Assembly (NCBI GenBank): GCA_002005505.1
Contig: KV908578.1
Location: 168,818 to 232,817 of the forward strand
DNA: 64,000 nt
Direction of reading: 5' to 3'
From: Botryococcus braunii
Lineage: Eukaryota; Chlorophyta; Trebouxiophyceae
Shown: piece after piece, positions 1-64,000 of the stretch
Numbering within the stretch: position 1 is the first letter of the stretch
Layout: every line of letters starts with the position of its first letter
The notes under the pieces: generated by a model
Seen by the model: only the letters and a program-made list of their open reading frames with translations
What the model was told of the DNA's origin: nothing
The model's database searches: none
Program-made: the position numbers and the translations under genes

Positions 1-481
1 AACCACTAGTCTAGTCAATTTAATATTTGATGCAATATGGTACAAATCACAACGTTTTTTGTTCTATTCACTTTTGTGCACGAAGTTTCTGTAATGTGGT
101 TTCGAAGCAGCCGTACAATTGAAGTGCATCTGACCTAAAAGGAGGGATCCAATGGAATGCGTGTAATTGCAATTTGATTAGAACATCAATACAAACATCA
201 ATGTTGATGGGGATCGTCAGGGTGGTGACCCTCAGTCAGTGGCCCCTGAATTCCTTGTTTGAAGAAGTGCCACACGTTTGAAGCAACTGTGCACAGTGCT
301 TCAAAGCCGTTACAACAAGTTGCCCTAGAATCGTTCTAGCCAGTTGCTGTTGCGACTCGACTTGTTTGTTTCAACGAAAAATCAGAGACGCTTGAGTGGG
401 CGTAGCAGGCATCCTAAATAGGGCCTCCGAAGACGACTTTAATGTAACGGATACTGGTGTGCGTGGGATCCGCCGCACGGA

Positions 482-503
482 GATACAGGATATATCCTGT
501 ATC
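482..503. repeat. perfect 22-bp palindrome
   Basis: The arm GATACAGGATA is followed directly by its reverse complement, with no loop. Confidence 0.9.
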
Positions 504-547
504 CTGGATGATCATAACAAAGTAAGGCACACTGTCAAGAGTGATCA

Positions 548-567
548 CAAGCTCTTCGAAGAGCTTG
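548..567. repeat. perfect 20-bp palindrome
   Basis: The arm CAAGCTCTTC is followed directly by GAAGAGCTTG. Confidence 0.9.
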
Positions 568-1643
568 AATTCATGATGCAATACACGTGCATGTGAGGAC
601 TGCTCGTTTGTGTGGCATTTATACATGTATTATACACTAGTGGCCCGGGTACCATGGTTTCGAATGGATCACGACAGAATTTCGTTCCGATATCGAGAAA
701 TTTGTGGAACGTAGTTGAACGCGACCCGGAACGATTTCCAGAACGAATTTGATACGCTTCGATTGTCGATCGGTCCCGAAACCTCAGGAACCTATTTTCG
801 TTCGGAAAGTGTTCGGAAACCGCTGAGTCAGGAAATCACGAATCGGATTACCGATTCGGAATCACGCTGCTGGGAGGGTTTGGGCTCGATTTCGCATCGA
901 AAGGACTGCAATAACTGAAGCAATACCTGTGCGAAAATTTGACGAATCAGCAACGATAAGTAAGCGCTTTAAATGCTCGAAAAGGGGGCCAATTTGAGTC
1001 GAAATCAGCACAGTCTGGGATGAATATGCTGGGATATATGTCTACGTATTCCCAACAAATTGAGGCACTAAGTCAGACTTGGACCACTATAATTGCATAC
1101 ATGATATGCAATGCGACCTTGAAGGCATTTGTATTGATCCAGATATTACATATTGCGGGACCCATTAACCTGTTGCTCATATTTGGTTTTAACTATATAG
1201 CTAGCCTGACCATATCTCAAACACAACAGCATTCTTAATATCTGATCACTCCTCACAATGCCACATGATAAGTCCCGTAACGCACATGGGTTTCAGATCA
1301 CTCCTCACAAGTGCACTGGTCAGTCCCATTAAAGCACATATGTACATAGGCTTCTGGTGCACCACAGACCCACACCAATAAACCCTGCAGGCCTAGGCCT
1401 ACAACCCCTTGCCTGAAGGGCTTTGTCGGACATCGATGGTCTCTCAGTCTTTAGAACTTAAAACATACGCCAATAGTAGCGCAATACTTCTAGACGTGTT
1501 CGCAGCGCATGCTGCACATGATATACCTAGTGGGATCTAACGACACTGGTTCGTAGTTGGAATATTTTATCTTCAACTCCAAATCCATACATGATACATC
1601 TTCATGTTACTCTGTCTCATAGCGGAGGCTGTTTTCCCCGGTC

Positions 1644-1677
1644 CATGTTGTTAATGGAGTACTCCATTAACAACATG
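1644..1677. repeat. perfect 34-bp palindrome
   Basis: A 17-bp arm (CATGTTGTTAATGGAGT) abuts its exact reverse complement with no spacer. It lies about 75 bp beyond the 3' end of the MORN gene, so a 3'-UTR hairpin or terminator-like role cannot be excluded. Similar palindromes lie far from genes. Confidence 0.9.
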
Positions 1678-1752
1678 TGCCACCTCATATGATGCGCCGG
1701 TGGTGATCACAGAGTAAACCCAATTCATGCCATGGCGAAATCAGTTTATTGA

Positions 1753-2433
1753 TTATATCGAATGTCTGCACCCTTGAACTTTCTTGTTGGGGTCACAGCT
1801 CTCTGACCCGATAGGGCTCCCATGGTGCCAATACCCCTGGTATTGCGCGCCCTTGGCGTATGTGAACACGCCGAAACCATGCTTTTTGTCCTTAACCCAA
1901 TTTCCTACGTACTTGTTCCCATTGCCGTAGAAGACAGTGCCATGTCCATGTTTGGCCCCTTCAAGGAACATGCCTTGGTACGTTCTCCTGCCGCACCTAC
2001 TCACGGATGTTCCAAATCCGTTGAGGTGCCCCAGATCCCAGCTGCCGAATAGCCTCTCTCCAGAGGCTTTGATCAGTATACCTTCCCCATGTTTTTTGGC
2101 GCACTGGAAATTACCAATATACTGATCGCCATTAACCCTCACGATTTTTCCTTTTCCTTTCCGGAGGAAGTTTTCCACCCGCCCTACGAACTGATCCCCT
2201 CCCCTTAATTGGATAATGCCATTACCGAAGGGAAGCCCACCAAACCATAACCCAGAATACTTAAATTTCCCGCACCAAAAATTTCCTACCACGGAATTCT
2301 TTGGGACCCCTGATAGAAGCTCACCAGTGAACCTTCCTACAATAACTTTCGCATTCGATAAAACGAGTTGGCAAACCTCGCCATTATCTGATGTACGCGG
2401 CCCAGCCAACGAACTTGTGGAGGGATCCTGCAT
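1753..2433 (-). CDS. MORN-repeat protein
   Basis: A 226-residue intronless frame with an ATG start and no internal stop. From about residue 57 it is a chain of MORN repeats, recognisable by the recurring pattern Y-x-G-x-W/F-x2-G-x2-x-G-x-G. Examples are YSGLWFGGLPFGNG, YIGNFQCAKKHGEG, YQGMFLEGAKHGHG, YVGNWVKDKKHGFG and YQGYWHHG. The first ~55 residues are not repeat-like, and the C-terminal ~18 residues are polar. MORN repeats form elongated beta-hairpin arrays. In known proteins they bind membrane phospholipid or act as scaffolds, for example in flagellar, septal and PIP-kinase proteins. No catalytic domain is attached, so this would be a MORN-only protein. It is isolated among non-coding DNA. 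The intronless state could mean a retrocopy or simply a single-exon gene. Function beyond 'MORN-repeat protein' is not supported. Confidence 0.85.
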   Translation of the reverse strand: MQDPSTSSLAGPRTSDNGEVCQLVLSNAKVIVGRFTGELLSGVPKNSVVGNFWCGKFKYSGLWFGGLPFGNGIIQLRGGDQFVGRVENFLRKGKGKIVRVNGDQYIGNFQCAKKHGEGILIKASGERLFGSWDLGHLNGFGTSVSRCGRRTYQGMFLEGAKHGHGTVFYGNGNKYVGNWVKDKKHGFGVFTYAKGAQYQGYWHHGSPIGSESCDPNKKVQGCRHSI

Positions 2434-2518
2434 GCAGCGTCCAGATATAAATCGCGATACTAACTAATGAATGCTGTACGAGGACTGGACTCATGATGCA
2501 CGCTTGTCATCAATTGAC

Positions 2519-2554
2519 TTGACTGCGGCCCCCTTGCAAGGGGGCCGCAGTCAA
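2519..2554. repeat. perfect 36-bp GC-rich palindrome
   Basis: The 18-bp arm TTGACTGCGGCCCCCTTG meets its exact reverse complement without a loop. It lies about 85 bp upstream of the MORN start codon. Confidence 0.92.
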
Positions 2555-2559
2555 TACAT

Positions 2560-3436
2560 GCTACCTGCTAACGGTAGGTAGGATTTCTATAATTGTTAAA
2601 ATATCGTGCAAGAATTATGTATGGAAAGCAATTGGGAAATCATAACACCAGGCCGCGTACACACTACTCCGGGCTGTAAGAGACTTGGAACACTATGCGG
2701 ATAAACTTGCAGTTAACAAGCCGTTTGTCATTGAAAAACAAGGTTAGAAGTCGTTGGGAACGAGCGCACCTGGTAAGTCGACTTTTGTTTTGGGGAGCAC
2801 GATACATGGTCGTGATCACTTATTGACAAAGAAGCCTCCAAAGGCGTTAACAGATTCATCGAGATAAACGCCAACGTCTGAAAGGATCCTGTATGAAACA
2901 AAAAGTCGTTTGATGAGCCATACACGCAATTACAATGTGGGAAGTCTGTGCCTCTGATTGATCCTCTTCTGATGAGGTCGACAATTATCAATATATTAAT
3001 CTGGAATTTCACGGAGGCTATAATTAGCAAACTCAGACGGGGCTCCATTGGTAAAAAAAGGACTCCTTGTGTAATGCCTTGTGAAAATCATTATGTTTGC
3101 CCTTCATTCTCGTTTGTTTTGGTTTCACCAATCGCCGCTTCTGCCTTACATTTAGTCGCGCCACAAGTATATATCGCGATCGGGACCTTGCTATTAGAAT
3201 ATGGAAACCATGGTATACCCTACATGGTTTCTATGGCCATAGAAACCATGTAGGGTATACCCTTTGCTGTAAATCTGAATTCGCGAACCTGAGAAGCTTC
3301 CTTAAGGTATTCACATATTTTACGCATTTAAAGACATTCGAACGACTGCACATATATAGAATATACAACTTAAGTCAAGACGTCACAACTTAAGTCTCCC
3401 CCATATTTTTTAATAATAAAGGCGCCTGCCGGCAGG
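2560..3436. other. gene-free region
   Basis: No supported gene. Apart from the 50-bp palindrome at 3212-3261 I see no structure in it. Confidence 0.5.
3212..3261. repeat. perfect 50-bp palindrome
   Basis: The 25-bp arm at 3212-3236 is followed immediately by its exact reverse complement at 3237-3261. The centre is CTATGG|CCATAG. There is no loop and no mismatch. Confidence 0.93.
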
Positions 3437-4036
3437 ATAAGTACGTTTGTTGCTTTACAAGTTGCCAAGTCAATTTGCAAGGTACGTACATGAAACTATT
3501 TGAGACATATGCGTCTTGAAGTATGTATATACTTCAAGACATTCAGTACATATATTGAAAATCAAGAGTAGATACTTGAGAATACATTTGTACAACAAAA
3601 TTGATCAAGGCTTACGGATTCGCGTCTGTAGACAAGACAAGTTGCAACCTATATATACCATGTATTCACATTTCCAACGCAGAAAACATAAACAATAACA
3701 CTAAATCAAATCTCACGAAATATTAAATGATCATGACTTACGTGACTATTAATAGTCATGACTTACAAAAGTCTCACATATGTTTGAGGACCCCTTCCGT
3801 AATTTTAATCGTATGCAATCCAGTTTTGAGGACAATTGTACTAGTGTAAACACTTGCAAGCACTAGTGTACTGAAGTTAAATATGGTCTAGATAACTTCT
3901 CACATGCTCACATGCCCTGGATAACTGCTCAGTCCTCACATGATAATATGCCCTGAAACTTGGCAATATCCTCTCGCCTCTTTTTTATAAGAAGAGGATA
4001 GAACGTAAGTTTGTTGCTTTACGAGTTGCAATTGCA

Positions 4037-4064
4037 ACAAATTAACCTTGCAAGGTTAATTTGT
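4037..4064. repeat. perfect 28-bp palindrome
   Basis: Centred on ACCTTG|CAAGGT in the second array unit. The matching place in other units holds a single copy of AATTTGCAAGGTAC. Confidence 0.88.
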
Positions 4065-4159
4065 AAGGTACGTACCTGAAACAACTCAAGATATGTACTG
4101 TAGTAAGATATGTACTTCAAGAAATTTCAGTACATATCTTGAATGTCAAGTTTATATAC

Positions 4160-4187
4160 TTGAGAATGCCATGCATGGCATTCTCAA
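4160..4187. repeat. perfect 28-bp palindrome
   Basis: TTGAGAATGCCATG is followed by its reverse complement. It is followed by further direct and inverted copies of the GAATGCATGG-type word as far as ~4245. Confidence 0.88.
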
Positions 4188-4229
4188 TTGTGAATGCATG
4201 GTATTCAATTGTGAATGCATGGCATTCTC

Positions 4230-4489
4230 AATTGTGAATGCATGGTATAGGTTACAAGTTGTCTACAGATCTGTAGACTAGACGCATTCACTTGATCAAT
4301 ATGATTTGGACATGGCATGGCGTCTAGACGCATTCACTTGATCAATATAATTTTGACATATGTCAAAATTATATTGATCAAGTGAATGCGTCTAGACGCC
4401 ATGCCATGTCAAAATTATATTGATCAAGTGAATGCGTCTAGTCTACAGATCTGTAGACAACTTGTAACCTATACCATGCATTCAAAATT
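4230..4489. repeat. near-perfect 260-bp palindrome
   Basis: Two ~130-bp arms meet at GACAT|ATGTC (centre 4359/4360). Each arm contains TATAGGTTACAAGTTGTC, CAGATCTGTAG, GACGCATTCACTTGATCAAT and GACATGGCATGGCGTCTAG. The few mismatches cluster at 4302-4310 and near the outer ends. In sister units of the array the matching sequence occurs once and in one orientation, so the structure is an inverted duplication within this unit. Confidence 0.93.
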
Positions 4490-6136
4490 CAAGCGAAAAA
4501 AGAAACATAAAAAAATATCACTGTCACTATCATATCCCACGAAATATTGATCAATAGGACCTTCACCTTCAGAGATCCCGCCTTCGAAGATGACTCAATG
4601 CGCTCTCGAGATCTCCTGAATTCATTCGAATGGCAAAGGCAGCACATAAGCATCCTCACAATTGTCAGACTATGCAAAACCTTTCTCTCCAAACTGTACT
4701 GGACCTAAATTTAGAGCTAGCAGTATTCTCTCGAATCGTTTCTCAATAAAAGAAAGAAAAGTAAATTTGTTGATTTACGAGTTGCAAGATTATTTTGCAA
4801 AGTACGTACTTGAAACATCTTGAGATATATACTTCAAGACAACTCAGTACATATCTTGGACATCAAGAACATAGACTTGAGAATGCCTTGTTAGAATTAA
4901 ATTGATCAAATATAACATTAATGCACGTCTGTAGAAAATCTGCAACCTGTACCATGTATTTCACAATTCCAACGAAGAACACAAAAAAATAGCCTGTATT
5001 GAACCTCACCAAGTATGAAATGAATTACCAAACTGAATACAACATAGATCTCACATATATTTGAGGACCCCTTTAATGTACACCGTATGCAATCGAGTTT
5101 AAGGACAAGCTCTTAAGTAAAATATTTACTATACAACTAAACGAAAATAAAATCCACACGGCAATGCAGATTTGGCTTTGATCACAGACATAATTTTCCT
5201 CGCAACCAAATCTTCAGTGCTGTTTGTTTTCAGGAATTCGAAGTCAAGGGAACCTTCACCTTTAGAAGATTCGCCTTCGAAGAAGCCTCTGTCCTTTCTA
5301 GTGATCTCCTGAATGGCAAAAGCAGCACATAAGCATTCTGACAATTGTCAGACTTTGCAAAACCGTTTTATCCAAACTGTACTCGTCCTGAAGCTAGCTT
5401 GGCAGTATTCTCTCGAAGATTTTTTAAAAAGGAATGAAAAGGTAATTTGTTGCTTTACGAGTTGAAGGTTTAATTTGCAAGGTACGTACCTGAAAGATCT
5501 TGAGATATATACTTCAAGACAATTCAGTACATATATTGAATATCAAGAACATGGACTTGAGAATACCTTGTTAAAATTATACAGATCAATTAATCAGTTT
5601 GCAATTGCAATTGCATACGAAGCTTCTTAAGTCACGTATGTAGACAAGTTGCAACCTATACCATGTATTTCACAATTCCAACGAAGAATACATAAGAATA
5701 GTCTGTATTAATTCTCACGAAATATGAAATGAATTTTAAAATTGAATACAACGTAGATCTCACATATATTTGAGGATCCCTTTCATGTACACCGTATGCA
5801 ATCGAGTTTAAGGATAGCCCCCCGAACTCAAATATACTCTATATAACTAAATCAAAAAAGTAGAAACCAGCAAAGAAGATTTGGCTTTGAAGTCAAGAGA
5901 GGACCTTTATCTTCACAGAACTTCCCTTGCTCTGACGTATTTCCTGAAAGGCAAAAGCAAACACATCATTATCGTGAAAATTTTTAGACTTTGCAAAGCT
6001 TAAGCCTTGCTCTACGAACTGTGCTGGACGTCGACTAAAACTTGTCAGTATTCTCGCATTGTTTCCTTTTTAAAGTAAAGGTATCGAAAAGTAAGTTTGT
6101 TGCTTACGAGTTCTTGGCTTGAGAATGCCCGATCGG

Positions 6137-6168
6137 AGGATTCCTTGCGAGGCCTCGCAAGGAATCCT
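6137..6168. repeat. perfect 32-bp palindrome
   Basis: The arm AGGATTCCTTGCGAGG abuts its exact reverse complement, just before the (CA)n tract. Confidence 0.9.
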
Positions 6169-6198
6169 AGGATACCTAGCAGAAGAAGAGGCAGTCCA

Positions 6199-6199
6199 C

Positions 6200-6242
<43 letters not shown>

Positions 6243-6249
6243 AGACACA

Positions 6250-6309
<60 letters not shown>
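6199..6309. repeat. (CA)n microsatellite with CAGACA interruptions
   Basis: A pure CA dinucleotide repeat broken by three CAGACA units near 6237-6251. Long open frames through it are repeat artefacts. Confidence 0.97.
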
Positions 6310-6310
<1 letters not shown>

Positions 6311-7410
6311 GCAAGCCAAAACTATGAAGAACGGACCACAAGAGGTGGCGAAACTACTTAGCAGCCAGATGTCAGAGTTGGAACTATAGTAGCTACCCTT
6401 TCGACAGTTGAGCGAAAAATGAGGACTTTTCCCTACATGTCAAAGAACTTTTTAAATGAAAGAGTCTGTTTCAACACGGAAATTCTTTCAAAGTCTCTGC
6501 AGGGTAATGACTTAAGTTCGACGTTTCCTCAGCAACGAACCAAGGGCAGGTCGTCATTTCCGCCCGTCTATCAAGGAAAGTGGTTCCCTCATGTCTGTAA
6601 AGAGCAATGCTATGCTTTGAGACCAGCCAATTTCTTATAGTCCAACTTAAATTTCAAAATGGGGCTGTGGATTCCGCGCAATCCCTGCAGCCGGTAAGTT
6701 CACTCAACGACAATCTCCAATGATAAAGACACCCAGAGTCCTCCCAGTCACACGAAACTTACTTGATCACAAACAGTTCTGAATCAGGACGCTAGGGTCG
6801 GTCGGAGCTGTGCTGTCGGAGGCAACTATTATGTATCTGTATGTACTTGGCGGACCGCTTATAAGTTGTCCCGGTAAGTAAGTTGTCCCGGTAATTACTT
6901 ATAAGGTACAGCTATTCATAGCATGGGCTCGTGGCCGCACGTGGAATCCGAGGTTTTGAGCCTAGCAATGTCGCTCTGAAATTCTAAAGACTCCAGGCTT
7001 TAAAGGGAAATTTATAAGGGAATTATAAAATATATCAGTCTCACACTGAGACTCTCAGGGCCCCGATGCCCGATTTAGCCGATACGACTTGACCCCTGGC
7101 CCAGGCCCTGGGGTCACCCTAGCTAGGTCTGTGCCGCGGCTCGAGTCTCCCATATATGCTATATACTTGAGCTGCGAATGGTTTTTAACACGTTATATTG
7201 CGCAAAGCTTAAATAGAGGAAATTATGAAGCACCCATAACTGGTTTGAGGCTTCAGTTAACTTTCGGGGCCAAGCTCGCTCCGTGGCCACATGATATGCA
7301 AGCAACGGAAAGACGGAAGGTGCGACATGCCAGTCACAGGAAGCCCATTAACATTTGCAGGTCAATTTCTTTGCGGTTCTCCTGCTAACATAATCATATT
7401 TTCTCTCAAG
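6310..7410. other. gene-free region
   Basis: No supported gene on either strand; only short frames without motifs. Confidence 0.5.
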
Positions 7411-7760
7411 GAGGCACTTGTAGCCATGTGCACTCACAGAGGCAGTTGCATGAACGTGGACTAAACTCTCGTGGAGGCAGGACGTTCTGCCTCCATGGAC
7501 GTGCGCTGAGAGAGGCAGATGCGATGCGGAAACGTGCGCTCATGAGTGCGCTCAGACAGTTGCGCTCGTGCGCTCTGATCAGCGGTTGCAGGCACGTGCA
7601 CTCAGAAATATATTAACAGACTATATAGTCTGTTAACACAACGTTGCAAGCCCGTGCACCCAAAAAGGCAGTTGCAGGTCTAGACACGTGCGCTAAGATG
7701 TAGAGAGGCATCTGCAGGCCCATCCATGGGCATTCAAAGAGGCAGTCGTGGGCACGAGCG
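7411..7760. repeat. degenerate minisatellite
   Basis: Repeated variants of GAGGCAGTTGCAGGCACGTG followed by CACTCAGA recur at ~35-50 bp intervals, for example near 7435, 7512, 7583, 7670 and 7740. A 24-bp palindrome (7613-7636) sits between units. Confidence 0.65.
7613..7636. repeat. perfect 24-bp palindrome
   Basis: TTAACAGACTAT is followed directly by its reverse complement. Confidence 0.9.
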
Positions 7761-8319
7761 TGTCACGATATGTCAGAGAGAGAAGCAATAATACAGTCAA
7801 CAAGGAGTATATACTCCCTTGTTGGCTTATTCCTCCGTAGCACAGCAGTCACCCACCATGCATGCATATGTCCCACGTGGTGCTCTTCCAGGAACTTGTG
7901 TCCGGATCCATGTACGTGTACCGCTCCAGGAGGTGGATGGAAATGTCCCGCAGGTCCATGACGTTGTTGTTCTCCAATTGGTCTCCAATTGGTCAATCTC
8001 CAGTTGCAACTGCGACCCAGCCACGACCATGATTTCCTGATCATCATGCCTTTTGATTGGTCACTGCATTGCGATGCAATGATCAATCAAGTTAAATGTT
8101 GCGATGCAGGTTGAAGTCTTCCGAAAAACTTTTAGATCTCCTAGTAGCATAAAGCATGATAGGTCGAGCAAATCCCTTTAAGCAAACTCTGGGCTTCTCA
8201 AAGGGATTGCCATGTCACCCACCAACCTGATGTATAAAACAGCAAACACTGACAAATTTGAAACGCTCTTCAGCAAGCAGCAATGCACACACGCAAATCA
8301 CATATACACCCCACCCACC

Positions 8320-8327
<8 letters not shown>
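7761..8327. other. gene-free region with quasi-palindromes
   Basis: No supported gene. Imperfect inverted repeats at ~7798-7824 (CAACAAGG arms around GAGTATATACTC) and 8053-8090 (TTGATT and AATCAA outer arms, CATTGC and GCAATG inner arms). Confidence 0.5.

Positions 8328-8373
<46 letters not shown>
8328..8373. repeat. (CA)n microsatellite
   Basis: About 23 CA units. It abuts the TGTTGTATAAAC start of the R5-type LTR at 8375. Confidence 0.97.
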
Positions 8374-8374
<1 letters not shown>

Positions 8375-8375
<1 letters not shown>

Positions 8376-9190
8376 TTGTATAAACTGATAAGTACGTATG
8401 CTTACGTGATGACAAACGTACCTAGATACACGGTCAAATGTTCAAGGAATCTATCAGTTCATCAAGTGGTTTTAGAGAAACATTGTATGACTTGAACTTC
8501 TCCACGTGTGGAGTACAGGGCAGCAGAGACGCCCGCTTGCGTGTCTAGGATGGAGTGTGTTGACCACCTAGGATGATCATATAGTTACCTCCAAGCAGTA
8601 CAGGTCTTGGACAAGTGACGTCTTAGTCACAAGTTAAAGACTCCATTGAGTGTGTACACGTATACTTGGTTAGAACTCCTGGTGCAGCATTAGAGTTGCT
8701 CGTTGGCATTAGGGCCAAGTCAGGATCACTTTATGTGACTATGTAGTACGGTACGGGATCTCGAGAGAAGAGTACTGTTACTGTCGGTTACAATCAGGAG
8801 GTATAGAAACGCCAGATCGGGAACGGGCTTGGCAGTCGAATAGATGTGGAATACATCCTGCTCGTGCTCCAAGCTTGTGAATGTTTGCTCAGTCTTATGT
8901 GGTTGCAGGGTAAACGCCACCTTAATACTGGTAAGTTTGCAATCTGCGGTACGGTAACGGTCGCAGCGGGTTGGCTGCGATCGCAGGGTTTAGACACATG
9001 TATGCTGATAATATCATTGATCTTGAAGTAGTACATGTGTTTAATGAACAGGAGCTGGGAAGCTTGTTTGTTGCTGTTTGAGAACAGTGAGAGCTACTGT
9101 GTGCTGAGGGTTACACACGAGATAGTAGCGGTGAGTGCTGGCACGCATTGCAAGCAAGCTTCTGCTGTTTGAAATAACTGTTGTGGTTAA
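8375..9190 (+). mobile_element. truncated LTR of family R5, plus strand
   Basis: It begins TGTTGTATAAACTGATA and aligns throughout with the reverse complement of 39384-40895. Shared landmarks in order include TTCATCAAGTGGTTTTAG, TTCTCCACGTGTGGAGTAC, GACTCCATTGAGTGTG, GAAACGCCAGATCG and ATGTGGAATACATC. Identity is moderate, so the copies are old. The exon-intron layout is conserved: exon 1 to ~8909, intron 8910-9051, exon 2 9052-9130 ending TAGCG, then GTGAGT as the start of intron 2. The copy breaks off at about 9190-9205, where the E1 LTR begins, so E1 or a rearrangement cut it. No protein frame spans the exons. Confidence 0.75.
8910..9051 (+). other. predicted spliceosomal intron in truncated R5 LTR
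   Basis: Donor GTTGCAG|GGTAAAC (GTAAAC at 8910) and acceptor ATGAACAG|GAGCTGGG. The position matches intron 1 of the other R5 copy (40215-40336), whose absence from a spliced copy is directly visible. GT and AG are kept although the intron bodies have diverged. Confidence 0.7.
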
Positions 9191-9203
9191 GAGATCTGAT
9201 GGT

Positions 9204-9823
9204 TTCTTGACGACTGTCTGCTCTTAAACACATGCAACTGTGTGAACAAGACTGGCATCCTTATTTGCCCAGTATCTTTCCAAACCAGTTCTGTTGCACG
9301 TTGATCTGTCAAGGAGCATCTACACACGGATAAGCTCCTGACGGCTGAAAGCAAGTACCTTCTTATACTCAATCCAGACTCCGTCCCCTAGCTGTTTGGG
9401 AGGCTTGATTGTACACTAAGATGGTTCACTTACAAACAAGCAATCAAACATGAACACATTAGCAATACACACCCGACGTCACCGCACCTGTAAGCAAGCA
9501 GACAGGTCGTAAGTTTGTGTTTCTCCAGCTACAGTCCTTGACGACTGTCTGCTCTTTAAACACATGCAACTGAGTGAACAAGACTGGCATCCTTATGTGC
9601 CCAGTATCTTTCCAAACCATTTGCTCGACTGTGCGGTGATCGCAGCTTTAATAGTCCTTTCACACAAACGCGTAATCTAGATCAGATTGTACCTTAAGTT
9701 CGAAAGCGTCCAAAACCTAACGTGTCTCAAGGTACCTTATGTTCTCAATGGACCCATATCCTAATAGTGCACACATGAAGATCACTTAAAGCACAAGGCA
9801 TTCACTAATAATGTTCAGAACTC
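9204..9823 (-). repeat. 3' LTR of E1
   Basis: The inner edge at ~9823 is next to the polypurine tract. The LTR contains two copies of a segment with CTTGACGACTGTCTGCTC-TTAAACACATG-CAACTG and GGCATCCTTAT: one at ~9206-9290, one at ~9536-9625. Read on the minus strand, the first copy ends CTTGCTTACAG|GTGCGG, and a TTTGTAAG lies ~60 nt further on. In the 5' LTR the same block is joined directly to GATACGCC. This is part of the LTR-intron pattern described under E3. The outer boundary is approximate. Confidence 0.6.
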
Positions 9824-9825
9824 AA

Positions 9826-9840
9826 AACTTCCCCTTGCCT
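9826..9840 (-). promoter_or_regulatory. polypurine tract of E1
   Basis: The minus strand reads GGCAAGGGGAAG between the pol stop and the LTR. The same 12 nt serve as polypurine tract in E2 and E3. It primes plus-strand DNA synthesis. Confidence 0.75.
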
Positions 9841-9847
9841 GCATGCT

Positions 9848-10654
9848 TTATGTGTATCTTCTTGAACCTAGTGAATCACGATGACCAACAAACACGGGCT
9901 TGGCAAGTGGCTTGGTCATAATGTCATCCACATTGCAAGCAGATTCCACATAGAGGATATCTACCTGCCCAAGTGCCATAGCTTCCCTAGCATAGTGGAA
10001 GCTTATTGCAATATGCTTTGTGAATTTAGAATAAAGGGGGTTCCGTAAATTGGAAATGCAACCTTGGTTGTCACAGAAAATTTTGACCCTCCAATGTGCC
10101 CCTATCTCTTCCAAGATGCCCCTAAGCCAGTTGGCTTCCTTCACAATATGGCCGGCTGCCATAAACTCGGCCTGCACAGTTGAGGTGGCAACTGAACTCT
10201 GCTTCTTGCTCCCCCAAACCACGGCACTACCATAGACTGATAGAACATAGCCAGTCGTGGAATACATGTGGTCCAGGTCCCCAGCATAGTCGGCATCAAC
10301 ATAGCCTTCTAGCTCAGGCCCCTTTCCACCCTGAGTAAGAGCTAATTCTCTGGTATCTCTCAAGTACTTCAGCACTCCAATGGCCTCATTCCAGTGTGAA
10401 GTAGTGGGTGTCATTCTATACCTTGACAACACTCCAACAGCCTGTGAAATGTCAGGCCGTGTTGTATTGGCAATGTACAGCAGCGACCCAATCAACTCGC
10501 AGTATCGATGACCAGGTGGCAGAGGGGTACCTGCCCCATGTGACATACCCATCTGAGGACTCGGGTCTGCTGCTAGCCACGAGGTCCTTGGACATGGGCG
10601 TATCAACCCCTCGCCCATCATTCGCAATGCCAAACTTCTCCACAAGAGCATCAA
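9848..10654 (-). pseudogene. E1 pol fragment: RT end and RNase H
   Basis: The frame encodes the Copia segment after the RT palm: GHRYCELIGSLLYIANTTRP, VGVLSRYRM, then RNase H with VDADYAGDLDHMYSTTGYV, SSVATSTVQAEFMAA, CDNQGCISNLRNP and TKHIAISFHYARE. The RNase H acidic residues (D in YVDADYAGD, E in AEFMAA, D in CDNQG) are present. It overlaps the preceding RT frame (10452-11651) in a different phase, so a frameshift lies between ~10560 and 10654. The element therefore no longer encodes a continuous pol. Confidence 0.85.
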
Positions 10655-11651
10655 TCTTGGGAGTGCAGCTCATAGAAATAGTACCCTCATCTCTATTTCT
10701 AAGAACCTGGCATCCTAGAAAACCATGCACCTCTCCCAGATCATGAATGGTAAAGTCCTTTTTCAGAAGTTCCTTTCCCCACTCAATCTCTGACATCACT
10801 CGAGCAACAATGAGGAGGTCATATACATAGACCAGAATGAAGGTCAGGTTGCCATCAGGGGCCCTCCTGATGTACATCCCTGCATCACTCTTGCACACAC
10901 TATACCCCATGACACTCAGCTTGTCATTCAAGGTCTCATGCCATGCCCTAGGGGCTTGTTTGAGACCATAGAGTGCCTTCGTGACTTTACAAACCACTCT
11001 CGTATTGCCATTCTCAAAACCTGGAGGCTGAGTCACAAACACTTCCTCCTCCATTTCCCCATTAAGAAAGGCGGTCTTGATATCCACTTGGTGAATCTCA
11101 AGATTCTGTGTTGCAGCTACTGCCAGCACAGCCCTCCTTGCCCCATAGCTGCTGGTGAATGGAAATACCTCCCCAACATCTATCCCAGGGATCTGTCTGC
11201 ACCCCTGGGCAACCAATCTCGCTTTAAAGCGAGTAACATTCCCATGTGCATCATTCTTAGTGGAGAAGATCCAATGGACAGGATTAACTTTCTGTCCATG
11301 TGGTCTGTCCACATATTCTAGAACCTCATGGGTATCAAGGGAATCCATCTCTTCCCTCATTGCTTGTTGCCAAAAATCCCATTGAGGGGAGCATTGGGCT
11401 TCCCTCAGGTTAGGTGGCACGTGAACCTTTCCCAGCTTGACAAAAGGTACATTTTGTACCTTATGCTGAGACTCGGCAGTGCTGTCAGCACTCCTGGGAG
11501 TATTGTCTTTTATATCCCTCTGATCCTGGTTCCCAGAATAAGGTACATTTTGTACCTTATGTTGGGACCCGGCAGTACAGCCAGAACTATCAGATCCCTT
11601 CCCAACTCTCTCTCTCTCTCTCTCTTGGACTGTTAGACTCATGCGCTCCAC
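10452..11651 (-). pseudogene. E1 pol fragment: reverse transcriptase with mutated YVDD
   Basis: Copia-type RT is recognisable from [76 protein letters not shown] and the downstream DLGEVHGFLGCQV. The catalytic YVDD box reads YVYD (LVYVYDLLIV): the first of the paired metal-binding aspartates is Tyr. E2, E3 and E4 keep the box intact. The C-terminus runs out of frame after PMSKDLVASSRPE. The N-terminal edge lies in a CT/GA dinucleotide run (11606-11625) that breaks the phase with the integrase part. Loss of this aspartate is expected to abolish polymerase activity. Confidence 0.88.
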
Positions 11652-13040
11652 CGTTACAATCTCTCACCTTTCTCAATGCAGGTGGAAGCAGCAGCTCTCT
11701 CTCTCTCCTGGACTCACACCTAGGCACACTACTCTGACTTTCCTGAGCTGCGCCTATTGTGTCAGCCTGCACACCATAAGCATGGTTGGCCCCCAACTCA
11801 AAGTGGCTACATGCTTCCCCTGCTGCTGGCACTTCTAGCCCACTACTCTCCTCGCTAACATCTTCTCCAAGCATAGCCTCCCCTGTCTCAACCTGCCTCT
11901 GCAAATCAGGGAGACCTACCATGGGTGGCTCACTCACAAGTACCTGGCCTGAGCCAGGGTCATGCATGGGGACCCCTATTGAGTCCCTCCTAGCCTGGCG
12001 CTGTTCATAGCGCTGATCCCGTGTGAGAGTGGTTCCTTGGGGAAGTCTATGTTGAGACTTCCCCTGGAACCTGACCCCCTCCTGCACCTTCTGCAGTTTG
12101 TCCAGTTGCGATTGCGCTTCAGCACCACCCTTAGCTAAATTTTGAAGATGTCCCAGCACTGACCAGGACTGCTGTGAGGTCCCTGGTGTGGCAGGGGAAC
12201 CATCCTTGCTGCTGGGGTCTCCTGCCACAGGTCCGACTGAATTCCTCAGCCTGCTATGGTACTCTGGAGAGCTGGTAGTGGTAGCAGGAGATCCAGTGGG
12301 CTTGCGCTCCTCCACTGGGTCATCCTCTGCTTCCCAAAAATTCACGGGAATGACAGTTGGTGAGCTAGGGACATTGGAATTGCCTCCCCTGCCATGCGAG
12401 GACACTCCTGAAAGCCATTGAGGAGATCCGGGTTGCACCTTAGACATACCCACTCTCTCCCCCCTTCTCAAATGCTCAAGGAACGTAACGTCCCTGCTCT
12501 CTTTCCATACACCATTGCCTACGTACACTCTATAGGCCTTAGACTGTGGGCAATACCCAGTGAACATGCCTGGAATGGTCTTTGGTCCAAATACAGACCG
12601 CTGACCTGGGGGAATGTGAACATGTGCCACACAGCCCCATGTGCGGAAGGAAGCATTAGGCTTTACCCCATAGAACATCTCAGTAGGGGTCAGAGGCCTG
12701 CCTGTGGTGGGGCCCACGTTGTAAAGCAGGGTGGTAGACTCCAGTGCCTCCTTCCACAGGGAAGGGTCTGCTGCAGCGTGCACCAACAGGGTCCTTGTGC
12801 GCTCCTTAAGTGTCCGATTCATGCGCTCAGCAAGTCCATTTTGCTGAGGCGTGGATGGAGCTGAGGTCTCCATTTTAGTGCACTGCTGAGCATTCTTTGA
12901 AGTGCTGATTCAGAAATTCTGTCCCTCTATCAGATCTCACACACTTCACCACTTTCCAATGATTTGTATGCCAGTACTTCAAGAGCTCAATGAGGGCCTT
13001 GGAAATGACTTCTTTCGACTTCACTGCCAAGGAAGCTATA
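11590..13040 (-). pseudogene. E1 pol fragment: integrase second half and linker
   Basis: From 12873 down the frame reads SAPSTPQQNGLAERMNRTL, which includes the third catalytic residue Glu of the DDE triad. Then come VGPTTGRPLTPTEMFYG, RTWGCVAHVHIPPGQRS and VGNGVWKESRDVTFLEHLRRG, followed by a ~270-residue low-complexity linker toward RT. Upstream of 12873 the second catalytic Asp (RSDRGTEFLNQ) is still readable at ~12930-12970, but a stop and a phase change separate it. The segment ends at 13040 where E2 is inserted. Confidence 0.83.
11606..11625. repeat. (CT)n microsatellite inside E1 pol
   Basis: Ten CT units read as alternating Arg-Glu in both overlapping minus-strand frames (12873-11590 and 11651-10452). 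Slippage here explains the frame change between the integrase C-terminal linker and RT. Confidence 0.8.
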
Positions 13041-13437
13041 TGTTATATTGGTAAGAGAAATTCGTGCCTTTCCCTCAGGAGAGTAATAGTGGCCAGATCT
13101 GCTCAGAACGACAAGCTGGAACAATTAAGAGAATGAGTAATAGGTGGCAGAACTCAGAAGCTCTGCCAAGGTCAATCTAGACTGATTCCACTTAGATTAG
13201 AGAGAATGAGGTAATTTGACACGGTTTTGCTGGGAGGATATATGTCGCCGGCTCGCAAGGATGAGGCACTTGATTGGGACTATAAAGACACTCCGGGTGC
13301 TTATCTCTTGACAGTTGCCTAGCAAGTGTACATACACAGTCGCCCCTGCTTGTTTATCGGCACACAACAAGAGTGCCGCCGAGCTAAACACCCTTCGTGC
13401 CGGATCATACAGAAAACGCCAAGCACATGAGTTTACA
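13041..13437 (+). repeat. 5' LTR of E2 (short, intronless form)
   Basis: TGTTATATTGG at the start and GAGTTTACA at the end; 397 bp, matching 20219-20615 with scattered differences. A TATATG motif (13239) lies 28 nt before CACTTGATTGGGAC (13267). That sequence opens the repeated block in the related E3 and solo LTRs and is the likely transcription start. Only one block is present, so this is the short form without the duplicated block and spacer. Confidence 0.9.
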
Positions 13438-13452
13438 GGTTATGGGCCCACC
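13438..13452 (+). promoter_or_regulatory. half-tRNA primer-binding site of E2
   Basis: GGTTATGGGCCCACC directly abuts the LTR. It is the exact complement of the anticodon stem-loop of plant-type initiator tRNA-Met up to about nucleotide 39, not of a tRNA 3' CCA end. Drosophila copia is known to prime this way from a cleaved initiator tRNA. Confidence 0.8.
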
Positions 13453-13503
13453 AACTTTTCGGCTAGGCATGTAAGATGTATGACTCAAGTTGCCTAATAA
13501 AGT

Positions 13504-14023
13504 GTGGCGCGAACGAGGCGAACCGGGAGAATGTCAACGGGATACACTGGACCGAGTAGAAGACCACCACCTCCACCCTCATCATATAACGAAAGAAGAA
13601 GGGCTGGAGGAGAGAGAGGTCCAAGGACAATAGAACAGCGAGCGTTTATCGTGAAAGACTTCGTCTACGAGAAATACGGACAAGGCGCACTCACCCCTCC
13701 AAGGTGGTTCCAGGAGCGATTTCACGTTTACCCAGCCTACAGTGACGGCGTGGGAGCTCTCGTTCATCAACGGAGATCCGGGGTTTGTAACCATAGCAAT
13801 ATTTGAAAGGTGCCTGCAGCAGACGGGAGGCCCCACCCAGGAAGCTTGGACGGAGAAAGCCGCCTACACATCAGTTGAGTTTGCACTGGCCTGCATAGAC
13901 GACGACTTTCTTGAGCACCGGACGACAAACAGCGACAGCCACTGCGAAGAGGAGTGGTTTACAGAGACAGACAGTGAAGACGAAGACAGAGACTCACGAC
14001 TTTCAGAGCGGAGCGATCACTAA
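13504..14023 (+). pseudogene. upstream ORF of E2, H3-tail-like N-terminus, frameshifted
   Basis: The frame opens at 13504 with GTG, probably a decayed ATG, and reads V/M-ARTRRTGRMSTG-YTGPSRR. It aligns with the histone H3 tail by position (A, R, T, T, R, S, T, G and P shared). After a Pro run comes SYNERRRAGGERGPRTIEQRAFIVKD, which matches the E3 small ORF (SYNELIREGGQRG...DERAFIVKD). Near 13740 the phase changes. The continuing frame (13742-14023) reads TAWELSFINGDPGFVTIAIF and so on and ends in a strongly acidic tail (EEEWFTETDSEDEDRD). The TAA at 14021-14023 is 13 nt before the gag ATG. The ancestral product would be ~170 residues: basic tail, globular middle, acidic end. Function unknown. 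Confidence 0.55.
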
Positions 14024-14036
14024 GCAAGCTGGCAGA

Positions 14037-14883
14037 ATGAAGAAGAAAGGTTCAAGCTCCAGCGAAGCATCGAAGTCAGTCAGCGAACAGTCTGCCTCAA
14101 CTCCAACACGAGAACCACGCACACCCAGCACTTCAAGAGGCGAAGGAGACAGCTTGCCAAAAGTTATTACCACCCAGGTCAAGGTCCATATCAAGCTACA
14201 GTACAAAGGTCAGAACTTCGTAGTGTGGAACAATGCGTTTATTGCAGCGAATGATTCCAAAGGCTCCTTGCCTGCCATTCAAGAAGCCATGCCTGGAACT
14301 ACCCACAATGCTGCTGCTTTGCTGCTATTGTATGATTCAGTCCCAGAAGAGTGGTTGGGAGAATTGTCTAGTAAACCCTCAGCTTATGATGCTTATGTAC
14401 ACATCTGCAGAATATTTACAGGTGGACATAATGTTCAGGCCAATGCTGACTGGTTGAACGAGATGTCCAGAGGCATGAGACAAGGAGAGACAATATCCCA
14501 GTATGTGAATAGGATGATTAACCTCAAGAATTGCCTGAAGAACAATGGACATGACCTCCTGGACGGACATATGGCAACACAGATTGTGCAAGGACTGCCT
14601 GCTGTTGCAAGCCCGCCAGGGTTGCTGCACACTGCCGTCGCCCATCCATTGGACCAACTGGCAGACCTCATCTCCACCACAGCAGAAGCAATTGGCTACA
14701 ACGACGATGTAGACCAGCCTGCAAGGGTCATGATGGCTCTGCTTGCCCGAGCTGCAACTACCCCTGCCCCTGCTGCAAGTGTGGTAAACCAGCCCAAGCA
14801 GCCTGTTGACGCAGACCTGTTGAATGAATTGGTCAATACTGTACTTAGTGACATCCCCTGTCACATCCCATCAACAGCAGTGT
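14037..14883 (+). pseudogene. E2 gag, N-terminal part
   Basis: Starts with ATG (MKKKGSSSSEASKS) and aligns with E3 gag: PSTSRGEGDSLPKVI, KVHIKLQYKGQNFVVWNNAF, ANDSKGSLPAIQEAMPGT, SVPEEWLG, ISQYVNRMINLK and TQIVQGLP. It is the Copia capsid-like gag. After QPKQPV the homology stops, and the frame runs into a stop inside an insertion. The zinc-knuckle part resumes at ~15671. Confidence 0.85.
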
Positions 14884-15671
14884 AAACTATAGCCTTTATA
14901 GCCCTTTATGAACGGTATAGATCATACTCGTACCTCAATGACATAAAACGTGACTTGTATGATATGCGTTCTCAATAGACATTACGTATGGTAGTACTTT
15001 AGGATCCCTGCAGTCCGAGCCATCCCTGGGCAGCCCAGGAACGGCTCGGTACTTGTCCGAAGCATGTTGGGTATCCTTGACCAACCTCTACTGTTGGAGA
15101 GTGCTGTGTGCTGTTCCTGGAAACGTTGTAGCGTGGACGGTTTTTCCCACAGGCTACGAACTGACGCTGCCGTCGTGCCATCACGGCAGGTGTGTTTAGG
15201 ATTCTCAAAGTCGTTCCAGATATGATTGTGCTCAAACATTCAGACCAGTTAGATATTACTGCTGTGTGCATTGATTAGAGTGCATGACGAGAGCGCACTG
15301 AATGTCTGACCTCATTGAGACTTATGTTGAAGTCCACCGTTGTGGCGGTAAGATAGTTTCACTGTACAAACATCACAAAGAGACCTTGCTGAGTTACTGA
15401 TGAACTATTATTGTATTCTAGTGACGTAAAGTAGACATCGCATGGCCTATTTGGTGCTGAACTCTGCTATCAGGCAAGGCGTAGTGTTACGTGGTCTTTA
15501 CCAAGAGTGAGAGCAGTTAACATCATTTGTAAGACTTGTCCGAAGCATGTTGGTATCCTTGACCAACCTCTACTGTTGGAGAGTGCTGTGTGCTGTTCCT
15601 GGAAACGTTGTAGCGTGGACGGTTTTTCCCACAGGCTACGAACGGACGCTGCCGTCGTGCCATCACTGCAG
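14806..15671 (+). mobile_element. unclassified ~0.87-kb insertion in E2 gag, with ~139-bp direct repeats
   Basis: It separates two parts of gag that are contiguous in E3. Inside it a block at 15051-15189, starting ACTTGTCCGAAGC, recurs at 15534-15671 with about three differences. Block 1 ends GGCAG|GTGTGT. The intervening 344 bp end ATTTGTAAG, and block 2 ends CTGCAG before gag resumes. This is the block-GT-spacer-TGTAA-block-AG layout of the LTRs in this window, so it may be an LTR fragment of another family. No clean target duplication was found. A hairpin lies at 15016-15049 with CCGAGCC and GGCTCGG arms. Confidence 0.6.
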
Positions 15672-16565
15672 GTGACGCCGCAAGCAGAAATGCTTGAAGA
15701 CCCAAAGGCGGAGGTACGTGGGACCTGCAACTACTGCCATAAAAAGGGGCACTTCTGGCGAGACTGCCGCAAGAGGCCGAGGGACGCAGAGACGCAGAGA
15801 AATGTTGTGGCAGCAGTGCAGCAACTGGCGGGCATTTGGCCTCAGGGACAGCTTCCCGGAGGACCTCAACCTCCAGCAGTTCAGCATGTTTTCCCTGGAG
15901 CTGGAGCCTTCCCACTGCTGCACCCTCCTCCTGGTCCACCTTCACCTCCTCCAGAAGGTATGCCATACGTGGTGTCTTACAATGTACTGGACTCGCTAAA
16001 CAACAAGAAGTCCAAACAGTCCTGGCTGGTAGACAGTGGAGCTTCTGTGCACCTGGTCAACAATCTGTCATTGCTGCATGCTCCCACAGTACATGCCACA
16101 CCCATCCCATTACAGCTCGCCACCTCAGATGCTACAAGAGGAATTATTGCCACTGGATCAGTATGTCTTTTGACCAAGCAGTGTATCCCACTGTGGCTGC
16201 ACCATGTGCCGTGTGTTCCCTCTGCTACAACAAATATCCTGTCAGTGTCTGCTGCCCTTCGTGATGGAGCTTGCTTTACCACAGACAGTGTGGGTGCATT
16301 TACTGCAGTGTCCGGTCCAAATGGGTGGAGAATTCCAATCAGATCAGAAAATGGCCTATGTTATATACATGACTGCTTCCCTGTTACCACAAATAGAAGC
16401 CCCTCCCCAGTTACAGCTGCAGTAAAGACCAAGTGCAAGAAAAACCAAAAACATGACTATGCCAAAAGATTTATGTGGCACAGCAGAATGGGACACCCAG
16501 GAGGACCATGGATGCAGCGCCTGAGCAATGAACAACTGGTCACTGGAATTGATACATACCTGTCA
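15671..16565 (+). pseudogene. E2 gag C-terminus, protease and pre-integrase
   Basis: The frame contains the CCHC zinc knuckle CNYCHKKGHFWRDC, a Pro-rich stretch, and the aspartic protease motif SWLVDSGASVHLVNN. It continues with the Copia protease body (LATSDATRGIIATGSVCL, CVPSATTNILSVSAAL) and the GAG-pre-integrase zinc region (FMWHSRMGHPGGPWMQRLSN). It ends in a frameshift at ~16555, after LSPCEMPQ. Confidence 0.85.
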
Positions 16566-17433
16566 CCGTGTGAAATGCCCCAAGTATTGTGAAGCCTGCA
16601 TTGAGGGAAAGCATACTCGCCCCCCCTTTGGAGAAAGTTCCAGGCCTGCAGTGAACCCCCTTGACAGAGTCCTTATTGACACAGTGGGCCCCATTTCCCC
16701 TTCTGCCATCACTGGAGAACGATTTAGGGTGACTGTGGCAGATGAGGCATATGGCTGGAAAGCAGTCCTGCCAGTTAAATCGAAAGACGTCATTGGATCT
16801 GTGGTCAGGGACCTTATATTGTGTTGGCAGACTGAAAGGGGGTATACTGTCAAGTGCATTCGGTGCGATCGAGGCACAGAATTTATCAACTCCAGATTCA
16901 AGGAATTTTGTGCCACTCAGGGAACTAAACTGGAGATGTCTGCCCCATACACCCCGCAACAGAACGGGATAGCAGAGCGAGCCAACAGGACCCTGAAGGA
17001 GCGTACTAGGACCCTCCTCAATTTTGCTGCAGCCAGTCCTGTGCTGTGGAAAGAAGCCAGGGAAACAGCATGCACCCTCCTGAACATGGGACCCAGAACA
17101 GGCAGGCCTCTTACCCCCTTTGAAATATTTATGGGCTATAAACCAGATGTCTCCCTCCTACGCACATGGGGATGTCTGGCGTTTGTCCATGTCCCTGATC
17201 AGCAGAGGGGTGTGTTTTCGCCCCAGGCAGTACCTGGAATGTTCACAGGATACTCCCCAGTGTCCAAAGCGTTTCGAATCTATTTGGGAGGAGGCGTCTG
17301 GCGAGAAAGTAGAGATGTAGAATTTGTGGAGGCACATTCGTGGGGCACCTCGTGTGGGGGTGAATGCTGCCTTTGGGCAACCATAGAATTTCCCATATCC
17401 AGAGGGATTAGATCAGCAGCAGCAACCCTATGA
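16528..17433 (+). pseudogene. E2 integrase
   Basis: Contains the end of the HHCC region (CPKYCEACIEGKHTRPP) and the DDE core. The first Asp is in LIDTVGPISPSAITGERF, the second in RCDRGTEFINSRFKEF, and the Glu in NGIAERANRTLKERTRT. These are followed by the Copia-specific TWGCLAFVHVPDQQRG, MFTGYSPVSKAFRIYL and VWRESRDVEFVE. The triad is intact, but the frame shifts after VEFVEAHSW. Confidence 0.87.
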
Positions 17434-18716
17434 ATTTTTGGCAGACAACCCCCAGACGAGTTTCAGGAATGGAGGAACCAGCGTCCCCGTGTCCAGCAAC
17501 AGGACTGACAGCACCTTCCCAGAACCCCCTGACGAGGCTGCAACCGATGCTGGCTGTCAGGGGAAGAACCCCCACTTGGAGACAACCTCCGAACGATCCC
17601 ATGGACCCCCGGAGGAACCGCCATCTCTGGATCCGGACCTGTCGGGCATGATGGAATCGCTCCGTCACCTGGCAAGAGGAAGTCAGAATTGCGGGCAGCA
17701 TCGGCCTTCTTTGGAGCGTGCACAGCAGTCCCTTCGAGCCAGTCAACCGGCTGGGGAAGACAAGCAACCTGACTGTCAAACACGATCGCAGCGCTATGAA
17801 CAGCGGACTGCGCACACGTGAACTCCTGCTGGCACAGGAGAAGGGTGAGGGCTGTGAGCGAGAGGGGTTGACTGAACGTGACAGTGAGTCACAGGGACCA
17901 GGGGAAGTGCAGGACATGGGTCAGAATCATGAGAGACCTGAAATACATGTGAGTGATGAGAGGGGGACAGTCTCTGAGCAGACTGACACTGGTCCAAGTG
18001 AGCTGAGTTGCCTAGGTGGGACCTGTTCAGTGCCTGAGAGCAATGTTAGCAACGTGAGCTGTGAGCAGAGCATGGATTGCCCATCTTGGATCTCAAAATT
18101 CAAGGAACATTGTGGTGCCAGCCACACACCTGAGGGCAATGTCTGTGAGAGGGCGGCTGGGCCAGCGCCCCAGCGCTCATGTCTGGTGGGGGGACGAAAG
18201 AGAGAGAGAGAGTCAGACAGACCGCCAGGAGGGGAAGTGCACACAAAAGACACACTGTGCCTGCTGTGAGACAATTGGCGAGACTGATGTTCGCCGGACA
18301 TGTCAGAGTGCGACAGAGGAGGTGAATCGGAAGCTTGGACACTGTGCAGAAACACCAAATTACAAGAGCTTTCCGAGAGGTACCTGTGTTTGGGAGGATG
18401 ATGCGGAGCAGCAAGCTTGAAAAAGCAAACTGCGAGTCAACCGAGAGAGAGAGAACAGAGGGGAAATTCAGAGGCAGCCCAGGCTGCTTCTGTGTGCAGT
18501 GCGGCGAATGTCAGTGGAAGAGTAGTGAGTGCCGGAGAGACTAAGAGCAGCTCTGATGAGAAACAGGGAGAAAAGGGGAAGCACAATGGGGTTCGTTTTA
18601 GCAAGATTAGTGTGCCTTCCAGTTTGAGAGAGGCACAGCAGTCCCCACAGTGGGAATACTGGAAGGCTGCTATGCAAGAGGAGCAGGATTCATTGGATGC
18701 TCATGAGGTGATGTAG
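17434..18716 (+). pseudogene. E2 linker between integrase and RT
   Basis: Several overlapping frames carry a low-complexity, charged linker like that of E3. It includes one copy of the motif EEVNRKLGHCAETPNYKSF-PRGTCVWEDDAE (18318-18410). The RT N-terminal arm follows (FSKISVPSSLREAQQSPQWE), with an in-frame TAG at 18714-18716 where E3 reads on through EYV. At least three phase changes are needed to follow the E3 homology. Confidence 0.75.
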
Positions 18717-18758
18717 TATGTTCCTAGGCCTCGTGGACATAAAGTTATTCCAATTCAC

Positions 18759-19318
18759 ATGACATTTTCAATGAAGATGGATGCCCATGGCAATGTAATC
18801 CGATTTAAGGCCAGGTCGGTTGCTCAGGGATGTAGACAAATCCGACGAGTAGATGTCATGGAAGTGTTTGCTCCAACCAGCAGCTATGGATCCAGAAGAG
18901 CACTGCTTTCAGTTGCTGCCAGAGAGGGTTTTAGAGAGGGTTTTAGGAGATCCACCAGGTGGATGTTAAGACTGCGTTTCTAAATGGTGAGTTAGAGGAA
19001 GAGGTGTATGTCACACAAGCATCTGGATTCGAGAATTGAGATAGCGACATTGTCTGCCGCTTGAAAAGGGCCTTGTGTGGCGTGAAACAAGCACCAAGAG
19101 CCTGGCACAAAACCCTCAATGAGAAGCTTCACACCATGGGCTATGAGGTCTGCAAGAGTGATGCAGGGGTCTATGTGAAGTGCTCAGCAGTTGGGGGGAA
19201 GTCATTTGTGTTGATCTATGTTGATGATTTGTTGATAGTTTCAAAAGGCATGGGAGAAATTGAGAGAGTGAAGGGGTTGCTCAAGCAAGAAGTCACCATC
19301 CAGATCTGGGAGAGGTGA
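18759..19318 (+). pseudogene. E2 reverse transcriptase
   Basis: Reads TFSMKMDAHGNVIRFKARSV, AQGCRQIRRVDVMEVFAPTS, a damaged stretch with a GAGAGGGTTTTA duplication near 18924-18947, then KQAPRAWHKTLNEKLHTMGY and an intact LIYVDDLLIVSKG catalytic box at ~19217-19250. Frameshifts and a stop (19038-19040) interrupt it. Confidence 0.85.
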
Positions 19319-20190
19319 AGGATTTCTTGGGCTGCCAAGTGATGAGAGACAGGGATAAAAGGCTCATTTCAAAGAGCTGCATCCCCAAGATTGATGCGTT
19401 GGTAGAAAAATTTGGGTTGGATCTGAAGTCCTTGGGGCCTGACACCCCAATGATTAAAGATTTTGTGGCCACTCAGAGGCCTATGTCTAAGGACAACAGT
19501 GACAGTATTGGGGCTGGGAGCATTTTGCCTCCTGGCCACCGATACTGTGAGTTGGTTGGGTCACTGTTGTATATTGCCAATACCACCAGGCCGGATATAG
19601 CTCAGGCAGTGTGGGTGCTCTCTCGTTATAGAATAAATCCCACTACAGCACACTGGAATGAAGCCAACAGGGTGCTGAAGTATTTAAAGGGTACGAGAGA
19701 CCTAGTTCTGGTCCTTGGAGGGAAGGATACAGAATTAGAAGGGTTCGTTGATGCAGATTATGAAGGAGATCAGGATCATCGTTTCTCTACTACAGGTTAC
19801 GTCATGCGAGTGTTTGGAGGAGCCGTAGTTTGGGGGAGCAAGAAGCAGTCTGCAGTGGCCACCTCCAATGTGGAAGCTGAGTTTATGGCGGCAAGTGCAG
19901 CTGTCAAGAAGGCAAATTGGGTGTAAGGCTTCCTGGAGGAAATTGGAGTTTCTCCGTGGATTGTCAAGATTCACTGTGATAATCAAGGATGCATCCACCA
20001 TCTCAGAAATCCAGTGTTTTCCAAGCACACCAAGCACATTGCAATCAGCTTCCAATTTGCTAGAGAAGTTATTGCATTGGGTCAAGTTGATGTGAGGTAT
20101 GTCCCCTCAGCCAGAAATGTGGCGGACATTTTTACCAAGCCTCTGACCAGGCAGGTATTTCAGGGATCGTGAGTCCCTAGGTGTGGCCAA
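19315..20190 (+). pseudogene. E2 RT end and RNase H
   Basis: Continues from RT with KDFLGCQVMRDRDKR and GHRYCELVGSLLYIANTTRP, then RNase H: VDADYEGDQDHRFSTTGYV, SAVATSNVEAEFMAAS. A stop at 19924 follows, then the frame resumes with KIHCDNQGCIHHLRNPVFSK and NVADIFTKPLTRQVF. Confidence 0.85.
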
Positions 20191-20204
20191 GTTTTTGTGA
20201 GGAA

Positions 20205-20218
20205 AAGGCAAGGGGAAG
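20205..20218 (+). promoter_or_regulatory. polypurine tract of E2
   Basis: AAGGCAAGGGGAAG lies immediately before the 3' LTR. Confidence 0.85.
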
Positions 20219-20615
20219 TGTTATATTGGTAAGAGAAATTCGTGCCTTTCCCTCAGGAGCGTAATAGTGGCCAAATCTGCTCAGAACGACAAGCTGGAAC
20301 AATTACGAGAATGAGTACTAGGTGGCAGAACTTAGAAGTTCTGCCAAGGTCAATCTAGACTGATTCCACTTAGATTAGAGAGAATGAGGTAATTTGACAC
20401 GGTTTTGCTAGGAGGATATATGTCGCCGGCTCGCAAGGATGAGGCACTTGATTGGGACTACAAAGGCACTCCGGGTGCTTATCTCTTGACAGTTGCCTAT
20501 CAAGTGTACATACACAGTCGGCCCTGCTTGTTTATCGACACACAACAAGAGTGCCGCCGAGCTAAACACCCTTCGTGACGGGTCATACAGGAAACGCCAA
20601 GCACATAAGTTTACA
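20219..20615 (+). repeat. 3' LTR of E2
   Basis: 397 bp, TGTTATATTGG to AAGTTTACA. It differs from the 5' LTR at about a dozen positions, so the insertion is not recent. Confidence 0.92.
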
Positions 20616-21522
20616 CTATCAGATGAGATTTTTCATCAACCACAGTAACCCAAAACCGCTCTCCCGGGATGGCAGCTGGTGAAATGGGCCCCACAGTATC
20701 CACGTGCACTCGATCTAACGCACTCTCTGCAGGTCTAGATGAAGCTGGAAAGGGGGGGCGAGCATGCTTGCCTTGTATGCATGATTCACACTGGGTGGGA
20801 CACTCTGAGCATGGAGCAAGAGACACATGAATCCCAGTTACCAAATATTCGTTGTCCAATCTTGTCATGTTCTTAACACCAGGATGACCCAACCTTGCAT
20901 GCCACAGTAGTCTATCTATACACACATGTCCTTTCCTAGCATGATACGAGGCAGCATGAGGACTGGACTGTGGCTGCGCAGCATGCTGGCTCTGGACTGG
21001 ACACACCCATTCTAAAAGAAACAGCCCTCGCTCTCTGGCTATCTGACCAGACCAGCCTGCTGGGCCTTTAATGGCCGTGTACCCACCTGCACCCTCAGTG
21101 AGGAATGACGCTCCATCCTGAATGGCTACTGTGACAGAAATCAGATTAGTGTGTGCAGTGGGCACACACTGCACATTATGCAGCAAAAACACCTCTTGTC
21201 TGGCATTGAACAGACACACAGACCCAGTTGCAACTATCCCTCCTTTGGCGTCAGAAGTGGCCAAGTGAAGAGGGAGGGGTTGGGCATGCATGACAGGGTT
21301 GTGTAGTAACGACATGTCATTTACAAGGTGCACCGATGCACCACTATCTATCAGCCACGAGGTACTGCAAGCCCCATGAGACGTAGGGGTAAGCACATTC
21401 AACGAAATGAACAGAGGCTCACCAACACCTGAAGGAGGCGGTGGTGGGAGATGCCAGCCTGGAAAGAAATTCTGGCATGGGAAGATAGTGGACACAGATC
21501 CAACAGCATGTGAGGTTGACAC
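20616..21522 (-). pseudogene. E1 protease, pre-integrase and integrase first part
   Basis: Minus-strand frame with protease SWLIDSGASVHLVNDMSLLH, then CVPTAHTNLISVTVAI, pre-integrase LLWHARLGHPGVKNMTRL and CPTQCESCIQGKHARPP, and the first integrase Asp in VHVDTVGPISPAAIPGERFW. It is cut at 20616 by E2. The integrase continues across E2 at 13040. Confidence 0.88.
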
Positions 21523-22674
21523 CTAAAGGCCTCCTCTGGGGTGGCCAGCATCCCACCAGCTGGCTTATTGCTGAGGAGTTCCAGGGCCCCACCACGCAGC
21601 CAGGCCCGCACTTGCAGCTTGCATTGTGCCATGCAAGGCTTGCAGCCTCTTCAGATCCAGGCACTCCTTCCAGAAATGTCCCGTCCTAGTGCAGAAGCGA
21701 CACGCCAGTTCCTCCTTTGGCCTCTTGCCACGTCCGGACCCTCGCCCCCTGCCCCCAGCGTTGTGAGCAGAGGGGCCAAAGGAGGCCTGACCATCAGTAG
21801 GTGCTCCAGCTCCCACTCCTGGTGCTGCTCCAGCGCCCGGTGCAGCTCCAGCGCCTTGAGGAGGCACAGGGATTCCACCCTGAGCTGGTACGGCTGCTGC
21901 TGCTGCTGCAACAACTGCAGCTGCTGCTGTGACGTGCACTGATTCTGCCAAAGGGATATCATGGTACTCCATGGTCTCAATGGCAGCAAGGATTGTCTCC
22001 AACATGTAATATGGATCTGACTTGGCGGAGGTAATCGCCCAGGCGCCATTCTGCAAGACTGCAGGAAGCCCCTTATACATATACCTGCAGATCTGGCGAT
22101 CGCCTAGCTTATGGTTATTGTCGTCCAGGGAGGCGGCGATACTGATGACCCGGTGGCACCATTCTTGAACTGTCTCTCCCTTCACCATGCCTTTTTTCAA
22201 GCCCCTTGAATCACTTCTCATTAATTTCCATGTCCTTCCCTCCAGTGCAACGATCTGCCACCCACTGAATGAAGGCAAAAGCACTCCCCCGCTGTTTGAC
22301 TTCGTCCTGCCACATATGTGGGATAGATTGCAGAATGAAGTGTTTTATGCTGCGTTCTCTGCAGTCTTGGGCATGGGTGCCTCCATAGCTCCCATAGCTC
22401 CTTTTTGCATTGCGCAGGACTCCAGCTCCTCACGCCAGGCCCTGAAATTGGTACGGTCCGCCTTCAGATGTGTGGACATCTTGGGGTTGGATGAATTAAT
22501 TATATATGCATAACTGCTGGTCGTAGTGGCTGCGCTGGTCGGCTGACCTGAATGTCCAGCTCCTGAGGAGGCTGTGCTGCCTCGTGCTGGTGTTGCCATA
22601 GTCCCTGTACTTCTGGGATTATTTCCAGAAATCTTGCTTTGAGAACGAGTTTGAGGTCTGGTCATACACTTCAC
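21523..22674 (-). pseudogene. E1 gag
   Basis: An ATG at 22674 opens MKCMTRPQTRSQSKISGNN and the capsid-like start (LKADRTNFRAWREELESCAM). A second phase from 22284 carries MVKGETVQEWCHRVISIAASL and YKGLPAVLQNGAWAITS, an Ala-rich stretch, and a CCHC knuckle CRFCTRTGHFWKEC. The first ~85 residues and the rest are in different phases, so a frameshift lies near 22290-22345. A further phase change joins it to the protease frame. Confidence 0.8.
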
Positions 22675-23063
22675 TTCCTCTCACAGCGTTCAGCCTGACA
22701 CGGCTGATTAAGCATAACCTTCTGGCATACACCACGGCACTTCCATGTATTCCGCCCTTTCGAGGTCTAGCATGTAAACTTGTATACCTTAAAATGCAAA
22801 ATGTTCTTCAGCAATTCAATCACCCGATCACCCGGACCTACTGACGGTCTCACAATAATGACGACGAGTGATAAACTCAGGTGCGAAATTCACGGTTGAA
22901 ACCTCCCATGAGATTGAAGACTCTGTAGGTAGGCCTTCTGAGTGAAGACCCAATTGATACTTTGTTTCCTCTTCTTGCGGTCAGGCGAGTCCGTGGAAAA
23001 CCCAGTACAGACGCATCCAATGATGACATGCACTCTTGTCTGCCCTTGGCTCAGCTAGAAGGG

Positions 23064-23078
23064 CGTGGGCCCATAACT
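23064..23078 (-). promoter_or_regulatory. half-tRNA primer-binding site of E1
   Basis: The minus strand reads AGTTATGGGCCCACGC next to the LTR end TTTTACA. It matches the initiator tRNA-Met anticodon-half complement used by E2 and E3, with one change (GG to AG). Confidence 0.65.
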
Positions 23079-23203
23079 TGTAAAAGGTTATGGGCATTGG
23101 CGTATCCTGTAAGCAAGCAGACATGTCGTAAGTTTGTTTTTCTCCAGCTACAGTCCTTGACGACTGTCTGCTCTTTAAACACATGGAACTGAATGTATAT
23201 ATA

Positions 23204-23206
<3 letters not shown>
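23079..23206 (-). repeat. 5' LTR remnant of E1
   Basis: Minus-strand order: block with GACAGTCGTCAAGGACTG and CTGCTTGCTTACAG, joined directly to GATACGCCAATGCCCATAACC and ending TTTTACA at the primer site. The block matches 9491-9590 of the 3' LTR. The U3 side is lost at the (TA)n tract. Confidence 0.7.
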
Positions 23207-23770
<564 letters not shown>

Positions 23771-26023
23771 CCAAGGGAGGTCTATTGTACTACTTGGAAT
23801 GTCCACGAATCAACAGTAAATGGCATAAGCATCCTTCATCTCCACTTCAGCAAATCACACTCATTGAGAGGATTACTACTTGGCAGGAACTGGGACGCTT
23901 CCACAAGAAACGTCACAGGGGCTCGTTCCCGTCCCGGGAGAGGCTCCGGGGCTGCAGCACTCCATTGCATAAATAGGCAAACAAGTCGGACCCTCGATGA
24001 GCACATGACTCTACTTGAGCCCCCGTTACCCCGACCGCGCGGTACGAACTCCCTTCTGGTGACTCCTTGATTTTAAAAAGGGTTGCTCACTACCCGTGTA
24101 GTGAGCTCATATCGTGTTGCACGAGGCATATATGCATGGTTGTAGTACAGCTTCTCAAAGAGCACTCTGAAACAATCAACACACGCATTTGAAAGTTAGT
24201 TGAGGCAACACTCAACATTTTAGACCCATACACCTCCCAACGTGTAAGAACAGTTTATCCTTGTACCTCATTATGGTCAAGGGCGCACTCGTACGATACC
24301 GTACCATCATTGTCCAGACACTCAGACATTAATTGGCTACTACGCGTGCGGCTACATTTGGCATTTCGCCTGTGCTTATCAGGAAGAATCCGCCCTCATT
24401 GTAATCAGACTTACTTTCGAGATCGACTTTCCTGTTGTCTCTCGAGTCTCACGTCTCTCTTTTCTCTTCCGCGTGTCTTGTCATTAGACAACGTCTGTGG
24501 GCCATAAATGTCTATAAATGGTCAAAGTGGCTGTGAAAGGCAAAATACTGCTTTCCCCTCGGATCCCCCAACCCTACATGGGGGAAACCACGTGCAGATG
24601 CTTTGCCCTTCCAGCTACACCCTCCCACACCCCAAACAGCCCATCCCGTGCCGCTGATGAGGTAAGAACCTACTTCAACTGGTTACTGCAAGATGCAAAT
24701 GCCTAAAATGGCAACATGGCCTCAAAACGCCGTAACAAAAACTTTCAAAATTTTTATTTTTTCTTTGAAAAAGGGGTGGTTGTATGGAAATTTCCAAGGC
24801 ATGCCGTGGAAAGTTTCGCGGAGACCTGCGCATGTTCTCAGCAAATGGGATCCCAAAATTCGGCATTTCCATGTGAATCGCCAGCGCCCAGCTTCCTTAT
24901 TTCATCCAGTGGTCTTTAATTCACCTTCTGCCGGCATTCTATCAAGGATATCATGGTATTATGATGTCAACATTGGCTACCTGCTTAGGGCGATGAACAT
25001 CACGTACATCAACATCCTGCTGTAGAAACTGCTGTTAGGTGTAGGTCCAGGAACAGTGAGGGGTTGGAAGAGCAAGGGATGCTGTGGGAATCGAGCCAGG
25101 AATGTCCCAGTCCACAGATACCTGCAAGGTTCCCCCTAACGGTGGAGGCAGAGTATCTGGGTTGGTCAAATGCGGCAAGCTAAGGGGTTTAGATACATAA
25201 GTAGGGAGCCAATTCTCTTTTAAAATTCTTTTCTTTTCCGGTATTGGGGTAAAAAAGATCTTTTCTCTTAGTACTGCGTGTGCTTGAATGCCACAGACAA
25301 TTTATGAAAAGATTGCAGACAGCCTCAATACGTTCAGTTTCCAGTTCCTTTTGTCGCTCTGAGCCTGGGGCAGCATTGGCACGAGTTGACCTGGAGGAGC
25401 TCATACACTGCCCGGCATCCTCAGCCCCTGGTCCTCACCAGACCCAATTCAGTATGAAATCCTCTTATCCATTATTTTGAATCTACATGTGCAAATGATC
25501 TCTGAGAAAGTCAAATCTTTATCTTCCCCTTGTAACTGTGTCCAACACGTGTGTGCCGGTCACCTATAGTTGCTAGATCTTCAAGTCCGTCTAATCAGTA
25601 ACCCCACCACGATATAAATATATTCAGCTCAACAACAAAAATCTAGTCAGGGGATATGTGAAGACGAGAATGCAGGTTTGGTGGGACGTAAAAAACTTTG
25701 CACACGGCCATCTGTATTCCCTCATTCCGCATATAATGTAGGGAACATGCTAAACGTCATAATCAGAACTTCTTATATACAGAGATCGTATTAAGGACGA
25801 CTCCACGGTAAGGTGTATTTAAAGGCGTTCTCGAGGAGTGATCAGCATATCGGGCTATAGTGCTAATCCCTACCTCTTACGTGAAGTTCAAAAACTGGTT
25901 ATTACAGAATCGGCAGACTTATTCATTCTACTCGCCTTGTGACGATGAATATGCGAGGGGAGTTGCACGGGACATTACAGTGCTGGTGCAAGCCCTGCAG
26001 TACAGCCTCGGATCAATCTGGCC
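23771..26023. other. gene-free region
   Basis: No supported gene, RNA or mobile-element domain on either strand. The short frames carry no motif and have no second copy in the window. Confidence 0.5.
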
Positions 26024-26696
26024 GAGGGCTCTCGCCCCCATCTTCCTTTTTCCTTCGGATCAATGTGGCCGATCGTGGAAACAGCGTTGTTTGCCCTTTA
26101 CCTTCGACGAGATCTGAAACGGAAAAGCAATGGATAGGAGATAGTCGATTACATAGATTGTATCGACTTCTTGTTTCTTGATAGCAAGTGAATCTGTCTT
26201 GGCAACTCAGCGCACGGCTGTTGTTTGTCAGGTGGCGGCGACCTGAATTGTCATTACTTCTCGTACGGTTAAGTCACAGATAAACGTGATCAATCTGATT
26301 GTCCGATCTGGATGACGGACTAGGACTTTTGGGGGACCTCGGCCGCTTGATATATCATATTATGGTATGTAAGATGATGTTAAACACTTAAATGTACAGT
26401 ATCTTCCCGCCACAAGATTATGATTGAGCAGAAATTGCGATATCAATGCTTTGTAAATGTCTGATGGTAGCGACTGCGGGTTCTCCGCAGGCTGGGGGAA
26501 GGCCTGGGCCGCGGCCGGTCAGCACAACCGGAAAGGAGCCACGCCAAGAGAGCTGGTCGAAGAACCCACAAACCGCATTAAATCAGAAAGAATACTATCG
26601 TTGCAGTTGCACGAGGTACCAGTTTCCCAGGCCCTGGAAAGTGCACGATTTCTCTGAAACAACAATAATGGAGAAGTGCTGCGCGCACACACATGC

Positions 26697-26950
<254 letters not shown>

Positions 26951-27071
26951 GCGCACGCAAGCTCATGTGCAGAGACGTTTGGAAGCTGGCACTTAAGGCA
27001 GTCAGTACATAGGTAGTAGGCTGCTGCAGCTTTCTTATCACTGCTTTGCTAACCAGTCATGTATTCAAATC

Positions 27072-28112
27072 TTGGCATGTACACCTGCACTAATCTGCGC
27101 CTTCTGGCAGGGGGCCTGGCATCTCTGGGTTGTTTGGGAGTTCTGGAAACTCCGACAATTTGGCGAGTCCTGTCCGAGGCATGCGTTTGAAGAAGTCGTT
27201 CTCATGTGCAGGAGTTACTTGAAAAAGTACGCAAAGAGCAAAGACCTGGGTGAGCTGAAAGCGCTGCCCCATGAGCTGCTAGAGCACGTGTTTCCCGGCT
27301 TGCCACAAGCCACCATCATGGATTTGTCCACCTCCAGCAGGGATTGCCGGGAGGCGGCCCGAAAGGCCATCCCGAGCGTACGGGCAGCGCTGGTGGACTC
27401 TCTCAAGGATGGCTGCAAGTGGGCCACTCCCGCCCAACTGCGCACTATGACCGGCCTAATTGAGCGCTTGAAAGCATGCAGGCACACCAACACAGACCGG
27501 CCGCTGCCGCTTGTGGATCCAGGAAGAAATGGCACGGTCTTCTGTGGCATCGGTCCCGAGGGCAAGGTTTATATCCACAGGAATCCCGACATGTATCGGC
27601 CGGAACTGTGCAAGTACGCACCTACTCCGGTTGCAGGGAGGAGGACGTACCACAAGCTGCTGGGGCCGCAACAACTCACCTTCATCTACGAGGTTGAGTG
27701 GCGCAGTGGAGGGGCAGGAGCGCCAAGTCTTCATTGCTCTTTGGGATTTGATTTGGGCAACCCAGCCTTCCTTGGGTTCGAGCTTGATTTTGATGGCCAG
27801 AGGGTCCTACCAAGATCGCTCATCAGCTTCTGTTCGTTTTGTGAAGATGTGGATTTGCTGCAGGCTTTAGTGCTCAAGTTCTGGCCAATTTGGGGGAGCG
27901 GAGGAGTGTTTCTCACACTTCCAATCAAGTCGCTTCGCGAATGCGCCGCCATCGTCGCTGGGTGTGGTGACATCACCTGGGAGAAGGGCTTGCCAGGGAA
28001 ATGCCACCTTTCGGCTGATTCCTCCAGTATGGAGTCTTCGATTGGCTGGGACTGCTCCAGAATTGTGATTCGGACCTGCCCTTGCCTCATGTCTCGCCGC
28101 CTGCACCGGTGA
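27072..28112 (+). CDS. F-box-like protein, duplicate A
   Basis: Open for 346 codons, but the first codon is TTG. The first in-frame ATG is at 27207 (MCRSYLKKYAK). The true start is therefore either 27207 (301 residues) or an upstream exon. Residues ~62-105 of the open frame (LKALPHELLEHVFPGLP, then TSSRDCREAARKA) have the spacing of an F-box: LP-x-ELL-x2-VF, then a Cys-Arg/Ala-rich helix. F-box proteins recruit substrates to SCF ubiquitin ligases. The C-terminal ~240 residues match nothing I recognise and include GGAGAPSLHCSLGFDLGNP and WPIWGSGGVFLTLPIKS. Copy B keeps the whole frame open with ~25-30 replacements and no indel, which argues for coding capacity. TA-rich promoter signals are not evident. 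The F-box assignment is by pattern only. Confidence 0.5.
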   Translation: MACTPALICAFWQGAWHLWVVWEFWKLRQFGESCPRHAFEEVVLMCRSYLKKYAKSKDLGELKALPHELLEHVFPGLPQATIMDLSTSSRDCREAARKAIPSVRAALVDSLKDGCKWATPAQLRTMTGLIERLKACRHTNTDRPLPLVDPGRNGTVFCGIGPEGKVYIHRNPDMYRPELCKYAPTPVAGRRTYHKLLGPQQLTFIYEVEWRSGGAGAPSLHCSLGFDLGNPAFLGFELDFDGQRVLPRSLISFCSFCEDVDLLQALVLKFWPIWGSGGVFLTLPIKSLRECAAIVAGCGDITWEKGLPGKCHLSADSSSMESSIGWDCSRIVIRTCPCLMSRRLHR

Positions 28113-28181
28113 GCAGGGTCTCAACCATGCAGCAGTCAGATTAAAGTCTCTCTTGATTGCCGCATGTGTAGCTTCCATAGT

Positions 28182-28284
<103 letters not shown>

Positions 28285-28289
28285 TGAGG

Positions 28290-29107
28290 TACTGAGTTCA
28301 TTTCAAAAGCACGGGAAGAAATGCCTAGAAAGAGCCTTGTACTCATCAAGAGCCCGGGAAGGAGTGTGGGCAAGTTGGGCACTTTATCTTTTGCTGGTTT
28401 CCCTTTATATTGAAAGAGAAGTTTCGTGTGATTGGCCCGTTAATGTTAGTATGGCGGATCTACACTTGCTTGTTCTGGGGGAATGGAAGCATCCTTGCGC
28501 AGCCTTTGGCTGCCATGAGGCTGATGGATTGAGCAGTGCTGATCGCTACTGGTCAGGGTTCTGATTGCTTTGTGGGCTCGGCGACTGGTCACATGGCTCC
28601 CACATGCTCTTTAGTACAGGTCATGGTAGGGATTCCAGCCTCTTGGTCCACGGGATTTTCATTGCTTCAACCGGTGGTGTACCCCTAGCCCATGAGGGGT
28701 GGGGTGGGGGATGTGGCCGCCGGGAGCCCATTAAAGCTAATCACGCGTGTGATGCTATGGCTCACATGAGAATACTGATGGGGCAGGGGAATATGCAAAT
28801 ATTTGCAATCATGAAGGTTCAGTTGTCAAGAGACGGAACTTGATGGTGTCGTGTCGGCGAGCCAACATGGGAGCTGTCCTTGTAGATCTATCTGGCTTGG
28901 GCCTGATTCGGGCTTGTATAGAAGTGTCCCAAGAATCCTTCCGCGGCACTGTCTGTCGGCTAGGCGGGTAGGGCGATGATGACAATGCTGGAGGGACAGT
29001 TTGCCTTTGGTACGGGGTCTCGACCAACCTACATCTAGATTGGTGCAGCACTGCAAAGAAACGTACCAGAAGCTTGACATGTAAGGTATTTGCGTATATG
29101 TGTATTG
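28290..29107. other. gene-free part of duplication A
   Basis: No supported coding sequence. It is conserved in copy B (44383-45197) at high identity, with small indels that do not respect a reading frame. Confidence 0.5.
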
Positions 29108-29410
29108 CCTGTGGCTATCGCCGATCAAATTTTTGTGAATTCACCTGTTTTGTATCTAATGTACAGTGTCATTGCACCGCCGTCTTGTAAAACCTTTGTT
29201 AACAACATTGCCATGCCCAGTAAGATGGCGTTTCCCTTCATTGGGTTTCTGCCAGAACCTTGTTCTTTTTGACCATTGCTTGTGAGAGCATCGAGCCACG
29301 CATACTTTTGGTGGCAGAATGCTAAGTGCTCAGCAGCAACGGCGGCAGTTGTAAAATCGAGAGCCCATTGAGGCTTCCTACACGTGCAGTGCAATCTGTT
29401 GGGGGCTTCA
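29108..29410. repeat. dispersed repeat, family C
   Basis: Second copy of the repeat at 23470-23770. In copy B only the first ~205 bp remain because of the 898-bp deletion. Confidence 0.6.
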
Positions 29411-30727
29411 CACATACCCAGCTGTTGGCTTCGATCTTGACACTACACGCCTTTCAACTTTTTGACCAGATGGTCCAACACTGAACGGCAAGAGTGTAGC
29501 AGCTGTCCTATTGTCTTTTGGTGCATAGAATACTTGAGTTAGCGCAGTAGTTGCAGACTAAGCCAAATCAACTGTTTATTTGGGCGATGACTTTTATTAC
29601 AATCACGTGCATGCAGTACTCGATTTCGAGGATAAGACGTCCGGGTAGGAAAGGAAAAGCTTACCTTCAACGTTGGTATCAATGGCATTTTTCTTGTGTT
29701 AAGGAAACCTTCCAAATTAATCGGCAACGATTGCTTTCCATGGGCTTTAGCGGGCCCAAGCTGTGTTATGAGCAGTAGTATTGGAGGAATCAGGTTCAAA
29801 ACGGGTCAACGTTGATGCATAACCCCCCAGATTACGTGATTTCTTACATTGATTTGCAGATAGATTTCTAGATGAATTGCCAGATTGCTTACCAGCAATT
29901 AGCTATAGGGGTTTCAATCACGTAATTGAATTGAAGCCTGCATTCAAGCCTGAGGCTCAGGCCCTGAGCCCGGATAACTCCCGAGACATGCCTACTCCCG
30001 AGGTATGTACTCAAAGCTTGAAAGAGAACATGTGGGATGAATATGAACGCCTTCTAGTAGAATTCTTCGTGCAAACGCGATTTCAAGGAGGGGCTTAAGC
30101 TTATCGAGCATCCACATTCCCCATTTGCAGGCCCATGATTCATTGCAAACAAGAAAGATGGCGACTTGCGCATGGTTAAGCAGCGTTGTGGACTAGCGGC
30201 AGTTGAAGAAAGAAATCATCAACCGTCGGGCACCACTCCCACGGGACCTGCAAGTTTCTTCTCGTCCCTTGGTTCCACTCAGGAGACCACCGAATCGAAT
30301 ATTCGCATCAATGACGAGGATGTCCCAGAAGACTGGACTTTGAAAACCGTTGGGGCAGTACAACTCCAAAGTTTACAAAATTGTGCTGACCAGTGCCCCT
30401 GCCGCATGTCAGACAGTGGTGAACAAGATCTGCACCGAATATGTGAACGGTTTTGTACTCGTCTACATGGATGATATTCTCATATACTCCAAGACCTTTG
30501 GGAAGCAAATTCAGCATATCAGACTCGTGCTTGAATAGGGCATATATGTATATAGAGCGTCAGATATTTGGAACAAGGAGTGAAGCCTTCTTCATATTTG
30601 GCCAGATGAAGACGTGCTCCTCGCTGAAGGAATGGGCATGTGCACTTGGTTGGCCCACACGGCATCAAAAATGATGATTCCTGGATCGAAGCAATTCAAA
30701 AGTGGGCTACACCAACGGATGCGTACG

Positions 30728-30753
30728 AAAAAAAAAAAAAAAAAAAAAAAAAA
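30728..30753 (+). repeat. poly(A) tract inside the Gypsy remnant
   Basis: 26 A residues. Copy B has ~35 at 45917-45951. Confidence 0.95.
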
Positions 30754-30858
30754 CGGAAGTTCATGGATTTGACTAAGTTCTCCAAGAAGCTTGTTCAGGG
30801 GTACACAAAAATAGCAGCACCCGTGAATAGTCTTACCAAGCCGAAACCACCTTTCAAG

Positions 30859-30898
30859 TAATCACCAGAGTGTCGAATATTCGACACTCTGGTGATTA
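30859..30898. repeat. perfect 40-bp palindrome, private to copy A
   Basis: TAATCACCAGAGTGTCGAAT followed by its exact reverse complement. Copy B has only the first arm, at 46057-46076, and then runs straight into GTCCATCAAGGACTTG. In copy A the palindrome is followed by repeated ATGTCCATYAATGTCC-type words before the same AAGGACTTG. Confidence 0.93.
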
Positions 30899-31526
30899 AT
30901 GTCCATCAATGTCCATTAATGTCCAACAAGGACTTGAAGCATGCTATCACTAAAGCATCAGTGCTCTAGGCACCAGATTTTGATAAGCCGTTCACAGTAA
31001 TAAGTGATGCAAGTGGTTTTGGCATGGGTGGCGTATTATTTCAGATTGGACGTCCCCAATGCACATAATAGTAAGAAGTTCACGCCGGCAGAGAGGAACT
31101 ACGGTGCGACAGAACAATAACTTCGAGCAGTGGTCTACAATATGGAAGTATGGCGTCCCTACCGTGAGCGAGCTGAGAAGGTCACCATCATCACAGACCG
31201 CAATCCAAATACGTCTATTCAAGACAAGCAAGTTTTGTCCAGACGGGAAGGTTTGATGGTATAACTTTGGTCACGCTCCCCAATGGAATGGAAGAGTATA
31301 TATGAGCGGAGGCTTACAAACGTTGAGGATCCCTTGAGCAGAGCACCGGCACTATTGCAGGCCATGCGTGTTAACAACGTCGTCATTCAGACAGCATCAT
31401 GATTGTGCAAGTTATTACAGTTTAAATCTAGCCAAGGACTTCGATTTGCAACAATCTTGTAGGAGGAGCCCAGGTCTCCGTCTAGCGAAACTGAAACATC
31501 TTACAGTTGGCTGGTATGTCAGAAGT

Positions 31527-31896
31527 TGAAATATTCTGGGCTTGGCGTATCCTGCATGGTGGCGGCACGGAGGGTGTTAGACGATGTCCTCCTACTTGTG
31601 CGTTGTTAAGTAGGCACGGACATATACAAGTCAAGGACTGGTTAGCAACTGATTGATAGGCACCCGGAGTGCCACTATAGTTCCAACCAAGTGCCTTCCC
31701 TATCCGTGCTTGCCCCATATGCCTCCTTTCTACAAACGTGTCTGTAACTTGCGTTATGATAGTCTTCGTTCAAATGCATGTATTGCCTGGCAGAACTCAG
31801 GGTTCTGCCTCTCTTTCCTAATTGGTATTGTCTTCATACGGAGACTTGCCATTATTACTCCTCTGAGGGAAAGGCATAAAATTAATTAACACAACA
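31527..31896 (-). repeat. 3' LTR of E3 (370 bp, short form)
   Basis: On the plus strand it runs TGAAATATTCTGGG to AACACAACA. It contains one 142-bp block (31552-31693). It equals the 5' LTR minus exactly 321 bp (37680-38000, or an equivalent register, because the flanking blocks are identical). Confidence 0.95.
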
Positions 31897-31909
31897 CTTC
31901 CCCTTGCCT
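31897..31909 (-). promoter_or_regulatory. polypurine tract of E3
   Basis: The minus strand reads AAGGCAAGGGGAAG immediately before the LTR start TGTTGTG. Confidence 0.88.
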
Positions 31910-31914
31910 TTACC

Positions 31915-34900
31915 TCACAGAAACTTGGCCAGTCCCAGTGAGTTACGATGTCCCAGAAACACTTGTCTAACTAGTGGTTTGGTAAAAATGTCAGCCACAT
32001 TTCTAGCAGATTGAATGTACTTGAATTCAACCTGCCCCTTTGCAATAGCTTCACGTGCGAAATGACAGCTAATTGCAATATGCTTTGTGTGTTTGGAGTA
32101 CACCGGATTCCTCAGGTGGTTTATACACCCTTGGTTGTCACAATGAATCTTCACTATCCACGGTAACACTCCAATTTCCTCCAGGAAACCTCTCAGCCAA
32201 TTTGCTTCCTTCACAACAGCACTTGCTGCCATGAATTCAGCCTCCACTGTTGAAGTGGCAACAGCAGATTGCTTTTTACTTCCCCACACTACTGCTCCTC
32301 CAAACACAGTGAGGACAAAGCCAGTGGTAGAGAAGCGATGATCCTGATCACCTCCATAGTCGGCATCCACATAGCCTTCTAGCTCTATCTCCCCCCCTCC
32401 GAGAGTTAGAACCAAATCTCGGGTTCCTTTCAGATACTTCAACACACGGATGGCTTCATTCCAATGTGCTGTGGTGGGAGATATGCGATAACGAGACAAT
32501 ACACCTACTGCCTGAGCTATATCGGGACGTGTGGTGTTGGCTATATACAGAAGAGACCCTACTAACTCACAGTAACGGTGACCTGGAGGTAGTGGACTGC
32601 CAGCACCAATGCTGTCGCTCCCATCTCTCGGTGCAGGCCTTTGGGACATTACGAAATCTTTTGTCATGGGAGTATCAGGTCCCACTGACTCAAGATCCAA
32701 GCCAAATTTCTCTACAAGTGCATCGATTTTAGGGATGCAACTCAGGGTGATCAGCCCTTTATCTCTATCTCTCATCACTTGACATCCCAAGAAATCCTTC
32801 ACTTCCCCAAGATCATGGATGGTGAATTCTTTCTTGAGAAGTCCCTTCACTCTCTCGATTTCTGACATGCCCTTGGAAACTATCAGAAGATCATCAACAT
32901 AGATCAGCACATAGGACTTTCCTCCATCAGTAGAGCATCTCACATACACTCCCGCATCACTCTTGCACACCTCATACCCCATGACTTCAAGTTTGTCATT
33001 CAGGGTTTTGTGCCAGGCACGTGGAGCCTGCTTCAGGCCATACAACGCCTTTCTCAATCGGCACACAATATTCTTATCACCATTCTCAAAGCCAGGAGGT
33101 TGCGTTACATATACTTCCTCCTCGAGCTCACCATTCAGAAAGGCGGTCTTAACGTCCACCTGATGAATTTCACAGCCCTCTCTTGCAGCAACAGCAAGCA
33201 GAGCTCTTCTAGCTCCATAGCTACTAGTAGGAGCAAAGACCTCCATCACATCCACTCCAGGGATTTGTCTGCATCCCTGTGCCACTAATCTGGCCTTGAA
33301 TCTCACAACATTGCCATGTGCATCCATTTTCACTGAAAATATCCAGTGAACTGGAATAACCTTATGTCCACGAGGTCTCGGAACATACTCCATGACCTCA
33401 TGAGTATCTAGAGAATTTTGCTCTTCCTGCATAGCTGCCTTCCAGTATTCCCACTGGGGAGACATCTGTGCTTCTCTCAAATTAGAGGGAACGTGAATTT
33501 TCCCAAATCTGACACCTGTGTGCTTTTCCTCTGAATTGCCTGATTTTCTCTCACTTTGTCCAGAACCCACTACTCTTCCACTGACACTCGCTGAGTTACA
33601 CATCACAGGCTCTCCAGTAGAAGTAGAATGCTCTCTCATAGCACGCTCTCGCTTGGACTCACACTTGGCTTTGCACAAGTTACTCTGCTCATCCCTCACA
33701 TCATCCTCCCATGCACAGGTACCTCTCGGACAGTCTTTGTAATTTGGAATCCCTTCACATTGTCCAGACTTCCGATTCACCTCCTCAGACACACTCTGAC
33801 ATGCCTGCAAGAGTTCAGACTCTTCAGGTCTCTCACAAGCAACATCGGGATATGGCAGAGTGTCTGCATACTTCCCCTGATTTATGTGATCCACATGCCT
33901 CTCAGACCGACTGCATGTCACTGTTGGGAGTGACCTCACATCTCTGACATCACTCTCCCAGGCACAGGTACCTCTCAGTGAGCACTTGTAATTTGGTCTG
34001 TCTCCACAATGTCTGTGCTCCTGATTCACCTCCTCCTCTCGTCCCTTACATGGAGTCAAGGATGCAGATCCTGTCTCCCGCTCACAATCATGTTTGGCTG
34101 GTGCAGAGAAAGCATATGATGCTTCCTCTGACCGGTGGCTGCCACCACAGTCCCGTCCAGGAGTGCTCTGACTGGACGGGTTGCCAGAAGAACTCTGCAT
34201 GGTCACATCTCTTACATTTCTCTCAGTCACTGAACAAGACCCACCCATACTGCTCAGCTCCCCGGGACCATTTGCAGCTTTGCATGTAGCTGCCCCCCTC
34301 ACTGCACTCACATGCAATTCATGCCCCTCATGTGAATCACCCTCTAGCTGCACTTCCCCTGGTCCCTGTGACAGAGAGTCACATTCAGTCAACCCCTCTC
34401 GCTCTCTGCTCTCTCCCTTCTCCTGTGGCAGCAGGAGGTCTTTGGCGGCAGTGCGTTGTTCGTGTCGTTGAGCCCGGGTCAGGCCATCCAATTGGTGGTT
34501 GCGGCAATCAGACCTAGTTGGTCTGAGGACCTCCTGGGCTCGCTCCATCTGCGGTCGAAGGTGGGAGTCCTGTCTCACTCCTCTGGCTAAGTCCTGTACT
34601 GCCTCCAGGGTTTGATCCATCTCCACTGGGTCACACAGTCTTCTGGATTCAGGCTCGGGCTCAGCCTCACTGGGGGGTCCTGTGACAGGCTGTGTGGGGA
34701 GGTTGCTGGAGGCTGGCAGGTACTCAGGCTCACTGTGTGGGTCATCAAGATCTGTCTCAAGGCTGATGTTGGTTGTGCCAGGGGAGGTGCCGGGAAAGAC
34801 TGGGGGAGTGTCACTTGCAGAGGGCTCAGGACACAGAAACTCTGTAGACTGTGTTGAGGAAACGCTCATGCCAACCCGAGAGGCTCCCCTGAGGTGCTCC

Positions 34901-37317
34901 ACGAAAACCACATCTCTGCTCTCCTTCCAGATACCCCCTCCCACATAGATCCGATAGGCTTTGGAGGAGGCTGAGTAACCAGTAAGCATCCCTGGCACAG
35001 TTTTAGGGGAAAACACAGAGCGCTGGACATCAGGAATGTGCACAAAGGCCAAGCAACCCCAGGTACGCAGTGGGGTTACATTTGGTTTGTAGCCAAAAAA
35101 TAATTCTGATGGCGTGCGGTCCCTCCCGGTACTGGGACCCATGTTCAGTAGGGTGCATGCAGTTTCCAGGGCCTCCTTCCACAACGTTGGACTGGCAGCT
35201 GCAAAAGCCAGAAGAGTCCTGGTACGTTCCTTGAGGGTGCGATTGGCTCTTTCAGCCGCTCCATTCTGTTGCGGGGTGTAAGGAGCTGAGGTCTCCAATT
35301 TAGTCCCCTGGGATGCACAAAATTCTTTGAACGTGGCATTCAGAAATTCAGTTCCACGGTCACACCGGACACACTTCACTTTGGTTTTCTTCTGGGTCTG
35401 CCAGTATAGAATGAGGTCCCTCACAGCAGCACTGATGGCATCTTTGGACTTCACAGGCAGGACCGCCTTTAACTGAGATGACTCATCCAAAGCAGTCACC
35501 CAGTAACGTTCACCAGTTACTGCAGCAGGAAAAATGGGGCCCACAGTGTCAATATGTACTCTGTCAAGTGGTTCAACAGCTGGTCTACTGCTTATTCCAA
35601 ATGGAGGCCGAGACGTCTTTCCCTCAATACATGCTTCACAGTAGACTGGACAATTGGAGCAGGGACATAGGGATGTATCAAGTCCCGAGACCAGGTCCTC
35701 ATTGGTTAGGCGCTGCATCCATGTTTCACCTGGATGTCCCATTCTGCTATGCCAGAGGTATCGTCTGGCACAGTTGTGTGAGTTTTGGGTGGGGGTTTTG
35801 GACTTCACAGCAGCTGAAATTCTTCTGTGGTTAACACTGGGACTCAGAGCTACAACTTGATGAATATAAAATAGCCCTTTCTCTGCACTGATCCGAGACC
35901 TCCAGCTGTTTGGACCACAGACTTCAGTGAACGCTCCAACATCATCTGTGCGAAAGACTGCCCCATCCCGCAATGCTGCAGATACTGACAGTATGTTTGA
36001 GGTTGCAGAAGGAACACACTGAACATGATGTATCCACAGGGGAACTCCCACTCGACTGAGGATGCAGACAGAGCCTGATGCTACAATTCCTCCAGTGGCA
36101 TCTGAAGTGGCCAGATGTAATGGGATGGGTTTGGCATGCACAGTTGGATTATGTAGTAGGGTCACATCATTCACCAGATGTACAGATGCTCCACTGTCCA
36201 CCAGCCAGGATTGCAGAGACGAATTTCTGACAGGAGTCTTCAGGATGTTGAGGGAAATTATGTATGGCATACCTCCAGGTGGTGGAGGTGGGGGAGCTGG
36301 GGGTTGGAACCATGCCGGAAAGGCATCCAGTCCAGGGTGCGCCAGCTGGGCTGCAGGAGGGTGTGGGCCACCCATATGTGGAGGTCCCTGTGGCCACATT
36401 CCCTGCAATTGTTGGACCGCTGCCACTACGTTCCGTTGGGTCTCCTCGTCCCGCTTCCTCTTTCGACAGTCCCTCCAGTAATGCCCCTTCTTATTGCAGT
36501 AGTTGCAGATGCCCTTAGTCTCGGACTTGGCCTCAGAGACAGTTGGTTGGGCCTGCTGATGGACTGCACTGGCAGCTGGTGGGGTATTGGCTCCACTGGA
36601 GCCTTGTCCAAGAGCCAAAACCCTTGGTTGGCGAGGAGCATATTCATCAAAACCCACTGCAGCTGCTGTGTTGCGCAGAAGTCCAGCCAGCTTCTCCAGG
36701 GGTTGTGCTGCAGCAGTTGTGATCATTCCTGGCTCTTTAGCTGCATCAGGCAAGCCCTGCACAATCTGGGTTGCAACGTGTGCATCCAGTAGAGCATGGT
36801 TGTTCCTGTCAAGGCATGCCTTCAGGTTGATCATTCTGTTGACATATTGCGAAATCGTCTCGTCATGTTTCATTCCCTGGCTCATTTCTTGGAGCCAATC
36901 TGCATTGGCCTCGATATTATATCCACCAATAAACTTTCTGCAGATGAACTCATATGCATCATAAGCAGAGGGCAGATTAGACAGAGGTCCCAGCCATTCC
37001 TCTGGGACTGACTCATAAATCAGTAACATTGCGGCTGCGTCATGTGCTGTACCAGGCATAGCCTCCAGGATGGCAGGCAAAGACCCTTTTGACTCATTTG
37101 CTGCCAAAAATGCATTCTTCCAAACAATAATATTTGTCCCCCGTTCCTTCAGTTTTATGTGTACCTTGACATTTGTTGGGATAATCTTGGGCAGCTCATC
37201 TCCGCTGCCTCTTGAGGTGCTGGGAGTACACGGTTCTCTGATGGGTGTGGATGAGGCTGGTTCACTGCTTGACGTTGATGCTCCACTAGCTGATGATCCT
37301 TTCTTCTTGGAAGTCAT
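31915..37317 (-). CDS. E3 Gag-Pol polyprotein (Copia)
   Basis: 1800 residues from ATG at 37317. Gag ~1-270, then CCHC knuckle CNYCNKKGHYWRDC (271-284) and a Pro-rich linker. Protease: SWLVDSGASVHLVND (D ~374). Pre-integrase: LWHSRMGHPGETWMQRL and CPVYCEACIEGKTSRPP. Integrase DDE: HIDTVGPIFPAAV, RCDRGTEFLNATF, NGAAERANRTLKER. A ~400-residue charged linker follows, with two copies of the motif EEVN...C...PNYK...[58 protein letters not shown] (~1470). RNase H: VDADYGGDQDHRFSTTGF, VATSTVEAEFMAAS, HCDNQGCINHLRN, ending NVADIFTKPLVRQ. Every catalytic motif is intact and gag and pol share one frame, as is usual for many Copia elements. It is probably processed by its own protease. The element looks potentially autonomous. 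Confidence 0.96.
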   Translation of the reverse strand: MTSKKKGSSASGASTSSSEPASSTPIREPCTPSTSRGSGDELPKIIPTNVKVHIKLKERGTNIIVWKNAFLAANESKGSLPAILEAMPGTAHDAAAMLLIYESVPEEWLGPLSNLPSAYDAYEFICRKFIGGYNIEANADWLQEMSQGMKHDETISQYVNRMINLKACLDRNNHALLDAHVATQIVQGLPDAAKEPGMITTAAAQPLEKLAGLLRNTAAAVGFDEYAPRQPRVLALGQGSSGANTPPAASAVHQQAQPTVSEAKSETKGICNYCNKKGHYWRDCRKRKRDEETQRNVVAAVQQLQGMWPQGPPHMGGPHPPAAQLAHPGLDAFPAWFQPPAPPPPPPGGMPYIISLNILKTPVRNSSLQSWLVDSGASVHLVNDVTLLHNPTVHAKPIPLHLATSDATGGIVASGSVCILSRVGVPLWIHHVQCVPSATSNILSVSAALRDGAVFRTDDVGAFTEVCGPNSWRSRISAEKGLFYIHQVVALSPSVNHRRISAAVKSKTPTQNSHNCARRYLWHSRMGHPGETWMQRLTNEDLVSGLDTSLCPCSNCPVYCEACIEGKTSRPPFGISSRPAVEPLDRVHIDTVGPIFPAAVTGERYWVTALDESSQLKAVLPVKSKDAISAAVRDLILYWQTQKKTKVKCVRCDRGTEFLNATFKEFCASQGTKLETSAPYTPQQNGAAERANRTLKERTRTLLAFAAASPTLWKEALETACTLLNMGPSTGRDRTPSELFFGYKPNVTPLRTWGCLAFVHIPDVQRSVFSPKTVPGMLTGYSASSKAYRIYVGGGIWKESRDVVFVEHLRGASRVGMSVSSTQSTEFLCPEPSASDTPPVFPGTSPGTTNISLETDLDDPHSEPEYLPASSNLPTQPVTGPPSEAEPEPESRRLCDPVEMDQTLEAVQDLARGVRQDSHLRPQMERAQEVLRPTRSDCRNHQLDGLTRAQRHEQRTAAKDLLLPQEKGESREREGLTECDSLSQGPGEVQLEGDSHEGHELHVSAVRGAATCKAANGPGELSSMGGSCSVTERNVRDVTMQSSSGNPSSQSTPGRDCGGSHRSEEASYAFSAPAKHDCERETGSASLTPCKGREEEVNQEHRHCGDRPNYKCSLRGTCAWESDVRDVRSLPTVTCSRSERHVDHINQGKYADTLPYPDVACERPEESELLQACQSVSEEVNRKSGQCEGIPNYKDCPRGTCAWEDDVRDEQSNLCKAKCESKRERAMREHSTSTGEPVMCNSASVSGRVVGSGQSERKSGNSEEKHTGVRFGKIHVPSNLREAQMSPQWEYWKAAMQEEQNSLDTHEVMEYVPRPRGHKVIPVHWIFSVKMDAHGNVVRFKARLVAQGCRQIPGVDVMEVFAPTSSYGARRALLAVAAREGCEIHQVDVKTAFLNGELEEEVYVTQPPGFENGDKNIVCRLRKALYGLKQAPRAWHKTLNDKLEVMGYEVCKSDAGVYVRCSTDGGKSYVLIYVDDLLIVSKGMSEIERVKGLLKKEFTIHDLGEVKDFLGCQVMRDRDKGLITLSCIPKIDALVEKFGLDLESVGPDTPMTKDFVMSQRPAPRDGSDSIGAGSPLPPGHRYCELVGSLLYIANTTRPDIAQAVGVLSRYRISPTTAHWNEAIRVLKYLKGTRDLVLTLGGGEIELEGYVDADYGGDQDHRFSTTGFVLTVFGGAVVWGSKKQSAVATSTVEAEFMAASAVVKEANWLRGFLEEIGVLPWIVKIHCDNQGCINHLRNPVYSKHTKHIAISCHFAREAIAKGQVEFKYIQSARNVADIFTKPLVRQVFLGHRNSLGLAKFL

Positions 37318-37586
37318 AATTCCCCAGTTGTCTTATAACTCCAGTACTCGCAAGGTAGCAGCAAGATCTTACTTCTGAACCAGGTGGGTTGAGCTAACGG
37401 ACAGCCAACGTGAAGGTGAAAGATGTAGTCTTTGACGATAAAGGCTCTCTCGTCAGGATTGCGGTCTCCACGTTGTCCTCCTTCTCTGATTAGTTCGTTG
37501 TATGACGGAGGTCCTGATCTCAAGCGCGCTGGAACGTTGAGGTTGGTGGTCTTCCTGGCTGTTTGCTTTGTCCGCTTCTTCGCCAT
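37314..37586 (-). CDS. small upstream ORF of E3 with histone-H3-tail-like N-terminus
   Basis: 90 codons with an ATG start. Its TGA overlaps the gag ATG (ATGA at 37317-37314), a layout suited to termination-reinitiation. It starts MAKKRTKQTARKTTNLN. The stretch RTKQTARK equals residues 2-9 of mature histone H3, followed by T-T where H3 has S-T. The rest, SGPPSYNELIREGGQRG and DERAFIVKDYIF, aligns with the E2 small ORF, so the frame is conserved between two diverged elements. The last ~35 residues differ from E2 and may be a frameshifted end. In H3, the QTARKS/T context around Lys9 is the site read by HP1-type chromodomains and written by SUV39/G9a-type methyltransferases. A role in chromatin targeting is an inference. 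It could also be a basic RNA- or DNA-binding leader. Confidence 0.6.
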   Translation of the reverse strand: MAKKRTKQTARKTTNLNVPARLRSGPPSYNELIREGGQRGDRNPDERAFIVKDYIFHLHVGCPLAQPTWFRSKILLLPCEYWSYKTTGEL

Positions 37587-37640
37587 TCACAGTCTAGTGA
37601 GCTCCGATTTAGGCGCCACCCACTCTCAGCATCCGAGCCC

Positions 37641-37654
37641 GTGGGCCCATAACC
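37641..37654 (-). promoter_or_regulatory. half-tRNA primer-binding site of E3
   Basis: The minus strand reads GGTTATGGGCCCAC directly after the LTR end ATTTCA. It is complementary to the anticodon arm of initiator tRNA-Met, as in E2. Confidence 0.8.
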
Positions 37655-38345
37655 TGAAATATTCTGGGCTTGGCGTATCCTGCATGGTGGCGGCACGGAG
37701 GGTGTTAGACGATGTCCTCCTACTTGTGCGTTGTTAAGTAGGCACGGACATATACAAGTCAAGGACTGGTTAGCAACTGATTGATAGGCACCCGGAGTGC
37801 CACTATAGTTCCAACCAAGTGTTACAATATCTCTCATCTCTCCTAACAAGGTGACGCAGTTCAAACACGCCTAACCTGCTCTCACCCAGGTCGTGTTCAT
37901 TACTTTGTCCGATGAGCTAAACTCAACTCTATATGTCTAACATGTTCTAACAATGTTCATCTGAGTGCTAAATCCAGGAATACAATAAGGATTAAGTCAC
38001 CTGCATGGTGGCGGCACGGAGGGTGTTAGACGATGTCCTCCTACTTGTGCGTTGTTAAGTAGGCACGGACATATACAAGTCAAGGACTGGTTAGCAACTG
38101 ATTGATAGGCACCCGGAGTGCCACTATAGTTCCAACCAAGTGCCTTCCCTATCCGTGCTTGCCCCATATGCCTCCTTTCTACAAACGTGTCTGTAACTTG
38201 CGTTATGATAGTCTTCGTTCAAATGCATGTATTGCCTGGCAGAACTCAGGGTTCTGCCTCTCTTTCCTAATTGGTATTGTCTTCATACGGAGACTTGCCA
38301 TTATTACTCCTCTGAGGGAAAGGCATAAAATTAATTAACACAACA
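37655..38345 (-). repeat. 5' LTR of E3 (691 bp, long form)
   Basis: Contains two identical 142-bp blocks (38001-38142, first in transcription order, and 37680-37821), separated by a 179-bp spacer. A CATATG motif lies ~27 nt before the first block (CACTTGG), the likely transcription start. The U5-like end is GATACGCCAAGCCC. Confidence 0.93.
37680..38000 (-). other. predicted LTR intron of E3 (spacer plus block 2) with internal poly(A) signal
   Basis: On the minus strand block 1 ends ACCATGCAG|GTGACT. The segment contains TTGTAA (TTACA on the plus strand, 37822-37826) immediately before block 2, and ends GTCTAACACCC...CCATGCAG| before GATACGCC. CTAAC is a good branch-site match ~26 nt before the AG. 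Precise removal yields exactly the 3' LTR form. The solo LTR has the same layout at 55128-55451. Confidence 0.65.
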
Positions 38346-38422
38346 GAAGTTGATGTTCTAACAGTCTTACATAAGCAGTCTTTGTGGAGTCAACCTTGAA
38401 TCGTTAATTAGCTATCGCTAAA

Positions 38423-38426
<4 letters not shown>
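38346..38426. other. E3 flank
   Basis: Starts with the GAAGT target duplication and then unique sequence. The original host sequence should read from ...ATGTCAGAAGT (31526) into TGATGTTC (38351). Confidence 0.8.
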
Positions 38427-38516
<90 letters not shown>

Positions 38517-38529
38517 TGTGTGTGTGTGT

Positions 38530-38605
<76 letters not shown>

Positions 38606-38625
38606 TGTGTGTGTGTGTGTGTGTT
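38427..38625. repeat. (GT)n microsatellite
   Basis: About 200 bp of GT with three GTGGTG phase breaks. Confidence 0.97.
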
Positions 38626-38660
38626 ACAAAGCACACTATTGATACACGTTCTAAAGATAT

Positions 38661-38688
38661 CTAGGACTGTAATCGATTACAGTCCTAG
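38661..38688. repeat. perfect 28-bp palindrome
   Basis: CTAGGACTGTAATC followed by its exact reverse complement. Confidence 0.92.
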
Positions 38689-39045
38689 CAGCTAAATAAT
38701 CTGTACATGATACTATTAGATAAGCCGTGTTGACCGCTTATTAATCTGTGTACCGGTATGTATTTGTTTTTGATTTATAAAGGCTTTGTACATCTTATTA
38801 AGTTAATGACGAAGGGGACTTGTTCTCACTGAACTTCCCCTGAACTTCTCCGTCAACTATTTCCGATAGCCCATTATGGAATCCGCGCAGTCGCAGCCAG
38901 CGCCGGTCAGTTGATCATACCGACATCCTTCTCGTGGCCCTAGAGGCTGGTCTTCACGCCTAGTGGCTGGTCTTTGGATGTAATTTTCCTTCCTTCCCGA
39001 CCATGATAATAACGTAACGTCTTCACATCTTTTGCATGGCTGACC

Positions 39046-39357
39046 CTACCATTTGGCTTCTTGGAGCCAGCGTCTAGGGCCACGAGAAGCCAAATGTAAC
39101 GTCTTCACATCTTTTGGAACACCTGACCTCTCAATATAAATATACAGACCCGGGTCTCCAAAATAGTCCGGGACTTCAAAGTGAGCCCTGACAAAAGGAA
39201 TGGGATACTCTGAATATTCTGGTCTTCTCGGATGCTGTTGACGTAGTGCAGGTCGTAGTCCTCTTCCTCTTCCTCTTGTTGTTGTGAATGGTCTTGGTGT
39301 CCGTTGCTCTTCCGGTTCTGGTGTGTCTTCGATCGCTATGACCTCCTCCTCTGGCAT
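39046..39357 (-). CDS. hypothetical 103-residue frame next to R5 LTR
   Basis: ATG start; reads MPEEEVIAIEDTPEPEEQR, then an Arg-Gly stretch (TRGRGRGLRP), EYPIPFVRAHFEVPDYFGD and GVPKDVKTLHLASRG. I do not recognise it. The acidic start plus RG-rich stretch resembles nucleic-acid-binding linkers. Its 3' end lies in an inverted repeat (CATTTGGCTTCT and AGAAGCCAAATG arms, ~39050-39098), and the word GATGTGAAGACGTTAC occurs twice there, at ~39012 and ~39095. The frame may be chance, or the start of an element whose LTR is R5. Confidence 0.3.
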   Translation of the reverse strand: MPEEEVIAIEDTPEPEEQRTPRPFTTTRGRGRGLRPALRQQHPRRPEYSEYPIPFVRAHFEVPDYFGDPGLYIYIERSGVPKDVKTLHLASRGPRRWLQEAKW

Positions 39358-39867
39358 GCAGCAAGCGGTGGGCCCAGCGCCTTTGTAGTGTATTGGTTGG
39401 AGGATGCCGTAACTCTCAGCGGTACGTTTGCATGTTGATTGTCATTTCCTGTGAACACCACCAAGTAATATCAATGTATATATAGACCAGTGCTCGCACT
39501 GCCGTCTATATCTGCCGACTGCTCTCTGATCAGGGCGCCCTTGGCCCTCAGCAGTCCCAGGAGTTTGACGGCTACTCCCAACCGATCGCTATTAACCAGT
39601 GTGTAACTCTCAACACACAAATAGCCTTACTGTTCTTCCAACAGTAACAAACAAGCAATGCAACTCCTGTATTGCAATGAGTGAGATAGCCGTTTATCAA
39701 GCAGTCATTCAATACAGAGCAAACACTTATCAGCTTGGAGCTCGAACCTAGATGTATTCCACATCCAATCGACTCATTACAATGGTTTATGTATATTTAC
39801 CTGTGAACACCACCAAGTAATATCAATGTATATATAGACCAGTGCTCGCACTGCCGTCTATATCTGC

Positions 39868-39978
39868 CTGCAACCCGAGCATTACGTCTTTACTGGTGGG
39901 TCATCAGTGTCCTCTAAATATATCTAAACCACAGCACACACACACACACACACTAACTATCCACATATGTGTACGTAC
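39868..39978 (-). other. intron 3 of R5 LTR
   Basis: AGTCG|GTACGT ... GGGTTGCAG|GCAGAT, 111 bp, containing a short (CA)n. The spliced copy joins the exons exactly at 39515/39516. Confidence 0.88.
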
Positions 39979-40049
39979 CGACTGCTCTCTGATCAGGGCG
40001 CCCTTGGCCCTCAGCAGTCCCAGGAGTTTGACGGCTACTCCCAACCGAT

Positions 40050-40135
40050 CTGCACAATACGTGGTTCACTAGGGATCTTAACAAAACAGTTATTCAACTA
40101 GCAGGAGCATGCTTGTTATGCGTATCTGTACTCAC
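40050..40135 (-). other. intron 2 of R5 LTR
   Basis: TAGCG|GTGAGT ... ATTGTGCAG|ATCGG, 86 bp. It is absent from the spliced copy (junction 39586/39587). The GTGAGT donor is conserved at 9131 in the other R5 LTR. Confidence 0.9.
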
Positions 40136-40214
40136 CGCTATTAACCAGTGTGAAACTCTCAACACACAAATAGCCTTACTGTTCTTCCACAGTAACAAAC
40201 AAGCAATGCAACTC

Positions 40215-40336
40215 CTGCAACACAAGCACATGTATTACTTCATTATCAACAATGATAACAGCAAGCATGCGCCTAAACCCTGAGATCGCAGCCACCCGGC
40301 TGCGACCGTTACCCTTACCATCGATCGCAAGCTAAC
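40215..40336 (-). other. intron 1 of R5 LTR
   Basis: ATACAG|GTTAGC ... TGTGTTGCAG|GAGTTG, 122 bp. It is absent from the spliced copy (junction 39666/39667). The matching intron at 8910-9051 keeps GT-AG. Confidence 0.9.
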
Positions 40337-40895
40337 CTGTATTGCAATGAGTGAGATAGTCGTTTATCAAGCAGTCATTCAATACAGAGCAAACACTTAT
40401 CAGCTTGGAGCTCGAACCTAGATGTATTCCACATCCAATCGACTGCCAAGCTCGCTCGCGATCTGGCGTTTCTATGCTTCCTGATCGTAACCGGCGGTAA
40501 CAGTACAGTTCCGTTTGAGAAGCCGTACCGTACTGCAGGGCCACATAAACAACCCTGACTTGGCCCTATGCCAACGTGTAGCTCTGCAGCTGCACCATGG
40601 ATCCTAAACTTATACACGTGTACACACTCAATGGAGTCTTTACCTTGTGACCACACCGTCACTAGTACAAGACCTGTACTGCATGGAGGTCACTATATGA
40701 TCAACCTGACTGATCACCATACATTACCCTAGATACGCAATCAGGCGCATCTTCTTCCTTGTACTCCACACGTGGAGAAGTTCAAGTTATACAATGTTTC
40801 CTAAAACCACTTGATAAACTGACAGTGCCCTTGCATCTATGTACGTTTGCCGTCATGTATCTATACGTACCTATGATATATCAGTTTATACAACA

Positions 40896-41584
40896 CCCTT
40901 CCTCTCCCACTTGTTTCTGCCACCTCGGCACCCCACTACGGACTTCCGCTTACTTTTTCGTTAGCCACCCCTCTCCTAGCCAGTGCCAGCCTACGTGCAG
41001 GGTCCGCGGCGCGTGGTCCTCCCAGTCCACGCAGGCAGCTGACCAGGGACGCTGCATGGTGCAGGTGTGGGCCCTGACTTCGAACAACTTCCCGTCATGT
41101 CTTACACCATCAACTAAGCTTGGTTTTTGCTGCTCTGACGGACGAGTTGGGGCATTCTGGCGCATTCTGGCAGCTTCCGCACTGCTTAGCTACACCTCAA
41201 ATAGCCCTTGTGGGGCTAGATGAGGGCCCTATCTAGATCTGCTCCTATGGGTCCCCTCGCACCTTCAGTCCCAGGTACGGCAATACGACCATTAAACTTC
41301 ACACCTTCACCCTTCGTTGGGCTGTGGGGGTTGTTAGCTCTTCAGACAGAGGATTTGATATAATTCTTGAGGGGTGGGGGGTAGGGGTAGAAGAAGGCAG
41401 AAGAAGTTACATCTGTCCAGCCACGAGGGCATGATAAGATGTCCACAACACACGTTAGCCGAAATAAAGAAAAGCGGGCCACCCGAGGTAGCCAACCAAA
41501 GACTAGACACGCAACGGCGTAAACGAAATGGGGAAAGGGGGAATAAATGGGGGAGGGGCAGCCACACACGTGGCTGCGGCCAAG
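40896..41584. other. gene-free region
   Basis: No supported gene. It separates the R5 LTR from a LINE remnant read toward it on the minus strand. Confidence 0.45.
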
Positions 41585-42100
41585 TCACTGCAGCCGGCGT
41601 AAGTCAACACGAGCCTGGAAGGCATCCGAGATGAAAGATACAACCGCACGTATGTCAGCCTGCCAAATGAACTGCCGAAGAGACCGTGAGGGACTAGCAA
41701 ACAACTGGGGGTAACAGTCCCGCACCGGCGTAAGGGCGGGACAGTGAAAAACAAAGTGGTGTTCATCACCCACAGCGAAACCACACATATCACACATGCG
41801 CTGAAGACGTGGAAGCCGCTGCCGGCGGCCCAGATCAATGGGAAGGCCATGAACACCAAGACGAAACCTGAGAAAGAGCCGAACCTTGGAAACATCAAGA
41901 GAGAGATAAAAAAGGCGGGAGCGCTGAGCCTTAGTAGGGCGCGCAAACCACCGCACATAAGTACATAGCTGAGGATCCGTAGGGGCCAACCGGGGGGAAA
42001 CATGGAGGGAAGGCACATGGAGGGTATTAGCCTGCCTAACGAGGGCTAAACTAACGGGTAGGTAACCGTAGGTCTGGGCCCAATCTGACCGGCTCTTTCT
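41585..42100 (-). pseudogene. LINE-type retrotransposon ORF, C-terminal remnant
   Basis: The minus frame contains [19 protein letters not shown], then the zinc motif [21 protein letters not shown] (C-x2-C...H-x4-C), then [19 protein letters not shown] and a stop after RVDLRRLQ. This is the cysteine-histidine tail that follows RT in many non-LTR elements. RT and endonuclease are missing, as expected for 5' truncation. An overlapping frame in another phase is a shadow. Confidence 0.6.
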
Positions 42101-42890
42101 TGGTTTCCCGGGTATTCCTTATTAGTCATGCTGGGGGAGGGAAATAGGTCACACCCATGGGTCACACTGCCGGGAGTGTCGGGGTGGGAGTTTAGGGCTC
42201 TCGCCCCCATCTTCCTTTTTCCTTCGGATCAATGTGCCCCGATCTTCCTTTTTCCTTCGGATCAATGTGGCCGATCGTGGAAACAGCGTTGTTTGTCCAT
42301 TACCTTCGGCAAGATCTGAAACGGCAAAGCAGTAAATAGGACATAGTCGATTACATGCCGATTGTATCGACTTCTTGTTTCTTGATAGCAAGTGAATCTG
42401 TCTTGGCAACTCAGCGCACGGCTGTTGTTGGTCAGGTGGCGGCGACCTGAATCGCCATTACTTCTCGTACGGTTAAGTCACAGATAAACGTGATCAATCT
42501 GGTTGTCCGATCTGGATGACGGACTAGGACTTTGGGGGGGACCTCGGCCGCTTGATATATCATATTATGGTATGTAAGATGGTGTTGAACACTGAAATGT
42601 ACAGCATCTTCCCGCGACAAGATTATGAATGAGCAGAATTTGCAATGTCAATGCTTTGTAAATGTCTGATATTAGCGTCCGCGGGTTCTCCGCAGGCTGG
42701 GGGAAGGCCTGTGCCGCAGCCAGGCAGCACAACCGGAAAGGAGCCACGCCAAGGGAGCTGGTCGAAGAACCCACAAACCGCATTAAATCAGAAAGAATAC
42801 TTTCGTTGCAGTTGTACGAGGTACCAGTTGCCCAGGCCCTGGAAAATGCACGATTTCTCTGAAACAACAATAATGGAGACAAGTGCTGCT

Positions 42891-43045
<155 letters not shown>

Positions 43046-43164
43046 TCACACAAGCTTTTGTGCAGAGACGTTTGGAAGCTGGCACTTAAGGCAGTCAGTC
43101 CATAGGTAGTAGGCTGCTGCAGCTTTCTTATCACTGCTTTGCTAACCAGTCATGTATTCAAATC

Positions 43165-44205
43165 TTGGCATGTACACCTGCACTAATCTGCGCCTTCTGG
43201 CAGGGGGCCTGGCATCTCTGGGTTGTTTGGGAGTTCTGGAAACTCCGACAATTTGGCGAGTCCTGTGCGAGGCATGCGTTTGAAGAAGTCGTTCTCATGT
43301 GCAGGAGTTACTTAAAGAAGTACGCAAAGAGCACAGACCTGGGTGAGCTGAAAGCGCTGCCCCATGAGCTGCTAGAGCACGTGTTTCCCGGCTTGCCACA
43401 AGCCACGATCATGGAGCTGTCCACCTCCAGCAGGGATTGCCGGGAGGCGGCCCGGAAGGCCATCCCGCGCGTACGGGCAGCGCTGGTGGACTCTCTCAAG
43501 GATGGCTGCAAGTGGGCCACTCCCGCACAACTGCGCACTATGACCAGTCTAGTTGAGCGCTTGAAAGCATGCAGGCACATCAACACAGACCAGCCGCTGC
43601 CGCTCGTGGGTCCGGGAAGAAATGGCGCGGTCTTCTGTGGCATCGGTCCCAAGGGCAAGGTTTATATCCACAGGAATCCCGACATGTATCGGCCGGAACT
43701 GTGCAAGTACGCACCGACTCCGGTTGCAGGGAAGAGGACGTACCACAAGCTGCTGGGGCCGCAACAACTCACCTTCACGTACGAGGTTGAGAGGCGCAGT
43801 GGAGGTGCAGGAGCGCCAAGTCTTCATTGCTCTTTGGGATTTGATTTGGGCAACCCAGCCTACCTTCGGTTCGACCTTGATTTTGATGGCGGGAGGGTCC
43901 TACCAAGATCGCTCATCAGCTCCTGTTCGTTTTGTGACGATGTGGATTTGCTCCAGGCTTTAGTGCTCAAGTTCTGGCCAATTTGGGGGAGCGGAGGAGT
44001 GTTTCTCACACTTCCAATCAAGTCGCCTCGCGAGTGCGCCGCCATCATCGCTGGGTGTGGTGACATCACCTGGGAGAAGGGCTTGCCAGGGGAACGCCAC
44101 CTTTCGGCTGATACCTCCAGTATGGAGTCTTCGACTGGCTGGGACTGCTCCAGAATTGTGATTTGGACCTGCCCTTGCCTCATGTCTCGCCGCCTGCACC
44201 GGTGA
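43165..44205 (+). CDS. F-box-like protein, duplicate B
   Basis: Same 346-codon open frame as 27072-28112, again with a TTG first codon; the first in-frame ATG is at 43300. The F-box-like segment LKALPHELLEHVFPGLP is unchanged. About 25-30 residues differ in total, spread over the whole length, and no indel breaks the frame. Several replacements are non-conservative (W to R, L to P, R to W), which suggests relaxed constraint in one or both copies. Whether either is expressed cannot be told from sequence. Confidence 0.48.
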   Translation: MACTPALICAFWQGAWHLWVVWEFWKLRQFGESCARHAFEEVVLMCRSYLKKYAKSTDLGELKALPHELLEHVFPGLPQATIMELSTSSRDCREAARKAIPRVRAALVDSLKDGCKWATPAQLRTMTSLVERLKACRHINTDQPLPLVGPGRNGAVFCGIGPKGKVYIHRNPDMYRPELCKYAPTPVAGKRTYHKLLGPQQLTFTYEVERRSGGAGAPSLHCSLGFDLGNPAYLRFDLDFDGGRVLPRSLISSCSFCDDVDLLQALVLKFWPIWGSGGVFLTLPIKSPRECAAIIAGCGDITWEKGLPGERHLSADTSSMESSTGWDCSRIVIWTCPCLMSRRLHR

Positions 44206-44277
44206 GCAGGGTCTCAACCATGCAGCAGTCAGATTGAAGTCTCTCTTGATTGCCGCATGTGTAGCTTCCATAGGGCA

Positions 44278-44293
44278 CGTGTGTTTGTTTGTT

Positions 44294-44374
<81 letters not shown>
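44278..44374. repeat. (GTTT)n(GT)n microsatellite
   Basis: Orthologue of the (GT)n tract at 28185-28281. Confidence 0.95.
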
Positions 44375-44379
<5 letters not shown>

Positions 44380-45407
44380 ACTGAGTTCATTTCAAAAGCA
44401 CGGGAAGAAATGCCTAGAAAGAGCCTTGTACTCATCAAGAGCCCGGGAAGGAGTGTGGGCAAGTTGGGCACTTTATCTTTTGCTAGTTTCCCTTTATATC
44501 GAAAGAGAAGTTTCGTGTGATTGGCCCGTCAATATTAGTATGGCGGATCTACACTTGCTTGTTCTGGGGGAATGGAAGCATCCTTGCGCAGCCTTTGGCT
44601 GCCGTGAATGCTGATGGATTGAGCAGTGCTGATCGCTACTGGTCAGGGTTCTGATTGCTTTGTGGGCTCGGCGACTGGTCACATGGCTCCCACACGCTCT
44701 TTAGTACACGTCATGGTAGAGATTCCAGCCTCTTGGTCCACGGGATTTTCATTGCTTCAACCGGTGGTGTACCCCTAGCCCATGAGGGGTGGGGTGGGGG
44801 ATGTGGCCGCCGGGAGCCCATTAAAGCTAATCACGCGTGTGATGCTATGGCTCACATGAGAATACTGATGGGGCAGGGGAAAATGCAAATATTTGCAATC
44901 ATGAAGGTTCAGTTGTCAAGAGATGGAACTTGATGGTGTCGTGTCGGCGAGCCAACATGGGAGCTGTCCTTGTAGATCTATCTGGCTCGGGCCTGATTCG
45001 GGCTTGTATATAAGTGTCCAAAGAATCCTTCCGCGGCACTGTCTGTCGGCTAGGCGGGTAGGGCGATGATGACAATGTTGGACAGTTAACCTTTGGTACG
45101 GGGTCTCGACCAACCTACATCTAGATTGGTGCAGCACTGCAAAGAAACGTACCAGAAGCTTGACATGTAAGGTATTTGCGTATATGTGTATTGCATGTGG
45201 CTATCGCCGATCAAATTTTTGCGAATTCACCTGGTTTGTAGCTAATGTACAGTGTCATTGCACCGCCGTCTTGTAAAACCTTTGTTAACAACATTGCCAT
45301 GCCCAGTAAGATGGCGTTTCCCTTCATTGGGTTTCTGCCAGAACCTTGTTCTTTTCGGCCATTGCTTGTGAGAGCATCGAGCCACGCATACTTTTGGTGG
45401 CATTATC

Positions 45408-45915
45408 ATCAACCAGCGGGCACCACTCCCACGGGACGTGCAAGTTTCTTCTCGTCCCTTGGTTCCACTCAGGTGACCACCAGATTAATCGAATATTCGC
45501 ATCAATGACGAGGATGTCCCAGAAGACAGGATTTTGGAAACCGTTGGGGCAGTACAACTCCAAAGTTTACTAAATTGTGCTGACCAGTGCCCCCGCCGCA
45601 TGTCAGACAGTAGTGAACAAGATCTGCACAGAATATGTGAACGGTTTTGTACTCGTCTACATGGATGATATTCTCATATACTCCAAGACCTTTGGGGAGC
45701 AAATTCAGCATATCAGACTCGTGCTTGAATAGCGCATAGAGCGTCAGATATTTTGAACAAGGAGTGAAGTCTTCTTCATATTTGGCCAGATGAAGACGTG
45801 CTCCTCGCTGAAGGAATGGGCATGTGCACTTGGTTGGCCCACAAGGCATCAAAAATGATGAGTCCCGGATCGAAGCAATTCAAAAGTGGGCTACACCAAC
45901 GGATGCATACCAAAA

Positions 45916-45952
<37 letters not shown>

Positions 45953-46520
45953 GGAAGTTCATGGATTTGACTAAGTTCTCCAAGAAGCTTGTTCAGGGGT
46001 ACACAAAAATAGCAGCACCCATGAATAATCTTACCAAGCCGAAACCACCTCTCAAGTAATCACCAGAGTGTCGAATGTCCATCAAGGACTTGAAGCATGC
46101 CATCACTGAAGCATCAGTGCTCTAGGCACCAGATTTTGATAAGCCGTTCACAGTAATAAGTGATGCAAGTGGTTTTGGCATGGGTGGCGTATTATTTCAG
46201 ATTGGACGTCCCCAATGCACATAATAGTAAGAAGTTCACGCCGGCAGAGGGGAACTACGGTGCGACAGAACAATAACTTCGAGCAGTGGTCTACAATATG
46301 GAAGTATGGCGTCCCTACCGTGAGCGAGCTGAGAAGGTCACCATCATCACAGACCGCAATCCAAATACGTCTATTCAAGACAAGCAAGTTTTGTCCAGAC
46401 GGGCAGGTTTGATGGTATAATTTTGGTCACGCTCCCAAGTGGAATGGAAGAGTATATAAGAGCGGAGGCTTACAAACGTTGAGGATCCCTTGAGCAGAGC
46501 ACCGGCACTATTGCAGGCCA
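45408..46520 (+). pseudogene. Ty3/Gypsy RT-RNase H remnant, copy B
   Basis: Same order as copy A from the YMDD box (FVLVYMDDILIYSK at ~45645-45690) to DPLSRAPALLQ. The N-terminal RT part was removed by the 898-bp deletion. The poly(A) tract lies at 45917-45951. Confidence 0.83.
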
Positions 46521-46670
46521 TGCGTGTTAACAACGTCGTCATTCAGACAGCATCATGATTGTGCAATTTATTACAGTTTAAATCTAGCCAAGGACTTCGA
46601 TTTGCAACAATCTTGTAGGAGGAGCCCAGGTCTCCGTCTAGCGAAACTGAAACATCTTACAGTTGGCTGG

Positions 46671-47696
46671 TTTTATAGAATGGCACGGTCCAGCGTCAAT
46701 CTACACACATTTCAGACACCCTGTGACATAATGCAATCATTAGCAATGCTCACAGAAGACAGTATGGACAGCCCTTATCCTCTCGAAGGGCTTCACAGAC
46801 TGGAGTTCGTCACGTATGAACTTTTACAATGTATGTGTGTTATGATGTGACTCACTAAGCTAAGCAAAACATAAGGGATACCTGTGACATAATGCAATCA
46901 TTAGCAATGCTCACAGAAGACAGTATGGACAGCCCTTATCCTCTCGAAGGGCTTCACAGACTGGAGTTCGTCACGTATGAACTGACCAATCTCACTGCCT
47001 TCATCCCTTTAAATACTACGGAAGGCTGACATCATTGCCTCCTCTGCATTTGCTAGTCTTTGTCACTATTAACACTACGGAGAGTTGATCTGCGGCTCCG
47101 TACTATGCGTGAATTCGTAGAACCGTACACTCATCGTTCAGTCCTACCGGATTCTTCACGAACTCGACCCGAAAATATCTTAGACCGTCTAAACGACAAG
47201 ATCTATCCGCAAAAGCTTCGATCCAGAACCTCGGAGCCGACCGTACGCTCCGTGAAATGACTCGATGAGAAGATATTTACTCCGTGAACCCGTTCGGATC
47301 TCGATCTGATCACCGAGTTAGTTCCTGAGACCTTTAAACCACTCGGAGTTGGTGCATTTACGTCTAACTTACTCGAATCTCACGATAAGAACCGTAATTG
47401 CACCCCGGAACTTCTACTGTAAGTCCGTACCACCCTGTACACTCCAGGATAAAGTCTGCAGGCCCTTTAACTTTATTCAAATGTCATGAGTAAGTCTCAA
47501 ATGTCCTTTATCAGTCAATATACTTGCACATTTATTCTATACACCAAGTATATCAACGTGTCATGCAGTACACCTGTACCTTATGCAGCTGTACCTTATT
47601 TGGACTCTTCAAACATGCAGACAAATGTAGGGGACTCTCATCAGATGTGAAGTGAAATTTTTCCCAAGTACAGCTGATGATCCCCATTTTATAACA
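46671..47696 (-). repeat. 3' LTR of E4
   Basis: 1026 bp, TTTTATAGAATGG to CCCCATTTTATAACA on the plus strand. It contains two identical 102-bp blocks (46721-46822 and 46882-46983) around a 59-bp spacer. Confidence 0.95.
46721..46881 (-). other. predicted LTR intron of E4 (spacer plus block 2)
   Basis: On the minus strand block 1 ends ATGTCACAG|GTATCC. The spacer ends ACATTGTAAA (TTACA at 46824-46828) just before block 2, and block 2 ends ATGTCACAG|GGTGTC, with GCTAATGA as a possible branch site. The same structure is at 53907-54067 in the 5' LTR. Confidence 0.6.
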
Positions 47697-47709
47697 CCTC
47701 CCCTCATGT
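47697..47709 (-). promoter_or_regulatory. polypurine tract of E4
   Basis: The minus strand reads CATGAGGGGAGG before the LTR start TGTTATAAAATGG. Confidence 0.85.
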
Positions 47710-47781
47710 GCAGGAGTGGACAAATAAGCAATCCCAAATCATTTCAGCCAGGCACAAACAGCTGTGCTCAATCAGTTGGCT

Positions 47782-49785
47782 TCATTTCAAGCCTGCCTGT
47801 GCTCTAAGCTTTATGAAGGGAGCTTTGGCCAAAACCTTCGTGAACATATCAGCAATATTTTCTGCAGTGCCCACATATTTTGGAATGATAGCACCCTTCT
47901 CCACCTCATCCCTCACCCTGTGGTACCTCACTGCAATATGCTTGGTCCTAGTTGAGATGGGAATTCCCTTAATATTTGCAAGGGCACCTGTGTTGTCAGT
48001 ATACACCACAACACCACCTTCCCCCTCTCCCAGATCAGACATTAACTTGCTGAACCAAAGCGCTTCTTGCACCCCAGTACACATGGAGATGAACTCTGCC
48101 TTAACAGTAGACAGAGCCACCAGTGGCTGCAGTTTACTGCCCCAAGAGACTGCTGCACCACTGGACATAAATACGTAGCCTGATGTAGACTTTCTGCCAT
48201 CCAGATCACCTGCATAGTCAGAATCTACAAAGGCTTCCAAGCCTCCCTTTCCCCTTTCCCACTCCAAACCCAGCTCCTTGGTTGCTGCCAGGTACCTCAG
48301 CACATTCATGCCTGCGCTCAAATGCGTTGAAGTGGGCTGGTTAGAGAATCTTGCTAATAAACCAGCTGAGTAGGATAGGTCTGGCCTCACAGTGTTGGCT
48401 AAATACAATATCCCTCCCACAAGTTCCCTGAAACGATTTTCTGAAGGGAGGGGATCACCAACATCTTTCTGCAATTTCCAGGATGCATCAAGGGGGACTG
48501 ATTTTGTGCGACAGTTTGTCATGTCAAAGCTCTCAAGAATGTCTGTGACCAGTTTCTCGTTTGACAACTTAATACTTTTCAGCACACCACCCTCATCATA
48601 CTGAAATGATAACTGCATCCCCAGAAAGTGCCTTGCTTCACCCAAGTCTTTCACTGAAAACTTTGCCGACAGTAAAGACTTGGTATTTTCTATGCTTGCA
48701 ATATCTTCAGACACTATCAGTATGTCATCAACATATAGCAGCAAATACACAGTGGCTCCCTCTACACTCTGAAGTATGAATAGTGAAGGATCTGCATCTG
48801 AAATTACAAATCCAGCAGATTTCAGATAGGAGCTAATCGTTACGTACCATGCACGTGGAGCTTGCTTTAACCCATACAGTGCCTTGTGCAGTTGACAAAC
48901 AGTGTTGGGCCCACCCACATGATACCCTTCAGGTTGTTTGACTTTAACTTCCTCTGCCAAGTCCCCATGCAGAAAGGCAGTGCTCACATCCATTTGATGA
49001 ACTCTCATGTCCCTGGTCACTGCTAGGGACAACATATATCTTAGTGTTGAGTGTTTGGAAACTGGGGCATACACTTCAGTGTAATCAACCCCATATATTT
49101 GCTTAAAGCCTTTTGCCACCAGTCTTGCCTTGAACCGTTCCACTTCCCCAAGTTCAGACAATTTCACTTTGTACACCCATTTGACTGGCAGGGCCTTCTT
49201 GAATTCTTTGTTATCCACCACCACATATGACCATGTGCCCAATGCTTTGAGTGATTTCATTTCCTCATCCATGGCTTGTACCCATTTGTCAGCTTCAGGA
49301 GAGTTTACTGCATCTACATATGTGGCTGGTTCAACAATTACCGTGTCTTTCTGTACTTGTACGTATCCACAGAAATTTGAGAATGTGTTTGTTTGGTTTG
49401 TTTCTGATGTGTGTATTGTATTACGTTTCCTCTCAGGATACCTCCCTCCAAACAAACCAGCAGGTGAGTGGGGAATACTGGCAGCCAGGAAATCAAATTC
49501 CACTGGCTCTAAGTGAGGGTCTGAGACATAACCCTCAACACTGTTGTGGCTGGTGACTTGTGTAACACCCCCATTAAAGGGGCGCGCACCCAGACTGCTT
49601 GTGGAACGGGTTTCTGGCACTTCCAAGTCCAGATCACCCGCGAGCCCTTTATGACCACCCCTAGTCTCCATTGGTATTGACTCCTGCTGAGCCAATACCT
49701 CCCCTGGCTCCCCTGCCATCCCTGCGCTCAACTGCTCACCTGCGCGCACCTGCGCACCTGGACTAGTAACCTCTAAACTGCCCAA
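47782..49785 (-). CDS. E4 Pol, RT and RNase H part
   Basis: About 667 codons without a stop. RT: VKWVYKVKLSELGEVERFKA, ARLVAKGFKQIYGVDYTEVY, HQMDVSTAFLHGDLAEEV, HKALYGLKQAPRAWY, the intact YLLLYVDDILIVSED and FSVKDLGEARHFLGMQL. RNase H: EAFVDSDYAGDLDGRKSTSG, LVALSTVKAEFISMCTG, VYTDNTGALANIKGIPI, ending NIADMFTKVLAKAPF. It has no ATG of its own at the upstream end (TTG at 49785). It must be made by continuing from the gag-PR-IN frame, which ends 13 nt inside it in another phase. All catalytic motifs are intact. Confidence 0.93.
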   Translation of the reverse strand: MGSLEVTSPGAQVRAGEQLSAGMAGEPGEVLAQQESIPMETRGGHKGLAGDLDLEVPETRSTSSLGARPFNGGVTQVTSHNSVEGYVSDPHLEPVEFDFLAASIPHSPAGLFGGRYPERKRNTIHTSETNQTNTFSNFCGYVQVQKDTVIVEPATYVDAVNSPEADKWVQAMDEEMKSLKALGTWSYVVVDNKEFKKALPVKWVYKVKLSELGEVERFKARLVAKGFKQIYGVDYTEVYAPVSKHSTLRYMLSLAVTRDMRVHQMDVSTAFLHGDLAEEVKVKQPEGYHVGGPNTVCQLHKALYGLKQAPRAWYVTISSYLKSAGFVISDADPSLFILQSVEGATVYLLLYVDDILIVSEDIASIENTKSLLSAKFSVKDLGEARHFLGMQLSFQYDEGGVLKSIKLSNEKLVTDILESFDMTNCRTKSVPLDASWKLQKDVGDPLPSENRFRELVGGILYLANTVRPDLSYSAGLLARFSNQPTSTHLSAGMNVLRYLAATKELGLEWERGKGGLEAFVDSDYAGDLDGRKSTSGYVFMSSGAAVSWGSKLQPLVALSTVKAEFISMCTGVQEALWFSKLMSDLGEGEGGVVVYTDNTGALANIKGIPISTRTKHIAVRYHRVRDEVEKGAIIPKYVGTAENIADMFTKVLAKAPFIKLRAQAGLK

Positions 49786-52700
49786 GGGGGCCAGAGAACA
49801 TCAGGCATGCTTGCAGGAACATCAGTGAGGGGGTCTGTGGGACCATCCTCATCTGTAGTGTAATCAAAAGCACTGTCAGACTCAACTAAGTCTGGCACGT
49901 CTGAAAGATCATCATTTACTGTACCTGCAGGGTCACTGCCAGACACGTCTGCAGTGACTTCCTCAAACCTGACAAATTCCCTAGCATGGACATCGACTTT
50001 GCCATCAATAAGCACTCTGTAGTTTTGACTGAGATCATCATATCCAAGAAAAATACCTTCAGAGCTTACACAGTCGAACTTTCCTGCCCTTTTGGACTTC
50101 AGAATTAATGCAAAACATTTGCAACCAAACACACGCAAGTGGCTGAGATTAGGCTTATGACCAAACCATGCTTCACAGGGAGTAATACTCAAATTTGCAA
50201 CAGCACACACATTCCTGAGGTAATTTGCAGTAAGCAGAGCATCACCCCAATATTCAGTTGGAAGATCTGTGGCTGCCAGCATGGCCCTCGCCCTCTCTTG
50301 CAGAGTCCTGTTCAGTCTCTCAATCTTCCCGTTCTGCTCATGAGCATAAGGAGCAGTCTTCTGATGGACCACTCCATACTTCCTACAGAATTTGTCCAAA
50401 CCAATAAACTCAGTGCCATTGTCAGTACGTATGTACTTGACCCTGCATTCACACTGATTCTGCCATGTAGTGAGAAGAAGTGTGGCCTCTTTCACTGCAT
50501 CGGACTTAGATTTTAACAGGATGACTTTGGAGAATTCTGTGAATTCATCAATGACAGTTAAAGCATACTTTTCACCATCATTTGATTTAGGACTGATTGG
50601 ACCTATCACATCCATATGTACCACTTCAAGTTTCCTAGTACATTTGGTGTTAGTTGTTTTAAAGGGTTGTGTAGTCATCTTCCCCAACATGCATGGTTCA
50701 CACACTCCATGGTTTCCAATGTGCTTTGACAAATCAATGGTGGGAAGAGACATCCCTTTAACCATGTCCTCTTTTCTCATCCTTGACATATTGTGAGGTG
50801 ACAAGTGACCTAAACGTTTGTGCCATAGGTCCACTTTCTCTATGTCTATTTGTGCTATGCAAGTCTCAACTTGGTTTACCTCCTTACTGAATGTCACATG
50901 TTTTTCAGTAATGGACAAGTCAATGAACCATTGATAAGGAAAGCAGTGTTCTGCATAACCTAAATTGGTTCCATTTGAATCTGTGATAAAACATTCAATG
51001 CCTAGAATATTCACATTTAGGCCATCAAGATATGCTTTTCCCACAGACAGCAGATATTTCTTGGAGGTAGGGACATACTTGACATTGTAAAGAACAAAGG
51101 ATGTTCCAAACTCTGAGAATACTTTCATTTTTCCCTCTCCAAGTATAGCTTCCCTTTTGCCATTTGCCACTACAAGGTATTCTGGGTCCTTGTACTCAAC
51201 ATAGTCTATCATATTCTCTTTGCTAGGGGAAATATGATCAGTTGAGCCGCTATCAATCAGCCAAGCAGGCAGGGAGGGGGTTGAATTGACTGATTCCCTT
51301 CTTACACAGTTGCTAAATACCTCCCTTGAGTACTGCTCCAACTTGGGGCAGTTCGTCTTCACATGACCTGGCTCCTTACAGTGGTAACATAGGAGCGTTG
51401 ACCTTCCTTGCTGTTGGAAAGCCTGTCTGCTTGCCTGAGCATCATTCACACTTTCCTTAGTATCTCTCGGTACCTCAACATTGTGTGCAGATGGCCTTCC
51501 AGCATTGTTCTTGCTCCCACCCTTATTCCCATATGTTGGATTTGTAACGTTTCTAACATATGGTTTGGGTGCTGGTGTGCTTGCTTTCTTGTTTTGTAAC
51601 TTACTGTATGTGAGTTCAAGAACATGTTGCAACTTATGTATGTCTGCTTTATCATAGCATACAGAAGTTTGAAATTGTCTGTCAGCCTCATATTCATCTG
51701 ACAAGCCCGCCAATAACATGGCACACAATGTGAGATCAGAATAAAACTCGCCCAAACTCTTGATAGTATTTGCGATTTTCCTCCCTCTTAAGATGTATGC
51801 AGATGGCTTTTCTCCTGGGAACATGGTCAAGGTCCTAGCCTCATTGTGTAGACTGATTAACTTGCCTTGTGCCCTTACCCTGAATACGTCTAGAAGGGTA
51901 TGCCACATCACATAAGCTGAATACTGGTCTGAGATTTGTACCAAATACTCTTCAGTGCAAGACTGTGTTATAAGTGTCTGAGCTTTGAAGTCATCCAAGG
52001 AACCCTCACAGTCATCATGCACACAATATGCAACTCCCATTTCCATTAACATGGTGTAAACATGCTTGCTCCACATCACCCAATTGTTGTCGTTTAACTT
52101 AATTGGTTCCAGATTCGGAGTAAGTTTTTGATATGAATATGGGACAGGACCAGTGGGGTAAGTGACACCAGGAAAACCTGTAGACGTGAACGGAGCAGGT
52201 CTTCTGCCACCAGGAGGAATACCTCCTGTGGGTGGACCACCACTAAAAGGGGGACCCCCACCACCACCACCACCTGGCCCACCAGGCCCACCAGGACCTC
52301 CAGGCCCACCAGGCCCTCCACCGCCACCACCACCAGCCCCACCACTGGGGCCACCACCACCAGGAACACCCCCAGCAGCACTGATAATAGGAACATTACC
52401 GTAAAATGTTGCTCTCGATGCTTGACTGGGGCGCTGTGCAGCTCCTGCAGGACCAACAGGAGGGCCCCCACTGTATGGAGGACCTCCACCAGGAGGACCA
52501 GCTCCTGGAAGTACCATTGGGACAGCTGCAGCAGCCTGCGTTGTTGCCTGTGGGATGTTTGGCAATGTGGGGTTAAGACTATTTAACATTGCAGTAGTCA
52601 TACTAACTGGCAACATGCCCCCACTAGGGAGCGGAACGTACACTAACTGTGTACCACCTAGCTGCGCATTTTGAGAGACATTCACACCGACACTACTAGC

Positions 52701-53198
52701 CAAAGGAACAGATGCAGGTTGCGTTACTTGTGACTGACTGATTTGCACAGCAGCATTGCTGACATTTGTCCTAGGCAAAGCAAGTGAAGGTTGAAAGTTA
52801 CCTCTTGTCACAGCTGGGCCACTAGTAACAGGAACACTTCTAGTCCTAAGTGCCCTACTAGCTAATAAACCGGGATTGAACCCATATACCTGTCTTGCAC
52901 CTGGTGCCTGACTCCCAGGCTGATTTGAAGGACCACCTGAGTGCACTTCAACAGACTCAGTCAGTAAACTACTCTGCTCAAGAGATGAGTAATTTGGTTG
53001 GCTGTCATTTTCTGTATCAGATACTTCACTCTCGTCTTCATTGCTGGAGTGTTGCAAACCAGGATTTTCATGCAAGGCATTAATACCAGAGGGAGAATAC
53101 ACATCTTCCTCATACATAGTGTTATACACACCTTCTATTGAGACAGGAACATCATATGGTTCCTCCACTATCTCAGAAAGGGTATACGTAGCACTCAT
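49773..53198 (-). CDS. E4 Gag-protease-integrase
   Basis: 1141 codons from ATG at 53198. N-terminal acidic region (~1-100), then a Gly/Pro run (~280-330, encoded at ~52230-52350). Gag core: LEPIKLNDNNWVMWSKHVYT, GRKIANTIKSLGEFYSDLTL. Zinc knuckle CYHCKEPGHVKTNC (~602-615). Protease AWLIDSGSTDHISPSKEN (~648). Pre-integrase LWHKRLGHLSPHNMSRM. DDE: HMDVIGPISPKSNDGEKY, RTDNGTEFIGLDKF, NGKIERLNRTLQERAR. Then LRVFGCKCFALILKSKR and a short acidic tail. It ends with a TAG that overlaps the RT frame by 13 nt. The change of phase falls at a run of five C (minus strand; 49786-49790). Confidence 0.94.
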   Translation of the reverse strand: MSATYTLSEIVEEPYDVPVSIEGVYNTMYEEDVYSPSGINALHENPGLQHSSNEDESEVSDTENDSQPNYSSLEQSSLLTESVEVHSGGPSNQPGSQAPGARQVYGFNPGLLASRALRTRSVPVTSGPAVTRGNFQPSLALPRTNVSNAAVQISQSQVTQPASVPLASSVGVNVSQNAQLGGTQLVYVPLPSGGMLPVSMTTAMLNSLNPTLPNIPQATTQAAAAVPMVLPGAGPPGGGPPYSGGPPVGPAGAAQRPSQASRATFYGNVPIISAAGGVPGGGGPSGGAGGGGGGGPGGPGGPGGPGGPGGGGGGGPPFSGGPPTGGIPPGGRRPAPFTSTGFPGVTYPTGPVPYSYQKLTPNLEPIKLNDNNWVMWSKHVYTMLMEMGVAYCVHDDCEGSLDDFKAQTLITQSCTEEYLVQISDQYSAYVMWHTLLDVFRVRAQGKLISLHNEARTLTMFPGEKPSAYILRGRKIANTIKSLGEFYSDLTLCAMLLAGLSDEYEADRQFQTSVCYDKADIHKLQHVLELTYSKLQNKKASTPAPKPYVRNVTNPTYGNKGGSKNNAGRPSAHNVEVPRDTKESVNDAQASRQAFQQQGRSTLLCYHCKEPGHVKTNCPKLEQYSREVFSNCVRRESVNSTPSLPAWLIDSGSTDHISPSKENMIDYVEYKDPEYLVVANGKREAILGEGKMKVFSEFGTSFVLYNVKYVPTSKKYLLSVGKAYLDGLNVNILGIECFITDSNGTNLGYAEHCFPYQWFIDLSITEKHVTFSKEVNQVETCIAQIDIEKVDLWHKRLGHLSPHNMSRMRKEDMVKGMSLPTIDLSKHIGNHGVCEPCMLGKMTTQPFKTTNTKCTRKLEVVHMDVIGPISPKSNDGEKYALTVIDEFTEFSKVILLKSKSDAVKEATLLLTTWQNQCECRVKYIRTDNGTEFIGLDKFCRKYGVVHQKTAPYAHEQNGKIERLNRTLQERARAMLAATDLPTEYWGDALLTANYLRNVCAVANLSITPCEAWFGHKPNLSHLRVFGCKCFALILKSKRAGKFDCVSSEGIFLGYDDLSQNYRVLIDGKVDVHAREFVRFEEVTADVSGSDPAGTVNDDLSDVPDLVESDSAFDYTTDEDGPTDPLTDVPASMPDVLWPPWAV

Positions 53199-53204
53199 AA
53201 TCAG

Positions 53205-53503
53205 CTAGTCCTATACCTCAAGGACAGCTCAACTGCAAACACTAGTACTTTTCCTTAAAGACAAGTGATGCAATCACACACAGATCCTATTCCTCAAGGA
53301 CTGTAAACAACTACTCTTTTACCACAAAGAGAAGTCAAAGATTGTTAAAACACCGATCCTATACCACAAGGACGGCACAACTGCAAGCACTAGTACTTTT
53401 CCTCAAAGACAAGTGATGCAATCAACCACAGATCCTATCTTTCAAGGTCTGTAAACAACTACTCTTTTACCACAAAGAGAAGTCAAGTTTGTTAACACCG
53501 CCG
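53205..53503 (-). repeat. 148-bp tandem duplication in E4 leader
   Basis: CCTATACC-CAAGGACRGC, CACTAGTACTTTTCC, GACAAGTGATGCAATCA and ACTACTCTTTTACCACAAAG occur twice, 148 bp apart, between gag and the primer site. The copies differ at several positions, so this duplication is older than the insertion. Confidence 0.85.
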
Positions 53504-53841
53504 ATTCTATACGTCTAGATCAGCCGATCGTGACCACGTGTCACCGAGTTAAGAAAGAAATAATTTACCAACCTTGGTTTTCTGCACCAGAAAACCTCCA
53601 CACAACTTACCGTGCCTCTCTCACCACCACTTTGACTTAATCGTCAAAGCAGCCGAGAAGCCCTTCGACCAAAGATGCCCGCAACAGATATTTAGGGTCG
53701 ATTCTCTGAAGTAAACCCAATAAATTGGATCTGCAAACAGAGAGCCAACACCTATCTACCTTTAGATTGCAAAGAACCGTGTGGACAAGGCGTATTGCCC
53801 ACACAAGACGAGGTAGATCACCACGCCGACCGTGTCATTGA

Positions 53842-53856
53842 GCTTCGCCGATACCA
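53842..53856 (-). promoter_or_regulatory. primer-binding site of E4, tRNA 3'-end type
   Basis: The minus strand reads TGGTATCGGCGAAGC directly after the LTR. TGGTATC is the complement of a 3' end GATACCA, as in plant initiator tRNA-Met. E4 therefore uses the ordinary 3'-end priming mode, unlike E1-E3. Confidence 0.75.
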
Positions 53857-54885
53857 TTTTATAGAATGGCACGGTCCAGCGTCAATCTACACACATTTCA
53901 GACACCCTGTGACATAATGCAATCATTAGCAATGCTCACAGAAGACAGTATGGACAGCCCTTATCCTCTCGAAGGGCTTCACAGACTGGAGTTCGTCACG
54001 TATGAACTTTTACAATGTATGTGTGTTATGATGTGACTCACTAAGCTAAGCAAAACATAAGGGATACCTGTGACATAATGCAATCATTAGCAATGCTCAC
54101 AGAAGACAGTATGGACAGCCCTTATCCTCTCGAAGGGCTTCACAGACTGGAGTTCGTCACGTATGAACTGACCAATCTCACTGCCTTCATCCCTTTAAAT
54201 ACTACGGAAGGCTGACATCATTGCCTCCTCTGCATTTGCTAGTCTTTGTCACTATTAACACTACGGAGAGTTGATCTGCGGCTCCGTACTATGCGTGAAT
54301 TCGTAGAACCGTACACTCATCGTTCAGTCCTACCGGATTCTTCACGAACTCGACCCGAAAATATCTTAGACCGTCTAAACGACAAGATCTATCCGCAAAA
54401 GCTTCGATCCAGAACCTCGGAGCCGACCGTACGCTCCGTGAAATGACTCGATGAGAAGATATTTACTCCGTGAACCCGTTCGGATCTCGATCTGATCACC
54501 GAGTTAGTTCCTGAGACCTTTAAACCACTCGGAGTTGGTGCATTTACGTCTAACTTACTCGAATCTCACGATAAGAACCGTAATTGCACCCCGGAACTTC
54601 TACTGTAAGTCCGTACCACCCTGTACACTCCAGGATAAAGTCTGCAGGCCCTTTAACTTTATTCAAATGTCATGAGTAAGTCTCAAATGTCCTTTATCAG
54701 TCAATATACTTGCACATTTATTCTATACACCAAGTATATCAACAACGTGTCATGCAGTACACCTGTACCTTATGCAGCTGTACCTTATTTGGACTCTTCA
54801 AACATGCAGACAAATGTAGGGGACTCTCATCAGATGTGAAGTGAAATTTTTCCCAAGTACAGCTGATGATCCCCATTTTATAACA
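53857..54885 (-). repeat. 5' LTR of E4
   Basis: 1029 bp. Blocks at 53907-54008 and 54068-54169, with a 59-bp spacer. It is identical to the 3' LTR except for the AAC indel. Confidence 0.95.
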
Positions 54886-55096
54886 GTCGTGCAATACGAC
54901 CTTTTGTCATAGGAAATATTGATATACTATAAACATGTGGTAGACATGTAAATGAAAGTGGAATTACTTCTGTATGCTCCTGCTCCTCTGTACACATGTG
55001 CTCCTGAATGGTGGCGTCAGACAGAACCGACCGAAACGCAGTGGGTGTGGGGCGAAGAATTGGGTGTGAGTCTAGATAAACGAACGAAAAGTAAAT
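54886..55096. other. unique sequence between E4 and solo LTR
   Basis: No gene. It does not match the sequence that follows the duplication in copy A (38351 onward). Confidence 0.6.
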
Positions 55097-55800
55097 GAAA
55101 CTGTTAGGTTATGGGCTTGGCGTATTCCTGTGTGGTGGCAGCACGGAGGGTGTTAGACCAGTGTCGGCTCTACTGTGCGAAGAGAAGTAGAGAAGGAGAC
55201 ACTGTCAATCAAGGACTGATTGGCAACGTGAGTGAAGCACCCGAAGTGCTGTGATAGTCCCAATCAAGTCTATTACAACATGCACTCTATCACTCTCGTA
55301 ACAACGGAATTCAAACTACCCTAGTCTGTTCTCACTCAGTTATGGGCAGTCTCATTGTCCGATGAACGGAAAGTCAAGCACATATACCTAACATGATAAA
55401 CTAAAAGCATTCAGAGCCTCAAACAAGCTATCCTAACTACACACACATTACCTGTGTGGTGGCAGCACGGAGGGTGTTAGACCAGTGTCGGCTCTACTGT
55501 GCGAAGAGAAGTAGAGAAGGAGACACTGTCAATCAAGGACTGATTGGCAACGTGAGTGAAGCACCCGAAGTGCTGTGATAGTCCCAATCAAGTGCCTTGC
55601 CTAGTTGCGCAGCCACCACTACCTTCTCGCAACAAACGTGTGTGTAACTTGCGTTATTGCTATCCACATTCAAATGTACATCACCTAGTGCTGAGTCACG
55701 TCTCTGCCCTATTTGTCTTGTATTATTGTCTCTGGCGGAATTGCCAATATTACTCCTCTGAGGGAAAGGCACTAATATGATTATCTATTACAACAGAAAC
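55097..55800 (-). mobile_element. solo LTR related to E3
   Basis: Perfect target duplication GAAAC (55097-55101 and 55796-55800) around a 694-bp LTR (55102-55795), TGTTAGGTTATGGG to TATTACAACA. Two identical 142-bp blocks (55128-55269 and 55452-55593) and a 182-bp spacer lie in the same places as in the E3 long LTR. Overall similarity to E3 is clear but well diverged. No internal element remains, which indicates LTR-LTR recombination. Confidence 0.95.
55128..55451 (-). other. predicted LTR intron of the solo LTR
   Basis: On the minus strand CCACACAG|GTAATG is the donor, CATGTTGTAATAG (TTACA at 55273-55277) lies just before block 2, and GTCTAACACCC...CCACACAG| lies before GAATACGCC. Same architecture as 37680-38000. 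Confidence 0.65.
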
Positions 55801-55821
55801 CCCTTAAAAAATAATTAATAC

Positions 55822-56904
<1,083 letters not shown>

Positions 56905-56989
56905 CCTCCCTCCTTCCTCCCCCCCCCCCCCACCTCTCTATTGAGACATCAGTAAGCGTCTTGCGACCACTCGAGCTGAAATTGTCACA

Positions 56990-58420
56990 TGCCACCATGC
57001 ATCGTGTGCGCGCGGGGGGGGGGGGGGGCGGCGCCCATGCGCACCCTCCATGACAGACATACAGTGACCGATATACATGTCAACAGCAAGCGACAGAGCC
57101 AAGAGTGACTGTTAAGCCATCAGTTGTGACTCACTGAGCTCCAACTTTGGACAGCACACTTTCAGACACCACCTCCGGATCCATTTCATGGACTACTGTG
57201 TTTACAGTAATTACAGAAGGAAAGCCCTCATAACGCTGGAAAGAAACCCTCAGCAGGGCCTTTGCAATGCAATTCCGAAAGCCTTAATTTAGTTGCTTCA
57301 GATACGTTTTCCTGCAACAATGCCCGGCCCATGGACAGCACCTGGCCGCCAGCAAAATGGCCCGCTCATCCCATGAATCGGGAGAACATTTCATGGTAAG
57401 AGCATCGCCCAAAGAAGATTAGCTTAGAAAGCCTTCTAAGCCCTTTAATTTTAAATAAGGTCTGTCTACATATACGTTCTTTCTGCGTACGTGTTCAGTC
57501 TACACCTGTTTGGCAAAAAGATGCCTACACACCCCGAAATGGCGGCAAATACCAACGCAATGCCCAAACATTACACTCCCATCCCAATGCGCCGGGGGAA
57601 TTCACATCCCCACAGCAGTGCTACCAGCACAGCCAGCCCATGCCAGAAACATTCCTACATACACTGCTGGATCAAACCGATACAAATCAATCCAAAAAAA
57701 GTCTGAAAAAAATGGGAAATCCAAAACTAGTACACCCTGGACAACAAAAACCGATACAACTATATGTACTGGTCACGGCCAACCGCAGTGGCTATGTGCG
57801 TCTGGCCTAAAAAACGAAATATCATATTCGTAGCCAGCTGGTTTACATCCCCAATACTCACCATTACACATGGCTGGCCGCACTTGGACATGTCAATCCC
57901 TCCGGCTTCCTCAGCACAATTATTTATAAAGCCCACCTGGGAACCAACATACGCCCACATGGGGCACATGCGGCGAAATAGGCACGGAAAGCTCCCCCCC
58001 CCCCCCCCCAAAAAAAAAACCCGGCCCCATGTACTTTCTTCTCCAGCCTTCTTGAATCCCCGAATTCTCCAATCTTGTACCTGATGGCAGCTTTTAGTGT
58101 TTGGCCCCCGCCCGAAAGCTTTCCTCAGAGCATCTGCCGGTCGGCTTCGGACGCCCTTCGAAGCCCTACGGCTAGGCTAAATTGCGGCACCTCCGCCAGA
58201 GTGGCTGCAATCAAAGGACCTTATCAACACATATGTAGGTTTGTGCCGCAACGGTTGCCTGATTCAGGCACGTGCACCACTCTGGCGCACACACCTAAAG
58301 AAACCTGCATTTGCAAGCATCACAGCCAATTGGTTCTGGTCCTGCACACAGCTGCAAAGAAAGTCAGACACCCGGGCCTAAGCCTCTTGCTCACCGATAC
58401 GGAGACCTCCATACGCCGGG
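56990..58420. other. gene-free region with homopolymer runs
   Basis: No supported gene. Contains a G run (57014-57027) and a C run followed by an A run (~57996-58019). Confidence 0.5.
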
Positions 58421-58439
58421 GCGTGACTCCCCTACTGTG

Positions 58440-58885
58440 GACACTGGACAGTCCAAGTGGAAACTCCAGCGAGGCCACATTTCAGTCCGAAATTTGCCAC
58501 AATTGGGCCCATCCGGACCCAATTGTGGGAAAGGGAAGAAAACATTGTGCCAGAAAAGCCACACAAATCGACCTCGATGGAGTTCCCAATCCAAGCAATC
58601 ATCAGATTCGAAGGAGGTGGATGACGAGCCTAGCGACCAGCAGGGTTGCTTGAGGAAGAAGCTTCTTCCTCTCAGAACTGTCTACCATGTGTTCTACGAG
58701 AGAATCTCCACCAAACCTCCGCCCAATTAGGCTGGCAGATCCCATGATACTGGGAACTCCCGCGAGATCACACTTCAGCCCAAAATCTGCCACGGTCGGG
58801 ACTGTCCCGACTCGAACGGAAGAACTTTGTGCTGGAAATCCACACAAATTCGACCTCGCGGGCGTTCCCAGTGATAGGTAGCCGT
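58440..58885. repeat. two related ~150-bp units with different hairpins at the same place
   Basis: Unit 1 (~58450-58600) and unit 2 (~58740-58880) share GGAAACTCCAGCGAGGCCACA-type starts, TTTCAGTCCGAAATTTGCCAC, TTGTGC-GGAAA and CACACAAATTCGACCTCG. Between GCCAC and the TTTGTGC-type word each has a hairpin of unrelated sequence: CCACAATTGGG...CCCAATTGTGG in unit 1, GTCGGGACTGTCCCGAC in unit 2. Confidence 0.6.
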
Positions 58886-59061
58886 CACGTCAATCAATGA
58901 GAACGCCATATTAGGTGGCGTTCCCAACCCTCCGCCCCATCTAAGAGTCCGTCAAACCACCCTCTCTACCAAATTGCGACCTACGACCCTTGCAAAGCAA
59001 CTTTGGCAACAGCTTCTTTATTACAGACAAACTGAAGGCCGGATTTCAGACCTGGAGACCA

Positions 59062-59490
59062 GCGACACACTACCACTTGCAAGTGGCAGTGTCAACTACA
59101 ATCTTGCAAACGGTACCCCAGTACCCTACGGGGTACTGTTCAGGATCACACTACCCATTGCAACTGGCAGAGCAACAATTGAACGATACCCCGGTACCCC
59201 TCGAGGTATCTTGCAGAATCGAAGACCAGCGGCACACTTCCAGCTGCAAATGGCAGTGTTCACCACTGTACTGCACTTGCTACCCCACTACCCCTTCGGA
59301 GTACCGATCAGAGATTACAGACCACTGGCACACTACCACTTGCAAGTGGCGGTGTTACAACAGTACTGCACATGCTACCCCAGTACCCCTCGGGATACTA
59401 TTCAGGATCAGGCAGCCACAGGCACACCCACCACCTGCAAGCGGCAGTGCCACGACAGTGTTGCACATGCTACCGCAAAACCTTTCAGCA
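59062..59490. repeat. minisatellite with two hairpins per unit, ~81-96 bp units
   Basis: Five units. Each has a variant of ACCACTTGCAAGTGGCAGTG (near 59072, 59153, 59238, 59335, 59429); most then have ACTGTACTGCA and GTACCCC-TCGGGGTAC-type inverted arms. Reading frames through it are not conserved between units. Confidence 0.75.
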
Positions 59491-59590
59491 CTAGTTCCCG
59501 CTCTGCCACAGTCAGGAGAACTTTGAGGGGAGCATTCCTGGGCCCCTTCAGCCCCCAAAAAGGGGAAAGTCGAAAACAGAAGGGGTAAAT

Positions 59591-60460
59591 ATGCAGGCAC
59601 CTGGGGCCCCAGGGGGCCGGGGGCAGGGTTACGCCCCACTTGCTAACGCTGTTCTTACAGAGAATCAGCCTGCCTTACAGAGAATCAGCCTGTCTTGCCG
59701 CGCCAAGAAAGGGTTGCACGCATGGACACACGCAACAGCTCCCAAGAGGATCCGGACAATTCCGTCGTGGGTAGACACAGTGACCAGTTGCCTGCGAAGC
59801 CACGCATGGCTGACCAGTTGGCATCCAAAAGAAGTGCCACGTAGCAGAGGGGCCCTCGAAGGGGACACCCCAATCGTCAGTCCCAAACCAAGCTCAGAGA
59901 CGATGCTGCCTTCGATGTGGGGTCCTGCCAGGAGTTACCCTCCCAGCCCTGTCCTCGGGAAACCCCCCACCCCTCCTGTTGCCGCTCCAAAACAGGGGAG
60001 AAAGGGCCACCCCGAGGAGAGAAGGGGGGGGGGGTGGGATGGGGATGTCTGGCCAGGAAAATTCCCTGACAATTTCCCCTTGGGAGAAACTCGCGAGCAT
60101 ACTTGGAAAAAAATGACTGCTCACACGGTTTATGACAAGGACGGACGAAAGTTGTTCTCCTATGCTTGGGGCCCCAAGCTGCGACTCCCTTCAATTGGGG
60201 TAGAAGTAATTCCGTCTCGCCCTCCTCACCCAGAACATCAGAGGCACACCCACCCCCCGTCTCAGCAAGGCTCGAAAAGGTGCCTTTTCATACTGACCCG
60301 CAGACACATGCATGAATACGTCCACCTCTATCGTAACCCCATTGACATGACCCACTTCTCAATCCTTTCTTTTCGAAAACGGCTCAAATCGCACCTCCAG
60401 GCTTAAAAAAAAATTCCTGTCTCCCTCACCTCCACAGAATTTCTAAAATCTTGTCTCCCT
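59591..60460. other. long open frame without recognisable content
   Basis: A plus frame stays open at 59591-60406 (ATG start). It is Pro/Arg/His-rich, has no domain I recognise, and sits in GC-rich DNA where stops are rare. I do not call it a gene. Confidence 0.3.
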
Positions 60461-60468
60461 CACCTCGG

Positions 60469-60497
<29 letters not shown>
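60469..60497 (+). repeat. poly(A) tract
   Basis: Run of ~29 A after a short repeated CTGTCTCCCTCACC-type word. Confidence 0.9.
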
Positions 60498-60499
<2 letters not shown>

Positions 60500-61440
60500 G
60501 TCTCCCTTACCCCCATAAAATTTCTAAAAGGCTGCCTTCTCACCTTCCAACCCCAGAGACAATGGCCATACAAGCCGACCTCTGGGAAATCGTTGAAAAG
60601 TATATCCTCCTTGACGGTGGGAAGCTTCAAAGCCCGCTGCTGACAAGTCCACCAACACCTCCATGCAGCTGACGAAGAAACTGCTCTTCTCCTAGGAACA
60701 CACGGCACACCCAGGGCACAGCATGAACCCCCTCAACCTGAATAGAAGCCCATGGGGCCCCGACTGTTTTCACCCAGGGACACATGCTCTGGACGGAAGC
60801 TCGGAAGCGCTTGTCCATCACGACACGCACTCAACACGCGGTTTCAGAGCAGGCCCGACAAGCGGTCTCTGAGCATCGGGCCCGAGAAACGTGTGGGACG
60901 AGCCCGACCGCTGACCCAGAATGTGGTCTGCGACGACTGCACAGCCCCCCCTCCGGGGCCGCACAGAGCAACACTCAGACACAGCAAGCACAAGGCTGTT
61001 CTGTGCGGCACAAGAGAACAACAAAGCCCGATGACGCGCGGCACTTGTTTTTGGGTCGATAGAATCCAGAGCCCGCTGAACCGCAGTTGGACGATGCGCT
61101 GGCAGGGGCTTGTACTGCACATTTGCGGCTCACCCCCTCACGAACTGCGTGTTCCCTCACGGCATCCGCGGGTTCTCGGCCGAGCCCCAGACGCGCCTCC
61201 TGTCTAGGTGTACAGACGCATCCATGGCTCTTGCCTGGAGTCGGGGGCAGCGCATGTAACGCTTTCAACCAAAGTACAGATGGCTACGCCTGTGCCTACC
61301 ACCTTCCCTCCGCGTACCGCCGCACGCAGGGCTCCCCAGCCACGAAGCGCGTCACAGTTTATCTTCGAATCACATGCCGAAGGTTTGGAAACCGGAGCAC
61401 GACGCAGCAGCGGGCGATTAACGTCTGCGCCAGAAGCTCA
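60500..61440. other. gene-free GC-rich region
   Basis: Several overlapping open frames on both strands, none with a recognisable domain. Confidence 0.4.
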
Positions 61441-61449
61441 CCATACCCA

Positions 61450-61900
61450 GCCAATCACAGCAGAGTAGGACATGGACACTGTGCTGTGACATGGCACCAG
61501 ACACGAGCCCGGACATTGCAGCGAAAGTCACCGTTGCTGACCCACTCACAAGAGGGTACGACATGGACGCTGCGCTGTGTCATGGCACAACCAACGTCGG
61601 ACCCGGAAGTCACCGTTCCAGCCACTAACAAGAAAGAGGGACAAAGACACTGCGCTGCGCCATGGCGCGTGCTTCCTTTATACTCGCGGGAGCATAAGAC
61701 ATGAACGCTCTACTATGTGATAGCGCGTTCGTCCAAGCCCACTGACAGGAGCATAAGACACGACCATTTTCCTATGTCATGGTGCGTTCTTCCGCAATAC
61801 TCACAGGAGCATAGGATAAGGACACTCCACAACGTCATGACGCATTCTTCCGCTATACCGACATGAGCAAAGGACACAGACACTACACTACATCGTTGCG
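61450..61900. repeat. degenerate minisatellite, ~60-67 bp units
   Basis: About seven units of the form AGGAGCATAAGACACGRACA-CT-TGTCATGGCGCGTTCTTCC, for example near 61464, 61555, 61627, 61690, 61750, 61806 and 61865. Confidence 0.75.
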
Positions 61901-62199
61901 CGTTCCTTGTGCGATCCAGCCAGGCCGCACACCGACGTGGCAAAATGCCTGCCCAGCCAGCTGGCCCCGCCTGCAGACGCGGTAAAGATCCAGCGAGAAC
62001 ACACGGCACCTGGCATTGCTTGCGCGAATCGGATGAGAGGCTCGCCCCTTTGGGAGCTTGATCTCAGCGTACATCCGCTTTTTTAGTTGATGCTGAACCC
62101 CTTAAGCCCCTTGTTTACTCCACTTAGGGATTCAGGGAGGGAAGAGAGGGGGCGAGGGAGACCCAAGGAGGTGAGGGAGGAGAAGGAACGGGCGGTTGG

Positions 62200-62950
62200 G
62201 GGGCGGGGGGGGGGGAGCCGAGCCGGGTGCCCGCACGCGCCCGTGCCCCGTTGTCAGATGCGGGGGGCATCCTGTGATACAGTGATGCTATGCCACTGCA
62301 AATGTTGCAGACCAGCACACTTCCCGGATCAGCCACAGCAGAAGCATCCTCCCAACGGGAGAGCACACAGCTTAAAGGGGATTTCTTTCAACCGCATGGA
62401 GATTGGAAACCGTACCGGGGGGGGGGGGGCAGATATACCAATCACTGAGATGGAACGGAATGCGCATGCCAAGCCAACACGCAAGCGCTCGTACGCAATG
62501 CCCATGCGAAGCCAACACGCAAGCCCATGTACGCAATGCGGATGCGAAGCCAGCACGAGGGACCCATCAGCCTCGTGCAGTCCAGGTCGGTTGACACTGA
62601 TCATGGGGCGGGGACAGGGAAAGGTGGGGGGTGGGGGAAACAAAATCAGCTGTACATCAACAGCTGTGTGCGGCCGCTGCCCGGGACAGGGCAGCCTCAG
62701 TACTCGGCTTTGTGACCGGCCGCCAGCGCTTTATCGGAGGCGGGACCTGGCCCTGCCATGTGCGCTTGGGAGTGGGGCTCCTCCCCCCTGACCTCCATTT
62801 GGCCCGAGAGGTTTAGGTAGAAGTCTTCCTCCTTGCAGTAAGGGGGCAGGGAGCTGACACGGGGGAACTTGAGATCACCGGCGTCCTCGCATGCATTCCC
62901 CCCGTCATCGGATGTCAGCATCCTCTCGCTGGGCTCCCTTGCCACTCCGT
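62200..62950. other. gene-free region with short repeats
   Basis: No supported gene. The word CATGCGAAGCCAACACGCAAGC recurs at ~62465, 62503 and 62540. Contains G runs near 62205 and 62420. Confidence 0.45.
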
Positions 62951-62964
62951 TCCCCCCTGCAGGA

Positions 62965-63135
62965 GCACGCCCCCAAGCATTGAGTCCCCTCCCCCTTGAC
63001 CATGCACACAAGCAAACCCCCAAGCGCTGAGTCTCCTCCCCCTTGACTACGCACGCGAGCAAACCCCCAAGCACTGAGTCCCCTCCCCATTGACCAGGCA
63101 TGGGAGCAAAACCCCCATGCACTGAGTTCCCCCTA
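62965..63135. repeat. minisatellite, ~55-bp units
   Basis: Four units with CCCCCAAGCACTGAGTCCCC, TCCCCCTTGACCA and GCAAACC. Confidence 0.8.
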
Positions 63136-63224
63136 AGCACCCCCCCCCCCCGCCCCCTCTCAACCAGGCATACAGGCGGACTCTGTTGAGCAGGGTCAGA
63201 TGTGAGAGCACTGGGTCCTGCATC

Positions 63225-63665
63225 TAGTCGTCGCCAAGCGGTGCAAGTTTCTGTACTGCAAGCTGTACAAGGTCCTGCACGGCAAGGGGAAGAAGGTTCT
63301 GCAGCCACTCAACGCCAAGCGGCACAAGGTTCTGCTACCACGCAACAGCAAGCAGTACAAGGTTGTGCATCGCCAGAACAGCCAGAGGTACAAGGTTGTG
63401 CAGGAAAGGGGTAGAAGGTTGTGCACTTACGCAACAGCCAGCGGTACAAGGGTGTACAACCATTCAACAGAAAGCGGAACAAGGTTGTGCATCCACTATC
63501 AGGATGCAGCACAAATATTTGCATCCACTCAACAGCAAGCAGTCCAAGGTTGAGAATCCACTTTGGTACAAAGTTGTGCATCCACGCAACAACAAGCGGT
63601 ACAAGGTTGTCATCCATGCAAATGCAAGGTACAAGGTGTGCACCCATTCAACTTCAAGCGCCCTC
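63225..63665. repeat. degenerate minisatellite, ~30-40 bp units
   Basis: About a dozen units built on AAGCGGTACAAGGTTGTGCA followed by TCCACGCAACA. Apparent Cys/Thr-rich proteins on either strand are translations of this repeat. Confidence 0.8.
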
Positions 63666-63711
63666 CTCCTCCAATGCCCTACACCATGCGTGCATACCCA
63701 AACGCACGGGG

Positions 63712-63761
<50 letters not shown>

Positions 63762-63794
63762 ACACACACAGACACACACACACACACACACACA

Positions 63795-63826
<32 letters not shown>
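63712..63826. repeat. (CA)n microsatellite with CAGACA units
   Basis: About 115 bp, followed by a purine-rich stretch to ~63940. Confidence 0.97.
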
Positions 63827-63830
<4 letters not shown>

Positions 63831-64000
63831 CGCGAGCGAACCCACAGAGAGGGGGGCAGAGAAAGAAAAGGGGTGAGGAGAGAGAGAGAGAGGGGAAGAG
63901 GGAGAGAAAGAAAAAGGGGAGCAGACAAGGGAGGAGGGTGGCATGGAACACTGAATGAAGGACCCAACGGAGCGCGGGGAGCAACATTGTACCTCTGTCC

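What the first reader, a model, noticed from the sequence alone, without database searches (positions are those of the whole stretch)
37655..38345. LTRs with a self-regenerating intron: block - GT spacer with TGTAA - identical block - AG
Seen: in E3 and the solo LTR (142-bp blocks) and E4 (102-bp blocks) a block is repeated around a spacer. In transcription order block 1 ends CAG and the spacer starts GT. The spacer ends in TGTAA within 0-3 nt of block 2, block 2 ends CAG, and the U5-like end follows. The two blocks are identical inside each LTR but clearly diverged between E3 and the solo LTR. So they are homogenised, not merely old duplications. Known: TGTAA is the poly(A) signal of green algae, with cleavage ~10-20 nt downstream; reverse transcription of LTR elements copies the RNA 5' end onto the 3' end. 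Inference: transcription starts at block 1. In the 5' LTR the spacer plus block 2 is spliced out. In the 3' LTR the intronic TGTAA is used. Strong-stop cDNA made from spliced block 1 then anneals to the few block-2 bases before the poly(A) tail and rebuilds block 2 each cycle. This would also explain how the 5' LTR avoids premature polyadenylation.
Basis: partly seen in the sequence, partly recalled or inferred. Interest (0 to 1): 0.93.

Follow-up and report, generated by a model that had tools for sequence, protein, structure and literature searches.

The report
Jumping genes rebuilding LTRs by splicing
Several families of copia-type jumping genes in what is probably a green alga appear to start each RNA inside a repeat that is spliced, then use the copied, spliced start of the RNA to rebuild half of that repeat at every jump, which would also let the first repeat skip its own stop signal.

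Summary
In E5, block 1 carries three introns that block 2 lacks, in 13 of 13 LTRs fetched or in the window; block 2 is the join of the same exons. Block 2 is therefore a DNA copy of a spliced leader.

Within an LTR the blocks are nearly identical while they differ between subfamilies by up to about 28%. Most block mutations shared by LTRs sit in both blocks; most private ones sit in one. The base between TGTAA and block 2 is the most changeable of 535 columns. One lineage switched U5 within 5 nt of the proposed splice junction.

No RNA was examined, so start sites, poly(A) sites and removal of the last intron (spacer + block 2) are inferred. It is a new replication variant of Ty1/copia elements.

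The parts
38143..38345 (-). E3 5' LTR, U3 (starts TGTTGTG; CATATG 29 nt before block 1)
38000..38142 (-). E3 5' LTR, block 1 (proposed first exon, ends GCAG then GT)
37822..37999 (-). E3 5' LTR, spacer: first part of the proposed intron, ends ATTGTAA
37679..37821 (-). E3 5' LTR, block 2 (identical to block 1; proposed 3' part of the intron)
37655..37678 (-). E3 5' LTR, U5 (24 nt), followed by a tRNA-like primer site
   Evidence: primer site judged by eye
31527..31896 (-). E3 3' LTR, single-block form (no spacer, one block)
31915..37317 (-). E3 single open frame of 1800 aa, Ty1/copia (RVT_2, rve, gag_pre-integrs; Retrotran_gag_2 below its cut-off)
54067..54169 (-). E4 5' LTR block 1 (TATTTAAA begins 32 nt upstream)
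54009..54066 (-). E4 5' LTR spacer, ends TTGTAAA
53906..54008 (-). E4 5' LTR block 2
46671..47696 (-). E4 3' LTR: block 1 46881-46983, spacer 46823-46880, block 2 46720-46822
55101..55798 (-). solo LTR (S55, ends approximate): block 1 55451-55593, spacer 55270-55450, block 2 55127-55269
14881..15682 (+). solo LTR (S15) inside E1, not in the finding: repeats 15051-15192 and 15534-15674, spacer ends TTTGTAAG, TSD AGCAG
13041..13437 (+). E1 5' LTR, single-block form; two-block relatives elsewhere in the genome
20219..20615 (+). E1 3' LTR, single-block form
39801..40444 (-). E5 block 1: exons 40337-40444, 40136-40214, 39979-40049, 39801-39867
40215..40336 (-). E5 intron 1 (GTTAGC...TTGCAG), absent from block 2
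40050..40135 (-). E5 intron 2 (GTGAGT...GTGCAG), absent from block 2
39868..39978 (-). E5 intron 3 (GTACGT...TTGCAG), absent from block 2
39775..39800 (-). E5 spacer, 26 nt, starts GTAAAT after CACAG, holds CATTGTAATG
39449..39774 (-). E5 block 2 = exons 1-4 joined, ends CACAG

Best explanation
These are Ty1/copia LTR retrotransposons whose LTR reads U3 - block 1 - GT spacer TGTAA - block 2 CAG - U5. Transcription starts at the first base of block 1 (inferred). In the 5' LTR the RNA is spliced so that block 1 joins U5; the spacer, with its TGTAA poly(A) signal, and block 2 leave as an intron (inferred; for E5 the removal of three further introns inside block 1 is shown by the DNA of block 2). 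In the 3' LTR transcription ends just after TGTAA, a few bases into block 2 (inferred). The first cDNA, made on the spliced leader, is a copy of block 1 + U5; it moves to the RNA's 3' end, pairs with those few bases and is extended over spacer, block 1 and U3. Each new LTR therefore takes block 2 and U5 from the 5' leader and U3, block 1 and spacer from the RNA's 3' end. Block 2 is rebuilt at every jump as a spliced copy of block 1 (this copying is shown; the strand-transfer route is inferred). Loss of the intron leaves a single-block LTR without that TGTAA, probably a dead end.
For: (1) E5: block 1 has three introns and block 2 lacks them in 13 of 13 LTRs. GT...AG in 37 of 39 of these introns; all three exon joins are in place with 0-2 mismatches per 12 bases in 12 of 13 LTRs, the other (L124, with a deletion) keeps one of three. 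A query of block 2 + spacer matched nearly whole at 40 separate loci (40 scored of 201 candidates) and at none of these was a second whole match listed, so no intron-free block 1 among them. (2) Blocks evolve together: 0 of 20,000 permutations as close in each of S55, E4, E1 family and E5. L131 and L132 each have 0 of 327 differences between their block exons, yet differ from the window copy at 28 of 323. (3) The copying goes with jumping: variants carried by two or more LTRs are in both blocks in 20 of 20 (S55), 306 of 331 (E4), 219 of 279 (E1) and 162 of 170 (E5) carriers; single-LTR variants are in one block in 14 of 15, 28 of 35, 47 of 64 and 52 of 74. (4) Predicted one-cycle lag: L060 and L064, taken as the two LTRs of one element, share a block 1 change that their block 2 lacks. 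(5) The base between TGTAA and block 2 changes most (8 steps; mean 0.79; 535 columns) while the TGTAA columns change 0-1 times. In L109, L122 and L080 block 2 seems to begin 3-5 nt early with U3-end letters. (6) Recombinant L053: block 2 like L066, L067, L069, L070 (1-2 of 103 differences) but U5 like L039 (0 of 49); L039 and L053 differ up to base -5 and then nowhere in 900 nt. (7) One example LTR of each of six families: pyrimidine then A at block 1 start in 6 of 6; a TATA-like motif at -29 to -32 in 3 of 6 and before block 2 in 0 of 6; CAG|GT at the block 1 end and CAG|G at the block 2 end in 6 of 6.
Against: No RNA evidence. A search for retrocopies with a poly(A) tail just inside block 2 found 0; the reversed-pattern control found 10 forward and 1 reverse. 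Three of six families lack an evident TATA box, and the motif list (with CATATG) was chosen after seeing the sequences; a CTNAY branch-like motif was found in four of six families, in S15 only in block 1, and not in E5 or the E1-type copy. Three E5 introns survive in block 1, so the 3' LTR must escape the splicing that the 5' LTR undergoes, for reasons not shown. Variants carried by several LTRs but in one block only exist (25 carriers in E4, 60 in E1, 8 in E5); some are duplicated insertions (L061/L062/L065, L118/L119) or recurrent hits, not all were resolved. Some E5 copies have lost a splice signal (L123 last donor, L127, L130). Single-block LTRs equally fit deletion between direct repeats. 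TGTAA as a green-algal poly(A) signal is recalled.
Confidence: 0.87

Rival explanations
1. The blocks are ordinary direct repeats homogenised by gene conversion or unequal exchange in the chromosome, unrelated to the RNA.
For: Direct repeats close together can convert each other (recalled). Single-block LTRs exist, as exchange would produce.
Against: Conversion does not explain three introns missing from one copy and kept in the other in 13 of 13 E5 LTRs. Private mutations are mostly not spread to the other block while shared ones are.
Confidence: 0.03
2. The start is in block 1 and the RNA is not spliced there; reverse transcriptase skips the spacer by jumping from block 2 to block 1 while making the first cDNA.
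For: Jumps between direct repeats are common in reverse transcription (recalled) and would also yield a block 1 + U5 cDNA.
Against: Does not explain the removal of E5 introns. Jumps inside the block should make patchwork blocks, but the switch point in the L053 lineage is in the last 5 nt. Unspliced cDNA moved to the block 2 start would give three-block LTRs; none turned up in the copies examined, but those were chosen by match to two-block queries, and the pattern search meant to count three-block LTRs did not complete.
Confidence: 0.05
3. Spliced leader copying is right for E5, but in E3, E4, S55, S15 and E1 relatives the last step differs (for example only part of the RNA is spliced and block 2 renewal is occasional).
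For: Only E5 carries internal introns that prove splicing; the last intron is inferred in all families.
Against: Same signals and same order in an example of each of six families. Shared variants in both blocks in 20 of 20 carriers for S55.
Confidence: 0.05

Closest known systems
Ty1/copia LTR retrotransposons (Pseudoviridae-type)
   Same: RVT_2 reverse transcriptase, rve integrase, copia-type gag domain (above its cut-off in E4, below it in E3); TG...CA ends and 5-bp target duplications for E3 and S15, a primer-site-like stretch next to U5 in E3 and E4.
   Different: A standard LTR has one U3-R-U5 set; here the R-like block occurs twice around a GT...AG spacer and the second copy is a spliced copy of the first.
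Foamy virus LTR: major splice donor upstream of the poly(A) signal (PMC3694450, abstract and outline seen)
   Same: A splice donor lies inside the LTR, upstream of the poly(A) signal; there U1 binding suppresses premature poly(A) in the 5' LTR.
   Different: The abstract says nothing of a duplicated block, of removing the poly(A) signal from the genomic RNA as an intron, or of rebuilding it by reverse transcription.
Penelope-like elements with intron-containing copies (PMC3846280, passages seen)
   Same: Terminal repeats, and introns that persist through retrotransposition.
   Different: Different enzyme family (recalled); the authors favour an antisense template and do not exclude an unspliced one, whereas here the RNA is spliced at one end and the intron is put back by the repeat structure.
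DIRS-type elements (recalled, nothing read)
   Same: An internal copy of a terminal sequence is used to restore the ends.
   Different: DIRS elements use a tyrosine recombinase and no splicing (recalled); E3 and E4 have rve integrase domains.

Membership tests
Ty1/copia LTR retrotransposon | RVT_2-type reverse transcriptase with integrase before it | tested here: met
   E3: rve 581-681, RVT_2 1306-1550; E4: rve in the first frame, RVT_2 in the next. E5 pol 55% identical to E3 and 42% to E4, E3 to E4 40% (blastp).
Ty1/copia LTR retrotransposon | two LTRs, TG...CA ends, short target duplication | tested here: met
   E3 (TSD ACTTC); the solo LTR S15 has ends and TSD AGCAG. E4 shows no clear TSD and no CA end (by eye). 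E5: the window copy is incomplete; not tested.
Ty1/copia LTR retrotransposon | single U3-R-U5 per LTR | tested here: not met
   block duplicated around a spacer in an example of each of six families; single-block LTRs (E1 in the window, E3 3' LTR) do meet it
Foamy-virus-like splice donor / poly(A) arrangement | donor in the LTR upstream of the poly(A) signal | tested here: inconclusive
   CAG|GT then TGTAA in 6 of 6 families by sequence; neither signal was shown to work
Foamy-virus-like splice donor / poly(A) arrangement | U1 binding suppresses poly(A) in the 5' LTR | not testable with these tools
   needs RNA or reporter work
Penelope-like element | Penelope-type reverse transcriptase (with GIY-YIG endonuclease in some) | tested here: not met
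   E3 and E4 have RVT_2 and rve in Pfam
DIRS element | tyrosine recombinase instead of integrase | tested here: not met
   rve found and no recombinase domain listed for E3 and E4; E5 only by similarity

The most novel reading that the evidence does not exclude
A spliceosome-dependent life cycle of LTR retrotransposons: at every jump half of the LTR is renewed as cDNA of a spliced leader, so the intron that hides the poly(A) signal in the 5' LTR is regenerated by the reverse transcription that it makes possible. The scheme is shared by copia lineages whose polymerases are only 40-55% identical, so it is an old, general answer in this alga to the problem of two identical LTRs with different jobs.
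Probability: 0.75. Interest if true: 0.94.

Novelty: new variant of a known kind. Interest (0 to 1): 0.91.

Why it matters
Every element with identical LTRs must read its poly(A) signal at one end and ignore it at the other. Here the signal would sit in an intron that exists as such only at the 5' end, and the intron would be restored by reverse transcription. It would be a natural case in which an intron survives retrotransposition through a spliced RNA, and E5 would be a genomic record of splicing and start sites readable without RNA data. LTR dating and annotation also change: the blocks give a second clock inside each LTR, and single-block LTRs would mark failed cycles.

Tried and rejected
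Rejected: simple old duplication (blocks co-vary); in-place gene conversion (private changes mostly not spread; E5 introns); a start at block 2 (would not homogenise the blocks; no TATA-like motif before block 2 in 6 of 6).

Led nowhere: poly(A)-tailed retrocopies, 0 found. Relatives of E3 in viral contigs: two pattern matches, none confirmed. Lentiviral 'LTR1' vectors appeared in a phrase search but are a different design (PMC5542766, passages seen). Literature searches gave no description of an intron rebuilt in an LTR in the listings seen; most subscription papers are not held. L118/L119 looked like a young element with unequal blocks but have the same flanks on both sides, so they are a duplicated insertion; the single-block twins L089/L090 likewise. 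The 5'-3' LTR divergence (23 of 4822) and block 1-block 2 divergence (8 of 3157) in 13 pairs, paired by place and flank, are of the same order but too small to compare finely; one of them, L048/L049, is not a clean 5'/3' pair. Rows dropped: L068 (contig end), L073 (degenerate repeat), L036 (no block 2), L099 (second block not in the fetched piece), L075 in the E4 statistics, L072, L132 (twin of L131). The TGTAA count missed one at the first bases of S15 because the stretch began one base late; mended.

Full report
WHAT WAS CHECKED. The window lies in a 176-Mb genome of 989 unnamed contigs. Among named relatives of the E3 polymerase are the green algae Micractinium, Tetradesmus and Haematococcus at 37-46% identity, but land plants such as Lolium come close to that; the nearest (93% and less) are on unnamed environmental contigs. 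That the host is a green alga is an inference, resting mainly on the recalled TGTAA signal. In transcription order block 1 ends CAG and GT follows; the spacer ends in TGTAA 1-3 nt before block 2; block 2 ends CAG followed by G. One correction: the E3 3' LTR has one block and no spacer, although the element is a single insertion with the duplication ACTTC.

MORE FAMILIES. A solo LTR at 14881-15682 (call it S15; TSD AGCAG) has the same plan with a 341-nt spacer. The E1 LTRs in the window have a single block, but of 40 E1-type LTRs (38 fetched, 2 in the window; 40 scored of 804 candidates) 27 have two blocks, 12 one block, and one could not be judged. The single-block ones are scattered in the LTR tree: 9 changes are needed, no fewer than shuffled labels often give (76 of 500 shuffles as low), and most branches are weakly supported; in one open fork three single-block rows sit with one two-block row, and the only identical pair of single-block rows shares both flanks, so it is one duplicated insertion. 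They look like repeated losses, not a spreading lineage. S15, E3/S55, E4 and E5 LTRs show no match of 60 nt or more to each other in the window self-comparison at E 1e-10.

THE KEY CASE, E5. Block 1 (40444-39801) holds three introns of 122, 86 and 111 nt (GTTAGC...TTGCAG, GTGAGT...GTGCAG, GTACGT...TTGCAG). It ends CACAG, followed by GTAAATATACATAAACCATTGTAATG, and then block 2 (39774-39449) repeats the four exons joined, with 2 of 325 differences and one gap, and ends CACAG followed by G. Twelve more copies, 87-97% identical to the window copy over the query (12 fetched of 40 scored, 210 candidates), were read: all 13 have the introns in block 1 and not in block 2. Exon differences between the blocks are 0-10 in 308-328 aligned bases, while copies differ from the window copy by 6-30. 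The introns are GT...AG in 37 of 39 cases; the exon joins are in place in block 2, with 0-2 mismatches per 12 bases, at all three joins in 12 of 13 LTRs, while L124, which has a deletion, keeps one; the last donor is GT in 12 of 13 and block 2 ends CAG in 13 of 13. With block 2 + spacer as query, 40 loci (201 candidates) each gave one nearly whole match, and the fragments below it correspond to separate block 1 exons. The list is ordered by E-value and was cut only among the short fragments, so no second whole match, that is no intron-free block 1, was found at these 40 loci. A spliced copy sitting in the same place in every LTR read, and following its unspliced partner in sequence change, can hardly arise except by reverse transcription of a spliced leader.

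CONCERTED CHANGE PER JUMP. Mean differences within an LTR against between LTRs: S55 0.34% and 1.17% (29 LTRs), E4 1.25% and 10.5% (36), E1 family 2.5% and 9.6% (27), E5 1.4% and 8.0% (12); none of 20,000 re-pairings is as low in any family. The own block 2 is the closest block 2 (ties allowed) in 24 of 29, 29 of 36, 18 of 27 and 10 of 12 LTRs (same calls). In S55, four block variants found on two or more contigs (37T, 75T, 92A, 113A) are in both blocks of all carriers, while every difference between the blocks is private to one LTR. Counts for all families: variants of two or more LTRs in both blocks 20 of 20, 306 of 331, 219 of 279 and 162 of 170 carriers; variants of one LTR in one block 14 of 15, 28 of 35, 47 of 64 and 52 of 74 (S55, E4, E1, E5). 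The exceptions include duplicated insertions (L061/L062/L065 share the flank; L118/L119 share both flanks) and recurrent changes; I did not resolve all. So copying occurs in the replication cycle and mostly not afterwards. The model predicts a delay of one cycle when the parent's two LTRs differ: L060 and L064, by place and flanks the two LTRs of one element, show it, with the same block 1 change in both and not in block 2.

FOOTPRINTS OF THE TRANSFER. On a tree of 37 E4-group rows made without that column, the base between TGTAA and block 2 needs 8 changes, the most of 535 columns (mean 0.79; next come U5 columns with 7, 7 and 5); the five TGTAA columns need 0-1. Copies differ there in E1 relatives and E5 too, and in L109, L122 and L080 three to five letters of the U3 end seem to precede block 2, as if the start site had been slightly upstream. 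In the E4 group, L053 has blocks like L066, L067, L069 and L070 (1-3 of 103 differences) but a U5 identical to L039 (0 of 49; 7-8 of 48 from the other four, beginning at the first U5 base). L039 and L053 differ at 75 places in the 620 nt before U5, the last at -5, and nowhere in the next 900 nt; a second pair, L052 and L056, shows 72 before and 9 after. The switch in the L053 lineage thus sits within 5 nt of the proposed splice junction. The model gives this when a leader of one lineage is spliced onto the U5 of another; it is a single event, and the second pair bounds its switch less tightly.

START, SPLICE AND POLY(A) SIGNALS (one example LTR of each of six families). Block 1 starts with A after a pyrimidine in 6 of 6; I placed the start at that A, and in E3 the repeat includes the base before it. 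A TATA-like motif lies at -29 to -32 in 3 of 6 and before block 2 in 0 of 6. A branch-like CTNAY lies about 23-29 nt before the block end in E3, E4, S55 and the S15 block 1; none was found by this pattern in E5, in the E1-type copy or in the S15 block 2. These are sequence judgements. The role of TGTAA in green algae is recalled.

HOW IT MOST LIKELY WORKS. See Best explanation. Shown by DNA: the architecture; block 2 is a copy of block 1's spliced form (E5); the renewal accompanies jumping; a variable joint after TGTAA; a lineage switch at the junction. Inferred: start site, poly(A) site, splicing of the last intron, the transfer onto the few block 2 bases before the tail, and the dead-end nature of single-block LTRs. 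Unexplained: why the 3' LTR introns of E5 are not removed from the template RNA. [quoted passage not shown]

NOVELTY. E3 and E4 are Ty1/copia; E5 by polymerase similarity; S55 and E1 by their LTR or body similarity to E3; the body of S15 elements was not read. Phrase and term searches of the open library listed no paper describing an intron within LTRs that is rebuilt in each cycle; this does not show that none exists. I rate it a new variant of a known kind with an unusual replication step.

Noticed in passing
26034-31515 and 42236-46671: A 4.4-5.5-kb stretch is present twice (pieces 92-98% identical) and ends at or near E3 and E4; its nature was not studied.
   Followed up: no
8373-9130 (+): Fragment of an E5-like LTR with an intron-bearing block 1, about 76% identical to E5, apparently cut off by other sequence.
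   Followed up: partly
G000 C735 4726-16404; C468 35032-42684: LTRs at regular spacing (E5 type about every 5.66 kb; three S55-type LTRs 3,478 bases apart with equal flanks), probably tandem arrays.
   Followed up: no
E4-group U5, about 5-8 nt before the LTR end: Three neighbouring columns change 5-7 times on the LTR tree, the next most variable after the TGTAA joint; no explanation.
   Followed up: no
E4-group LTRs L039, L052, L053, L056: The U3-block cassette of two kinds is found with two kinds of gag-side sequence in all four combinations, so the cassette reassorts; blocks and nearby U3 differ more than distal U3.
   Followed up: partly
31527-31896: E3 has a two-block 5' LTR and a one-block 3' LTR although it is one insertion with a clean target duplication; a deletion between the blocks or a slip in plus-strand copying could do this.
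   Followed up: partly
protein P0001: An E3-like polyprotein, 93% identical over the RT part, lies on a 6.4-kb public contig of unnamed source; if transcript-derived, such contigs could show the spliced leader directly.
   Followed up: no
31551-31693 and 38000-38142: Blocks hold short inverted repeats (GGCACTCCGGGTGCC in E3) kept in part in S55 and E1, seen by eye; possible leader RNA structure.
   Followed up: no
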